49,195 bases of DNA from assembly GCA_016178305.1 (NCBI GenBank), contig JACOTM010000008.1, forward strand, positions 1 to 49,195, written 5' to 3'. Under the pieces are notes generated by a model, which was not told where the DNA came from, ran no database searches, and saw nothing but the letters and a program-made list of their open reading frames with translations. Origin of the DNA: Flavobacteriia bacterium. Its GTDB lineage: Bacteria > Bacteroidota > Bacteroidia > Flavobacteriales_D > Crocinitomicaceae. Of the stretch, positions 1 to 49,195 are shown piece after piece. The translations under genes were made by a program, and so were the position numbers. Position 1 is the stretch's first letter. Each line of letters starts with the position of its first letter.

Positions 1-1
1 A

Positions 2-112
2 GTTTTTATTTTTGACATTCGTGCGCCAAAAGAAACGAGAGAGGCACTGAAAAAAATTCCAACTGGAATAGTAACGGATGATGTTCGAACAGCATTAATT
101 GAAAAAAACTGA
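2..112 (+). CDS. C-terminal end of an unidentified protein (cut by window edge)
   Basis: An open frame enters from the left edge and ends with TGA at 110-112, overlapping the ATG of the next gene by one base (TGATG). The 36 visible residues end in IVTDDVRTALIEKN and contain FDIRAPKETREAL. I do not recognise the family. The one-base overlap implies translational coupling with the SUI1/YciH gene that follows. Confidence 0.5.
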   Translation, partial: VFIFDIRAPKETREALKKIPTGIVTDDVRTALIEKN

Positions 113-459
113 TGGCAAAAAAACAAAAAGAGAGGGTCAATGTCGTTTATTCTACTAATCCCAATTATCAATATGAATCGGAACAAGAAGATTCAGTTGA
201 AACTTTAGCTAAAAATCAACAAAAATTATACGTTTCGATTGATAAAAAACAGCGAGCGGGAAAAGAAGTTACTTTAATTGAAGGATTCATAGGTGATGAA
301 GATGATTTGAAAGAGTTAGGGAAAATTTTAAAAAGTAAATGTGGTGTTGGAGGATCAGTAAAAGATGGAGAAATATTAATCCAAGGAAATTTTAGAGATA
401 AACTCTTTGATTTGTTAATTAAAGATGGCTACACACAAACGAAGAAAAAAGGAGGTTGA
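112..459 (+). CDS. SUI1/YciH-family translation initiation factor
   Basis: This 115-residue protein is a bacterial eIF1-like (SUI1/YciH) protein. The SUI1 domain spans about residues 45-112, with the family's basic loop (IDKKQRAGKEVTLIEG), the central acidic-hydrophobic segment (GDEDDLKELGKILKSKCG) and the closing GGSVKDGEILIQG motif. The roughly 40 N-terminal residues are charged and poorly conserved, as is usual. In E. coli, YciH affects start-codon selection and initiation fidelity; its exact role in Bacteroidota is not established. The start overlaps the previous stop by one base, so the gene is the last of an operon that begins outside the window. Confidence 0.88.
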   Translation: MAKKQKERVNVVYSTNPNYQYESEQEDSVETLAKNQQKLYVSIDKKQRAGKEVTLIEGFIGDEDDLKELGKILKSKCGVGGSVKDGEILIQGNFRDKLFDLLIKDGYTQTKKKGG

Positions 460-522
460 TTTCAGTTTGATAGAAATACTTTTGAAATTTTGATTTTTAG
501 TTTTGAATTAATCATGGAATAT

Positions 523-567
523 AAAAAAACCTAATTTCGAGAAAATCGTTATCTTCTCGAAATTAGG
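523..567 (-). terminator. strong intrinsic terminator, minus-strand polarity
   Basis: Arms 530-543 and 554-567 are perfectly complementary over 14 bp. The U-tract lies on the minus-strand side (A run at 523-529). The plus-strand side has no U run after the stem, so it should terminate yciH-like transcription only weakly. Confidence 0.7.
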
Positions 568-626
568 TAAACTAAAACCAAAAAAAACCGAAAACTCCCT
601 ACTAAAAAAGTTTTCTACTTCTACTA
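523..626 (-). ncRNA. candidate minus-strand small RNA ending in an intrinsic terminator
   Basis: Between yciH-like and pyrR lies a perfect 14-bp stem (530-543 with 554-567, loop of 10). The seven A at 523-529 read as seven U on the minus strand, so the hairpin is a canonical terminator for minus-strand transcription, although no minus-strand gene lies upstream. A second hairpin (590-596 with 609-615) lies before it. A near-consensus Bacteroidota -7 box (TATATTCG, one mismatch) is at 639-632 on the minus strand. Together they outline an RNA of about 100 nt. No -33 TTG was found. The alternative is a simple terminator for read-through of unknown source. Confidence 0.3.
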
Positions 627-803
627 TGAATCGAATATACAATCTTTTAGAATTACTTTTTTGGAAAAGATTTGAAGTGTAATTTTCATTGATTTAATTG
701 TATTAGATTCACATTTTGGGGAAATGAATAAATGCAATTATTTTTTTTTTCAACACTTGTTCATTTTTCTTTCTAAAAATACATTTCAAATTCCTTTTCG
801 TAT

Positions 804-811
804 TATCTTTG
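804..811 (+). promoter_or_regulatory. pyrR promoter -7 box
   Basis: TATCTTTG matches the Bacteroidota -7 consensus TAnnTTTG exactly. It ends only 5 bases before the pyrR ATG at 817, so the transcript would be leaderless or nearly so. No clear -33 TTG was seen. Confidence 0.6.
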
Positions 812-816
812 TAACA

Positions 817-1365
817 ATGGAAAAGCAAGTCATTCTTAACACGAAACATTTTGAACTGACCCTCAATAGGCTTTGCTATCAACTCATTGAATCTCATAAC
901 GATTTCTCAAATACTGTTTTAATTGGTTTACAACCAAGAGGCGTAAATGTGGTTGCTCGTTTGAAGTTTCAATTAGAAGCAATCCTTGGAAAAGAGGTAG
1001 TTTGTGGAAATTTAGATATCACATTTTATCGTGATGATTTTAGAAGAAGAGAACGTCCAATTATACCAAGTGTAACAAATATTGATTTTGTAATTGAAAA
1101 CAAAAATGTTGTTTTGGTGGATGATGTACTTTATACAGGCAGAACCATTCGGTCTGGATTGGATGCTTTGTTAGCATTTGGTCGTCCGAAAAAAGTAGAA
1201 TTATTGACTTTGATTGATCGCCGATTTAGAAGAGATTTACCAATTCAAGCAGATTATGTAGGAAAAGCAGTTGACACATTGATTTCAGAACGTGTATCTG
1301 TTGAATGGAAAGAAATAGAAGGAGAAGACAAAATAGTTTTGTACACACCAGAAGCAAATGGATAA
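817..1365 (+). CDS. pyrR: PyrR-type bifunctional pyrimidine regulator / uracil phosphoribosyltransferase
   Basis: This 182-residue protein has the type I phosphoribosyltransferase fold. The PRPP-binding loop reads VVLVDDVLYTGRTIRSGLDAL, and IGLQPRGVNVV and LDITFYRDDFRRR are PyrR signatures. In other bacteria PyrR binds pyr mRNA or acts as a uracil phosphoribosyltransferase. An upstream in-frame ATG at 724 would add 31 Phe/Lys-rich residues and would place the -7 box inside the gene, so I choose ATG 817, which gives the usual family length. The 3' end overlaps pyrB by 8 bases. With such a short leader, classical PyrR attenuation of this transcript in its 5' leader looks impossible, so the protein may act mainly as an enzyme here (inference). 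Confidence 0.93.
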   Translation: MEKQVILNTKHFELTLNRLCYQLIESHNDFSNTVLIGLQPRGVNVVARLKFQLEAILGKEVVCGNLDITFYRDDFRRRERPIIPSVTNIDFVIENKNVVLVDDVLYTGRTIRSGLDALLAFGRPKKVELLTLIDRRFRRDLPIQADYVGKAVDTLISERVSVEWKEIEGEDKIVLYTPEANG

Positions 1366-2290
1366 TTTAAGTGTTGAGCATTTAACGAGTATCAAAGATC
1401 TTACTCGTCAAGATATTGAATTAATATTCAAAACAGCGGATAGCTTTAAAGAAGTTATTAATCGTCCGATTAAAAAAGTTCCTTCATTAAGAGATATTAC
1501 AATTGCAAACTTGTTTTTTGAAAATTCTACAAGAACACGTTTGTCTTTTGAAATGGCTGAAAAAAGATTGTCAGCTGATGTTGTGAATTTTAGTGCAGCA
1601 AGCAGTTCTGTTAAAAAAGGAGAGACTTTAATTGATACAGTCAATAATATTTTATCAATGAAAGTGGATATGGTCGTAATGCGCCATCCAAATCCTGGTG
1701 CAGCTAAGTTTTTATCAGAAAGAGTTGATGCAAAAGTTGTAAATGCTGGAGATGGAACGCATGAACATCCTACTCAAGGATTATTAGATGCTTTTACCAT
1801 AAGAGAAAAATTTGGAACAGTTGAAGGGAAGAAAGTTGTAATTGTTGGAGATATTTTACATTCAAGAGTCGCTCTTTCAAATATTTATTGTTTGCAAAAG
1901 TTAGGAGCAGAAGTCATGGTTTGTGGTCCAACTACTTTAATTCCGAAATATATTCATGAATTGGGAGTCAAGGTTGAACATAATTTAAGAACGGCCTTGG
2001 AATGGTGTGATGTTGCGAATATGTTGCGTATTCAGTTGGAGAGACAAGATATTAAATATTTCCCTTCTTTACGAGAGTATTCGATGCAGTTTGGCTTGAC
2101 AAAAGAAATTTTAGATTCCTTGCCGAATAAAATAATGGTAATGCACCCAGGACCAATTAATAGAGGCGTTGAAATTACAAGTGATGTTGCTGATTCAAGT
2201 CAATCGGTTATATTACAGCAGGTTGAAAATGGAGTAGCTGTTAGAATGGCTGTGATTTATTTGTTGGCTTCTAAAATTGAGAGAGCTTAA
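1358..2290 (+). CDS. pyrB: aspartate carbamoyltransferase catalytic subunit
   Basis: PyrB condenses carbamoyl phosphate with aspartate in the committed step of pyrimidine synthesis. The protein has 310 residues, normal for the catalytic chain. It carries the carbamoyl-phosphate motif FFENSTRTRLSFE, the EHPTQGLLDAFT motif and the late MHPGPINRGVEI motif that binds aspartate. No pyrI regulatory chain lies nearby. The start overlaps the pyrR stop by 8 bases, indicating an operon under the pyrR promoter. Confidence 0.96.
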   Translation: MDNLSVEHLTSIKDLTRQDIELIFKTADSFKEVINRPIKKVPSLRDITIANLFFENSTRTRLSFEMAEKRLSADVVNFSAASSSVKKGETLIDTVNNILSMKVDMVVMRHPNPGAAKFLSERVDAKVVNAGDGTHEHPTQGLLDAFTIREKFGTVEGKKVVIVGDILHSRVALSNIYCLQKLGAEVMVCGPTTLIPKYIHELGVKVEHNLRTALEWCDVANMLRIQLERQDIKYFPSLREYSMQFGLTKEILDSLPNKIMVMHPGPINRGVEITSDVADSSQSVILQQVENGVAVRMAVIYLLASKIERA

Positions 2291-2348
2291 ACGCACCTGT
2301 CATTTTTTGAGATCTTATAAAATAAAATAATCCCAATTAAAAACGTAA

Positions 2349-2378
2349 TTTGTAATTCGTATTTTTTTTATACATTTG
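2349..2378 (+). promoter_or_regulatory. promoter of the STAS gene (-33 TTTG, -7 TACATTTG)
   Basis: TTTG at 2349-2352 and TACATTTG at 2371-2378 are separated by 18 bases, a good fit to the Bacteroidota -33/-7 promoter. The predicted start is about 15 bases before the ATG at 2398. Confidence 0.65.
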
Positions 2379-2397
2379 GAAAAACAACACTTTTGCG

Positions 2398-2733
2398 ATG
2401 GACTTTGAAACAACACAAAATAAATTAAATGCAGTTATTAAATGTAATGTTGAGAAATTAAATGCTGCAAATTCTTTAGAGTTAAAAAGTGAATTAGTTA
2501 TTTTGAATAAAAATGGCGTGAACAATGTTGTTTTAGATTTGACAAAAACAAAATATTGTGATTCGTCTGGATTAAGCTCTATTTTGATAGGAAATCGTTT
2601 TTGTAAAGATACAAACGGTAAATTTGTTTTGTGTGGTTTGCATCCAAGTGTGTTTAAAATGATACAAATTTCTCAGTTAGACAAAGTGTTATTGATTGCA
2701 GAAAATGAAGTTGAAGCAATGAAATTATTATAA
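2398..2733 (+). CDS. STAS-domain protein, anti-sigma factor antagonist type
   Basis: The 111-residue protein is a single STAS domain (SpoIIAA/RsbV fold). It has the VVLDLTKTKYCDSSGLS segment that in anti-anti-sigma factors carries the phosphorylated serine (here Ser56, in CDSSG). The gene has its own promoter and is followed 3 bases later by RNase Z, so the two are probably cotranscribed. No anti-sigma kinase or sigma factor is encoded nearby, so its partner cannot be named. Confidence 0.87.
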   Translation: MDFETTQNKLNAVIKCNVEKLNAANSLELKSELVILNKNGVNNVVLDLTKTKYCDSSGLSSILIGNRFCKDTNGKFVLCGLHPSVFKMIQISQLDKVLLIAENEVEAMKLL

Positions 2734-2736
2734 AAT

Positions 2737-3660
2737 TTGAGCTTTAATGTAACTATATTAGGTTCAGGAGCAGCACTTCCAACTTTTTCCAGAAATCCAA
2801 CTTCGCAATACATTGTTTGTAATGATCGCCATATATTAATCGATTGTGGTGAGGGAACGCAAATTCAAATGCGAAAGTATGGAGTTAAATTTCAAAGAAT
2901 TACACATATTTTAATTTCTCATCTACATGGAGATCATTATTTTGGTCTTGTTGGGTTGTTAAGTACGATGCATTTATTGGGAAGAGATCAAGGAATTAAA
3001 ATTTATGGGCCAATTGGATTGGAAAACATTATTCGAAATCAATTGGAGTTAGGTGGCGCAAAATTGGATTTTTCAATAGAATTTAGATCACTAGACGGTA
3101 AATCAGCTGGATTATTATTTGAAGATAAATTGATTGAAATTCATACTTTTCCTTTAAAGCATAGAATTCCTACAAATGGGTTTCTTATTAAAGAAAAGCA
3201 GAAAGAACGTATTTTGTTAGGGGATTTATTTAAAGCTGATGGCTTGTCAATTGCATTAATACCATTCTTTAAAAAAGGAGCAGATGTTGAAGATTTAGAG
3301 ACAGGAAAAATATTTTCACATTTAAAATATACATTACCACCAAAAGAATCTTTTTCGTACGCCTTTTGTTCTGATACCGTTTATTCGGAGAATATTATAC
3401 CATATATTAAAGATGTGACTTATTTATATCATGAAGCAACATTTTTAGAAAAAGATCGAGCTAGAGCAAAAGCTACATTTCATTCAACAGCAATGGATGC
3501 TGCAAAAATAGCATTGAAGGCAAATGTGAAAAAATTACTATTAGGACATTTAAGTGCGCGTTTTGAAAACGGAGAAATGCATGAACAAGAAGCGAAATCA
3601 ATTTTTATAAATGTTCAATTTGTTGAAGATGGTAAGGTGTATATTATAAGCGAATTATAA
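2737..3660 (+). CDS. rnz: ribonuclease Z (tRNA 3'-endonuclease)
   Basis: This 307-residue metallo-beta-lactamase-fold enzyme trims tRNA 3' trailers. The zinc motif HLHGDH is at residues 62-67, and further metal ligands fit FCSDTVY, YHEATF and LLLGHLSARF. The N-terminus (MSFNVTILGSGAALPT) is typical of RNase Z. The start is a TTG at 2737, immediately after the STAS stop; there is no in-frame ATG before conserved sequence. The length matches short-form bacterial RNase Z (about 305). Confidence 0.94.
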   Translation: MSFNVTILGSGAALPTFSRNPTSQYIVCNDRHILIDCGEGTQIQMRKYGVKFQRITHILISHLHGDHYFGLVGLLSTMHLLGRDQGIKIYGPIGLENIIRNQLELGGAKLDFSIEFRSLDGKSAGLLFEDKLIEIHTFPLKHRIPTNGFLIKEKQKERILLGDLFKADGLSIALIPFFKKGADVEDLETGKIFSHLKYTLPPKESFSYAFCSDTVYSENIIPYIKDVTYLYHEATFLEKDRARAKATFHSTAMDAAKIALKANVKKLLLGHLSARFENGEMHEQEAKSIFINVQFVEDGKVYIISEL

Positions 3661-3669
3661 ATTTTTCAT

Positions 3670-3677
3670 TACTTTTG
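3670..3677 (+). promoter_or_regulatory. -7 box before the lipoprotein-Pmp3 gene
   Basis: TACTTTTG matches TAnnTTTG exactly and lies 21 bases before ATG 3699. No -33 TTG at the usual spacing. Confidence 0.45.
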
Positions 3678-3698
3678 ATAAAACTAAAATTAATAAAA

Positions 3699-4280
3699 AT
3701 GAAAAATCTAATTAAATTTTTTGCTTTAATAGCAATTGTAATTTCTTCATGTACTGTTCAGAAAAGATTGCATAATGATGGTTACCATATTTCATGGAAA
3801 GGAGTAAATCGTTCAGGGGAAACTGAAAAAAAAATAAATGAGAAAGTAATCTCGAGAGAAGAAAATGTGGAAGTAGCATCGGTAGTATCTGGGAATATTG
3901 TAATTGAAAACGAATCTCAAAATTCAGATATTATTATTGAAACGGATGTTGTAGCTCAAAATAATGTAAAGAATAATGAAGTAGAAGAAGTGACTGGAAA
4001 TACGCATGAATCAGTTAGTAGTTCTGTTACAAAAAAAGAATTGAGAGAAAGTATCAAAAAAGCAAAAAAAGAACAGAAAAAAGCAATTAAAAAGAAAGGA
4101 AGGGATACTGATTCTATGTTGATTTTATTAGTGTTATTATGTTTCTTGATTCCGCCTATTGCTGTTGGTTTAAAAACAAATTGGGATTTAACAAAGCTGC
4201 TAATTAGTATAATATTAACATTGTTATTTTTAGTTCCTGGAGTAATTTATGCTTTATTAGTTGTGTTTGACGTGATTTAG
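3699..4280 (+). CDS. lipoprotein with C-terminal Pmp3/YqaE-like membrane domain
   Basis: A lipoprotein signal peptide ends at the lipobox VISSC (Cys18). A short segment follows (TVQKRLHNDGYHISWKG) of a type I associate with Flavobacteria envelope lipoproteins. Residues 45-130 are polar and lysine/glutamate-rich (KKAKKEQKKAIKKKGRD). The last 55 residues form two hydrophobic helices with the Pmp3/UPF0057 pattern (FLIPPIAVGLKTNW ... FLVPGVIYALLVVF). Pmp3-like proteins are small membrane proteins linked to ion or stress tolerance. A lipid anchor at one end and a two-helix hairpin at the other could tether two membranes (inference). ATG 3699 is preferred to ATG 3675 because it places the signal peptide at the N-terminus. 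Confidence 0.78.
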   Translation: MKNLIKFFALIAIVISSCTVQKRLHNDGYHISWKGVNRSGETEKKINEKVISREENVEVASVVSGNIVIENESQNSDIIIETDVVAQNNVKNNEVEEVTGNTHESVSSSVTKKELRESIKKAKKEQKKAIKKKGRDTDSMLILLVLLCFLIPPIAVGLKTNWDLTKLLISIILTLLFLVPGVIYALLVVFDVI

Positions 4281-4299
4281 AGAAAAATACCTTAATGAA

Positions 4300-4330
4300 A
4301 GGCTTGTATTTGGATACAGGCCTTTTTTTT
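4300..4330 (+). terminator. intrinsic terminator after the lipoprotein-Pmp3 gene
   Basis: Arms 4300-4309 and 4314-4323 pair over 10 bp with one G-U, a 4-base loop, then a T run to 4330. Confidence 0.85.
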
Positions 4331-4346
4331 GTTCATAATTAGAGTT

Positions 4347-4455
4347 TTATATCATTTTACTTTGAATTTATCAGTAGATTTTTTAGGTGTAATATTGGTA
4401 GAGTTTTGGTTAAAATGGAATTTTATCCCAGTATTATCAAAGGTCAATCGGTATT
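4347..4455 (+). repeat. dispersed repeat, copy A
   Basis: Copy A resembles copies at 23249-23346 (plus orientation) and 27933-27986 (minus orientation). The right-hand 52 bases (4404-4455) differ from copy B by about four bases. The left part shares ATTTT-ACTTTGAATTT with B and C, and the element ends in AATCGGTATT. It is noncoding in all copies. Confidence 0.65.
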
Positions 4456-4512
4456 GCTTTTTTACATTACTTTGCTTGAATGTTATTCAAAAAAATAAAG
4501 AATCTGATGATT

Positions 4513-4551
4513 TATCACCTCCACTCAATAAATTATTAAATGAAGGTGATA
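4513..4551 (-). terminator. hairpin downstream of the PKD-like lipoprotein gene
   Basis: TATCACCT (4513-4520) pairs with AGGTGATA (4544-4551), with a 23-base loop. It lies just beyond the 3' end of the minus-strand gene. No strong U run follows on the minus strand, so termination is only possible. Confidence 0.3.
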
Positions 4552-4557
4552 GTTTTA

Positions 4558-5124
4558 TTATTGTAGATTTACTGTCGTACATCCATCTTTTGTGACTTCT
4601 ACCGTTCCGTTCCAATTAAAGGTTCCATCTGTAGCTGTGTAGGAATAAGTCCCAACTTCTATATTATTAAATACGGCACAACCAGAATCACCACAATTAG
4701 GAGTTGATGAATATTCACCAGTAATATTTGAAGAAATTCCATTTAATGATACGACTGTAATATCGTAGCCACTACCTTGAGTTTGCCAAAATGTCACATC
4801 TCCTTTTGCGTAATCTAGATAAATACTTTTTGAATAATGGTCACTTTTTTTAGCTTTTTTAGAATAAGCATCTAAAGTAAAAGTTATTGTCTCTCCACCT
4901 TGAGAAGTGTTTGATAGATAATCTAAATGTTCAGATACACTTGTTTGCCCATCAGAAATTGTCCATTTGTAAGTTTTGCCATTAATAGTTGTATTTGTTA
5001 ATTTGATGACATCTCCAGCAGAATACGTGTCTTTGTCTGTTGAAAATAAAGCAACAGGTTGCTTTTGACAAGAGAAAAAAGTAGCTACTAAAGCAATAAA
5101 ACTAAATTTAATTAAAGTTTTCAT
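4558..5124 (-). CDS. lipoprotein with PKD-like domain
   Basis: A 188-residue protein with a lipoprotein signal peptide (lipobox TFFSC, Cys19). Residues 25-100 resemble a PKD/Ig-like beta-sandwich: FSTDKDTYSAGDVIKLTN, then YKWTISDG, then ETITFTLDAYS. The C-terminal half (about 105-188) has CGDSGCAVF and GTYSYTATDG, another small beta domain that may be cross-linked by the cysteines. I cannot name a function; a surface lipoprotein is the best guess. It stands alone, opposite to its neighbours, with a dispersed repeat just beyond its 3' end, and looks like an accessory gene. Confidence 0.7.
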   Translation of the reverse strand: MKTLIKFSFIALVATFFSCQKQPVALFSTDKDTYSAGDVIKLTNTTINGKTYKWTISDGQTSVSEHLDYLSNTSQGGETITFTLDAYSKKAKKSDHYSKSIYLDYAKGDVTFWQTQGSGYDITVVSLNGISSNITGEYSSTPNCGDSGCAVFNNIEVGTYSYTATDGTFNWNGTVEVTKDGCTTVNLQ

Positions 5125-5423
5125 AAAAATAATGTAGATTTTTAAGTGTTTACTTCACTTTAAAAGATTGCCTACTCATCAGGTTTTTCGGTTTACACCT
5201 CAATACATATTCCTGGTATTGATCAGGGGTTAAATCTTCATTTGAGTTGATGATTTAATATGTTTGTTAGTTATATTTTTTATTGAATTTAATAATAAAT
5301 TTGATCATAATTATGTTTTTGATTAAAAAAATATTTAGTAAATATAAAAATAATTAAAATGACACTAAAATTAATTAAGTTATTATAAGATTATTTTTAA
5401 ATGACATAGTTTATTTTTGGTTC
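5125..5423. other. AT-rich intergenic region
   Basis: This divergent region between the PKD-like lipoprotein and the Xre gene holds a possible decayed repeat copy at 5154-5195 (shares TTCACTTT, CAGGT and CGGT-TA in order with copy C). The rest is very AT-rich. A -7 box for the Xre gene is at its right edge. I see no gene. Confidence 0.4.
5412..5419 (+). promoter_or_regulatory. -7 box of the Xre-type regulator gene
   Basis: TATTTTTG fits TAnnTTTG and ends 4 bases before the ATG at 5424, predicting a leaderless mRNA. Confidence 0.45.
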
Positions 5424-5783
5424 ATGAAAGAAAAACTAGCAGAACGTATTCGGATGGCTCGATTAATGAAAAATTTGAGTCAGCAAAATATGGCTGATGA
5501 GTTAGGTTTAACAGTTGCATCATACTCAAATATCGAAAGAGGAGTTACTGAAATTACGGTTTCTCGTTTATTTGAAATTGCTAAAATTTTGCAATTAAAA
5601 GTTTCTTCAATGTTAGATTTTGACTCTAGTTATTCTGAAAAAATAAAAGAGCCTTCAGGTGAATATTTTACAGATACAAACCATCAATTAAAGGTTATTA
5701 TTGAGAAATTGAATAAACAGCAAGATGAAATCGAAAAATTAAATTCAGAATTGAATTTATTAAAAAATAAGCGTAAAGATTAA
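5424..5783 (+). CDS. Xre-family transcriptional regulator with C-terminal coiled coil
   Basis: The 119-residue protein has a Cro/C1-type helix-turn-helix at about residues 5-64: RIRMARLMKNLSQQNMADEL is helix 1 to 2, LTVASYSNIERG the recognition helix, and VSRLFEIAKILQ the closing helices. Residues 85-119 form a heptad-rich, charged coiled coil (LNKQQDEIEKLNSELNLLK) that probably mediates dimerisation. No toxin partner is adjacent, so I do not call it an antitoxin. Its targets are unknown. A palindrome at 5918-5933, between this gene and parE, is a candidate binding site. Confidence 0.85.
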   Translation: MKEKLAERIRMARLMKNLSQQNMADELGLTVASYSNIERGVTEITVSRLFEIAKILQLKVSSMLDFDSSYSEKIKEPSGEYFTDTNHQLKVIIEKLNKQQDEIEKLNSELNLLKNKRKD

Positions 5784-5820
5784 AAATTAATCATAAAAAA
5801 GTTTGTTTTTTAATCTTTTT
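5778..5820 (+). terminator. AT-rich terminator overlapping the Xre stop codon
   Basis: GATTAAAAA (5778-5786, including the stop codon) pairs with TTTTTAATC (5807-5815), followed by five T. The stem is AT-rich and thus weak. Confidence 0.4.
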
Positions 5821-5917
5821 GTGTATTTTTACTATTCAGTAAATGTTTGAATTTGAGTGAAAAGATTATTGCAATAGGTACTCCCAACAATTTATCGTTC
5901 AAAACTCTATTGAAATA

Positions 5918-5951
5918 AGTGTTTTACAACACTGATTCATACTTATATTTG
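5918..5951 (+). promoter_or_regulatory. parE promoter -7 box with upstream palindrome
   Basis: TATATTTG at 5944-5951 matches the -7 consensus. At 5918-5933, where the -33 element should be, is the perfect 6-4-6 palindrome AGTGTTTTACAACACT, well placed for a repressor. The mRNA leader would be about 20 bases (ATG 5977). Confidence 0.5.
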
Positions 5952-5976
5952 TATGTTAGGAATTAATTGTATTTAA

Positions 5977-7869
5977 ATGGCAGAAAATCAATATACGGAA
6001 GATAATATTCGTTCTTTGGATTGGAAGGAGCATATCCGTCTAAGACCAGGGATGTATATTGGGAAATTAGGTGATGGAGCTTCCGCTGATGATGGTATTT
6101 ATATTCTTGTAAAAGAGGTAGTTGATAATTGTATTGACGAATTTGTTATGGGAAATGGTAAAAAGATTGACATCAAAGTAAAAGATGGGGTTGTTACTGT
6201 TCGTGATTATGGACGTGGGATTCCCTTAGGAAAAGTTGTTGATTGTGTTTCACAGATAAATACTGGCGGTAAATACGATTCGAAAGCATTTAAGAAATCT
6301 GTAGGGTTGAATGGAGTGGGAACAAAAGCTGTAAATGCTTTAGCTTCTAGCTTTATTGTCTATTCTGTTCGAGATGGAGAAAAAAAAGAGGCTAGTTTTG
6401 TAAGAGGGGAATTAGTTGAAGATAAGAAAATTGAAAAAACGGATGAACAAAACGGGACGTATGTAGAGTTTATTCCTGATGATCAAATATTTAAAAAACA
6501 TGCCTTTAAATCCACCTATTTAGATAAAATGATGTGGAATTATTGCTATTTAAATCGTGGTTTAGCAATTTATTTTAATGGAACAAAATATCAATCAAAA
6601 GATGGTTTAAAGGATTTGTTGGAAAATAATATGGATGGAGATCCATTGTATCCAATTATTCATATTGAAGCAGATGATATTGAGGTTGCATTCACGCATG
6701 GTAGAACTTATGGTGAAGATTATTACTCTTTCGTAAATGGTCAGCATACAACTCAGGGGGGGACGCATCAAAGTGCTTTTAGAGAGTCTGTAGCAAAAGT
6801 TATTCGGGATTTTTATAATAAAAACTATGAGGCTTCTGATATTCGTCAATCAATTGTAGCGGCGATTTCAGTGAAAGTTGTGGAGCCTGTTTTTGAATCG
6901 CAAACAAAAACGAAATTAGGTTCACAAGAAATTGAACCGAATGGGAAGTCAATGCGGGCTTTTGTGAATGATTTTTTAAAAGAAGCTTTGGATAATTATT
7001 TGCATCGACATCCAGATGTTGCCGAATTAATAGAGCGTAAAATAAAACAGTCAGAGCGAGAGCGTAAAGAACTATCAGGAATTCGTAAAATAGCAAGAGA
7101 CAGAGCTAAAAAAGCAAATCTACATAATAAAAAATTAAGAGATTGTAGAATTCACTTAACAGACTTGAAAGATGAAAGAAGGGAACAAACAACTTTATTT
7201 ATAACAGAGGGAGATTCGGCATCAGGGTCAATTACTAAATCGAGAGATGTAAATACACAAGCTGTTTTTTCATTACGAGGTAAGCCGTTGAATTGTTATG
7301 GAATGACAAAAAAAGTTGTGTATGAAAATGAAGAATTTAATTTGGTTCAAGCGGCTTTAGATATTGAAGAGGATATGGATAATTTGCGATACAATAACAT
7401 TGTAATTGCAACCGATGCCGATGTTGATGGAATGCATATCCGTATGTTGCTATTGACTTTTTTCTTACAATTTTTCCCTGATTTGATTAAAAGAAATCAT
7501 GTTTACGTATTGCAAACACCTTTATTTCGAGTTCGAAATAAAAAGAAAACTATTTATTGCTATTCAGAACAAGAACGTCGAGATGCTATTTTAGAATTAG
7601 GGAAAAATCCAGAAATAACTCGATTTAAAGGATTAGGAGAAATTTCTCCCGATGAGTTTAAGAATTTTATAGGTCCTGATATTCGTCTAGAGCCTGTAAT
7701 TCTTTCCAAAGATGCTTCGATAGATTCCATTTTATCCTATTATATGGGGAAAAATACACCTGAGAGACAAAATTTTATTATTGATAATTTACGGGTTGAA
7801 AAAGACATTGCTCTGGATGAAGATGAGCTGAAAAATTTAGATTCTGATAACATTGAAATTGCTTCTTAA
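5977..7869 (+). CDS. parE: DNA topoisomerase IV subunit B
   Basis: The ATPase subunit of the type IIA topoisomerase that decatenates chromosomes. GHKL motifs are visible: [10 protein letters not shown] (about 47-56), DYGRGIP (about 77-83) and [13 protein letters not shown] (about 110-122). The transducer lysine loop is TKLGSQE. The TOPRIM domain has [10 protein letters not shown] (Glu411), RGKPLN and [10 protein letters not shown] (Asp480, Asp482, Asp484). At 630 residues without the insert seen in many GyrB, and with a partner that is clearly ParC-like, this is ParE rather than GyrB. The C-terminus is acidic. The parC gene starts 2 bases after the stop. Confidence 0.94.
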
Positions 7870-7871
7870 TC

Positions 7872-10538
7872 ATGGCGGAAGACGAAATAAATGACAATAT
7901 TGAAGGAATGGATGAATTGAATGATGCTGCATCAGACAATTTAACTCCAACAGGAGATGTAATTATTCCAGTTGGTGGATTGTATGAAAATTGGTTTTTG
8001 GATTATGCTTCGTATGTAATCTTAGAAAGAGCAGTTCCTTCTTTATACGATGGATTAAAACCTGTTCAAAGACGTATTTTGCATTCAATGAAGGAGTTGG
8101 ATGATGGGCGATACAATAAAGTTGCGAACATTATCGGAAATACGATGAAGTACCATCCACATGGAGATGCTTCAATTGGAGATGCTTTAGTTCAATTAGG
8201 ACAAAAAGATTTGTTAATAGATTGTCAAGGGAACTGGGGGAATACATTAACTGGTGATGGTGCAGCGGCCCCTCGTTACATTGAAGCGCGTTTATCAAAA
8301 TTTGCGAGTCATGTTGTATTTAATCCGAAGACAACGAACTGGTTGACAAGTTACGATGGTAGAAATAAAGAACCAGAACAGTTACCCGTAAAATTCCCTT
8401 TACTTTTAGCACAAGGAGGAGAAGGTATTGCCGTTGGTTTGGCTTGTAAATTTTTACCGCATAATTTTATTGAGATTATTGAACAATCAATCAACCATTT
8501 AAGAGGAAAGAAAGTTGAATTATTACCTGATTTTTTAAATGGAGGAATGGCTGATTTTTCAAACTACAACGATGGTTTGAGAGGAGGAAAAGTAAGAGTC
8601 AGAGCCAAAATTAAAAAACTGGATAATAAAACATTAGTCATTCATGAAATTCCATTCGGTACAACTACAGGCTCTTTGATTGAATCTGTAATAAAAGCGA
8701 ATGACAAAGGCAAAATAAAAATAAAGAAAATTGAAGATAATACAGCTGCTGATGCGGAGATTATTATTCATTTGACACCAGGGGTTTCACCTGATAAAAC
8801 ATTAGATGCTTTATATGCATTTACAGATTGTGAAGTTTCAATTTCTCCAAATTCATCAATTATTGATAAAGAAACGCCTCGTTTTTTAGGGGTAAGTGAA
8901 ATTTTAAAAATTAGCACTCAAAATACAGTTCGTTTACTAAAATTAGAATTAGAAATTCGATTAGATGAATTGGAAAGGCAATGGCATTTTTCAACCTTAG
9001 AAAAAATCTTTATTCAGGAAGAAATGTATATTGATTTCAAGCATTATGGAGATAAAGAAAGTTTATATACTTATTTATATAAACGTTTTGAGTCGTGTAA
9101 AAAACTATTAATTCGTGAAATTGTAGATGAAGATTTGTTGCGATTAACTCAAATTCAAATGATTCGTATTACGCGGTTTGATTCTTCAAAGGCAGATGAA
9201 AATTTATTAAAAATTGAAGAGGAAATAGCTTCTGTAAAAGAGAAATTAGCAAATTTAATTGAATATGCAATTGACTATTTCAAAGATTTAAAGAAAAAAT
9301 TTGGAGAAGGAAAAGAGCGTAGAACTGAGATTAAGCAATTTGATACAATTACAGCAACAAATGTAATTATTGCGAATCGAAAATTATATGTTGATTATGA
9401 AGAAGGATTTATCGGTTATGGTTTGAAAAAAACGGAAGCTGTAAATGACTGTTCAGAAATAGATGATATTATTATTTTCTTTGCATCAGGTAAAATGATG
9501 ATTACCAAAGTTTCTGAGAAGAAATTTGTTGGAAAAGGAATTGTGCATGCTGATGTTTGGAAAAAAGGAGATAAAAGAACAATTTATCATTTGATTTATC
9601 AAGATGGACTTGGTGGGCCAGCAATGATGAAACGATTTTATGTGAATAGTATTACACGTGATACAGAATACGATTTATCTAAAGGAACAAAAGGCTCTAA
9701 AATGCTTTATTTTTCAGTGCACCCAAATGGAGAAAGAGAAGTTGTTAGTGTATTATTACGCCCACGTCCACATTTAAAACGCTTGAGATTTGATATTGAT
9801 ATGGGGGACATGTTAATTAAAGGTAGAAATTCAGCGGGTAATAGAGTAACAAAAGAAATTGTTCAGAAAATAACACAAAAAGAAGTCGGAGGCTCGACAT
9901 TAGCGGCGCGGAAAATTTGGTATGATACAGTTGTAGGGAGATTAAATGATGAAGGAAGAGGTACTTTTTTAGGTTCATTTAAAGGAACAGATAAATTATT
10001 GACATTATATAAAACAGGGGAATATCGTTTGAGTAATTTTGATTTATCGAATCATTTTGATGAAGATATGATTCATATTGAAAAATGGCATCCTGATAGA
10101 CCTATTTCAACCATTTATTACGATGCTGAAAAAGAAATACATTTTGTGAAAAGATTTTTATGTGAAGTTACAACAGATAAAAAAGTTTCTTTTATTGGAG
10201 AAGGAGAAGGTTCGACAATGGATGTAGTATCGACAGCTTTCAGACCTGAAGCTAAAATTGTGTATAACAAATTATTAAGAGAAACAAAAAACTTACCTGA
10301 TAATATTATCAATTTAGCTGATTATATTGAAGTTAAAGGCATGAAAGCGCAAGGTAATCAAGTTACAAAATTGAAAGTGAAAGAAATTGTTTTAACACAT
10401 CCAATTGAAGGTTTAGAGCCTTGGCCAGAAGAAAACAAAAGCATTGAAGAGACAGTGTCTGATGATGACTCAGATGATGATAATACAATGGAATGGGATT
10501 TATCGAATGAAGATGATGATCAGCCGACATTGTTTTAA
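7872..10538 (+). CDS. parC: DNA topoisomerase IV subunit A
   Basis: The DNA-cleaving subunit (888 residues) that partners ParE. The winged-helix core has KPVQRRIL, KYHPHGDASIGDALVQL and GNWGNTLTGDGAAAPRYIEARL, with the catalytic tyrosine at about residue 136. The WGNTLTGDGAAAPRYIE form is that of Bacteroidota ParC, distinct from the FGSxDGD...AAMRYTE form of GyrA. A coiled-coil arm spans about 340-490. The C-terminal part (about 500-860) is a weak beta-propeller without a GyrA-box. The last 30 residues are strikingly acidic (SDDDSDDDN ... EDDDQPTLF). It is translated just after parE, so the subunits should be made in equal amounts. Confidence 0.94.
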   Translation: MAEDEINDNIEGMDELNDAASDNLTPTGDVIIPVGGLYENWFLDYASYVILERAVPSLYDGLKPVQRRILHSMKELDDGRYNKVANIIGNTMKYHPHGDASIGDALVQLGQKDLLIDCQGNWGNTLTGDGAAAPRYIEARLSKFASHVVFNPKTTNWLTSYDGRNKEPEQLPVKFPLLLAQGGEGIAVGLACKFLPHNFIEIIEQSINHLRGKKVELLPDFLNGGMADFSNYNDGLRGGKVRVRAKIKKLDNKTLVIHEIPFGTTTGSLIESVIKANDKGKIKIKKIEDNTAADAEIIIHLTPGVSPDKTLDALYAFTDCEVSISPNSSIIDKETPRFLGVSEILKISTQNTVRLLKLELEIRLDELERQWHFSTLEKIFIQEEMYIDFKHYGDKESLYTYLYKRFESCKKLLIREIVDEDLLRLTQIQMIRITRFDSSKADENLLKIEEEIASVKEKLANLIEYAIDYFKDLKKKFGEGKERRTEIKQFDTITATNVIIANRKLYVDYEEGFIGYGLKKTEAVNDCSEIDDIIIFFASGKMMITKVSEKKFVGKGIVHADVWKKGDKRTIYHLIYQDGLGGPAMMKRFYVNSITRDTEYDLSKGTKGSKMLYFSVHPNGEREVVSVLLRPRPHLKRLRFDIDMGDMLIKGRNSAGNRVTKEIVQKITQKEVGGSTLAARKIWYDTVVGRLNDEGRGTFLGSFKGTDKLLTLYKTGEYRLSNFDLSNHFDEDMIHIEKWHPDRPISTIYYDAEKEIHFVKRFLCEVTTDKKVSFIGEGEGSTMDVVSTAFRPEAKIVYNKLLRETKNLPDNIINLADYIEVKGMKAQGNQVTKLKVKEIVLTHPIEGLEPWPEENKSIEETVSDDDSDDDNTMEWDLSNEDDDQPTLF

Positions 10539-10573
10539 TCAATAAAAAAGCCCTGTTCGATAGCCCTATATTT

Positions 10574-10604
10574 TTGCAATTTTTATCTTTCTTCCCTATA
10601 TTTG
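10574..10604 (+). promoter_or_regulatory. rocD promoter (-33 TTG, -7 TATATTTG)
   Basis: TTG at 10574-10576 and TATATTTG at 10597-10604 are 20 bases apart, a good Bacteroidota promoter. It leaves a leader of about 80 bases before the ATG at 10691. Confidence 0.6.
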
Positions 10605-10690
10605 CGAAACCAAAGGATGATTTCTCTCCAATACAAACGAGGAAAGGATGCTACACTATCCGTGACTAGTGAAATAAGTAACAATATTTT

Positions 10691-11935
10691 ATGAGTTTAA
10701 CAATGGAAAATTTAACTTCAACTAGCTTGATTGAATTAGAAGACAAGTATGGTGCACACAATTATCATCCACTTCCTGTCGTTTTGTCTAAAGGAGAAGG
10801 CGTTCATGTTTGGGATGTAGAAGGGAAACATTATTATGATTTTTTATCTGCGTACTCAGCTGTTAATCAAGGTCATTGTCATCCAAAAATTGTGAATGCA
10901 ATGATGGAACAAGCAAAAACATTAACTTTAACTTCTAGAGCATTTTACAATGATGTTTTGGGAGAGTATGAGCAATATGTTACCAATTATTTTGGTTTTG
11001 ATAAAGTGTTACCAATGAATACAGGAGCTGAAGCTGTAGAAACAGCAATTAAGCTTTGTAGAAAATGGGCTTATGAAAAAAGAGGCGTGCCTGAAAATCA
11101 AGCGCAAATAGTAGTGTGTGAAGGAAATTTTCACGGTAGAACAACAACGATTGTTTCGTTCTCAAATGATCCCGATGCACGTAAAAACTTTGGTCCTTTT
11201 ACTCCTGGTTTTATTCGAATTCCTTATGATGATATAGATGCATTAGAAAATGCGTTGAAACAAGAGAATGTAGTTGGTTTTTTAGTTGAACCAATTCAGG
11301 GAGAAGCAGGTGTATATGTTCCTTCTGAAGGGTTTTTGAAAAAATCAAAAGAATTGTGTGAGCGATACAATGCGTTATTTATAGCTGATGAAGTTCAAAC
11401 AGGTATTGCTAGAACAGGGAAGTTATTAGCTGTTCATCATGAAAATGTTCAGCCTGATATTTTGATTTTAGGAAAAGCTATTTCAGGTGGAGTGTATCCA
11501 GTGTCGGCAGTTTTAGCTAATGATGAAATTATGATGGTTATTAAACCAGGTCAACATGGCTCAACATTTGGCGGTAACCCAATCGCAGCAAAAGTTGCTA
11601 TTGCAGCGCTAGAAGTTGTAAAAGACGAAAATTTAGCTCAAAATGCGGAAGTATTAGGACAACTTTTTAGAAAAGAAATGCAACGAATCATCGATTCAAA
11701 TGATTTGATTTTGAAAGTAAGAGGAAAAGGTTTACTAAACGCAATTATTGTGAATGATACTCCTGATAGCTCAACTGCTTGGGATTTATGTGTTCAATTA
11801 AAAGAAAACGGTTTATTAGCAAAACCTACACATGGAAACATCATTCGTTTTGCACCACCGTTGGTAATGAATGAAGAGCAATTGTTGGAATGCGTAGCAA
11901 TAATTGAAAAAACAATCATTGAATTCAAAAAATAA
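10691..11935 (+). CDS. rocD: ornithine aminotransferase
   Basis: A PLP-dependent class III aminotransferase (414 residues) converting ornithine and 2-oxoglutarate to glutamate semialdehyde and glutamate. Signatures: [14 protein letters not shown] at the N-terminus (ornithine-specific), [14 protein letters not shown] (phosphate binding), [30 protein letters not shown] and the PLP lysine in [12 protein letters not shown] (Lys262), then [11 protein letters not shown]. The start could also be ATG 10703, four codons in; I keep 10691. It is monocistronic, with its own promoter and terminator. Confidence 0.95.
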
Positions 11936-11960
11936 ATAATTTTCGAACTATATCGGTTAA

Positions 11961-11991
11961 ATGCCTTTCATTTGTTGAAAGGCATTTTTTT
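11961..11991 (+). terminator. intrinsic terminator of rocD
   Basis: ATGCCTTTCA (11961-11970) pairs perfectly with TGAAAGGCAT (11976-11985), with a five-base loop, then a T run. Confidence 0.88.
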
Positions 11992-12028
11992 GTTTGAATG
12001 CGACTGTTAAAAATCTAAAACTGTTTAT

Positions 12029-12036
12029 TATCTTTG
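12029..12036 (+). promoter_or_regulatory. -7 box before the phosphohexomutase gene
   Basis: TATCTTTG matches TAnnTTTG exactly and lies 25 bases before the TTG start at 12062. No clear -33 TTG. Confidence 0.5.
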
Positions 12037-12061
12037 TTTCAAACAATAAAATTGAACAGAA

Positions 12062-13471
12062 TTGGCAACTAAAATAAAATTTGGAACTGACGGATGGAGA
12101 GCCATTATCGCAGAAGAATTTACAGTAGAAAATGTAATAAGAGTTGCTGCAGCAACAAGTGTTTGGGTTAAAAAGAATTTTGAAAATCCAAGTATTGTAA
12201 TTGGACATGATTGCCGTTTTGCAGGAGAGCTATTTTTAGAGGCTTCAGTTAAAGTTTTTTTGAGTCAAGGCATTCAAGTGAAATTTGCAAAAGGATTTGT
12301 TTCAACTCCGATGGTTTCTTTAGCGGCTGTTCAATTGGGATGTTCATTAGGTGTTGTTTTAACAGCAAGTCACAACCCTCCTTCATACAATGGATACAAA
12401 TTGAAAGGGCATTTTGGTGGACCATTGTCTCCTGAGCAAGTTCAAGAAATTGAAGACATTATACCAGAATCTTTTGAAATTAATTTGGAAAAAATTTCAA
12501 TCGATGAAGCTTTTGCAAATGGTCAAGCTGAAATAGTTGATTTAGAAACGCGCTATGTAGAACATGTTGAAAAGAATTTTGATCTAGATGCAATTAAAAA
12601 ATCAGGTTTAAATTTGGCTTATGATGCTATGTATGGAGCTGGGCAAAATGTATTGAGAAGAATTTTACCAGCAACTCATTTGTTGCATTGCGAATACAAT
12701 CCATCTTTTTATGGGCAAGCACCTGAACCGATCGAGAAAAATTTAAAAGAATTAGAAAATTTCATCAAATCTAATGGTCAAATAGATTGTGCGTTAGCTA
12801 CTGATGGTGATGCAGATAGAATTGGTTTATACAATGGAAAAGGAGAATTTGTAGATTCTCACCACATTATTCTTTTGTTAATGCACTACTTGGTGAAATA
12901 CAAAGGGATGACAGGTAAAGTTGTTACTGCTTTTAGCGCAACTCCTCGAGTAGGTGTTTTAGCAGATCATTATAAGTTGGAAAATGAAATCGTTAAAATC
13001 GGTTTTAAATATATTGCAAGTATGATGGTTACAGAAGATGTATTAATCGGCGGAGAAGAATCTGGAGGAATAGCTGTAAAAGGACATATTCCTGAGCGAG
13101 ATGGTATTTGGATGGGCTTAATTATTTGGGAATTTATGGCGAAATCAGGTAAATCTTTGGATGATTTAATTAAAGAGGTTTATGCTATTGTTGGAGGATT
13201 TAAATTTGAAAGAAACGATTTACATATTACAGAAGAATTAAAACAAAAAATTATTGCTAAATGCAAAGACAATGCTTTTGAATCTTTTGGAGATTATAAG
13301 GTTGATCATGTGAAAACAATTGACGGGTTTAAATATTTCTTTGATGAAAATAGATGGATGATGATTCGTCCTTCAGGTACAGAACCTGTATTAAGAACAT
13401 ATGCAGAAGCTCCAACAATTGAAGAAGTTCGACAAATATTAAAAGAGACAGAAGCTACAATTTGTAAATAA
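12062..13471 (+). CDS. phosphoglucomutase/phosphomannomutase family protein
   Basis: An alpha-D-phosphohexomutase (469 residues) that moves phosphate between C1 and C6 of a hexose. All four domains show their motifs: KFGTDGWRAII at the N-terminus, the phosphoserine loop LTASHNPPSYNGYK (Ser103), the Mg-binding ATDGDADRIG, the sugar-binding GGEESGG and the phosphate-binding RPSGTEPVLRTYAE. Motifs alone do not separate glucose, mannose and glucosamine substrates. The start is a TTG immediately before ATKIKFGTDGW; no ATG lies at a suitable position. Confidence 0.9.
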   Translation: MATKIKFGTDGWRAIIAEEFTVENVIRVAAATSVWVKKNFENPSIVIGHDCRFAGELFLEASVKVFLSQGIQVKFAKGFVSTPMVSLAAVQLGCSLGVVLTASHNPPSYNGYKLKGHFGGPLSPEQVQEIEDIIPESFEINLEKISIDEAFANGQAEIVDLETRYVEHVEKNFDLDAIKKSGLNLAYDAMYGAGQNVLRRILPATHLLHCEYNPSFYGQAPEPIEKNLKELENFIKSNGQIDCALATDGDADRIGLYNGKGEFVDSHHIILLLMHYLVKYKGMTGKVVTAFSATPRVGVLADHYKLENEIVKIGFKYIASMMVTEDVLIGGEESGGIAVKGHIPERDGIWMGLIIWEFMAKSGKSLDDLIKEVYAIVGGFKFERNDLHITEELKQKIIAKCKDNAFESFGDYKVDHVKTIDGFKYFFDENRWMMIRPSGTEPVLRTYAEAPTIEEVRQILKETEATICK

Positions 13472-13479
13472 TTAATTGA

Positions 13480-13521
13480 CTGTAACTTGAAGTATTTGCG
13501 CTAGTTTACAGTTTCTTTTTT
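13480..13521 (+). terminator. probable terminator after the phosphohexomutase gene
   Basis: CTGTAACT pairs with AGTTTACAG with one bulged T, followed by TTTCTTTTTTG. The loop is about 15 bases. Confidence 0.4.
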
Positions 13522-13612
13522 GACTAAGACAAATAGTGATTTAATTCTGCAACATTTTACTTTAATTTGCCATTAAATTTTTTACTTTGGCAATTCATAA
13601 ATATGAATTTAT

Positions 13613-14680
13613 ATGGCAGGTTCTTCATTCGGTCAACTTTTTAGAATAACGACTTTTGGTGAGTCGCATGGTGTTGCGATTGGTGGTGTTATTGATGGTG
13701 TTCCTTCTAACATAAACATCGATTTAGATTTAATTCAAAGAGAATTGGATCGTAGAAAACCTGGGCAATCAACAATTGTGACGCAACGAAAAGAATCAGA
13801 TACTGTAGAGTTTTTATCAGGGATATTTGAAGGTAAAACAACGGGTGCGCCAATTGGATTTGTCATAAAAAATGACGATCAACGGTCAAATGATTACAGC
13901 CATATCAAAGATTCTTACAGGCCTTCTCATGCAGATTTGACTTACCAAGAAAAATATGGGTATCGAGATTATCGAGGAGGTGGGCGCTCAAGTGCTAGAG
14001 AAACAGCATGTAGAGTAGTTGGAGGCGCAATAGCGAAACAAATTTTAAATAAAATAGGGATTGAAATAGTTGCCTATGTTGACCAAGTTGGAGCATTGAA
14101 AATAACAAGTGAGGATGTCTTGGATTTTAATGAAATTGAAAAGAATCCAGTGAGATGCCCCCATAAAGAACTTGCGATTCAGATGGAAGAATTAATTAAA
14201 GTAGTTCGGAAAGAGGGGGATACAATTGGAGGGGCAATCAAATGTATCATAAAGAATGTTCCAATAGGCTTAGGTGAACCAGTTTTTGATCGTTTGAATG
14301 CTGAAATAGCAAAAGCAATAATATCGATTAATGCTGTTAAAGGGATTGAATTTGGTTCTGGTTTTTCATGTATAGAAATGAAAGGCTCAGAACACAATGA
14401 TATCATTCTATCGGATAAATCTACCAGAACAAACAATAGTGGAGGAATTCAAGGCGGTATTTCAAACGGAATGCCAATTGAATTTAGAATTGCCTTTAAG
14501 CCTGTAGCAACAATTGTTCAAGAGCAAATGTCAATTGATAAAGAAGGGAATAAAGTTTTAGTAACAGGTAAAGGAAGACATGATCCATGTGTCGTTCCAA
14601 GAGCTGTTCCAATAGTTGAAGCGATGAGTGCTTTGGTTGTGTTGGATTATTATTTAAGAAATAGAGCAACTCAATTGTAA
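13613..14680 (+). CDS. aroC: chorismate synthase
   Basis: The last shikimate-pathway enzyme, converting EPSP to chorismate with reduced FMN. The 355-residue protein carries all family signatures: GESHG near the N-terminus, [58 protein letters not shown] and the C-terminal [17 protein letters not shown]. The length is normal. It is the only shikimate gene here. A membrane-protein gene follows after 6 bases and is probably cotranscribed. Confidence 0.97.
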
Positions 14681-14686
14681 GACTCA

Positions 14687-16510
14687 ATGAATACAATTAA
14701 ATTTTTTTTAAAAAAAAGTATTTTTTTATATAGCATCATAGTTGTATATATAATAATTTTAGGAAAACAAAGCGATCATTATTTTAAATGGATTCACCCA
14801 GATAGATTAGATCAATTCCATACACCAAATATATTATCAGATGGCAGTGGCTATTATGCTTATTTGCCAGAGTGGTATATTTATCAAAATGATTTTAATT
14901 TTGTCAGTAGTATTTATAAAAAATATAATCAAAATTTATTTGTCAATGGAATTGGAATAGATTCGAAAACAAATAGATACAAGGATAAATATTTTGTAGG
15001 AACAGCAATTTGTTCGACTCCAGTTTTTTTGATAAATCATGTAATTAATAAAATTGTATATGGTGAAGGTGATGGATATTCAAGAAGTTATCAATTAACG
15101 GTTTCAATTAATGCTTTATTCTTTTGGTTCTTAGGTTGTGTTGCAATACTATTATTACTAAGAAAATGGCGTATTGAAAATTTTTGGAAAATAATAATTA
15201 TTGGATTGTTGACTTTTGGTACGAATTTAAATTTTTACACGATTTATTTTCCTTCATTTTCACATGTTTACTCTTTTGCAGCAATAAGTTGGTTTATTTA
15301 TATTGGATATTGTTGGGCGGAACAAAGAGAATTAAGGTTTTTTATAATGATGTGTTTGTTAATAGGTTTAATATTTAGCATTCGACCAACTAATTTATTG
15401 ATCATATTATTTATCCCATTTTTCTTTAAAAATTTTATAGAATTTAAAAGTTCGCTCCTAAATATTTTAAGGAAAAAACCAATGATTTTTTTACTAGGTA
15501 TATTTTGTTTTTTACTTTTTGTTTTTCTTCAACTATACAATGTTTATACTCAAATTGGAGAATGGAAGCTAAATACATATTCCGATGAACATTTTGATTT
15601 TTTATTTAATCCTCAGTTGTTTAATGTTTTATTTAGTTATAAAAAAGGTTTTTTTGTATATGCCCCTGCGATGTTTGTCATTTTCTTCGGAATATATGGA
15701 TATTATAAAGAGAATAAATATCAATTTTTAGGGTGGATATTTGTTTCTTTCGTTTTTTTATATTTAACGTCTGCTTGGTGGTGTTGGTGGTATGGTGGAG
15801 GTTTAGGTATGCGACCATTTATTGATATTTTAAGTTTTTTAATCATCCCTTTTGTAATCTTTATTCAAAAAAGTCAAAAAATGTTTAGAATAATGAGTAT
15901 TCTTTTATTAATTCCATTCATTTATTTTTATCAAATATTACAAATACAATTTAATAAAAATATTATTCATTATGATTTAATGGATCAAACGAATTATTGG
16001 AGAGTTTTTCTTCAAACAGATTTAAGATTTAGCTGGTCTGCTGCTTTTAAAGATGAACAAATTCCTTCGAATGGCAGAAAGTTAGTTCAAAATTTTTATT
16101 TCAATGAAAACAGTTATGAATTTGATAATACAGCTAATGCATTGGTTTTGAATAAAGACCGATTTAGCCCTGTTAATCCTGTTTTTATTTATGTTCCAAC
16201 TAAAAAATATTCGATTCAAAACATAGGATTTACGATTAAAGGAAATTTAATGATTACGAAAGAAAATAGTAATCCATGCATTCATACTTCTTATTATAAG
16301 AAAGGTAAGATTTTAAAAAAATCTGAAACATTTATGGGCTATCGAATTCCTTCTATTAAAACTTTAGTTCCTTTTTCAATAGAATTGTATCCAAAGCTCC
16401 AGTTTGAAGATGTTGATTCTGTTAAAATTGAAATAGGAAGAGGGGAAATTCCAACGAAATATACGGCTTTAAAAATTGCATTATTTCGAATTAAGAATGA
16501 TAGCCAATGA
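14687..16510 (+). CDS. multi-pass membrane protein, possible GT-C-type glycosyltransferase
   Basis: A 607-residue integral membrane protein with about ten to twelve hydrophobic helices between residues 8 and 430, followed by a soluble C-terminal tail of about 180 residues. The first extracytoplasmic loop contains ILSDGSGYYAYLPEWYIYQNDF, similar to the DGxGYYxYLP signature I associate with Bacteroidota membrane glycosyltransferase-like proteins. A loop with WWCWWYGGGLGMRPFID lies near the last helices. The fold class is inferred from topology; substrate unknown. It follows aroC by 6 bases but has no obvious link to the shikimate pathway. Base composition is visibly more T-rich than its neighbours, as expected for a membrane protein. 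Confidence 0.7.
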   Translation: MNTIKFFLKKSIFLYSIIVVYIIILGKQSDHYFKWIHPDRLDQFHTPNILSDGSGYYAYLPEWYIYQNDFNFVSSIYKKYNQNLFVNGIGIDSKTNRYKDKYFVGTAICSTPVFLINHVINKIVYGEGDGYSRSYQLTVSINALFFWFLGCVAILLLLRKWRIENFWKIIIIGLLTFGTNLNFYTIYFPSFSHVYSFAAISWFIYIGYCWAEQRELRFFIMMCLLIGLIFSIRPTNLLIILFIPFFFKNFIEFKSSLLNILRKKPMIFLLGIFCFLLFVFLQLYNVYTQIGEWKLNTYSDEHFDFLFNPQLFNVLFSYKKGFFVYAPAMFVIFFGIYGYYKENKYQFLGWIFVSFVFLYLTSAWWCWWYGGGLGMRPFIDILSFLIIPFVIFIQKSQKMFRIMSILLLIPFIYFYQILQIQFNKNIIHYDLMDQTNYWRVFLQTDLRFSWSAAFKDEQIPSNGRKLVQNFYFNENSYEFDNTANALVLNKDRFSPVNPVFIYVPTKKYSIQNIGFTIKGNLMITKENSNPCIHTSYYKKGKILKKSETFMGYRIPSIKTLVPFSIELYPKLQFEDVDSVKIEIGRGEIPTKYTALKIALFRIKNDSQ

Positions 16511-16603
16511 ACCAATTATAAATTTGGAATATAATTCAATGAAGAACTTAAATTTGGAAGTAAAATAATAATCAATCGCAGGTTATAAGTAACAAGACTT
16601 TCC

Positions 16604-16611
16604 TATCTTTG
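16604..16611 (+). promoter_or_regulatory. -7 box before the DUF4293 gene
   Basis: TATCTTTG matches TAnnTTTG exactly and lies 15 bases before the ATG at 16627. Confidence 0.5.
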
Positions 16612-16626
16612 CTAAAATTTTTTAAT

Positions 16627-17097
16627 ATGATTCAACGTATTCAAACAGTGTACTTATTAGTTTCTATTATTTGTCTTTCAATTGTGTCTTTTGGAACAAC
16701 AATTATTACAGGGGTAATAGAAAATGGAAAATGGATATTAACGGCTCAGTCTTTGGATAAAAAAATGTCAAACACGGAATTGGATAAATTAACTAATTCC
16801 CCATTGTATCTGATGTTTTTAGTTGTAGCTTTACTTTGTTTATTAAGCATTTTTCAATATAAAAATTTAAAACGCCAATTAATGATTTCAAGACTGTCAG
16901 CCTTCTTGTATTTCTTGTCTCTTTTATTTTTAGGCATAATTGCTTTCAGAGTTTTCTTTTCAAATGCCGAAATTCAATCAACTCAATTTGGGATGGGTTT
17001 CTTTTTGTTGATAATAGGTTTAATAACTTCTATTTTAGCAATATACAATATTAAAAAAGATCAAAAATTAATTGATTCTTTAAATCGTTTAAGATAA
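16627..17097 (+). CDS. DUF4293 family membrane protein
   Basis: A 156-residue protein with four transmembrane helices. The N-terminus MIQRIQTVYLLVSI is the hallmark of DUF4293, a family found in Bacteroidota. A polar extracytoplasmic segment (about 40-60) separates helix 1 from helix 2. The function is unknown. ATG 16627 is chosen over an upstream TTG (16609) because the latter overlaps the -7 box and adds non-conserved residues. The ABC-F gene starts 3 bases downstream. Confidence 0.85.
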   Translation: MIQRIQTVYLLVSIICLSIVSFGTTIITGVIENGKWILTAQSLDKKMSNTELDKLTNSPLYLMFLVVALLCLLSIFQYKNLKRQLMISRLSAFLYFLSLLFLGIIAFRVFFSNAEIQSTQFGMGFFLLIIGLITSILAIYNIKKDQKLIDSLNRLR

Positions 17098-17100
17098 TAT

Positions 17101-18993
17101 ATGAATTTCCTTTCAGTTGAGAATATCACCAAAACGTTTGGTGACAGAACGATTTTTAAAGATATTACTTTCGGAGTTGATCAAGGTCAAAAAGTAGCAA
17201 TTGTTGCCAAAAATGGGAGTGGTAAAACGACTATGCTTCGTTGTTTGATGAATTTGGAATCAATCGATGATGGTAGAATTGTTTTTCGAAATGATATTCG
17301 AATTGCTTTCATGGAGCAAACAGAAAATTTAGATGAAAACCATACAATCCTAGAAGCTGTATTTGAGCACGATTTACCAGAATTGCAAGTTGTGAAAAAA
17401 TACAATTTGGCAATGAAAAGTGGAGATCAGGATGTGTTAAATGAATGCTTTCAAGAACTTACAGAGTTAAATGCTTGGGATATTGAAGTTCGGGTAAATC
17501 AAATTCTATCGGTCTTAAAATTAGATAATACAGATTTAAAAATTGGCAGTCTTTCTGGAGGTCAAAAAAAGAGAGTAGCGTTAGCGAAAGTTTTGGTTTC
17601 AGAAGCAGATTTTTTAATGTTAGATGAGCCTACAAATCATTTAGATTTAGATATGATCGAATGGTTGGAGGAATATTTGTCTAAATCGAAATCAACTATT
17701 TTAATGGTGACACATGACCGATATTTTTTGGAAGTGGTTTGCGATTCAATTTTAGAACTAGACGATCAAACAATTTATAGATATAAAGGAAATTTCTCTT
17801 ATTATTTAGAGAAAAAAGCAGAACGTCAAGATCAACTACAATCAACAATTGATAAAGCTCGAAATACATTTAAGAAAGAATTGGAATGGATTCGACGTCA
17901 ACCTAAAGCAAGAGGAACAAAGCAAAAAGCACGAATAGAATCATTTCAAGTTGTCAAAGAAGTTGCGAGTCAGCGAATCAATGAAGATGAATTGGATATT
18001 CCTGTAAAAATGGAACGTTTAGGGTCAAAAATATTAGAATTACATAAAATTGGGAAAGCTTGGAGTCCAGAAAAAGTAATTATCGATAACTTTTCATATA
18101 ATTTTAAACGGAAAGAAAGATTAGGAATTGTTGGGAATAATGGAACAGGAAAATCTACTTTTTTAAACATTATTCAGGAAAGAGAAGCATTAGATAAAGG
18201 TTCAATTTCTGTTGGAGAAACAGTGGTTTTCGGTTACTACAATCAGGAATTAATTAAAGTAGATGAAGATAAAAAGGTTATCGATATCATACGGGATATA
18301 GCTGAATTTATTCCTTTGGAAAAAGGGAGGCAAATGTCAGCTGCTCAATTTTTAGAGAAATTCCTTTTTCCACGTCACATGCATTATAATTATGTTTATA
18401 AGTTAAGTGGGGGTGAAAAACGTCGTTTAAAATTAATGACAGTTTTAATGAAAAATCCAAATTTCTTAATTTTGGATGAGCCTACCAATGATTTGGATAT
18501 CTTTGTAATGAGTGTTTTAGAAGATTACTTAAGAGGATTTGAAGGATGTTTAATTGTCGTTTCTCATGATCGATACTTCATGGATAAGATGGTTGACCAT
18601 ATTTTTGTTTTTGAAGGTCAAGGAGCAATTAAAGACATCGTTGGGAATTATACGGAATACAGAAAAGAATTAGCTGCTCAGAAGAAAAGTGATAAAGAGG
18701 GAAATATAAAAGTTGAGGTCAAATCAGAATCTAAGGCACAGCAAATTTCTCCCGCGGTTGAAAAAATAAATGCAACAAAAAGAAAATTATCTTTCAAGGA
18801 AAAAATTGAGTTTGAGACCATTGAAAAGGATTTAGAAAAATTGGAATCAGAAAAAGAAATTTACACCAATAAACTTTCTGATACAGCTCTTTCGAATGAT
18901 GAATTAATGAAGGCAGGTCAAAAATTAAGCGAAATTGTTTCTGAAATTGATGCCAAAACAGAACGCTGGATTGAGTTGTCAGAATTTGCATAA
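17101..18993 (+). CDS. ABC-F family ATPase (Uup-like)
   Basis: A soluble protein (630 residues) with two ABC ATPase domains and no membrane segments, the ABC-F layout. Domain 1: Walker A KNGSGKTT, signature LSGGQKKRVALAK, Walker B LMLDEPTNHLDL. Domain 2: GNNGTGKST, LSGGEKRRLKLM, LILDEPTNDLDI. The linker (about 235-320) is charged and helical, with RQPKARGTKQKARIESF. The C-terminal 80 residues (KRKLSFKEKIEFETIEKDLEKLESEKE) form the coiled-coil extension of Uup, which binds nucleic acid. ABC-F proteins act on the ribosome. Nothing marks it as an antibiotic-resistance variant. Confidence 0.92.
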   Translation: MNFLSVENITKTFGDRTIFKDITFGVDQGQKVAIVAKNGSGKTTMLRCLMNLESIDDGRIVFRNDIRIAFMEQTENLDENHTILEAVFEHDLPELQVVKKYNLAMKSGDQDVLNECFQELTELNAWDIEVRVNQILSVLKLDNTDLKIGSLSGGQKKRVALAKVLVSEADFLMLDEPTNHLDLDMIEWLEEYLSKSKSTILMVTHDRYFLEVVCDSILELDDQTIYRYKGNFSYYLEKKAERQDQLQSTIDKARNTFKKELEWIRRQPKARGTKQKARIESFQVVKEVASQRINEDELDIPVKMERLGSKILELHKIGKAWSPEKVIIDNFSYNFKRKERLGIVGNNGTGKSTFLNIIQEREALDKGSISVGETVVFGYYNQELIKVDEDKKVIDIIRDIAEFIPLEKGRQMSAAQFLEKFLFPRHMHYNYVYKLSGGEKRRLKLMTVLMKNPNFLILDEPTNDLDIFVMSVLEDYLRGFEGCLIVVSHDRYFMDKMVDHIFVFEGQGAIKDIVGNYTEYRKELAAQKKSDKEGNIKVEVKSESKAQQISPAVEKINATKRKLSFKEKIEFETIEKDLEKLESEKEIYTNKLSDTALSNDELMKAGQKLSEIVSEIDAKTERWIELSEFA

Positions 18994-18996
18994 TTC

Positions 18997-19572
18997 ATGA
19001 ATTTTTTAGGTCATCTTTATTTTTCAAATAATGATTTGGAATTGATGCAAGCCAATCTTTTTGGAGATTTTGTGAAAGGAAAAAATTTGAGTTATTTCCC
19101 TAATAAAATTCAACAAGGAATCTTACTCCATCGAAAAATTGATTCTTTTATAGATACGCATCCAGCTGTATTAGAGTTACTTCATATACTGTATGAAGAT
19201 TTGCCAAAAGTAGCAGGAATAGCTGTCGATTTATTTTTTGATCATTTATTGGCTAAAAATTGGAATCAATTTCATGTGCAGGCATACGATGATTATATTC
19301 AGCGTTTTTACAATGCGATAGATGATTCAATAATTTTTTATACGCCTGAATTTCAAAGAATGTTAGCCAAAATGAAAACAATGAATTGGCTTCATTATTA
19401 TCAATTTCTTGAAGGTTTAGAAAAAGCAAGCAATGGATTGTCTTCTCGAATTTCATTTCCAAATCAATTAATTTTTGCACCTCAAATTTTTATTAGAAAA
19501 GAAAAAATAATTACAGAGGTATTTTTTAATTATATGCAGGATGCTCAAATTGAGTTTCAAATTAATTCGTAA
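18997..19572 (+). CDS. ACP phosphodiesterase-like protein (AcpH/DUF479 family)
   Basis: The 191-residue protein starts with MNFLGHLYFS and has GDFVKGKNL, GILLHRKIDSFIDTHPAV and VDLFFDHLLAKNW, the conserved pattern of the AcpH family that removes 4'-phosphopantetheine from acyl carrier protein. The histidine and aspartate residues of these motifs are likely metal ligands. It starts 3 bases after the ABC-F stop and shares its operon. Confidence 0.88.
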   Translation: MNFLGHLYFSNNDLELMQANLFGDFVKGKNLSYFPNKIQQGILLHRKIDSFIDTHPAVLELLHILYEDLPKVAGIAVDLFFDHLLAKNWNQFHVQAYDDYIQRFYNAIDDSIIFYTPEFQRMLAKMKTMNWLHYYQFLEGLEKASNGLSSRISFPNQLIFAPQIFIRKEKIITEVFFNYMQDAQIEFQINS

Positions 19573-19628
19573 CATTTTTTAATTTCTAGCGTAGAAGTTT
19601 AGCGGGAATCTATTTTCCGAGCTATAAA

Positions 19629-21110
19629 ATGAAAGAAAAAATACTAGAAAAAATCCATTATTACTTTGTTGTTCAGCGAATGAAGACTTTGTACGCGATT
19701 GCCATAGTACTTTTTATGATTACCGTTTTTAAAATCAGTTTATTTTCAGATATAGATAAATCGCAGGAAGAAGTATTAAATACTGTAAAATACGATTTGC
19801 CAGATATTCTTAAAGATGGGAAATTAACAATTTTAGCAGAAAATAGTTCGACTTCATTTTTCATTTACAGAGGACGAAAAATGGGATTCGAATATGAAAT
19901 ATTGAAGGAATTTGCGAATGAAATAGGGGTAGAGTTAGAAATAAAAATAGTAGATAATTTAGATGATTTAAATGAATTATTGGCTGAAGGAGAAGGTGAT
20001 TTAATTGCTTGTAACTATACTATAACAAAAGAAAGAAGCAAGTTGATTGATTTTTCAGTTCCAATTATACGTTCGAATCAAGTGCTAATTCAACGAAAAC
20101 CAAAAGGGTGGGAGAAGATGATGCCGGATCAAATACGATTAAATATACTCCATGATCCATCTCAGTTAGCTGAAAAAGAAATATATGTATGGAAACAATC
20201 AAGTTATTATGAGCGTTTGATCAATCTTCAAGAGGAAATAGGTGATTCGATTTATATCAAAGCAAAAGATGGTCAAATGGGAGCAGAGGAATTAATCGAA
20301 ATGGTTTCTGAAGGAATGATTGATTACACTGTGGCAGAAGAAAATGTAGCTAAATTGAACAGTAGTTTTTACGATAATATAGATTATTCTTTGAGCTTAT
20401 CTGTCAAACAAAAAATAGCATTTGGACTTAGAAAATCAAGCCCCCTTTTAAAAGCAAAATTAGATAAATGGCTGGAAGAATATATGCGAAAAACAACATT
20501 TAAATATATTCAGCACAAGTATTTTGAAATGGCACATGTAACAACTACATCTGATTTAGCTCTATCTAGCTTGAAAGGTGGTCAAATTTCACATTACGAT
20601 GTTTATTTTAAAGCTGCAGCAAATAAATATGGTTGGGATTGGAGAATGTTAGCTTCGGTTGCTTATCAAGAATCAAAATTTGATCCTGCTGCTGTTTCGT
20701 TTGGTGGAGCGTATAGTATTATGCAATTTATGCCCGAAACAGGTTCTACTTATAGTGTTTATCCAAGTTCACCTCCAAATGTTCAAATTATGGGTGGAAT
20801 GCATAAACTTTCGGATGATTATAATTTTTGGAATTCGGTTCCAGATAAAATTCAAAGACAGAAATTTGCCTTGGCTTCGTACAATGCAGGAAGATCACAT
20901 ATAGAAGATGCCCAAAGATTAGCAGAGAAGTACGGAAAAAATCCATTGGTTTGGGATGGAAATGTTGAAGAAATGGCATTGAATTTATCTCGTAGTGAAT
21001 ATTACCGAGATCCTTTAGTAGAAAGTGGAGCTATGAGGGGAACAATTACTGTTCGCTATGTAAGAGAAATTTACAGTAGGTACCTTATGTGGATTTCAAT
21101 ATATCATTAA
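19629..21110 (+). CDS. membrane-bound lytic transglycosylase F-like protein
   Basis: A 493-residue periplasmic enzyme with MltF architecture. One N-terminal anchor helix (about 17-38) is followed by a solute-binding-protein-3 domain (about 55-300; KLTILAENSSTSFFIYRGRKMGFEYEI in two parts, then LIACNYTITKERSKLIDFS). The SLT goose-lysozyme domain (about 315-480) has ASVAYQESKFDP with catalytic Glu348, SFGGAYSIMQFMPETG, and ALASYNAGRSHI. In E. coli, MltF cleaves peptidoglycan glycan strands and its first domain binds muropeptides. It lies downstream of the ACP phosphodiesterase gene with a 56-base gap. Confidence 0.9.
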   Translation: MKEKILEKIHYYFVVQRMKTLYAIAIVLFMITVFKISLFSDIDKSQEEVLNTVKYDLPDILKDGKLTILAENSSTSFFIYRGRKMGFEYEILKEFANEIGVELEIKIVDNLDDLNELLAEGEGDLIACNYTITKERSKLIDFSVPIIRSNQVLIQRKPKGWEKMMPDQIRLNILHDPSQLAEKEIYVWKQSSYYERLINLQEEIGDSIYIKAKDGQMGAEELIEMVSEGMIDYTVAEENVAKLNSSFYDNIDYSLSLSVKQKIAFGLRKSSPLLKAKLDKWLEEYMRKTTFKYIQHKYFEMAHVTTTSDLALSSLKGGQISHYDVYFKAAANKYGWDWRMLASVAYQESKFDPAAVSFGGAYSIMQFMPETGSTYSVYPSSPPNVQIMGGMHKLSDDYNFWNSVPDKIQRQKFALASYNAGRSHIEDAQRLAEKYGKNPLVWDGNVEEMALNLSRSEYYRDPLVESGAMRGTITVRYVREIYSRYLMWISIYH

Positions 21111-21158
21111 AAAGTGTGTTTTTTAAGTCTTTAGGATTTGAATCTTTTATCTAAAAAA

Positions 21159-22049
21159 ATGTCTAAAAAAAAACTAATCGTTATCCAAGGCCCAACTGCT
21201 AGTGGAAAGACTGCTTTGGGAATTGCATTAGCTAAAAAGTTAGATACCGTCATTCTATCCGCAGATTCAAGACAGTTTTATAAAGAAGTAATTATCGGAA
21301 CAGCAAAACCTTCTATGGATGAGCAAGATGGGATAAAGCATTATTTTATAGATTCACATTCGTTGGAAGATGAAGTATCATCGGCTCGATTTGCTAGAGA
21401 GGCTTTAGAAATTTTAGGCATTGAATTTCAAAATCATGATACTATTATCATGGTTGGAGGATCAGGAATGTTTATCGACGCTGTCTGTATTGGCTTAGAT
21501 TCAATCCCAAAATCCGACGAATTGAAAGCTGAAGTAACAAAAGAATTTGAAGAAAATGGATTGGAAAAACTTTTAGAGGAATTAAAAGAAAAAGATTTTG
21601 CTTATTATAGCGAAGTCGATAAAGATAATCCTATGCGTATAATTCGAGCTTTAGAGGTTATTCGGTTGACAGGAAATACTTTTTCAAGTCAACGAACACG
21701 TAAACCAACTCCGCCATTTTTTGAAGTTCAACGTTTTGTGATTAATCATGAACGCGATAAATTATATAGTCGGATTAATAGAAGAGTGGACTTGATGCTT
21801 GAAAATGGATTGGTTGAAGAAGTTAAATCTGTACAGCATTTGAAACATCTTCAGTCAATGAATACTGTAGGATATTCTGAAATTTTTCAATATTTGGATC
21901 ATGAAATTTCTTTAGAACATGCTGTTGAATTAATCAAACAAAATACAAGAAGATACGCCAAGCGCCAATTAACTTGGTTTCGAAGACATCCAGATGCTAT
22001 TTGGATTGATTATGATGAGATAGAGAGAATGATAAAGAAGATTTTATGA
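21159..22049 (+). CDS. miaA: tRNA dimethylallyltransferase
   Basis: Adds a dimethylallyl group to A37 of tRNAs reading codons beginning with U. The 296-residue protein has the P-loop GPTASGKTAL (about 11-20), DSRQFYKEVIIGTAKPS, MVGGSGMFIDAV, NPMRIIRALEVIRLTG and RRYAKRQLTWFRR, all MiaA motifs. The in-frame TTG at 21138 would add seven residues and is not needed; ATG 21159 is chosen. Confidence 0.95.
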   Translation: MSKKKLIVIQGPTASGKTALGIALAKKLDTVILSADSRQFYKEVIIGTAKPSMDEQDGIKHYFIDSHSLEDEVSSARFAREALEILGIEFQNHDTIIMVGGSGMFIDAVCIGLDSIPKSDELKAEVTKEFEENGLEKLLEELKEKDFAYYSEVDKDNPMRIIRALEVIRLTGNTFSSQRTRKPTPPFFEVQRFVINHERDKLYSRINRRVDLMLENGLVEEVKSVQHLKHLQSMNTVGYSEIFQYLDHEISLEHAVELIKQNTRRYAKRQLTWFRRHPDAIWIDYDEIERMIKKIL

Positions 22050-22133
22050 AATAGATAATGAACGTAAATAGTGTTAATTATATGGTTCAAACTCATACTA
22101 AAATTTTATGTATCTCAAATGGTATTGTAAAAA

Positions 22134-23216
22134 ATGGATTCAAAACTAAAAAATAAGCTAAAGAAAAGAAAAGAAGAAGGGACATTACGCTCTCTATCTT
22201 TGTTTGAAGGGGCAATTGATTTCTTCTCAAATGATTATTTGGGTTTGTCCCGTGTGAAATTTGAATCAGAATATATAAATCAAAATGGAAGCACAGGTTC
22301 TCGTTTGATTTCAGGAACTTCAAAAATAGCTTTAGCAACTGAGCAGAAATTGGCTCGCTTTTTTGAAGTGGAATCAGCCTTAATTTATAATTCTGGTTAC
22401 GATGCGAATGTTGGATTTTTTAGTTGTATTCCGCAACGTGGAGATACAGTTTTGTACGATGAATATATTCATGCAAGTGTAAGAGATGGCATTCGAATGA
22501 GTTTTGCCGACTCTGTTTCCTTTAAACACAATGATTTAGGTGATTTAGAACGGAAAATTGAAAAGTTATCAGGGACAATTTATGTTTCCATAGAATCTTT
22601 GTATTCCATGGATGGAGATATTGCTCCATTGAAAGAAATAGCTCGGATTTGTCATAAATACAAGGCTTATTTGGTTGTTGATGAGGCGCATGCGTCAGGT
22701 GTTTTTGGTGAGCATGGAAAAGGATTAGTGGATCAAGAAGGAATTAAAGAAGTAGTTTTTGCTCGCTTGGTTACTTTTGGAAAAGCCTATGGTTCACACG
22801 GAGCAGCTGTTTTAGGAAGTCAAGAATTAATTGATTATCAGATAAATTTTTCAAGATCATTTATTTACACAACGGCATTACCTCCTGAAAGTTATAATCG
22901 GATTGGGAAAGTAATTGATTATAGTCAAAATGAAACTCAGCGAACTCGATTGCAAGAAATAATTACCTGCTTTAGAACGATATTTAAGAAATTTAATTTT
23001 ACCTCCGATATTCATTCCCCGATTCAATTGTTGGAGATTGGAGATGTAGAGCGAACAAAAGAGTTAGCCTTTCAATTGCAAGCTGTAAATTTTGGAATTA
23101 AGCCAATTTATTCTCCAACAGTCCCAAAAGGAAGAGAAGGTCTCCGAATTTGTTTGCATAGTTTTAATACTATAGATGACTTAAATCAATTGTATATGAT
23201 GTTATTATCTGTATGA
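22134..23216 (+). CDS. class I/II PLP aminotransferase, BioF-like
   Basis: An alpha-oxoamine-synthase-family PLP enzyme (360 residues). Visible motifs: IDFFSNDYLGLS, GSTGSRLISGT, YDEYIHASVRDGI, DEAHASGVFG and the PLP lysine in TFGKAYGSHGAAV (Lys217). The closest members are 8-amino-7-oxononanoate synthase (BioF), which makes the first ring precursor of biotin, and related 2-amino-3-ketobutyrate CoA ligase. It is short for either (usually 380-400). No other biotin genes are present, so substrate assignment is uncertain. Confidence 0.8.
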   Translation: MDSKLKNKLKKRKEEGTLRSLSLFEGAIDFFSNDYLGLSRVKFESEYINQNGSTGSRLISGTSKIALATEQKLARFFEVESALIYNSGYDANVGFFSCIPQRGDTVLYDEYIHASVRDGIRMSFADSVSFKHNDLGDLERKIEKLSGTIYVSIESLYSMDGDIAPLKEIARICHKYKAYLVVDEAHASGVFGEHGKGLVDQEGIKEVVFARLVTFGKAYGSHGAAVLGSQELIDYQINFSRSFIYTTALPPESYNRIGKVIDYSQNETQRTRLQEIITCFRTIFKKFNFTSDIHSPIQLLEIGDVERTKELAFQLQAVNFGIKPIYSPTVPKGREGLRICLHSFNTIDDLNQLYMMLLSV

Positions 23217-23248
23217 TTTTAGATGTTGATGGTATAATTATTTTTGAA

Positions 23249-23346
23249 TTTATACTATTTTCACTTTGAATTTCCTGGTAGAATTTCGATTTAGCTTTGG
23301 TTAAATTGGAATTTTATTCCAGTATTATCAAAGGTCAATTGGTATT
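23249..23346 (+). repeat. dispersed repeat, copy B
   Basis: Same orientation as copy A (4347-4455). Bases 23295-23346 match A with about four differences. The left end shares TATAC-ATTTTCACTTTGAATTT with copy C. It ends in AATTGGTATT. Confidence 0.65.
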
Positions 23347-23510
23347 ACAAACAAGTTGTTACCGATATTGATAGATCTGTATCCAGTCTAAGAGTAATGT
23401 TCTTCGTAAACTATTTAGGGTTAGTGATTCAATGTTAATGACTTGATATTCTGTGTGTTTTTGAGAAATAATTTATGCGCTTTTGTTTATTGTTATTTTG
23501 TATAATGTTT

Positions 23511-23595
23511 TTAGTTTAAACTAATAATAAATAAATAGTTTGAACTATGTGTTTATTATTTAAATTATGTTTAGTTTTGATTTAGTAATCAAACT
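23511..23595. promoter_or_regulatory. cluster of three palindromes before the tail-fibre-like gene
   Basis: TTAGTTTAAACTAA (23511-23524) is a perfect 14-base palindrome, ATAGTTTGAACTAT (23535-23548) is a perfect 6-2-6 palindrome, and AGTTTTGATT (23573-23582) faces AATCAAACT (23587-23595) with one bulge. All share AGTTT/AAACT half-sites, as in a multi-site operator. Function inferred. Confidence 0.35.
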
Positions 23596-23641
23596 GTTAA
23601 ACTTCCTTCAGTAGAAAAAGGAAAAACTAAATTATTTTAAA

Positions 23642-24835
23642 ATGAAAAAGACATTTATTTATCTATCATTTGCTTTAATAGGAGGGCAAGCATTTTCACA
23701 AACAACGACTTTAGGTAATACATTGTCAGGAGTTTTACCGGCAAGTCCAAATCAATTTCTAGGTTCAAGTAATGCTTCTGATTTAATTTTTAAAACAAAT
23801 GGTTTTGAACGAATGAGAATTTTATCTTCATCATTAGCTTCTTCAGCGGCTAGTCCAACTGGTTATTATGGAATAGGAATAGGAACTTCAACTCCAACAG
23901 CTGGGTTTCATTTACACCAACAAATTTTTAAATTAACTGGTAATACAACAGCTGGAGGACCAAATATTATTTTTGGAGGAAGTGCAGTAACTTCAGGTGG
24001 AGAATGGGGAATTGAATATAACGCATTTACTGCAGGAAAAGAAGGATTGAATTTTTGGAAACCATCTGGAGCGATAGGAGGATCTACAAACTACAATTTA
24101 TTTTTACATTCAGCGACTGGTTTTGTTGGTATTAATACAAATAACCCAAGAGTTAGTTTAACTGTTAATGGTTCTGCATTGTTTGGAGATCCAGGTGTTG
24201 TAACAACTGGATTTGCAGGAGTACAGATTCACAATAAAGTATTGAAATTAACAGGGAATTCTGGTTCAGGTCAATTGACTTTTGGGAATACGAGTCCTTT
24301 GTCAACAGGAGATTGGGGAATTGAATATAATAATTTCGTAGCAGGAAAAGAAGGATTGAATTTTTGGAAACCAAGTGGCTCAGCTGGTGGGTTTGGTAAT
24401 TATTATTTGTTTTTACACAATTCTGGTCGTGTTGGTATTAATACAAATAATCCAACGGCTCAATTTACAGTCAATGGAACATGCTTAATTGGTTCAGAAA
24501 ACACGCAATTACCAGTAGGTTATAAATTATATGTTGAAACAGGTATATTGACAGAAAAAGTTAAAATTGCAGTAAAAAACACAATTAATTGGGCGGATTA
24601 TGTTTTTGAGCCGACTTACCAAAAATTAAGTCTAAAAGCATTGGAAACTTATGTGATACAAAACAAACATTTACCAAATATACCTTCCGCACAAGAAGTT
24701 TCTGAAAATGGGATAGATATGGCTGAAATGACTAATAAATTACTTGAGAAGATTGAAGAATTGACATTGTATATGATCGAACAAAATAAGAAAATAGAAT
24801 TATTAGAGAAAGAGATTTCAGAAATTAAAGAATAA
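23642..24835 (+). CDS. secreted tail-fibre-like protein with internal duplication and C-terminal coiled coil
   Basis: A 397-residue protein with a type I signal peptide (cut after about QAFSQ). The body has two copies of a module of about 103 residues: [20 protein letters not shown] then [15 protein letters not shown], and [20 protein letters not shown] then [15 protein letters not shown]. The C-terminus ([19 protein letters not shown] ... [13 protein letters not shown] ... [19 protein letters not shown]) is the chaperone-like or trimer-forming tail found on many Bacteroidota cell-surface and phage tail-fibre-like proteins. I see no T9SS sorting domain. Binding or adhesion is a guess. It is followed after 36 bases by the T9SS beta-propeller gene. 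Confidence 0.75.
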
Positions 24836-24871
24836 TCGTTGAACCTTATATTAATATAAAATAGAAAAATT

Positions 24872-27853
24872 ATGAATAATTTATTGACTTTTATATTTGT
24901 TTTAACTTCTGTTTTTATAGGTTATTCTCAATTAAGTGATTTGGATAAATCATTTTCTCAAATAGTAAAGGAGAAAACGATTTATTTTAATAATCAAAAA
25001 GCTTTATACGGTGAGGGTAAATTGTTAGAGGAAGGAAGCGAATATCAAGAATACCTTAAGTGGTATGAATATTGGAAAACAAGATTAACGCCAGAAATGT
25101 CTGTAAAACAATATTATGAATATTTATCGACGGTTAAAAATACAAAATTAACGAAGTCGGTGGGTAATCTCGATAATTGGACAGAATTAGGACCATTTGA
25201 TAAGCCTATCGCAGGGATTAATGATATTGGAAATGGAGGGAGTGATAGAGGTATTGGAATCATTCATTCGTTAATAGTAAATAAAATAAACCCAAATAAA
25301 CTTTTAGCATTTTCAAGAGCTGGAGGTTTATACTATTCTATGGATAAAGGACAGAATTGGTCAAATGCTGGATCTGATAAATGGTGGAGATCAGGTTGTA
25401 GCGGAATGGCTTTTGCACCAAATAATGAAACTACTTGGTATGGAGTGTCAAACGTTGGTGGTACGCATTATTGGCAATATGCACCTATAGGAGATGGTGG
25501 GGTTTATAGAACAGACAATTCAGGTTTAAATTGGTCTATTATTGGTGATAAATATGATTTCAATACTGACCCGGCTGTTGGTGCATCTTTACTTGTTTTA
25601 GGCTTGAAAATAGACCCATTACATCCAAATATTGGTTATCTAGCTACAAATGCAGGATTGTATAAAAGTAACAATATTAATGATGTTACACCTTCAAATG
25701 TTGTATGGGTAAAAGTTTTATCCGATTATATTGAAGATATAGAATTTAAAACCGATGCTTCAAATTTATTGATTGTTTCACGTAAAAATTCAGCAGGTTT
25801 ATGTGTTATTTCTACATCAGTTGATCAAGGTGTGTCTTTTGTTGATTTAATTAGTCAACCTTTTTTATCGTCAACAAATTTAGTAGTAATAGAAGTTTCA
25901 GATAATAATCCAAATTTATTATTTATCAAAGATGCTGCTAGTATTACAACCCTTAGAATATATGACTTTGTGACTCAAGTTTGGACCACAAAATATACGT
26001 TTAATAATCAAGTCGGTTGGGGACATGGATTGGGTGTGTCTAATTTTAATGCCAATATAATTTATGTTTCAAATTATGACAGGTTTATGAAATCGACGGA
26101 TGGTGGAACTACTTTTAATACGGTAGAACTCTCAAATGCATCGACACGTTATCATGCAGATGTTGAGGATATTGTTACGCCTCCAGCATCATGTACAACG
26201 TGTTCAAATGAAGTTTATGTTACAACGCATGGAGGTGTCAATTATTCAAATGATAATACAGCAACACTTTCAACTAGAAGTAGTGGGTTAGGGATTGCAA
26301 AGATTCAAGGTACAAGTAATTCAGTTTTGAATCCAGAAAAGATTTCTTTAGGTTTAGATCATGACGGGTCTGTTTTGAGTAATGGGATATTTTCTCAAAA
26401 TTGGACTCCTGAGTGGAAAACGATTTATGGAGGAGATGGTGGTAGTACAACTATAGATAACTCAAATTCAAACGATATTTGGTGTTCTAGAAATTCAAAT
26501 TCCCCAGCTTCATATTCTACTAATATGGGAAGTAGTTTTGTTGGTACAGATTTTCCATTGACAAACGATTTTTATGTAGCCGTATATCAAAATAAACAAT
26601 TTTCAAATATTGTATATACAAAAGGAAGGTCATCAATCGATAATGCCTATGAGGAAATATACAGATCTTCTAATTACGGTATAGGAGCATCTAGTGTTGA
26701 ACAGATTTCAGATTTTAAAACCTTATCAGGATTGCCAACTGGTCAATGGATTTGGGGTGTCTATCCAGCTGAATCGAATCCAAATTTTTTATACACATTT
26801 GTCAATTCAAATTCACCTAATTGGATAACTCATTTTTATAAAAATTCAAATATTTTAAGCGATGCGACAAGCGTAAAAAATAGCTGGGTTGAATTACCTT
26901 TTCCAAGTAGTTATATTATGCAAGCAGTAGATACTAAAGATGCTAATATAGTTTACTTTAGTGAAGGAGGAACTATTTGGACTCCTGATTTTAAATTGTA
27001 TAAAATTAATTGTACAACTCCATCTACAGCTTTAAGTACTCAAATTGATATTGCAGGAGATTTACCTGAAATCGCAATTAATTCTTTTGTTTTAGAAAAA
27101 GGTACAAATGGAGGAATGTATGTGTCTTCAGAATTAGGAGTTTATTATACCGATAATTTCAATATTATAAGTACTTCATCAACGGCTATTAATTATCATT
27201 GGATTAAGATAGGAAGTAATTTACCAAATATTCCTTTGGGAAAATTGGAAATAAATTATATAGCTAATAAAATAAGAGTTAGTACGCCTGGTCGAGGTAT
27301 TTGGGAACATGATTTATTTTGTCCGAATACTACATCAGGAAATTATTCAGGAACTCAATCAACTAGTAATTATTATCAAGTATATAATGAAATTAATTCA
27401 ACAGCAACGATAGCAAGTAATACTTCAATTACTTATAGAGCTGGTACTTATATTCTTTTGAATCCTGGATTTAATTCAACTCCGAGTAATAATGGAACTG
27501 CTTTTTTTGAAGGATATATTCATCCATGTATGTATGTTGGAAGTTCTCCTAATTTGAAAAAAGGAAATAATACTGAAAATATTGAAAATTTATCACAGAA
27601 TGAAAATTTGAAGATAAATTCTGAAATTACAATTTTCCCAAATCCTTCTGAAAGTAATTTTACGCTGAATATTGAGAATGATGAAAAATATGATATATTC
27701 ATTTATAACAATATGGGTACAGAAGTTTATAAATTATCAAATGTTGAAGTGAAAAACTTTGAAATTGATGGTGCAAAGCTTCAAAGTGGAATTTATATTG
27801 TTAGATGTGTAAATAATCATGATTTCAAATCTATAACATTTATTAAGAAGTAA
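24872..27853 (+). CDS. T9SS-secreted beta-propeller (sortilin/BNR-repeat) protein
   Basis: A 993-residue protein with a signal peptide (about 1-19, ending GYSQ). The body (about 130-800) has many BNR/Asp-box-like repeats: YSMDKGQNW, YRTDNSGLNW, KSTDGGTTF, YRSSNYG. These are typical of sortilin-like and glycosidase-like propellers. Residues about 820-890 (SITYRAGTYILLNPGFN) resemble the coat-hanger-type stack before sorting domains in Bacteroidota. The last 80 residues (ITIFPNPSESNFTLNIEN ... IFIYNNMGTEVYKL ... LQSGIYIVRC) are a type A T9SS sorting domain, so the protein is exported through the type IX system and cleaved at the surface. No catalytic residues can be assigned. Confidence 0.88.
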   Translation: MNNLLTFIFVLTSVFIGYSQLSDLDKSFSQIVKEKTIYFNNQKALYGEGKLLEEGSEYQEYLKWYEYWKTRLTPEMSVKQYYEYLSTVKNTKLTKSVGNLDNWTELGPFDKPIAGINDIGNGGSDRGIGIIHSLIVNKINPNKLLAFSRAGGLYYSMDKGQNWSNAGSDKWWRSGCSGMAFAPNNETTWYGVSNVGGTHYWQYAPIGDGGVYRTDNSGLNWSIIGDKYDFNTDPAVGASLLVLGLKIDPLHPNIGYLATNAGLYKSNNINDVTPSNVVWVKVLSDYIEDIEFKTDASNLLIVSRKNSAGLCVISTSVDQGVSFVDLISQPFLSSTNLVVIEVSDNNPNLLFIKDAASITTLRIYDFVTQVWTTKYTFNNQVGWGHGLGVSNFNANIIYVSNYDRFMKSTDGGTTFNTVELSNASTRYHADVEDIVTPPASCTTCSNEVYVTTHGGVNYSNDNTATLSTRSSGLGIAKIQGTSNSVLNPEKISLGLDHDGSVLSNGIFSQNWTPEWKTIYGGDGGSTTIDNSNSNDIWCSRNSNSPASYSTNMGSSFVGTDFPLTNDFYVAVYQNKQFSNIVYTKGRSSIDNAYEEIYRSSNYGIGASSVEQISDFKTLSGLPTGQWIWGVYPAESNPNFLYTFVNSNSPNWITHFYKNSNILSDATSVKNSWVELPFPSSYIMQAVDTKDANIVYFSEGGTIWTPDFKLYKINCTTPSTALSTQIDIAGDLPEIAINSFVLEKGTNGGMYVSSELGVYYTDNFNIISTSSTAINYHWIKIGSNLPNIPLGKLEINYIANKIRVSTPGRGIWEHDLFCPNTTSGNYSGTQSTSNYYQVYNEINSTATIASNTSITYRAGTYILLNPGFNSTPSNNGTAFFEGYIHPCMYVGSSPNLKKGNNTENIENLSQNENLKINSEITIFPNPSESNFTLNIENDEKYDIFIYNNMGTEVYKLSNVEVKNFEIDGAKLQSGIYIVRCVNNHDFKSITFIKK

Positions 27854-27862
27854 TTTTTTTTT

Positions 27863-27909
27863 AAAAGGCTGTTATTTAACAAATTGAGGTTAATAACAGC
27901 CTTTTTTTT
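27863..27909 (+). terminator. intrinsic terminator after the beta-propeller gene
   Basis: AGGCTGTTATT (27866-27876) pairs with AATAACAGCCT (27892-27902), with a 15-base loop, then a run of T. A run of A before the stem makes it usable from both strands. Confidence 0.8.
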
Positions 27910-27932
27910 AAATCAATTTTTAAAATTTACTT

Positions 27933-27986
27933 TTATACCGATTGACCTGAAAAATATCTGGTAAATTCAAAGTGAAAATGGTATAA
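27933..27986 (-). repeat. dispersed repeat, copy C (short form, inverted)
   Basis: A 54-base unit with 7-base terminal inverted repeats TTATACC / GGTATAA. Read on the minus strand it gives ATTTTCACTTTGAATTTACC and ends in CAGGTCAATCGGTATAA, matching the two ends of copies A and B while lacking their middle. Related bases (GGAATTTTAAT on the minus strand) lie just outside it at about 27990-28002. Confidence 0.6.
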
Positions 27987-28296
27987 GTTCGATTAAAATT
28001 CCATCCCTAAATTTTAATTAAATTTGAAAGAACAAGATGTGTTTTTGGAGGTTTAAAGTGATAGTTTGAGTTTGTCAAAAGAAACTAAATTAAGAAGACA
28101 CAACGAATACGTTTTGAATTTAATTGAAAAGCTTTTAGTATATTTCACCTATAAAAAGCGATTTACTACCCAAGAGCCTCTTGAAATAGCACGCTATTCT
28201 TTCAGGTTTTTTAGTCGTAATTTACTGTTTATAGGCGATCTGAGTGCAAAATTTTTATCGAACTCAGATTTTTACATCAAAATAAAAATAGACACG

Positions 28297-29256
28297 ATGA
28301 AATTTTTTTCTTTTTTACTGATAATAATCTTTGCGGTTGCTTGTAAAAACAAAGAGCAAATTCAATTAGAAAATTTCATTAAACAACTACCTAATGATTC
28401 GCTAATTACGATTAATACATACGATGGAAGTAATCAAGTCGTTCACCCAGATGTATTATTTCGAAATAACAAATTGTTAATGGCAATAACACCTTATCCA
28501 TTTTATGAGGATTCTTTAGAAAATCCATGCTTATACTTAAGTAATAATGGATTAAGATTTAATGAATTTTCAAAAAACATAAATCCTTTAGTTCAAACTC
28601 CAAAAATTGATCATAATTGTGACCCAGATATTTTATATGATAATCAAGGAAATTTATATCTTTTTTATTTAGAGACTCTAAGGCCTTTTTCAAATAGAAT
28701 CATTCGACTTAAACGAAATAAAGGTTGTTCAAAATTTAGTAAAAAAATAGTGCTGAATTATAACCTCATGAAAAATGAGCAAATTAAATTATCACCTGCT
28801 ATAACTCAGAATATGAGCGATCAGTCTTATTATTTGTTTTTTGTAAATTGGGATAGGAAATCGTATAGAAATAACATTGAAATGATTAAATCAAACAAAA
28901 TAGATGTATTCAGTAAAAAAAATACAAAAAATGTAAATGTAAAAATGCCTCAAAATTTTACTCCTTGGCACTTAGATGTTATTTCTTCAAATGATAAATA
29001 TTATTTATTAATCAATGGTTTTTTTGGCTTACAAAAAAATGATGAATATGGTTTGTTTTTAGTTGAAAGTAATGATTTGAAAACATGGAGAAATGGTAAA
29101 ATTATTATGAAAGATGCTGACGTTCCTGATGAACAGATTAATTATATCTATAGATCTACAGGTTTGATTACAAATGATACTTTAGCATTGTGGTATTCTT
29201 ATTTCACTCATTCAGATAAAGCAAAATTAGGGTTTAAAAAACTAGCACTCAAATAG
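28297..29256 (+). CDS. lipoprotein with five-bladed propeller-like domain
   Basis: A 319-residue protein with a lipoprotein signal peptide (lipobox FAVAC, Cys16). The body has repeated segments resembling the GH43/GH32-type five-bladed beta-propeller: VHPDVLFRNNKLLMAITPYP, ENPCLYLSNNGLRF, HNCDPDILYDNQGNLYLFY, LSPAI, WHLDVISSNDKYYLLI and LFLVESNDLKTW. The evenly placed acidic residues fit that fold, but I cannot identify a catalytic triad with confidence. The frame is open upstream to 28066, but the signal peptide fixes the start at ATG 28297. It converges with the amidotransferase gene (12 bases between stops). Confidence 0.65.
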   Translation: MKFFSFLLIIIFAVACKNKEQIQLENFIKQLPNDSLITINTYDGSNQVVHPDVLFRNNKLLMAITPYPFYEDSLENPCLYLSNNGLRFNEFSKNINPLVQTPKIDHNCDPDILYDNQGNLYLFYLETLRPFSNRIIRLKRNKGCSKFSKKIVLNYNLMKNEQIKLSPAITQNMSDQSYYLFFVNWDRKSYRNNIEMIKSNKIDVFSKKNTKNVNVKMPQNFTPWHLDVISSNDKYYLLINGFFGLQKNDEYGLFLVESNDLKTWRNGKIIMKDADVPDEQINYIYRSTGLITNDTLALWYSYFTHSDKAKLGFKKLALK

Positions 29257-29268
29257 CCAGAGATCAAA

Positions 29269-29832
29269 TCATAAATTCAAAAAATTTTCAATAATAAGTT
29301 TTCCTTCAGGTGTTAAAACTGATTCAGGATGAAATTGAACACCGTAAAGTGGTAATTTTCGATGTTCGATTGACATGACAACATTATTTTCAGATTTCGA
29401 TGTAACAATTAAATGAGGATTGTTTTCAAATGAATTAACGCTCCAGCTATGGTATAATCCGGCGTAAAAGGGAGACTGAATTTTTTGAAATAGAAGAGAG
29501 GTTTGTTCAAAAAATATTTGTTCTTGAATACCATGTTTGACAATGTTTAAATTGCAAAGAGTTTCATTAAAAAACTCCGCTAAAGCCTGCATGCCAAGGC
29601 AAACACCTAATATCGGCTTTCGCGTATGATATTCTTTGATTACCTCCAACATTCTTCCCGCTTCTTCAGGAAGTCCTGGACCAGGTGAAAGAATTATTTT
29701 GTCAAAAGCTTCGATTTCTGAAAGCTCGAATTGGTCATTTAACTTGACACAGACTTCAATATCAAAACTTTCTACATAATGCGAAAGATTGTAGGTAAAT
29801 GAATCGTAATTATCTAAAATGAATACTTTCAA
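29269..29832 (-). CDS. anthranilate/aminodeoxychorismate synthase component II (glutamine amidotransferase)
   Basis: A class I glutamine amidotransferase (187 residues) that supplies ammonia for tryptophan or folate synthesis. The start MKVFILDNYDSFTYNL and motif LSPGPGLPEEAG are typical of TrpG/PabA. The catalytic triad is visible: Cys78 in LGVCLGMQA, and His168 and Glu170 in GVQFHPES. No component I (TrpE/PabB) is near, which leans towards PabA or a shared subunit, but motifs do not decide. It is transcribed divergently from ridA. Confidence 0.92.
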   Translation of the reverse strand: MKVFILDNYDSFTYNLSHYVESFDIEVCVKLNDQFELSEIEAFDKIILSPGPGLPEEAGRMLEVIKEYHTRKPILGVCLGMQALAEFFNETLCNLNIVKHGIQEQIFFEQTSLLFQKIQSPFYAGLYHSWSVNSFENNPHLIVTSKSENNVVMSIEHRKLPLYGVQFHPESVLTPEGKLIIENFLNL

Positions 29833-29864
29833 TGCAATTTGCTTTAAAATTCTTAAACTTGTAA

Positions 29865-29872
29865 CAAAGTTA
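29865..29872 (-). promoter_or_regulatory. -7 box for the amidotransferase gene
   Basis: On the minus strand this reads TAACTTTG, an exact TAnnTTTG match, 32 bases before the ATG (29832). No -33 TTG at normal spacing. Confidence 0.4.
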
Positions 29873-29927
29873 ACGATAACTGAGAGAATATTATATTATT
29901 TTTCGTTGTCAAATTAAGATATATAAA

Positions 29928-30305
29928 ATGAAAAAAGCTGTTCAGATTTCAGGTGCACCAGCTCCTATAGGACCGTATAGTCAAGCTATATTAGCAAATA
30001 ATACGTTATACGTTAGTGGACAAATTCCGTTAAATCCTGCAAATGGAGAATTAGTGATTGATTCAATTCAGCATGCAACACATCAAGTGTTAAAAAATAT
30101 TTTTGCCTTATTAGCGGAAGAAGGAATGAACGAAGATAATGTTGTGAAATGCAGTATTTTTTTGAAAGATTTAAATGATTTTGCCATAGTGAATGAAATT
30201 TATGGTAGCTATTTTAAAAACATCCCTCCTGCAAGGGAAACTGTCCAAGTGGCAAAATTACCCTTGGATGTTCCAATTGAAATTTCATGTATAGCTGTTA
30301 AATAG
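29928..30305 (+). CDS. ridA: RidA family reactive intermediate deaminase
   Basis: The 125-residue protein is a YjgF/YER057c/UK114 member. GAPAPIGPYSQAI, YVSGQIPLNP and PPARETVQVAKLPLDVPIEI are conserved signatures, and the arginine in PPARETV (Arg103) matches the catalytic arginine of RidA. It hydrolyses reactive enamine/imine products of PLP enzymes such as threonine dehydratase. The start is at ATG 29928. Confidence 0.95.
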   Translation: MKKAVQISGAPAPIGPYSQAILANNTLYVSGQIPLNPANGELVIDSIQHATHQVLKNIFALLAEEGMNEDNVVKCSIFLKDLNDFAIVNEIYGSYFKNIPPARETVQVAKLPLDVPIEISCIAVK

Positions 30306-30308
30306 AAA

Positions 30309-30390
30309 CTAGATATTAGAAGTTAGATGCTAGAAATTAGATGTTAGAAGAATTAATCTAGTGTCTAGTATCTAAGGTCTAAAATCTATA
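30309..30390. repeat. TAGA-type tandem repeat with inverted half
   Basis: The left half repeats units like TAGATATTAGAAG and TAGATGCTAGAAA, three to four times. The right half (from about 30354) is an imperfect reverse complement (TCTAGTGTCTAGTATCTAA). The whole can fold into a long imperfect hairpin. It fills the gap between ridA and the glycosyltransferase gene. Confidence 0.7.
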
Positions 30391-30396
30391 AAATAA

Positions 30397-32355
30397 ATGA
30401 GTAATCCATTCAAACATAAATTAAGTGTTATCATTGTAAATTACAATGTTGAATACTTTTTGGAACAATGTTTAAATTCAGTGCGTAAAGCATTAGACAA
30501 AGTTTCAGGAGAAGTGTTTGTAGTGGATAATAATTCCATTGATGGTTCTGTGGAAATGGTTGCTCAGAAATTTCCTGAGGTGAATTTAATTGCAAATAAA
30601 GACAACAGAGGTTTTTCGAAAGCAAATAATCAAGCTATATTACGTTCAAATTCAGAATACATTTTATTATTAAATCCTGATACTGTTGTTGAGGAAGATA
30701 CTTTTCAAAAAGTGATAGAATTCATGGATAAACACACTGAAGCTGGAGGTTTAGGGGTTCGTATGTTGGATGGGAAAGGGAATTTTTTGCCAGAATCGAA
30801 AAGAGGCTTACCAACACCAGCGGTTGCATTTTACAAGATTTTTGGTTTCTCACGCTTGTTTCCAAAATCAAAAAGATTTGGACAATATCATTTAGGGAAT
30901 TTAAGTGAATTTGAAACCAATGAAATAGATGTATTGAGTGGCGCTTTCATGTTCATGCGAAAAGAGGCGTTAGACAAGGTTGGATTATTGGATGAGGCAT
31001 TTTTCATGTATGGTGAAGATATTGATTTGTCCTACAGAATTCAATTAGGGGGCTATAAAAATTATTACTTTCCAGAAACCAGAATTATTCATTACAAAGG
31101 AGAGAGCACAAAGAAAAGTTCGGTTAATTATGTTTTTGTTTTTTACCGTGCAATGGTCATTTTTGCCGAAAAACATTTCTCTCAAAAAAATGCAAAATTA
31201 TTTTCATTTTTAATTAATTGTGCGATTTATTTTAGAGCTTCTTTGGCAATTTCAGCACGTTTTATTCAAAAAATTACGCTGCCAATCATTGATGCTACGT
31301 TTATTATTGGAGGATTGTTTGCATTGACTAATTATTGGAAAATGGCAAATATTGAATTTCCACAAAATATCATAAATTACAGCATTCCAGCTTATTCAAT
31401 CGTTTGGATTTTTAGTGTGCTGTTTTTAGAAGGGTACGATTCGCCACTTAAATTACAGCGTTTCATAAAAGCACCATTAATTGGAACTTTGTTGATTTTG
31501 GTAATATATGGTTTGTTGCCTAAAGAATGGCAATTTTCAAGATTGTATATTTTAACGGGAACAATATGGATTTCAGTTTATTATATCCTTTCAAGGATTT
31601 ATCTACATTTTGCTTTTGGTCAACGATTTGGCTTGTTGTCGAATAGAAATAAAAAGTTTGTTATAATTGGTTCAAAAGAAGAAGCGATAAGAGTTAGTCA
31701 AATTATTCAACAGACAAATTCAAAAATAGAGAGTATTCAATTTGTATCAGCAAATGAAGAAAAAGACAGTTTTTTTATTGGTTCTTTAAATCAATTAGAC
31801 CAAGTAATTTATATTCATAAAATGGATGAGGTAATCTTTTGTGCAAAGGATAATTCAGCGCAAACGATAATTAATTGGATGTCTAAAATTAGTTCACCCG
31901 ATATTGATTTTAAAATAGCTCAACCCGATAGTGTTTATTTGATTGGGAGTAATTCTGTAGATACAGCAGGAGATTTATATGTGCTAAATATTAATTCAAT
32001 TTCAACGAAATCAAACATTCGAAATAAGAGAACGTTTGACTTCATTGTATCTTCAATAATAATCGTTATTTGTCCTATTTTGTTGTTCTATTTCAAAAAT
32101 AAAAAACAATTTTTAAAGAATATTTTACAAGTTTTTGTCGGTAAAAAGACAATAGTTGGTTATCAATTTAATCAAGATGTAAGCGATGTTCAACTACCGA
32201 AAATTAAGCCTGGAATTCTTTCTCCTGCGGATGTGTTTAGAAATCAAGGAGAAACGGTTGTGGATAAATTAAACTTAATATATGCCCGTGATTATTCTAT
32301 TCGAAAAGATATTCGCATATTAAGGAACGCGTGGAAAAAAATGGATCGAAAATAG
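30397..32355 (+). CDS. GT2 glycosyltransferase fused to a decayed polyprenyl sugar-phosphotransferase
   Basis: The 652-residue protein joins two modules. Residues 1-250 are a family-2 glycosyltransferase of the rhamnosyltransferase type: VIIVNYNVEYFLEQCLNSVR, VVDNNSIDGS, NKDNRGFSKANN, LLLNPDT and FFMYGEDIDLSYR. Residues 270-405 contain hydrophobic helices. Residues 419-530 begin KFVIIGSKEEAIRVSQII, like the nucleotide-binding-type domain of WcaJ/EpsL-type phosphotransferases. Residues 544-566 (KRTFDFIVSSIIIVICPILL) fit the membrane hairpin of those enzymes. Residues 573-648 match the end of their catalytic domain (NILQVFVGKKTIVGY, LPKIKPGILSP, LIYARDYSIRKDIRIL). The middle, which holds the catalytic Asp-Glu, is missing. 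The GT2 part is probably active; the rest is probably an inactive membrane anchor. Confidence 0.8.
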   Translation: MSNPFKHKLSVIIVNYNVEYFLEQCLNSVRKALDKVSGEVFVVDNNSIDGSVEMVAQKFPEVNLIANKDNRGFSKANNQAILRSNSEYILLLNPDTVVEEDTFQKVIEFMDKHTEAGGLGVRMLDGKGNFLPESKRGLPTPAVAFYKIFGFSRLFPKSKRFGQYHLGNLSEFETNEIDVLSGAFMFMRKEALDKVGLLDEAFFMYGEDIDLSYRIQLGGYKNYYFPETRIIHYKGESTKKSSVNYVFVFYRAMVIFAEKHFSQKNAKLFSFLINCAIYFRASLAISARFIQKITLPIIDATFIIGGLFALTNYWKMANIEFPQNIINYSIPAYSIVWIFSVLFLEGYDSPLKLQRFIKAPLIGTLLILVIYGLLPKEWQFSRLYILTGTIWISVYYILSRIYLHFAFGQRFGLLSNRNKKFVIIGSKEEAIRVSQIIQQTNSKIESIQFVSANEEKDSFFIGSLNQLDQVIYIHKMDEVIFCAKDNSAQTIINWMSKISSPDIDFKIAQPDSVYLIGSNSVDTAGDLYVLNINSISTKSNIRNKRTFDFIVSSIIIVICPILLFYFKNKKQFLKNILQVFVGKKTIVGYQFNQDVSDVQLPKIKPGILSPADVFRNQGETVVDKLNLIYARDYSIRKDIRILRNAWKKMDRK

Positions 32356-32410
32356 TCTAGTTTATCTATCGTCTTATTTCTAATTTTTATAAATCTAATT
32401 TCTATTTCAG
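32355..32410. repeat. single-orientation TAGA-type repeat after the glycosyltransferase gene
   Basis: On the minus strand this reads as degenerate GAAATTAGATTTA and AAATTAGAAAT units like those at 30309-30390. The two repeats flank the glycosyltransferase gene. Confidence 0.45.
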
Positions 32411-32418
32411 TTTTACTA

Positions 32419-32448
32419 TTGTTTTAAACGATTTTTACCTTACTTTTG
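32419..32448 (+). promoter_or_regulatory. E2 gene promoter (-33 TTG, -7 TACTTTTG)
   Basis: TTG at 32419-32421 and TACTTTTG at 32441-32448 are 19 bases apart, close to the Bacteroidota consensus. The ATG is at 32480. Confidence 0.65.
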
Positions 32449-32479
32449 CAAACGAAAATAATTGAATACCATTATAACT

Positions 32480-33829
32480 ATGGCACAAATTGAGATTAGA
32501 CTTCCAAAAATGGGAGAAAGTGTAACCGAAGCAACGATTACAAACTGGTTAAAAAATGTTGGAGATACTGTAAACTTGGATGAACCATTAGTTGAAGTAG
32601 CAACAGATAAAGTTGATAATGAACTTCCTTCAGAGGCTGCAGGTGTTTTGATTAAACAGCTTTTTACTAAAGATCAAGTTGCCCAAGTTGGTGATGTTAT
32701 AGCAATTATCTCTACTGATGGAGAAGGAGCGGTTTCAACTGAACCAGCAAAAGAAGTTTCTTCCCCAAGCGTTTCCGTTCAAGAAATAACTCAAAATATA
32801 GAAGCGGCTCATTCAAACGGATCTGCTGAAACAATACACAAAAATGGTCCTTCAGGAAAATTTTATTCTCCGTTAGTTCGAAGTATTGCTGAAAAAGAAG
32901 GTATTTCAATTTCAGAATTAGAAACATTAGAAGGTTCAGGTCAAGCAGGAAGAGTTACTAAAAAAGATATTTTAAATTTAGTAGATAATAGAGGAAATGT
33001 TGTTGCTGCGCCAATTACAAAAGCGGAAGTTGCAACTCCTGTTACACAATCTGCTCCAGTTGTTCCTGCATCAAGTGGTTTCTTAGCAAATATTAAAGAA
33101 CCAGTTGTAAATGCAAATCCAGGTGATGAAATCGTTGAAATGGATCGTATGCGTAAAATTATCGCTGAACACATGGTGATGTCAACGCATGTTTCTCCTC
33201 ACGTTACTTCTTATGTTGAAGCGGATGTAACAAATATTGTTAAGTGGAGAAACAAAGTGAAAAACGAATTCATGAAAAGAGAAGGTGAAAATATTACTTT
33301 TACTCCAATCTTTATTGAAGCAATCGCAAAAGCAATCAAAGATTTCCCAATGATTAATGTTTCAGTAAGCGGAACAAATATCATTATCCGTAAAGATATT
33401 AATATTGGAATGGCAGCAGCTTTACCAACAGGAAATCTGATCGTTCCGGTTATTAAAAATGCAGATCGTTTAAATTTAGTAGGTTTAACTAAAAAAGTGA
33501 ACGAACTAGCAAATAATGCTCGTAACAACAAATTAAAACCTGAAGATATTCAAGGCGGAACATACACTGTTACAAATGTTGGGACGTTTGGAAATGTAAT
33601 GGGAACTCCAATTATTAATCAACCACAAGTTGCTATTTTAGCTTTAGGGGCAATTCGTAAAGTTCCAGCTGTAATTGAAACGCCAGAAGGAGATTTAATC
33701 GGTATTCGTCAAAAAATGTTCTTGTCACATTCTTATGACCATAGAGTTGTAGATGGGGCACTAGGAGGACAGTTTGTAAGAAGAGTTGCAGATTATTTAG
33801 AACAATTTGACCCAAATAGAGAATTTTAA
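32480..33829 (+). CDS. 2-oxo acid dehydrogenase complex dihydrolipoyl acyltransferase (E2)
   Basis: A 449-residue E2 core enzyme. The lipoyl domain (about 3-77) has VEVATDKVDNE with the lipoylated lysine Lys44. The peripheral E1/E3-binding domain (about 125-165) has SPLVRSIAEKEGI and GSGQAGRVTKKDIL. The catalytic domain (about 215-445) ends with LSHSYDHRVVDGALGG (His421). The N-terminus and KVDNE form fit branched-chain or other non-pyruvate E2s more than pyruvate dehydrogenase E2, but motifs do not settle the substrate. No E1 or E3 gene is in the window. The in-frame TTG (32462) lies six codons before the chosen ATG. Confidence 0.9.
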   Translation: MAQIEIRLPKMGESVTEATITNWLKNVGDTVNLDEPLVEVATDKVDNELPSEAAGVLIKQLFTKDQVAQVGDVIAIISTDGEGAVSTEPAKEVSSPSVSVQEITQNIEAAHSNGSAETIHKNGPSGKFYSPLVRSIAEKEGISISELETLEGSGQAGRVTKKDILNLVDNRGNVVAAPITKAEVATPVTQSAPVVPASSGFLANIKEPVVNANPGDEIVEMDRMRKIIAEHMVMSTHVSPHVTSYVEADVTNIVKWRNKVKNEFMKREGENITFTPIFIEAIAKAIKDFPMINVSVSGTNIIIRKDINIGMAAALPTGNLIVPVIKNADRLNLVGLTKKVNELANNARNNKLKPEDIQGGTYTVTNVGTFGNVMGTPIINQPQVAILALGAIRKVPAVIETPEGDLIGIRQKMFLSHSYDHRVVDGALGGQFVRRVADYLEQFDPNREF

Positions 33830-33850
33830 TTAGAATAATATTAAATTTGT

Positions 33851-33884
33851 AAAACCCTCAGATAGATTTAACTGGGGGTTTTTA
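33851..33884 (+). terminator. intrinsic terminator of the E2 gene
   Basis: AAACCCTCAG pairs with CTGGGGGTTT (one G-U pair), with a loop of about 10 bases, then TTTTTATTG. The next gene starts 13 bases later. Confidence 0.75.
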
Positions 33885-33896
33885 TTGTTATAAACT

Positions 33897-36242
33897 ATGA
33901 AGAATTTAATTTTAATACTATTTATTGTTTTAAATGGGTCATTCATTTTTGCACAAAAAAATGAAATGCAAATAAGAAAAGATGCTAGAACTCTTTCAGA
34001 ATTTGATTTAGTAGCAGAATGTTCTCAATTAATAGGGGATGGATATTTGTATTATGCAGAAATATTAACGGATAAATTATTAGAATTTCAACCTGAAAGT
34101 TCAAATTACAATTATAGAAAAGGATTTATTATATTAAATTCGAGAAAAAATGCAGCAGAAGCAATTCCTTATTTGGAAAAAGCTATTTTGAAAACACATA
34201 AAAATTATGATTTATTCTCAACGTCAGAACAAAACGCTGCATTGGATGCTTTTTATCATTTAGCTAAAGCTTACCATGCTGATGGTCAAATTGATAAAGC
34301 GATATTGAATTACAATCGATTTATAGAAGTTACGCAAAAAAAATCACCTTCAATTGGAGACGCTCAACTTTGTTTGATTCAATGCGAAGTTGCTAAAAAA
34401 TTGATGGAAAATCCTAAAAATGTCAAAGTTATTAATCTTGGGGAAGAGGTAAATACTTCTTTCCCAGAATATTCTCCGTTTATTTCTTTGGATGGATCGG
34501 CTTTGTATTTTACATCGAGAAGATCTTGGGAAGAGCATTCAACAGAACAGTTTAAAGACCCAACTTTGAATGAATACCATGAAGATATTTATGTGTGTTA
34601 TAAAGATGAAAAAGGTGAATGGTCAAGTCCAACACGTTTAGATTTTTGTGAAGATGAAAGAAATGAAGCGTCTATTTCTGTGAGTCCAGATGAAAGAAGA
34701 GTTTATATTTACCAAGACAATAAAGGTGGAGGAGATATTTTTTATTCTGATTTTAAACTAAATTCATTTACAGAGATTAATGATTTGAAATATTCCGGAG
34801 TGAATACAGCAAGTTGGGAAACGCATTGTACCATGACAATTGATGGTTTGAATATGTATTTTGTATCCAATAGACCTGGAGGCTTAGGAGGAAGAGACAT
34901 TTATAGAATTGTAAAAATGCCTGATGGATCATGGAGTTTACCTCAAAATTTAGGACCAACGATTAATACCCCTTATGATGAAGACTGCCCTTTTATCGCA
35001 GCTGATAATAAAACACTTTATTATTCTAGTAATGGACCTGAAAGTATGGGGTTATTTGATATTTTTATGACAATTAGAGATGAGGATAATGTTTGGCAAA
35101 CACCTATAAATGTTGGTTATCCAATAAATTCTACGGGGGATGATGTTTTTTATACAACAACAGTAGATGGGTATAAAGGATATTTGACTTCGGATCGAAA
35201 AGGAAGTTTTGGAGAAAAAGATATTTATGAAATACAAAATGATTATTTAGGAACGCCAAATGTAACGGTATTAAAAGGGAAAATCCGAACAGTAAGAAAT
35301 ACTCCAATTCCGCAAGATATTGTAGTGACATTGAAAAACATCAGTTATGCTGAAAAACCAGAAGTAAGTGTTCATCCTCGCTTACGAGATGGTTCATTTT
35401 TCAGTTCTTTAGAGCCATGTTCGGAATATGAAATGATATTTTATTCAAAAGAAGGAACCTTAGAATTGTATCGAGAGAAGTTTTCAACAAGTTGTGAAAA
35501 ACGGTATGAAGAAGTTCGGAAAGAAGTCATGTTGAAATCAGATGAATTGAAATTCATTCCTATTATGGTTTATGGTTTAAGTGGTGTCATTGAAGATAAG
35601 AAAACACATCAACAAATAGATGGAGCTCACGTTGAAATTGTTGCGTATTCTGCAGGTACAGTTATTGATGTAAAAGATACTGATAAAACGGGTTATTTTG
35701 TATCAAATGTTGCGAATGATTATTATTTTGGAGATTCTTTAAAATTAAAATTTAAAGTTTCTAAAGAGGGATATTTAACACAAACATTTGATTTTACATA
35801 TTTACTTGATTCAAATTCAAAAATTGAAGTAAAATATGAATTGGAAAGAAATGAATTGGGAATGGATCTGGCGAAAGTTTTAGATTTAAAACCAATTTAT
35901 TTTGATTTAGGAAAATTTAATATTCGTGCAGATGCTAAAATCGAATTGGATAAAATTGTCAAAGTGATGAATGATAATCCTACAATTCATGTTGAATTAG
36001 GCTCGCATACCGATTGTAGAAGTTCAGCAACATTTAATTTAGCTTTGTCTGATAAGAGAGCAAAAACTTCGGCAGATTATATCAAAAAAAGAATTTCGCA
36101 TCCAGAAAGGATAACTGGTAAAGGTTATGGTGAAACGAAGTTAGTGAACCAATGTGAATGTGAGGGAGAGAAAGTTACACCATGTTCGGAAGCAGAACAT
36201 CAAGCGAATAGAAGAACAGAGTTTAATGTAGTCAAAAATTAG
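33897..36242 (+). CDS. PorE-like OmpA-family protein (TPR, PD40 propeller, regulatory-like domain, OmpA)
   Basis: A 781-residue envelope protein. Order of domains: signal peptide (about 1-19), TPR-like helical region (about 30-165), five PD40 propeller repeats (about 185-445; FPEYSPFISLDGSALYFTSR, then SVSPDERRVYIY, GLNMYFVSNRPGGLGGRDIY, DNKTLYYSSNGPESMG, YKGYLTSDRKGSFGEKDIY), two carboxypeptidase-regulatory-like segments (about 455-540 and 560-640), and an OmpA peptidoglycan-binding domain (661-781; IYFDLGKFNIRADAKIELD, GSHTDCRSSATFNLALSDKRA). This is the architecture of PorE, the T9SS-associated anchor of Porphyromonas. There is no lipobox here. A similar gene follows at 36582. Confidence 0.85.
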   Translation: MKNLILILFIVLNGSFIFAQKNEMQIRKDARTLSEFDLVAECSQLIGDGYLYYAEILTDKLLEFQPESSNYNYRKGFIILNSRKNAAEAIPYLEKAILKTHKNYDLFSTSEQNAALDAFYHLAKAYHADGQIDKAILNYNRFIEVTQKKSPSIGDAQLCLIQCEVAKKLMENPKNVKVINLGEEVNTSFPEYSPFISLDGSALYFTSRRSWEEHSTEQFKDPTLNEYHEDIYVCYKDEKGEWSSPTRLDFCEDERNEASISVSPDERRVYIYQDNKGGGDIFYSDFKLNSFTEINDLKYSGVNTASWETHCTMTIDGLNMYFVSNRPGGLGGRDIYRIVKMPDGSWSLPQNLGPTINTPYDEDCPFIAADNKTLYYSSNGPESMGLFDIFMTIRDEDNVWQTPINVGYPINSTGDDVFYTTTVDGYKGYLTSDRKGSFGEKDIYEIQNDYLGTPNVTVLKGKIRTVRNTPIPQDIVVTLKNISYAEKPEVSVHPRLRDGSFFSSLEPCSEYEMIFYSKEGTLELYREKFSTSCEKRYEEVRKEVMLKSDELKFIPIMVYGLSGVIEDKKTHQQIDGAHVEIVAYSAGTVIDVKDTDKTGYFVSNVANDYYFGDSLKLKFKVSKEGYLTQTFDFTYLLDSNSKIEVKYELERNELGMDLAKVLDLKPIYFDLGKFNIRADAKIELDKIVKVMNDNPTIHVELGSHTDCRSSATFNLALSDKRAKTSADYIKKRISHPERITGKGYGETKLVNQCECEGEKVTPCSEAEHQANRRTEFNVVKN

Positions 36243-36581
36243 TTTGCTTTTTTATCGTCTTAAACTCGTTTGATAAACTTTTTTTAAGTTGAAAATAAAG
36301 GCTGTATAAAGTTTTATATAATGAAGTAGTTTGTCAAATTGTAGTATTTTCAGCAGGGGAGAATTATTGCTTTTCAAGCCTTGTTCCAGTTTTATTGTTG
36401 GATTCAATTTATGAAATCACGAACGATAATTTTAAAGAATGAAGCTAATTTTTGAGATAACAGAGGAATAATTTTAGATATAAATTTTAGACCAAGAAAT
36501 CAAAATAAAATTATCCCTTTTTGATTAATTTAAAGATTAAACAATATATTTTTTGTTATATTTACGTCACTAAGTTACTAT
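36243..36581. other. 339-base intergenic region between the PorE-like paralogs
   Basis: I see only AT-rich sequence, with a possible -7 box (TATATTTA, 36557-36564, one mismatch) about 18 bases before ATG 36582. No coding frame, repeat or terminator is convincing. Confidence 0.4.
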
Positions 36582-38744
36582 ATGAAAAAAATATTATTTA
36601 CACTGTTTGTTGCAATTTCGTTTGTTGCATTTAATCAAAAAACAGAGTTAGAAGTTCGTAAAATGGCAAATACTTATTCAGAACAAGAATTAGTTTTTGA
36701 AAGTTCTACGATGTTATCCAATAATCAATTGTTTTTAGCTGAAATCCTTGTAGATAAATTACTAACGATAAAGCCTGAAAGTTCAAATTATAATTATAGA
36801 AAAGGTTATATTTTACTATACTCGAAGTCTGATTATTTAGCTGCTATGGTTTGTTTCAAAAAAGCCATTGAGAACACCAGTGTAAATTATGATTTGTATT
36901 CAGTTAATGAAAAAAATGCTTCAATTGATGCTTTTTACCATCTTGGTAAATGCTATCATTTGAATTTTGAATTAGAAAAAGCGAAACAATATTATAATCA
37001 ATTTTTAATTACTTCAAATGTAAAATCAGATTTAATTTATAAAGCGCATACATCTGTTCTTCAATGTGATGTAGCAAAAGCTTTAATGGCTCGCCCCAAA
37101 AAAGTTACCGTAAAAAATATAGGGGCTCAAATAAATACAATTTATCCAGAATATTCTCCTGTAGTTTCTTTAGATGGATCGGCAATATATTTTACTTCCA
37201 GAAGACCATGGGCAAATGGAGAAACAGATGGTATGAGAGATGGATTGAACAATGATTATCCAGAGGATATTTACGTTAGTTACAGTGATGAAAAGGGAGG
37301 TTGGACGACTCCGATTCGTTTAGATTTTTGTGAAGCAGAAAGAAATGAGGCGACAATTGCTGTAAGTTCTGATGAAAAACGAATTTACGTATATCAAGAT
37401 AGCAAAGGAGGAGGAGATTTATTCTATTCTGATTTTGGAACCAATTCATTCACGGAAATTAAAGATATTAATTACTCAGGTGTGAATTCAGAGAGTTGGG
37501 AAACGCACTGTACAATGACAACTGATGGACTAAATATGTATTTTGTATCGGATAGACCAGGAGGAATGGGAGGAAGAGATATTTACAGAATTGTGAAATT
37601 ACCAGATGGGTCATGGAGTTTACCTCAAAACTTAGGTCCTAATATTAATACTTCGAATGATGAAGATTCACCATTTATAGCGAGTGATAATAAAACGTTA
37701 TATTATTCAAGTAATGGACCTCGAAGTATGGGTGGTTTTGATATTTTTGTTTCTATCAGAGATGAAGATAATGTGTGGGGAGAATCATTAAATCTGGGGT
37801 ATCCAATTAATTCTGTTGGAGATGATATTTTTTATACAGCAACTATTGATGGATTAAAAGGATATATGACCTCTTTTAGGAAAAATGGATATGGTGAAAA
37901 AGACATCTATGAAATTCAGAATGATTATATAGGTAGAAATAATATAGCAGCATTAAAAGGGCATATCATTACAGTTGGTGGTAAACCACTACCTTTGGAT
38001 ATTAAAATTACTGTTTCTTGTGTAAATTGTGAAGAAAGTATGACTAATTCCACTTCGCCACGTTTAAGAGATGGAACCTTTTTTAGTTCATTATTAGAGC
38101 ATTGTAGAGATTATGAATATGTGATTACATCAGAATCAGGTCAAAAAGAACTATTCAGGGAAGTTGTTACTACAAAATGTGAAAATGAATATCATGAAAT
38201 TTATAGAGAAATTCTTTTAGATGTTGACCAAATGAAAGTAATTTCAGCTACAACACCTCAAAAAGAAACTCAAACTAAAGTTGACTCATCACTTATTGCT
38301 AGAAAAGATGAATTAAATTTAAAGGAAACAGGTGTCAAAGAATTGTTAAATAATAATAACAATTTGAAAGATTTTGAAATGATACACTATTTTGGTTATA
38401 ATGCCAATGTATTGACTGTTAACAGCGGAGATTTAAATGTTTTTTTAAAACAAATTGAAGCTCAAATGTTAAAAGGAGGAAGAAAACAAATGGTTATTAT
38501 TATTGAAACTTCGGCGTCTAAAGTTCCTACGAAAACTTATAAATCAAACGAACAATTATCAGAATTACGGGCGAAGAACATTCAAAAAGAATTATTAAAT
38601 TATATTGCTCAAAATCCAAATTTAAAAGGAAAAGTTTCAGTTAAGATAAACAAAATGATTGTCGATGGTCCAGCTTATGAAAATGATGCTTTAAATAGAA
38701 AAAAATACCAAAAATTTCAATTTGTATATTTGAAAACAGAATAA
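36582..38744 (+). CDS. PorE-like paralog with degenerate OmpA domain
   Basis: A 720-residue paralog of the preceding gene. It matches the TPR and PD40 region closely (for example PESSNYNYRKGYILL, DGSALYFTSRR counterpart DGSAIYFTSRR, GRDIYRIVKLPDGSWSLPQNLGP). It keeps the first regulatory-like segment but has lost the second. The C-terminal domain (about 602-720) still fits OmpA topology (YFGYNANVLTVNSGDLNVFL, SELRAKNIQKELL), but the usual TD motif is replaced by ETSASKVPTKT and no Asp remains there. It should fold like OmpA but may no longer bind diaminopimelate. It could pair with the upstream protein (inference). Confidence 0.82.
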   Translation: MKKILFTLFVAISFVAFNQKTELEVRKMANTYSEQELVFESSTMLSNNQLFLAEILVDKLLTIKPESSNYNYRKGYILLYSKSDYLAAMVCFKKAIENTSVNYDLYSVNEKNASIDAFYHLGKCYHLNFELEKAKQYYNQFLITSNVKSDLIYKAHTSVLQCDVAKALMARPKKVTVKNIGAQINTIYPEYSPVVSLDGSAIYFTSRRPWANGETDGMRDGLNNDYPEDIYVSYSDEKGGWTTPIRLDFCEAERNEATIAVSSDEKRIYVYQDSKGGGDLFYSDFGTNSFTEIKDINYSGVNSESWETHCTMTTDGLNMYFVSDRPGGMGGRDIYRIVKLPDGSWSLPQNLGPNINTSNDEDSPFIASDNKTLYYSSNGPRSMGGFDIFVSIRDEDNVWGESLNLGYPINSVGDDIFYTATIDGLKGYMTSFRKNGYGEKDIYEIQNDYIGRNNIAALKGHIITVGGKPLPLDIKITVSCVNCEESMTNSTSPRLRDGTFFSSLLEHCRDYEYVITSESGQKELFREVVTTKCENEYHEIYREILLDVDQMKVISATTPQKETQTKVDSSLIARKDELNLKETGVKELLNNNNNLKDFEMIHYFGYNANVLTVNSGDLNVFLKQIEAQMLKGGRKQMVIIIETSASKVPTKTYKSNEQLSELRAKNIQKELLNYIAQNPNLKGKVSVKINKMIVDGPAYENDALNRKKYQKFQFVYLKTE

Positions 38745-38752
38745 ATAAAATT

Positions 38753-39445
38753 ATGTTAGGTAAAAAAATTACGATTGCAATAGATGGATTTTCTTCATGT
38801 GGAAAAAGTACGCTAGCAAAAGCATTAGCAAAACAATTAGACTATATATTTATTGATACTGGAGCAATGTATCGAGGGATTGCTCTTTTTTGCATTCAAA
38901 ATTCTTTAGTAGAAAACAATGAAATATTAAAAGAAAAATTATTGAATTGTTTAAATCAAATAGAATTACATTTCGAATTATCTAAGGAAACGTCGTATCC
39001 AGAATTATATTTAAATAAGCTAAATGTTGATTCTCAAATAAGAAGTTTAGAAGTTTCTTCATTGGTTTCTAAAGTTGCTTCCATTATGGAAGTTCGAAAA
39101 AAAATGGTTAAAGCCCAAAGAAAAATGGGTGAAAAAGGAGGGATTGTAATGGATGGAAGAGATATTGGTTCGGTAGTTTTTCCAAATGCTGAATTGAAAT
39201 TATTTATTACTGCTGCTCCTGAAATTCGAACTCAGAGAAGGTACTTAGAACTAAAAAAAGTGAATCCAACCGTATCGATAGAAGAAATAGATCGAAATTT
39301 GAAGGAAAGAGATTTTTTGGATTCAACAAGAAAAGAAAGTCCCTTGATTCAATGCGATGATGCAATTGTTATTGATAACTCTAACTTAAATCCAAAAGAA
39401 CAGTTAGATTTTGTATTAAAATTAGTGAATGAAAAAATAAAATAG
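38753..39445 (+). CDS. cmk: (d)CMP kinase
   Basis: Phosphorylates CMP and dCMP. The 230-residue protein starts MLGKKITIAIDGFSSCGKST (P-loop), followed by IDTGAMYRGIAL, VMDGRDIGSVVFPNAELKLFITA and RRYLEL, then ERDFLDSTRKESPL, all typical of Cmk. The length is normal (about 225-230). It follows the PorE-like paralog by 8 bases, which may be cotranscription without a functional link. Confidence 0.95.
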   Translation: MLGKKITIAIDGFSSCGKSTLAKALAKQLDYIFIDTGAMYRGIALFCIQNSLVENNEILKEKLLNCLNQIELHFELSKETSYPELYLNKLNVDSQIRSLEVSSLVSKVASIMEVRKKMVKAQRKMGEKGGIVMDGRDIGSVVFPNAELKLFITAAPEIRTQRRYLELKKVNPTVSIEEIDRNLKERDFLDSTRKESPLIQCDDAIVIDNSNLNPKEQLDFVLKLVNEKIK

Positions 39446-39449
39446 TTAC

Positions 39450-39473
39450 TTAAAAAAAGTTTTATTTTTTTAA
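39450..39473 (+). terminator. weak all-AT hairpin after cmk
   Basis: TTAAAAAAA (39450-39458) pairs with TTTTTTTAA (39465-39473). The stem has no G-C pairs, so termination is doubtful. Confidence 0.25.
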
Positions 39474-39511
39474 AATAATAACAAAAAACAATGTTATTAC
39501 AAAAATTACTC

Positions 39512-39519
39512 TATTTTTG
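39512..39519 (+). promoter_or_regulatory. -7 box of the ACT-domain gene
   Basis: TATTTTTG fits TAnnTTTG, 31 bases before ATG 39551. No -33 TTG at normal spacing. Confidence 0.4.
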
Positions 39520-39550
39520 TGTTTAGAATTAACAGATAAATAGTATTACA

Positions 39551-40219
39551 ATGCAATCATTAGGTAAAATTACTGAAGAATTAATTAATAGAAGCCCTTT
39601 TTTAAGGGAAGCTATGGCTGAAAATTTAATAAATATTTCTTCTTTAGCACGAAAATTAAAACCTGAAATTGAAGAGATTTTTAAGAAAGAAGTCAATGAA
39701 GGTGCAATTGTAATGGCTATTAAACGAATGCCTCCGGGATATTATCACCAATTAGAATTAAAAATCAAAAATGTAATGGGTGAAATAGGCGATCTTCTTG
39801 TAAGAAGTAATTTAGCCGATTTTACATTTAAAAATTCTGAAACTTTAAAAGAGCAACAATCAAAATTGATGAATTTGTTAAATAAAGAAACAGATAGTTT
39901 TTTTACAATTTGTCATGGTATTACAGAGACAACTTTTATCGTTAGTTCGAATCATATTGAAGTAATAAATGAGTTGTTTAAAGAAGAAAAATTGACCTCT
40001 CATTCGAAAAATTTAGCCTCTGTTAGTGTGAAATTACCACCTATTAATTCTGAATTACATGGAATTTATTATTATTTATTGAAACATTTGGCATGGGAAG
40101 GGATAAATATTATTGAGATTGTTTCAACTTCAAATGAATTTACATGTGTGGTATCTCAAGTTGATATTGATAGAGCTTTTACGATTTTAATGAAGTTGAA
40201 AAGAGATAATTCACTTTAG
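39551..40219 (+). CDS. ACT-domain protein, possible amino-acid-responsive regulator
   Basis: A 222-residue protein of uncertain function. Residues about 155-218 look like an ACT ligand-binding domain (SVSVKLPPINSELHGIYYYL, then GINIIEIVSTSNEFTCVVS and IDRAFTILMKL), the aspartokinase-like pattern. The N-terminus (about 8-60; ITEELINRSPFLREAM, SSLARKLKPEIEEIF) is helical and could be a small winged-helix or dimer module. The layout resembles predicted regulators of amino acid metabolism with a C-terminal ACT domain. It sits alone with its own promoter. No target is suggested by its neighbours. Confidence 0.6.
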   Translation: MQSLGKITEELINRSPFLREAMAENLINISSLARKLKPEIEEIFKKEVNEGAIVMAIKRMPPGYYHQLELKIKNVMGEIGDLLVRSNLADFTFKNSETLKEQQSKLMNLLNKETDSFFTICHGITETTFIVSSNHIEVINELFKEEKLTSHSKNLASVSVKLPPINSELHGIYYYLLKHLAWEGINIIEIVSTSNEFTCVVSQVDIDRAFTILMKLKRDNSL

Positions 40220-40233
40220 AATTCTAGGGAATG

Positions 40234-40971
40234 CTAATTGTCACAAATTAATTTCCCAACACCATAAATATTTGATTGAACACTAGATGGAGAACCTTTG
40301 TAATAGAGGTCTCCATTTTTTTTGATTTCATATTTAAACTTTGAAAAGCTCGTGTTAATTTTCACAGGTGCAGATGAATTTGTAATAACTCCAATTGAAT
40401 CAACAATGTCAAGATTATAAGTATTGCAAAAACCATTTCCATTAATGGTAAACATACCGAAATTTACTTTTCCTGAAAGTGTAAAATCACCATTTCCTCC
40501 TGTAACCAATGCTTTGATTACTTTAGAATCGATATTGAGATTTACAGAACCAGCACCATCGCATACAGACAATGCAAAATATTCAAATTTTAATTGACCA
40601 ATATTTGTAAGGTTTTCAGTTCCTGTATATTCAATGTTTTGTAAAGATGTAAAGTGAATTTCAGCAGTTACTTTTTTAGAGTAATTTCTTAAAAAATTAC
40701 ATCTGTTTTTATTCTTGATTTCAATAATATTGTCAGCATAATCAATTTTTATTTCATTCAATAAATTTTTGCCACCTTTTAGTATTACTTTATTTGTTGA
40801 ATCTTGAATTAAGATATATTTTACATTCTCATATAATTTTAATTTATCGAAGTTTTCGAATGTTAGTTCTTTTAATGTATCAATTCCAATAAATTTAAAA
40901 CATTTTCTGTCTTCCGGTTTTTTACAGGCAAGTAAGAGTAAACTTATTGTTAATAATGTCAAATATTTCAT
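40234..40971 (-). CDS. DUF2807-like lipoprotein (beta-helix head domain)
   Basis: A 245-residue protein with a lipoprotein signal peptide (lipobox LLLAC, Cys16). The body is built of short beta-strand repeats (NIEYTGTENLTNIGQLKF, SVCDGAGSVNLNIDSK, LVTGGNGDFTLSGKVN) like DUF2807/GIN-domain proteins of Bacteroidota. Its function is unknown. Its start (40971) overlaps the stop of the upstream PagL-like gene by one base, so the two are translationally coupled. Confidence 0.8.
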   Translation of the reverse strand: MKYLTLLTISLLLLACKKPEDRKCFKFIGIDTLKELTFENFDKLKLYENVKYILIQDSTNKVILKGGKNLLNEIKIDYADNIIEIKNKNRCNFLRNYSKKVTAEIHFTSLQNIEYTGTENLTNIGQLKFEYFALSVCDGAGSVNLNIDSKVIKALVTGGNGDFTLSGKVNFGMFTINGNGFCNTYNLDIVDSIGVITNSSAPVKINTSFSKFKYEIKKNGDLYYKGSPSSVQSNIYGVGKLICDN

Positions 40972-42050
40972 TATTTTCCGTATTTAAAAGTGTAACCAAT
41001 TCCAGATTCAAAATAATCGGCACTTGCAAAATGTGATTTTAGCACAAAGTTAAAAAACACACCGTTTTTCATGAAATACCGCATCCCAACTCGATGGTAT
41101 AAGAATGATTCAGGCTGATATTTGTCACGTAAATAAACCCCCATTCCTAAAACAAAATGAACTCGATCTAATGGAAGTAAATAACCTGTAAAAAAACCTA
41201 CTTGTAGAATATCTAATTGCGTTTTTGAAATGTCGGGTTTGTATGCTAATGTTGATTGTTTCGAAAAAACATCAAAAGCAAATTCAATTCCGACCTTTGG
41301 TTTGAAAAACTTTCGTGCAAAAAGACTAAGTGCATAAATCGGATATTTTCGACCTTCTGTTGGATATGTTTCTTTTGCAGAACAAATCCCAGTAACTCCA
41401 AAATTCCATTTTTGAAATGGAGAAGTATATTCTTTTATTGTGTCAAAAGCAGATGATTGTTTTATTGTATATCCGTAGCCAATACTGAAAAAAGGTAAAT
41501 TGATTCCAAGATTTGGTGTTTTTGATGCTGCATTTGAACAATGTGTAATGTCAATTCCAATTGAGAAATGGTGTTTTTTAAAATCAAATCTATTCATGAG
41601 ACCAATACAAATTAAGGCATTAATATGAGATCCTATTGCTGTATTTTTTGGGTCGATAATAGGGTCGTAATGCTTTGTTCCATAAGCAAATCCATTACCC
41701 AGTTTTGCAGAGAAAATATATTTGGAACGTTTCACAAATGGAAATTCAATAAATTGATAAAAACCGTAAAAATTTCCTAAAATATTTTTATTTCCAACTG
41801 AAGCTAAAAACGATGTGAAGCCAATATAAGGTTTGCGGTAATCTAAATGCCATTTTTTAGAGCCATTTGGTTGAATAAATAATGATGTTTCTTGTGCAAA
41901 AGCATCTTTTATTGCTAAATGTTCCATTGTGTTGTGGTGAGCAGCTAAAAAACCAATTTTTGTACGTGATTCTATACCCCAAGTATATTTGTTTTGCCCC
42001 AAAGCATTATAGAATATTAGAATATAAAAAAATAGAAAAATTGTTTTCAT
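40971..42050 (-). CDS. PagL-like acyloxyacyl hydrolase (lipid A 3-O-deacylase family)
   Basis: A 359-residue outer-membrane beta-barrel protein with a signal peptide (about 1-18). The key motif DITHCSNAASKTPNLGINLPFFSIGYGY corresponds to the PagL signature with catalytic His-Ser and the Asn (HxSN...PNxG...). PagL removes an acyl chain from lipid A; the same fold is widespread in Bacteroidota, where the activity is mostly untested. The protein is longer than PagL (about 150-180) because the barrel is followed by more strands. A -7 box (TATATTTG on the minus strand, 42063-42056) lies 5 bases before the ATG. It is cotranscribed with the DUF2807-like lipoprotein. Confidence 0.75.
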   Translation of the reverse strand: MKTIFLFFYILIFYNALGQNKYTWGIESRTKIGFLAAHHNTMEHLAIKDAFAQETSLFIQPNGSKKWHLDYRKPYIGFTSFLASVGNKNILGNFYGFYQFIEFPFVKRSKYIFSAKLGNGFAYGTKHYDPIIDPKNTAIGSHINALICIGLMNRFDFKKHHFSIGIDITHCSNAASKTPNLGINLPFFSIGYGYTIKQSSAFDTIKEYTSPFQKWNFGVTGICSAKETYPTEGRKYPIYALSLFARKFFKPKVGIEFAFDVFSKQSTLAYKPDISKTQLDILQVGFFTGYLLPLDRVHFVLGMGVYLRDKYQPESFLYHRVGMRYFMKNGVFFNFVLKSHFASADYFESGIGYTFKYGK

Positions 42051-42055
42051 AAGGA

Positions 42056-42063
42056 CAAATATA
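42056..42063 (-). promoter_or_regulatory. -7 box of the PagL-like/DUF2807 operon
   Basis: TATATTTG on the minus strand is an exact match to TAnnTTTG and lies 5 bases before the start codon (42050), predicting a leaderless transcript. Confidence 0.5.
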
Positions 42064-42115
42064 AAAATATTGTAATTTTAAAAATTATATTAATTAAAAT
42101 TTAATACATAAATAA

Positions 42116-42901
42116 ATGGATTCAAGATTAATTGCTTTTGAAAGACTTTTAAAAATTATGGATGATTTGAGAGCAAAATGCCCTTGGGATCAAAAGCAAA
42201 CGTTAGAAACATTAAGGCATTTAACAATAGAAGAAACGTATGAGTTGTCAGATGCTATCATACAGAAAGATATGAATTCATTGAAGGGTGAAATTGGTGA
42301 TTTATTTTTGCATTTAGTTTTTTATTGTAAAATAGGCGAAGAAAAAAAACAATTCAATGTAACGGATGTGCTTAATGCTGTTTGTGATAAATTAATATTT
42401 AGACATCCACATATTTATTCGAATGTAGAAGTCAAAGATGAAGAAGAGGTAAAGTCAAATTGGGAGAAATTAAAATTAAAAGAAGGTAAAAAATCGGTAT
42501 TAGAAGGTGTTCCAGATTCATTGCCAGCATTAGTGAAAGCTAGTAGAATTCAAGAAAAAGTAAAAGGTGTAGGATTTGATTGGAGTAGTAAAGACGATGT
42601 ATGGAATAAAGTTTTAGAGGAAATAAACGAGTTGAACATTGAAACGAATTCTAATGAATCTCAAGAAAGAATAGAAGAAGAATTTGGCGACGTACTTTTT
42701 TCATTGATTAATTACGGACGGTTTATTCATGTTAATCCAGATGATGCTTTGACGAGAACGAATTTGAAATTTAAAAAAAGATTTCAATTAATGGAGGATT
42801 TAATTCGACAGGAAAATTTAAAAATGGAAGAAATGGAATTGACTCAAATGGATGTTTATTGGGAAAAAGCTAAAAAGATCATTAAAAACAAAGTTGATTA
42901 A
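42116..42901 (+). CDS. mazG: nucleoside triphosphate pyrophosphohydrolase MazG
   Basis: Hydrolyses (d)NTPs to NMPs. The 261-residue protein has two MazG halves. The N-terminal half has CPWDQKQTLETLRHLTIEETYEL and EIGDLFLHLVF; the C-terminal half has GVGFDW, EEINEL and EEEFGDVLFSLINYGR, the metal-binding EExx/ExxD patterns. Length and order match full-length MazG. No MazE/MazF partner is nearby. Confidence 0.94.
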   Translation: MDSRLIAFERLLKIMDDLRAKCPWDQKQTLETLRHLTIEETYELSDAIIQKDMNSLKGEIGDLFLHLVFYCKIGEEKKQFNVTDVLNAVCDKLIFRHPHIYSNVEVKDEEEVKSNWEKLKLKEGKKSVLEGVPDSLPALVKASRIQEKVKGVGFDWSSKDDVWNKVLEEINELNIETNSNESQERIEEEFGDVLFSLINYGRFIHVNPDDALTRTNLKFKKRFQLMEDLIRQENLKMEEMELTQMDVYWEKAKKIIKNKVD

Positions 42902-43122
42902 GAGTAGGTTTTGAATTAAATCAAGAAAAATTGCAAACCACCATTTTAATCGGATTCATCCCAGAATAAAAGAATCTTTCTGATTAAATTGTGTTTTAGG
43001 GGAAATGAACCGATAAATAAATATTTTATACCGTTCAAAGTATTTTTATGAATGGTTATTAAATATGATTTGAGAATTTGTATATTCGTCCACGAAACTA
43101 ATATTTAAGAAACTAGAATTTC

Positions 43123-44133
43123 ATGAAATTTTTTACAACATTCTTTATTACAATTTTTAGTATAGCCACTTCATATTCGCAAGACCACACGGTTAGAGGA
43201 TTTGTTTATGAAAAGAAAAACGGGGAACCAATTCTTTTTGAAAAGGTAGTTTTGTTAAATGTCAAAGATAGCACTATTTACGCTGGAGCAACAACAGATG
43301 TAAATGGATTTTTCACAATACCTAAAGTTGCTATCGGAACGTATATTCTTCGTATTGATAATGACGTTTATATTAAAGTATTAGAAAAAGTTGAAGTTAA
43401 AACAGCTACAGGCATTACGAATTTAAAATTTGAATTAGTGAAGCCTGAATCTTCAATAACAGAATTAGAAGAGACTGTAATTAAAGCAGAAACACAAAGG
43501 AAAAAAACATCTCCGGACGTCTCACAAATAAAATTAGATAAAAAAGCAGTTGAAAGAATTCCAAGTATTGGTGCTGAAAATGATATTGTAGGTGCCGTTA
43601 GTGTTACACCTGGAGTTATTACAACAGGTGATCAAGGAGGTCAAATGTATGTGCGTGGAGGGACACCAATTCAGAATAAAATATTATTAGATGGAATGAC
43701 GATTTATCAACCTTATCATTCAATTGGATTCTTTTCAATTTTTGAAACGGAATTGATAAAAAATGTTGATATATGTACAGGTGGTTTTGATGCTAAATAC
43801 GGTGAGAGAATTTCTTCTGTTATGGATATTACTTATAAGGATGGGAATAAAAAAGAATTTGGAGGAAAGCTATCTGTTTCTCCTTTTTTAGCAAAGGTTG
43901 TCCTTGAAGGCCCTTTTAAAAAACAAAAAGATGGCTCAAGTAGTCCGTTGTCTTTTTTGTTAACAGGTAAACATAGCTTGTTAGATGCTACTTCAAAAAC
44001 ATTGTATCCTCGTGTTAATGATGGTAATGGATTACCATTTAATTTCACAGACTTATATGGAAAAGTAACGTATAGTGGAGGGAGTGGTTCAAAAGTTAAT
44101 TTTTTTGGATTTCATTTAAAGGTTTTGATTTAG
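43123..44133 (+). CDS. TonB-dependent receptor, N-terminal part (frameshifted gene)
   Basis: 336 residues up to the premature TAG at 44131-44133. A signal peptide (about 1-19) is followed by a carboxypeptidase-regulatory-like domain (VRGFVYEKKNGEPILFEKVVLL, then GATTDVNGFFTI) and the plug domain (GAENDIVGAVSVTPGVITTG, QMYVRGGTPIQNKILLDG, ICTGGFDAKYGERISSVMDI). The barrel begins at about residue 245 and is cut at GFHLKVLI. The following open frame, one base back, continues the barrel. The complete receptor would have about 725 residues. Confidence 0.85.
   Translation: MKFFTTFFITIFSIATSYSQDHTVRGFVYEKKNGEPILFEKVVLLNVKDSTIYAGATTDVNGFFTIPKVAIGTYILRIDNDVYIKVLEKVEVKTATGITNLKFELVKPESSITELEETVIKAETQRKKTSPDVSQIKLDKKAVERIPSIGAENDIVGAVSVTPGVITTGDQGGQMYVRGGTPIQNKILLDGMTIYQPYHSIGFFSIFETELIKNVDICTGGFDAKYGERISSVMDITYKDGNKKEFGGKLSVSPFLAKVVLEGPFKKQKDGSSSPLSFLLTGKHSLLDATSKTLYPRVNDGNGLPFNFTDLYGKVTYSGGSGSKVNFFGFHLKVLI
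44115..44121 (+). other. frameshift point with slippery heptamer T TTA AAG
   Basis: In the reading frame of the N-terminal part, bases 44115-44121 are T TTA AAG, a canonical X XXY YYZ -1 slippery site. Slippage gives TTT AAA and enters the frame that stays open to 45302. The original frame stops at 44131-44133, ten bases later. A one-base deletion in a TTTTAAA tract would explain it equally well. No strong downstream stem-loop was seen. Confidence 0.6.
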
Positions 44134-45302
44134 GTTTTGACTTTATTCATTTTTTAAAAGGAGGTTCTGATTTTACTTATGGATTCAATTTTGGGGGATT
44201 TAGTACAGACTATTCCACAACAAACGAATTTAAACAAGCAATTAAAGTGGAAAATTTCTCCAGCGGTTTAGGAACATATATTAGTGGGAAAATAATTAAA
44301 AATCGATGGGTAATTCAACCAAGTTTTAGAATGCAGTACTATGTTTCTTATGCAACTTTTTCACCTGAACCACGATTAGGAATGAAGTACAATGCGAATG
44401 AAAAATTAAGATTTAAAATGTCTGGAGGAAGATTTTCTCAAAATTTCACTTCTGCATCATCTGATAAAGATGTTGTAAATTTATTTAATAGTTTATTATC
44501 TGCGCCTGGTTCAGGGGATGTTCAATCCGTTTTTGTTAAAGAAAACGGAAAAGAAAAAAACATAAAAAATGGACTTCAATATGCTTGGCATGCTATTTTT
44601 GGTTTAGAGTATGATTTAGGGAAGCATATCAATATCAATTTAGAAGGATATTATAAATACTTTCCGCAATTAAGTAATATTAACTCTAATAAAATTTATG
44701 ATGATGCAGCAATTGAATTTGCATCAAAACCAGACATTTTTAAAAAAGATTTTATTATTGAATCAGGGAAATCTTACGGGGTCGATTTTTTGATGAAATA
44801 CTCTAAAAAGAGATTGTTTATTTGGGCTGTTTATTCGTATGGTAAATTTACAAGATGGGATGGTTTCCAAGTTTATGCACCTGTGTTTGATCGAAGACAT
44901 AATATTAATGTTGTTACCTCGTATGCTTTCGGTAAGAAAAAAGATTTAGAATTAAATGTTAGATGGAATTTAGGGTCAGGGTTACCATATACTCCAAATG
45001 CTGGATTCTATCAAGGCGAAACATTTGCTAATGGTGTGTCAAGTAGTTATACAACATCGAATCCAAATTTGGTTTCGAATCAATTGGGAGGATTTAATTC
45101 TCAAAGATTACCGTATTATCATCGATTAGATATTACGATTAAAAAACAATTTATTTTTAAAAATAAAACATTTATTGAAGTAATAGGGAGTGTAACCAAT
45201 GCTTATAATAGAAAAAATATTTTTTATGTAAATAGAGTTACAAGTAAGACTATTTATCAATTTCCTATTTTACCAAGTTTAGGCGTTAGTTATAAATTTT
45301 AG
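44121..45302 (+). CDS. TonB-dependent receptor, C-terminal beta-barrel part (other frame)
   Basis: This frame is one base back from the N-terminal part and continues GFDLGFDFIHFLKGGSDFTYG with no gap in the barrel sequence. It includes barrel strands such as QPSFRMQYYVSYATF, NINLEGYYKYFPQL and ELNVRWNLGSGLPYTP, and ends with the C-terminal aromatic strand LPSLGVSYKF, which is the BAM recognition signal. The reading frame itself goes back to 44100; an internal GTG at 44247 could act only as a start for a fragment. The fragment has no signal peptide and would not be exported by itself. Confidence 0.8.
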   Translation, partial: GFDLGFDFIHFLKGGSDFTYGFNFGGFSTDYSTTNEFKQAIKVENFSSGLGTYISGKIIKNRWVIQPSFRMQYYVSYATFSPEPRLGMKYNANEKLRFKMSGGRFSQNFTSASSDKDVVNLFNSLLSAPGSGDVQSVFVKENGKEKNIKNGLQYAWHAIFGLEYDLGKHININLEGYYKYFPQLSNINSNKIYDDAAIEFASKPDIFKKDFIIESGKSYGVDFLMKYSKKRLFIWAVYSYGKFTRWDGFQVYAPVFDRRHNINVVTSYAFGKKKDLELNVRWNLGSGLPYTPNAGFYQGETFANGVSSSYTTSNPNLVSNQLGGFNSQRLPYYHRLDITIKKQFIFKNKTFIEVIGSVTNAYNRKNIFYVNRVTSKTIYQFPILPSLGVSYKF

Positions 45303-45325
45303 AGTTAATCTATAGATTTTAAGAA

Positions 45326-45357
45326 CTAAAAAAGCGGAATTAATTCCGCTTTTTTAG
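45326..45357. terminator. bidirectional palindromic terminator after the receptor gene
   Basis: CTAAAAAAGCGGAATT is followed directly by its exact reverse complement, a perfect 32-base palindrome. The G-C core with A and T runs on both sides fits a bidirectional intrinsic terminator. Confidence 0.85.
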
Positions 45358-45399
45358 TGAAAATCAGCTACTTTATTTTTATTATTCATAGAATTTTTT

Positions 45400-45407
45400 T
45401 AGCTTTG
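45400..45407 (+). promoter_or_regulatory. -7 box upstream of the large secreted protein gene
   Basis: TAGCTTTG fits TAnnTTTG, about 78 bases before ATG 45486. No -33 TTG at normal spacing. Confidence 0.35.
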
Positions 45408-45485
45408 TTTTAGGTAATTTCTTTTGACGATTAAAATTACTAAAACAGTTTTGCTATTTATTGTTTAATCCAATTTAAACTTTTT

Positions 45486-48400
45486 ATGATTCTATTGAAT
45501 AGAGTTTTTGTAATTATTGTGTTTTTTGTTACTGCTTGCTGTAATTATTATTTAGCACAGAGTACAGCTAATTATACATTTACAACGAATTCAACCTCAA
45601 GTTTAAATGATTTAAGTTCTGGTTCAACTCAGTTGATTGCAGCGTCAAATGACGACGTAGCATCTTCTGTAACAAATATTGGTTTTGATTTCTGGATGAT
45701 GGGAGTTCATTATACTCAATTCTCGGTTAATTCGAATGGGTTATTAAGATTAGGATCAACAACTGTTACTACGACAACGAATACAACAATCGGTGGGACA
45801 GCATCGGTACCGTATATTTCAGCTTTCTCTTTTGATACTAAAACGGGTTCAACAGGTAAAGTGCATTATAAATTGACGGGTTCAGCTCCGAATAGAGTTT
45901 TGACTGTTGAATGGAAAAATATGCTGGTTGGATGGAATGCTACTACGGATGATGGAGTTTATCAAATAATATTAAATGAAACAAGTGGTGTTATTCAATT
46001 TGTATATGGAACAATGGTGTATCGATATGCCCCAAGTACAACTACTGTTACTGCGGGTATCCAAAGTTCTAGTTCAAGCAATACGTATGCTACAATTAAT
46101 GTAAATACGAACGCGGTATCAACAACATCATTAACAAATTATAACTTAGGTTCAACTGTTCCTACTACTTTACAAGTGAATTCTTCTTCAAACGGTTCTC
46201 GTAGAACTTATTTATTGACTCCTCCCATTCCGGCATCACCATCTTCTTTGACTGTGACAAGTATAACATCTTCTTCAATGTTGTTAGGTTGGACGGATAA
46301 TTCTTCAAACGAAAATGGTTTTGTGATTTATCGTTCAGATGATGGTGGAACTACTTATAGTTTTATTAATCAAGTAGCTGCAAATTCAACTTCAAGTAGT
46401 CAAACAGGTTTAGTACCTTCTACAACTTATTTTTGGAAAGTTTATGCAGTGACTGAAGGTGGACTTAGTAATGCTTTGTCTGGTTCAGGGACAACTCTTT
46501 CACCAGGAACTTGTACAAGTACTGCAACAGGGAATTGGGGTACCTCTGCTACTTGGTCTTGTGGTACAGTGCCTACTGCCGGGGATAATGTTGTAATTGC
46601 AAATGGGCATACTGTTACCATTGATGTTACTTCTTCAGTTTGTTATAGCTTAACTGTTGGTCAAGGAACTAGCGGGATATTAAAGTTTGATGGTACAGCT
46701 CGAACGCTAACCGTAGGGTCGAATGTAACTGTTGCGTCTGGTGGAACTTTTCAAGCGAATTCAACTGGATCTCAAACGGGACACCTTGTTGCTGTTGGAG
46801 GAAATTATACAAATAACGGTACAACTGATTTTTATGTAACTTCTACTAGAGCAGCGACATTAAAATTTACAGGTAGTTCAAACGCTACTTTTTCTGGAAC
46901 AGGAGCTACAACAGATCTTTATTTAATGACAATTGATAAAGGAACTTCATCGAGCTCAATACTTGAGTTAACAACTTCTAATTTTACAATTAAAGGATCA
47001 ACTAGTTCAACAACAGGATTCTTGACATTAACGAATGGGATGTTAAAGGTATCAGGATCATTTACGGGAAGTCATTATGTTTTTACAGCAGCAAATTATT
47101 CAATTGGTTCGACTGCAGGTTTTTGGTTAAATAATTCGAATTTTACAGTTACTGCCCAAGCAGGGATGCTCTCATTGTATGGGAATTTAAAAATTTCAGC
47201 AGGAACATATAATATTGGAACAACAACTGATCATGATTTAGGGTTTTATGGAGGAGGTAATTTTGAAATTACAGGAGGAACTATTAATGTAGCAGAATCT
47301 GTATTTCCATATACATCATCGACTTATTATTATACGCAAAGTGGTGGAACTGTTAATGTTTGTACAGGTGCTGCTAATCCTTATAGTGGAGCGGGTTCTT
47401 TGCATTTAGATTCTTATTGTAATTTTAATATGTCTGGTGGTACAATTGTTATCCGAAATCCAAGTACTGTGGCTACAGCGTCTTCAGCGTATGATTATTA
47501 TAATTTTTCAGGAACTAGAACAATTACTGGTGGAACAGTCCAATTTGGAGATGCTTCAACAGTTGGAACCAAATCGTATAAGATAAGTGGAGGATATTTT
47601 CCAGGTTTAACAATTAATAATACATCAGGAAATCATACTGTAATATTATCTACACTATCTTCAACAGCTCCTACTATTGAATTTGCTACAATATTAGCAA
47701 ATAATACAACTTTGGATGCCGGAAATACTTACTCATGTGATGCATTGTTTAATGGGAATATTACAATAGGTACAGGTGCAGTATTGAATCAAAAAAATGC
47801 GATTCATACGATCAAAGGAAATTTTGCTAATGATGGTACATTTACGACAACTACAGGGACATTAATTTTTTTAGGTTCTAGTAATCAAAGTATTTCTGGA
47901 GGTTCAACTTCTTCGTTTTACAATTTGACAAATAGTAACACAAGTACAGGAATAACTTTAAGTTCTGATATTGTTGTAACAAATATCTTGGCAATGTCAG
48001 GTGCTACAGCTGATATTTTTTTAAATGGGAAGAATATTTCTTTATCCTCAACAGGAACTTTAACTGGTGAAAGTAATACCGATAGAATATATGGTATCAC
48101 TGGCTCTATAACAACAACAAGAAATATAAATGCTCCAAGTGCCTTAAATGTTGCAGGTTTAGGATTAACATTAACATCAATTGCTAATTTAGGTTCAACA
48201 ACAATTACTCGTACACATCGAGAATATTCGAATAGTGCTTTTACATCGATATTAAGAAATTACCAAATTAGTCCGACTACAAACTCAGGTTTAGATGCTA
48301 CGATTAATGTGGATTATTTTGATAATGAATTAAATGGTCAAGGAGGTAGCGAAGCAGATTTTGTTTTATGGAGATCGACTGATGCAGGAACGACTTGGAC

Positions 48401-48911
48401 CAATAGAAATGGAACAGAAAATCAACCTTCTAATTCAATTTCTTTAGGCTCCATTGATGCATTTTCATTATGGACTGTAGCACCTCCGATTTCAGCGCCA
48501 TTACCAATAACATTACTGACTTTTGAAGCATTTTCTAAAAATGATGATGTTGCAATTCTTTGGAAAACGGCTACAGAATACAATAATGATAAATTTATTG
48601 TAGAAAGAAGTTTGGATGGAAAGCATTTTGAACAAGTTGGGGTAGAATCTGGCGCTGGTTTTTCAATACATACTAAAAGTTATAGTATGATTGATAAAAA
48701 TTATCATAAAGGAGTAAACTATTACAGATTAAACCAAGTTGATTTTGATGGTAAAAATACATATTCTCAAATCGTTTCTGTTGATATGACGAATGTAACT
48801 AAAACAATTGTTATGATTATCAATTCTCTTGGTCAGCGCGTTGATGCTCATTATTCAGGAGTAGTTTTTGATGTTTTTTCTGATGGAACTATGGTTAAAC
48901 GAGTTCAATAA
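45486..48911 (+). CDS. large secreted FN3/repeat protein, probable surface protein
   Basis: A 1141-residue Ser/Thr/Gly-rich protein. Order: signal peptide (about 1-25, ending in LAQ), a beta-sandwich N-terminal domain (about 30-245; IGFDFWMMGVHYTQFSVNSNG), one fibronectin type III domain (about 248-335; TVTSITSSSMLLGWTDNSSN), a G8-like stretch (about 340-410; NWGTSATWSCGTVPTAGDNV), then many short beta-helix-like repeats (TGGTV, SGGTI). Residues about 1005-1105 (LPITLLTFEAFSKNDDVAIL ... NYYRLNQVDFDGKNTYS) are a domain often found before T9SS tails. The last 30 residues (MIINSLGQRVDAHYSGVV ... FSDGTMVKRVQ) resemble the end of such a tail but lack the usual PNP motif. Adhesin-like surface function is inferred. 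Confidence 0.75.
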   Translation: MILLNRVFVIIVFFVTACCNYYLAQSTANYTFTTNSTSSLNDLSSGSTQLIAASNDDVASSVTNIGFDFWMMGVHYTQFSVNSNGLLRLGSTTVTTTTNTTIGGTASVPYISAFSFDTKTGSTGKVHYKLTGSAPNRVLTVEWKNMLVGWNATTDDGVYQIILNETSGVIQFVYGTMVYRYAPSTTTVTAGIQSSSSSNTYATINVNTNAVSTTSLTNYNLGSTVPTTLQVNSSSNGSRRTYLLTPPIPASPSSLTVTSITSSSMLLGWTDNSSNENGFVIYRSDDGGTTYSFINQVAANSTSSSQTGLVPSTTYFWKVYAVTEGGLSNALSGSGTTLSPGTCTSTATGNWGTSATWSCGTVPTAGDNVVIANGHTVTIDVTSSVCYSLTVGQGTSGILKFDGTARTLTVGSNVTVASGGTFQANSTGSQTGHLVAVGGNYTNNGTTDFYVTSTRAATLKFTGSSNATFSGTGATTDLYLMTIDKGTSSSSILELTTSNFTIKGSTSSTTGFLTLTNGMLKVSGSFTGSHYVFTAANYSIGSTAGFWLNNSNFTVTAQAGMLSLYGNLKISAGTYNIGTTTDHDLGFYGGGNFEITGGTINVAESVFPYTSSTYYYTQSGGTVNVCTGAANPYSGAGSLHLDSYCNFNMSGGTIVIRNPSTVATASSAYDYYNFSGTRTITGGTVQFGDASTVGTKSYKISGGYFPGLTINNTSGNHTVILSTLSSTAPTIEFATILANNTTLDAGNTYSCDALFNGNITIGTGAVLNQKNAIHTIKGNFANDGTFTTTTGTLIFLGSSNQSISGGSTSSFYNLTNSNTSTGITLSSDIVVTNILAMSGATADIFLNGKNISLSSTGTLTGESNTDRIYGITGSITTTRNINAPSALNVAGLGLTLTSIANLGSTTITRTHREYSNSAFTSILRNYQISPTTNSGLDATINVDYFDNELNGQGGSEADFVLWRSTDAGTTWTNRNGTENQPSNSISLGSIDAFSLWTVAPPISAPLPITLLTFEAFSKNDDVAILWKTATEYNNDKFIVERSLDGKHFEQVGVESGAGFSIHTKSYSMIDKNYHKGVNYYRLNQVDFDGKNTYSQIVSVDMTNVTKTIVMIINSLGQRVDAHYSGVVFDVFSDGTMVKRVQ

Positions 48912-49195
48912 TTATTTTTTGTAATAATTTAGCTAGGTATAATTGCTTAGTTTATTAATTCTATCGATTTAATATTTTTATATTTAATAATTTTATATAT
49001 ATTTATCTAGGTAGATATTGTTTGTGTGTTGGTTATCATGTGTTTATAAATGATAACTACTAAATAAAAACAAAGAATAAAAATTCATTTTTTAAAAATT
49101 TTAATAATTTTCTAATGTTTGTTAATTTAAAGCTGTTAAATGGTCATTTATATCGCTTTAATTGAGTATATTATCGTAAATTGTTTGTAGTAAAA
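48912..49195. other. AT-rich intergenic end of the window
   Basis: No gene, terminator or recognised repeat is seen in this 284-base stretch. It may contain the promoter of a gene beyond the window. Confidence 0.4.

Follow-up and report, generated by a model that had tools for sequence, protein, structure and literature searches.

A GT2 domain fused to a predicted large-PGT pseudoenzyme recurs across Bacteroidota genomes

Parts of the fusion protein and the genes around it

The window (the whole stretch of DNA analysed here, 49,195 nucleotides from a Flavobacteriia bacterium) carries on its forward strand an open reading frame at 30397..32355, exactly where the original prediction had placed it. 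Based on Pfam, NCBIfam and profile-profile comparison, its 652-aa product is a GT2 domain fused to a large-PGT pseudoenzyme. The GT2 catalytic domain occupies residues 1-262 (30397..31182, forward strand) and was delimited from Pfam, a structure match and ortholog motif columns; the motifs NPD (93-95), GED (206-208) and HYKGEST (232-238) lie within it. PF00535 matched residues 10-195 with 85.6 bits (cut-off 23.3), and the modelled fold was close to 6p61 (Z 25.3) and to the fucosyltransferase WrtF (9omh-9omn; Z up to 24.1 over 224 residues). With a PF00535 score over the cut-off, a GT-A fold and conserved acidic motifs, this half is a GT2 domain, and it is presumably active. The rhamnosyltransferase model TIGR01556 and WrtF share the same GT-A fold and motifs, but the solved WrtF chains, with 279 residues, have no extension like that of the fusion protein.

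The extension is made up of four parts, all on the forward strand. A linker helix and four membrane helices of the large-PGT type (residues 263-412, 31183..31632) were assigned from the model and a profile match to WbaP. The Rossmann-like domain of the CoA_binding_3 type (residues 413-517, 31633..31947) was recognised with hhalign, by its similarity to 3nkl (Z 9.7) and by PF13727, which was detected in 15 of 24 orthologs but gave no match at E 0.1 in the protein of the window itself. A re-entrant membrane helix (residues 538-568, 32008..32100), with K544-R545-x-x-D548 and the kink proline P560, follows from the model and ortholog columns. The remaining residues, 569-652 (32101..32352), are a remnant of the PGT catalytic domain according to profile alignment, ortholog columns and a match to PglC. 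This remnant comprises what is left of the dyad helix, where Q571-F572 replaces Asp-Glu, the stretches VGKKTIVGY and LPKIKPGIL, and Y629 and D638; the motifs quoted in the original prediction sit at residues 581-589, 600-608 and 629-642. The front part of NCBIfam TIGR03025 (polyprenyl glycosylphosphotransferase) matched residues 299-564 (E 1.2e-20). The match to Bac_transf (PF02397) was limited to residues 580-647, equivalent to profile positions 98-175 of 179, and its score of 16.7 bits was lower than the gathering cut-off of 27. Three further PF02397 genes of the host genome scored above that cut-off.

An AlphaFold2 model of the full protein built from 73 sequences (mean pLDDT 89.3) showed a GT-A-like domain, four long helices (263-316, 323-343, 353-373 and 382-411), a Rossmann-like domain, a long helix (538-565) and a small C-terminal unit. 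Fold searches with the whole model were filled by matches to the GT2 part, so residues 291-652 were folded separately (pLDDT 89.6). The best fold match of this piece was WbaP (Foldseek E 3.9e-9); superposition on WbaP gave Z 11.1 with an rmsd of 15.0 A over 314 residues, a poor global fit that leaves the arrangement of the domains uncertain. From the hairpin onwards, the model resembled PglC (8g1n; Z 9.3 over 112 residues), and a profile of 24 orthologs matched solved WbaP structures (8t53, 9s7s and others) with E 6e-17 to 4e-16. The structural similarity to phosphotransferases that the original prediction relied on is present in the models, which display the architecture of a large PGT: a four-helix bundle, a Rossmann-like domain and a re-entrant helix.

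Among the neighbours scanned in the window, from 18997 onwards, are genes for a glutamine amidotransferase, a RidA-type protein, an E2 acyltransferase and two PD40-type proteins, one of them with an OmpA domain. The latter two are adjacent PD40/TPR proteins of 781 aa (33897-36242, with the OmpA domain) and 720 aa (36582-38744), alike enough to share one cluster. Elsewhere in the window, 24872-27853 encodes a protein of 993 aa that carries a C-terminal sorting domain for type IX secretion (PF18962, E 3.2e-9), 28066-29256 is a 396-aa frame with a weak GH43 match below the cut-off, whose TTG start may lie too far upstream, and 40971-42050 encodes a 359-aa protein that matched a PagL-like lipid A deacylase (E 4e-8).

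We compared the surroundings of the gene in 80 named loci and the window; many loci are cut, and the counts are lower bounds. The E2 family was found in at least 36 of them, with 31 members at +1 and 3 at +2, and a RecR-like family (named by eye from sequence) in at least 31; the latter is absent from the window. In this set, the frequent neighbours are housekeeping genes, and they do not reveal a pathway. Ninety loci were examined for a nearby active large PGT. It was visible in 7 of the 23 loci in which the FAH gene and 1.5 kb beyond it were readable, directly after FAH in five and on the other side of the GT2 gene in two; this set is biased, with seven loci fetched for other reasons, two of these after a nearby PGT had already been seen. 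In the named loci alone, an active PGT was nearby in 2 of 16 (L093 and L096), a minority pattern. The active large PGT of the host genome itself (contig C37, L001) adjoins an exonuclease-like frame (by eye).

A missing catalytic segment shared by orthologs

To place the PGT half among its relatives, we aligned 20 active large PGTs from related genomes, in which 44 columns were invariant. The fusion profile matched this set with E 8.1e-30 and probability 99.8 (hhalign profile-profile comparison), and the C-terminal halves alone still matched with E 1.8e-21. The alignment contained a single large gap, between the hairpin and the stretch VFVGKKTIVGY. The span from Asp548 to Gly582 is 34 residues in the fusion protein versus 95 in the active PGT of its own genome, which means that about 61 residues are missing. 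The missing segment holds 16 of the 44 invariant columns, and HMMER places the break in the solved WbaP chain at roughly residues 306 to 378. The original prediction had the catalytic domain jump from the hairpin straight to its last third with loss of the Asp-Glu dyad. This is borne out, with one refinement: the second half of the dyad-bearing helix is retained, with Gln571-Phe572 at the positions of the catalytic Asp-Glu. Downstream, the VGPRP invariant in the 20 active relatives reads VGYQF at 587-591. Active PGTs share K277, D281, Y438 and D447 at places corresponding to K544, D548, Y629 and D638 of the fusion protein.

The Asp-Glu dyad, the VGPRP motif and a PF02397 score above the gathering cut-off, which mark active monotopic PGTs, are all absent. 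As read from the sequence, the PGT half cannot be active by known PGT chemistry; Pfam, TIGR03025 and the hhalign comparison bear out the proposal of a GT2 enzyme joined to a phosphotransferase unable to act. The protein has the fused GT and PGT halves of a bifunctional PGT but not a catalytically competent PGT half, because the dyad and the segment preceding it are missing. It is a GT2 protein by membership and a large PGT by descent, not by function.

The order of parts is that of the large monotopic PGTs WbaP and WcaJ (TIGR03025, TIGR03023, PF13727 plus PF02397), with which the fusion protein shares the four-helix bundle, the Rossmann-like domain, the re-entrant helix and the last third of the catalytic domain; it differs from them by the loss of the dyad and of some 61 residues ahead of the dyad helix, and by the GT2 domain added in front. 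The small PGT PglC (8g1n) has the re-entrant helix and the C-terminal part in common with it, but PglC works as an enzyme and its catalytic core is complete, as described in a passage of PMC10942596. Fused PGTs are already a recognised class (Bi-PGTs), and in the short descriptions that PMC10942596 and PMC10653937 give of it, a functional domain is likewise fused to a monotopic PGT. Unlike that class, the PGT half here lacks the dyad in every full-length member examined. In the open-access papers searched, we found no description of a dead-PGT/GT2 fusion kept across a phylum.

Orthologs with the same deletion, which the original prediction had proposed to look for as a sign of selective retention, are present across the phylum. 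In a class sample, 176 of 197 genomes had a match at E 1e-60, one each except for one genome with two; in a phylum sample, 183 of 247 genomes had a match at E 1e-30. All 59 relatives had a match at E 0.001, some of which were merely other GT2 genes or fragments. Among the class matches listed at E 1e-60, all but eight extended beyond residue 600. Cultivated species whose named loci hold a full-length copy include Salibacter halophilus (L160) and Adhaeribacter terrigena (L153). The deletion is, by these sequence comparisons, common across the phylum and neither local nor private to this genome. A simple local mutation was considered and ruled out, since orthologs throughout the phylum carry the same deletion. 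Among the matches listed from the phylum genomes and the best 80 named loci, we found no intact GT2-PGT fusion, and no ortholog examined had an intact catalytic segment.

For column counts we aligned 176 ortholog proteins from three groups (87, 79 and 10), 173 of them distinct; the counts omit seven short forms (L173-L176 and L190-L192), L185, L186 and the split L022, and also the eight short-match class forms, which were found later. One analysis of the named loci used 72 of 80; L112 fell outside the cluster and seven had frames of fewer than 600 aa by the start rule. Asp-Glu occurred at the dyad columns in none of the 172 orthologs that have residues there: column 571 was Asp in 2 of 173 sequences and column 572 was Glu in none, and one sequence, presumably L134 with its frame ending in the hairpin, had no residue at this place. 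Sixteen sequences carried 'DE' somewhere within 561-601, none of them at the dyad columns. L108 gave one match to the pattern Asp-Glu-x-Pro, and the column count gives no Asp-Glu at the dyad position. The PGT remnant of L134 (the same place as L239) lies in a different frame from the rest of the gene, by either a real frame change or a sequencing error. L240 and L242 are split by a frame change, L241 stops at a contig end, and for L243-L246, listed with stop codons, we found open frames of 647-658 aa that include a remnant.

The stretch between hairpin and remnant, columns 560-579, was 20 residues long in 140 of 173 aligned orthologs. In the outgroup sequences L181-L184 it was longer, 42 residues in L181 and 53 in L182-L184; in the ortholog alignment these four had no dyad despite the longer stretch, and from their sequences they are possible intermediates of the deletion.

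The motifs of the GT2 half were almost fixed: N93, P94 and D95 were kept in 172 of 173 sequences (one gap), and G206, E207, D208, H232, G235, E236 and S237 in all 173. In the dead half, K544 was kept in 165 of the 173, D548 in 166, P560 in 159, Y629 in 172 and D638 in 171. The remnant as a whole was less conserved than GT2 (mean majority fraction 0.45 versus 0.75). Pairwise dN/dS was 0.05-0.28 for the remnant in nine of nine pairs and 0.02-0.07 for GT2; these values are rough, since dS approached saturation in most pairs; L009/L010 and, to a lesser degree, L008/L011 were exceptions. Where it is kept, the dead half appears from these ratios to be under purifying selection among close relatives. 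The word 'decayed' used in the original prediction fits lineages with reduced forms but not the relatives of the window, whose remnant shows these ratios. Taken together, the alignments indicate that across the phylum an intact GT2 domain is often fused to a conserved membrane enzyme whose active site was lost long ago, and they suggest a present role for the dead half in holding or regulating the living one.

Reduced forms in some lineages

The eight short-match class forms were scanned with domain profiles built from the full-length set. In five of them (L231, L232, L234, L237 and L238; 520-567 aa), GT2 and the four-helix part were followed by the Rossmann domain, directly behind which the frame closed; re-entrant helix and PGT remnant have been deleted naturally in these forms. 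The longer L236 (642 aa) contained the same three parts, and neither a re-entrant helix nor a remnant could be recognised in it. Both were still present in L233 and L235, the remnant weakly recognised. As a control, none of 220 shuffled C-terminal parts, some of them very short, scored below 0.01.

Forms of about 400 aa were reduced further. In four of five (L173, L174, L176 and L190), GT2 was followed by the C-terminal half of the Rossmann domain, and the domain-profile scan detected neither a four-helix part nor a re-entrant helix or remnant. In L175, the fifth, the Rossmann domain had no match at 0.01, which counts against this interpretation of the short forms. By position, L173 and L174 are orthologs: they are followed by genes for an E2 acyltransferase, an exonuclease and an FAH-type protein (by eye), as in the full-length loci. 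A few kb from the GT2 gene of L173, at 10482-15249 of that locus, lie genes for Wzc-like and Wza-like proteins (both by eye) and for an active large PGT. Two proteins of family f77, L185 and L186 (about 610 aa), had GT2 and the four-helix part, the rest being unrecognisable as Rossmann domain or PGT, and L191 and L192 (283 and 295 aa) consisted of GT2 alone.

As far as these sequences tell, the dead half is useful, yet dispensable in some lineages. The part that would contact lipid, the re-entrant helix with the remnant, appears to be dispensable in some lineages and to be outlived by the Rossmann domain. The gene family amounts to a natural dissection of a large PGT, in which the parts for chemistry may be told from those for lipid contact, dimerisation or sensing; it is the lineages shedding one part after another that make the dissection possible.

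Role of the dead half and a candidate pathway

Our preferred explanation, to which we give about an even chance, is that an active GT2 works on the scaffold of a retained ancient large-PGT pseudoenzyme, beside an Und-PP-linked sugar. The dead half would have kept the non-chemical functions of a large PGT, namely the membrane bundle and dimerisation through the Rossmann domain, and its re-entrant helix, where present, would contact undecaprenyl lipids. A separate active PGT would make the undecaprenyl-diphosphate-linked sugar, the dead half would hold the GT2 site next to that sugar, and GT2, which probably acts on a lipid-linked acceptor, would add the next one. Several observations weigh against this explanation: the poor global fit to WbaP, the lower conservation of the remnant compared with GT2, the loss of the lipid-contact part in some lineages and the minority of named loci with an active PGT nearby. 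Passages of PMC10942596 describe the Rossmann domain of WbaP as forming most of the dimer interface and as binding uridine nucleotides, with UMP, UDP and UTP stabilising it, and report that UMP inhibits WbaP.

The main alternative, which we consider unlikely on balance, is that the dead half is chiefly a regulator: its Rossmann domain would sense UMP/UDP or pair with the active large PGT of the cell and so couple addition of the second sugar to that of the first. Such a role would suit the properties reported for the WbaP domain, and the Rossmann domain is the piece kept longest, terminating five forms and persisting as its C-terminal half in four of the five forms of about 400 aa. The five class forms without re-entrant helix and remnant make the preferred explanation less likely and regulation more so. 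However, only half of the domain survives in the forms of about 400 aa, L175 had no match at 0.01, and L185, L186, L191 and L192 had no Rossmann match; an active PGT gene also lies nearby in a minority of loci (2 of 16 named ones).

The original prediction offered the decayed enzyme as an anchor of GT2 to the membrane or to the undecaprenyl-linked acceptor. The reduced forms weigh on both parts of that proposal: the four forms of about 400 aa without the four-helix part argue against a simple anchor, and the five forms without the remnant argue against a remnant essential for docking. Neither a pure membrane anchor nor lipid docking accounts for everything. That the dead half is solely a membrane anchor is a reading we find distinctly improbable. 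As an anchor would require, four membrane helices are predicted in the protein of the window and recur in L185, L186 and the five forms terminated by the Rossmann domain, but L173, L174, L176 and L190 have no recognisable membrane parts and have still kept the C-terminal half of the Rossmann domain, and anchoring has no need of a conserved Rossmann domain or of Y629 (172/173) and D638 (171/173). A chance fusion with the C-terminal half decaying without function would agree with the lower conservation of the dead half and with the repeated loss of its parts in some lineages, but is very improbable given that 172 aligned sequences from across the phylum agree in boundaries and fixed residues and that dN/dS is 0.05-0.28 in close relatives; for the relatives of the window it is already disfavoured.

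Its wide distribution, a copy number of usually one (at the threshold used) and a location mostly among housekeeping genes make the gene a candidate, open to testing, for a conserved step of envelope or protein glycan synthesis to which no enzyme has been assigned. One such step would be addition of the deoxyhexose in the hexose-deoxyhexose core of the general protein O-glycan of Bacteroidota, an assignment we regard as a long shot. According to passages of a 2025 review (PMC12871550), Bacteroidota share this core, and the machinery for it is unidentified and lies outside the known locus; a passage of a P. gingivalis study (PMC8729774) calls the core enzymes of T. forsythia unknown. The phylum-wide spread of the gene and its housekeeping neighbours fit machinery outside the known locus. 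The GT2 part is weakly rhamnosyltransferase-like, with 59.3 bits against TIGR01556, but this is far below the curated cut-off of 200.55. RmlC was found in 193 of 197 class genomes, which is consistency rather than evidence; of the 20 class genomes listed as lacking the gene at E 1e-60, 19 had RmlC as well, and being present with and without the gene, it does not discriminate. Some genera lack the gene, and a role in LPS core or exopolysaccharide synthesis is equally possible, with exopolysaccharide-type genes lying near L173.

A more specific version, also with little chance of being right, has the gene add the core deoxyhexose while the pseudo-PGT half clamps the undecaprenyl-linked first sugar and gates the reaction by sensing the released uridine nucleotide. 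If true, it would mean a phylum-wide pseudoenzyme serving as both substrate clamp and sensor.

A link of the gene to rhamnose synthesis was also tried and rejected: RmlD and RmlC each matched 193 of 197 class genomes and did not separate those that have the gene from those that lack it. Of the 193 genomes matching the RmlD model, 45 scored above the cut-off; the RmlD-like protein of most genomes is thus divergent.
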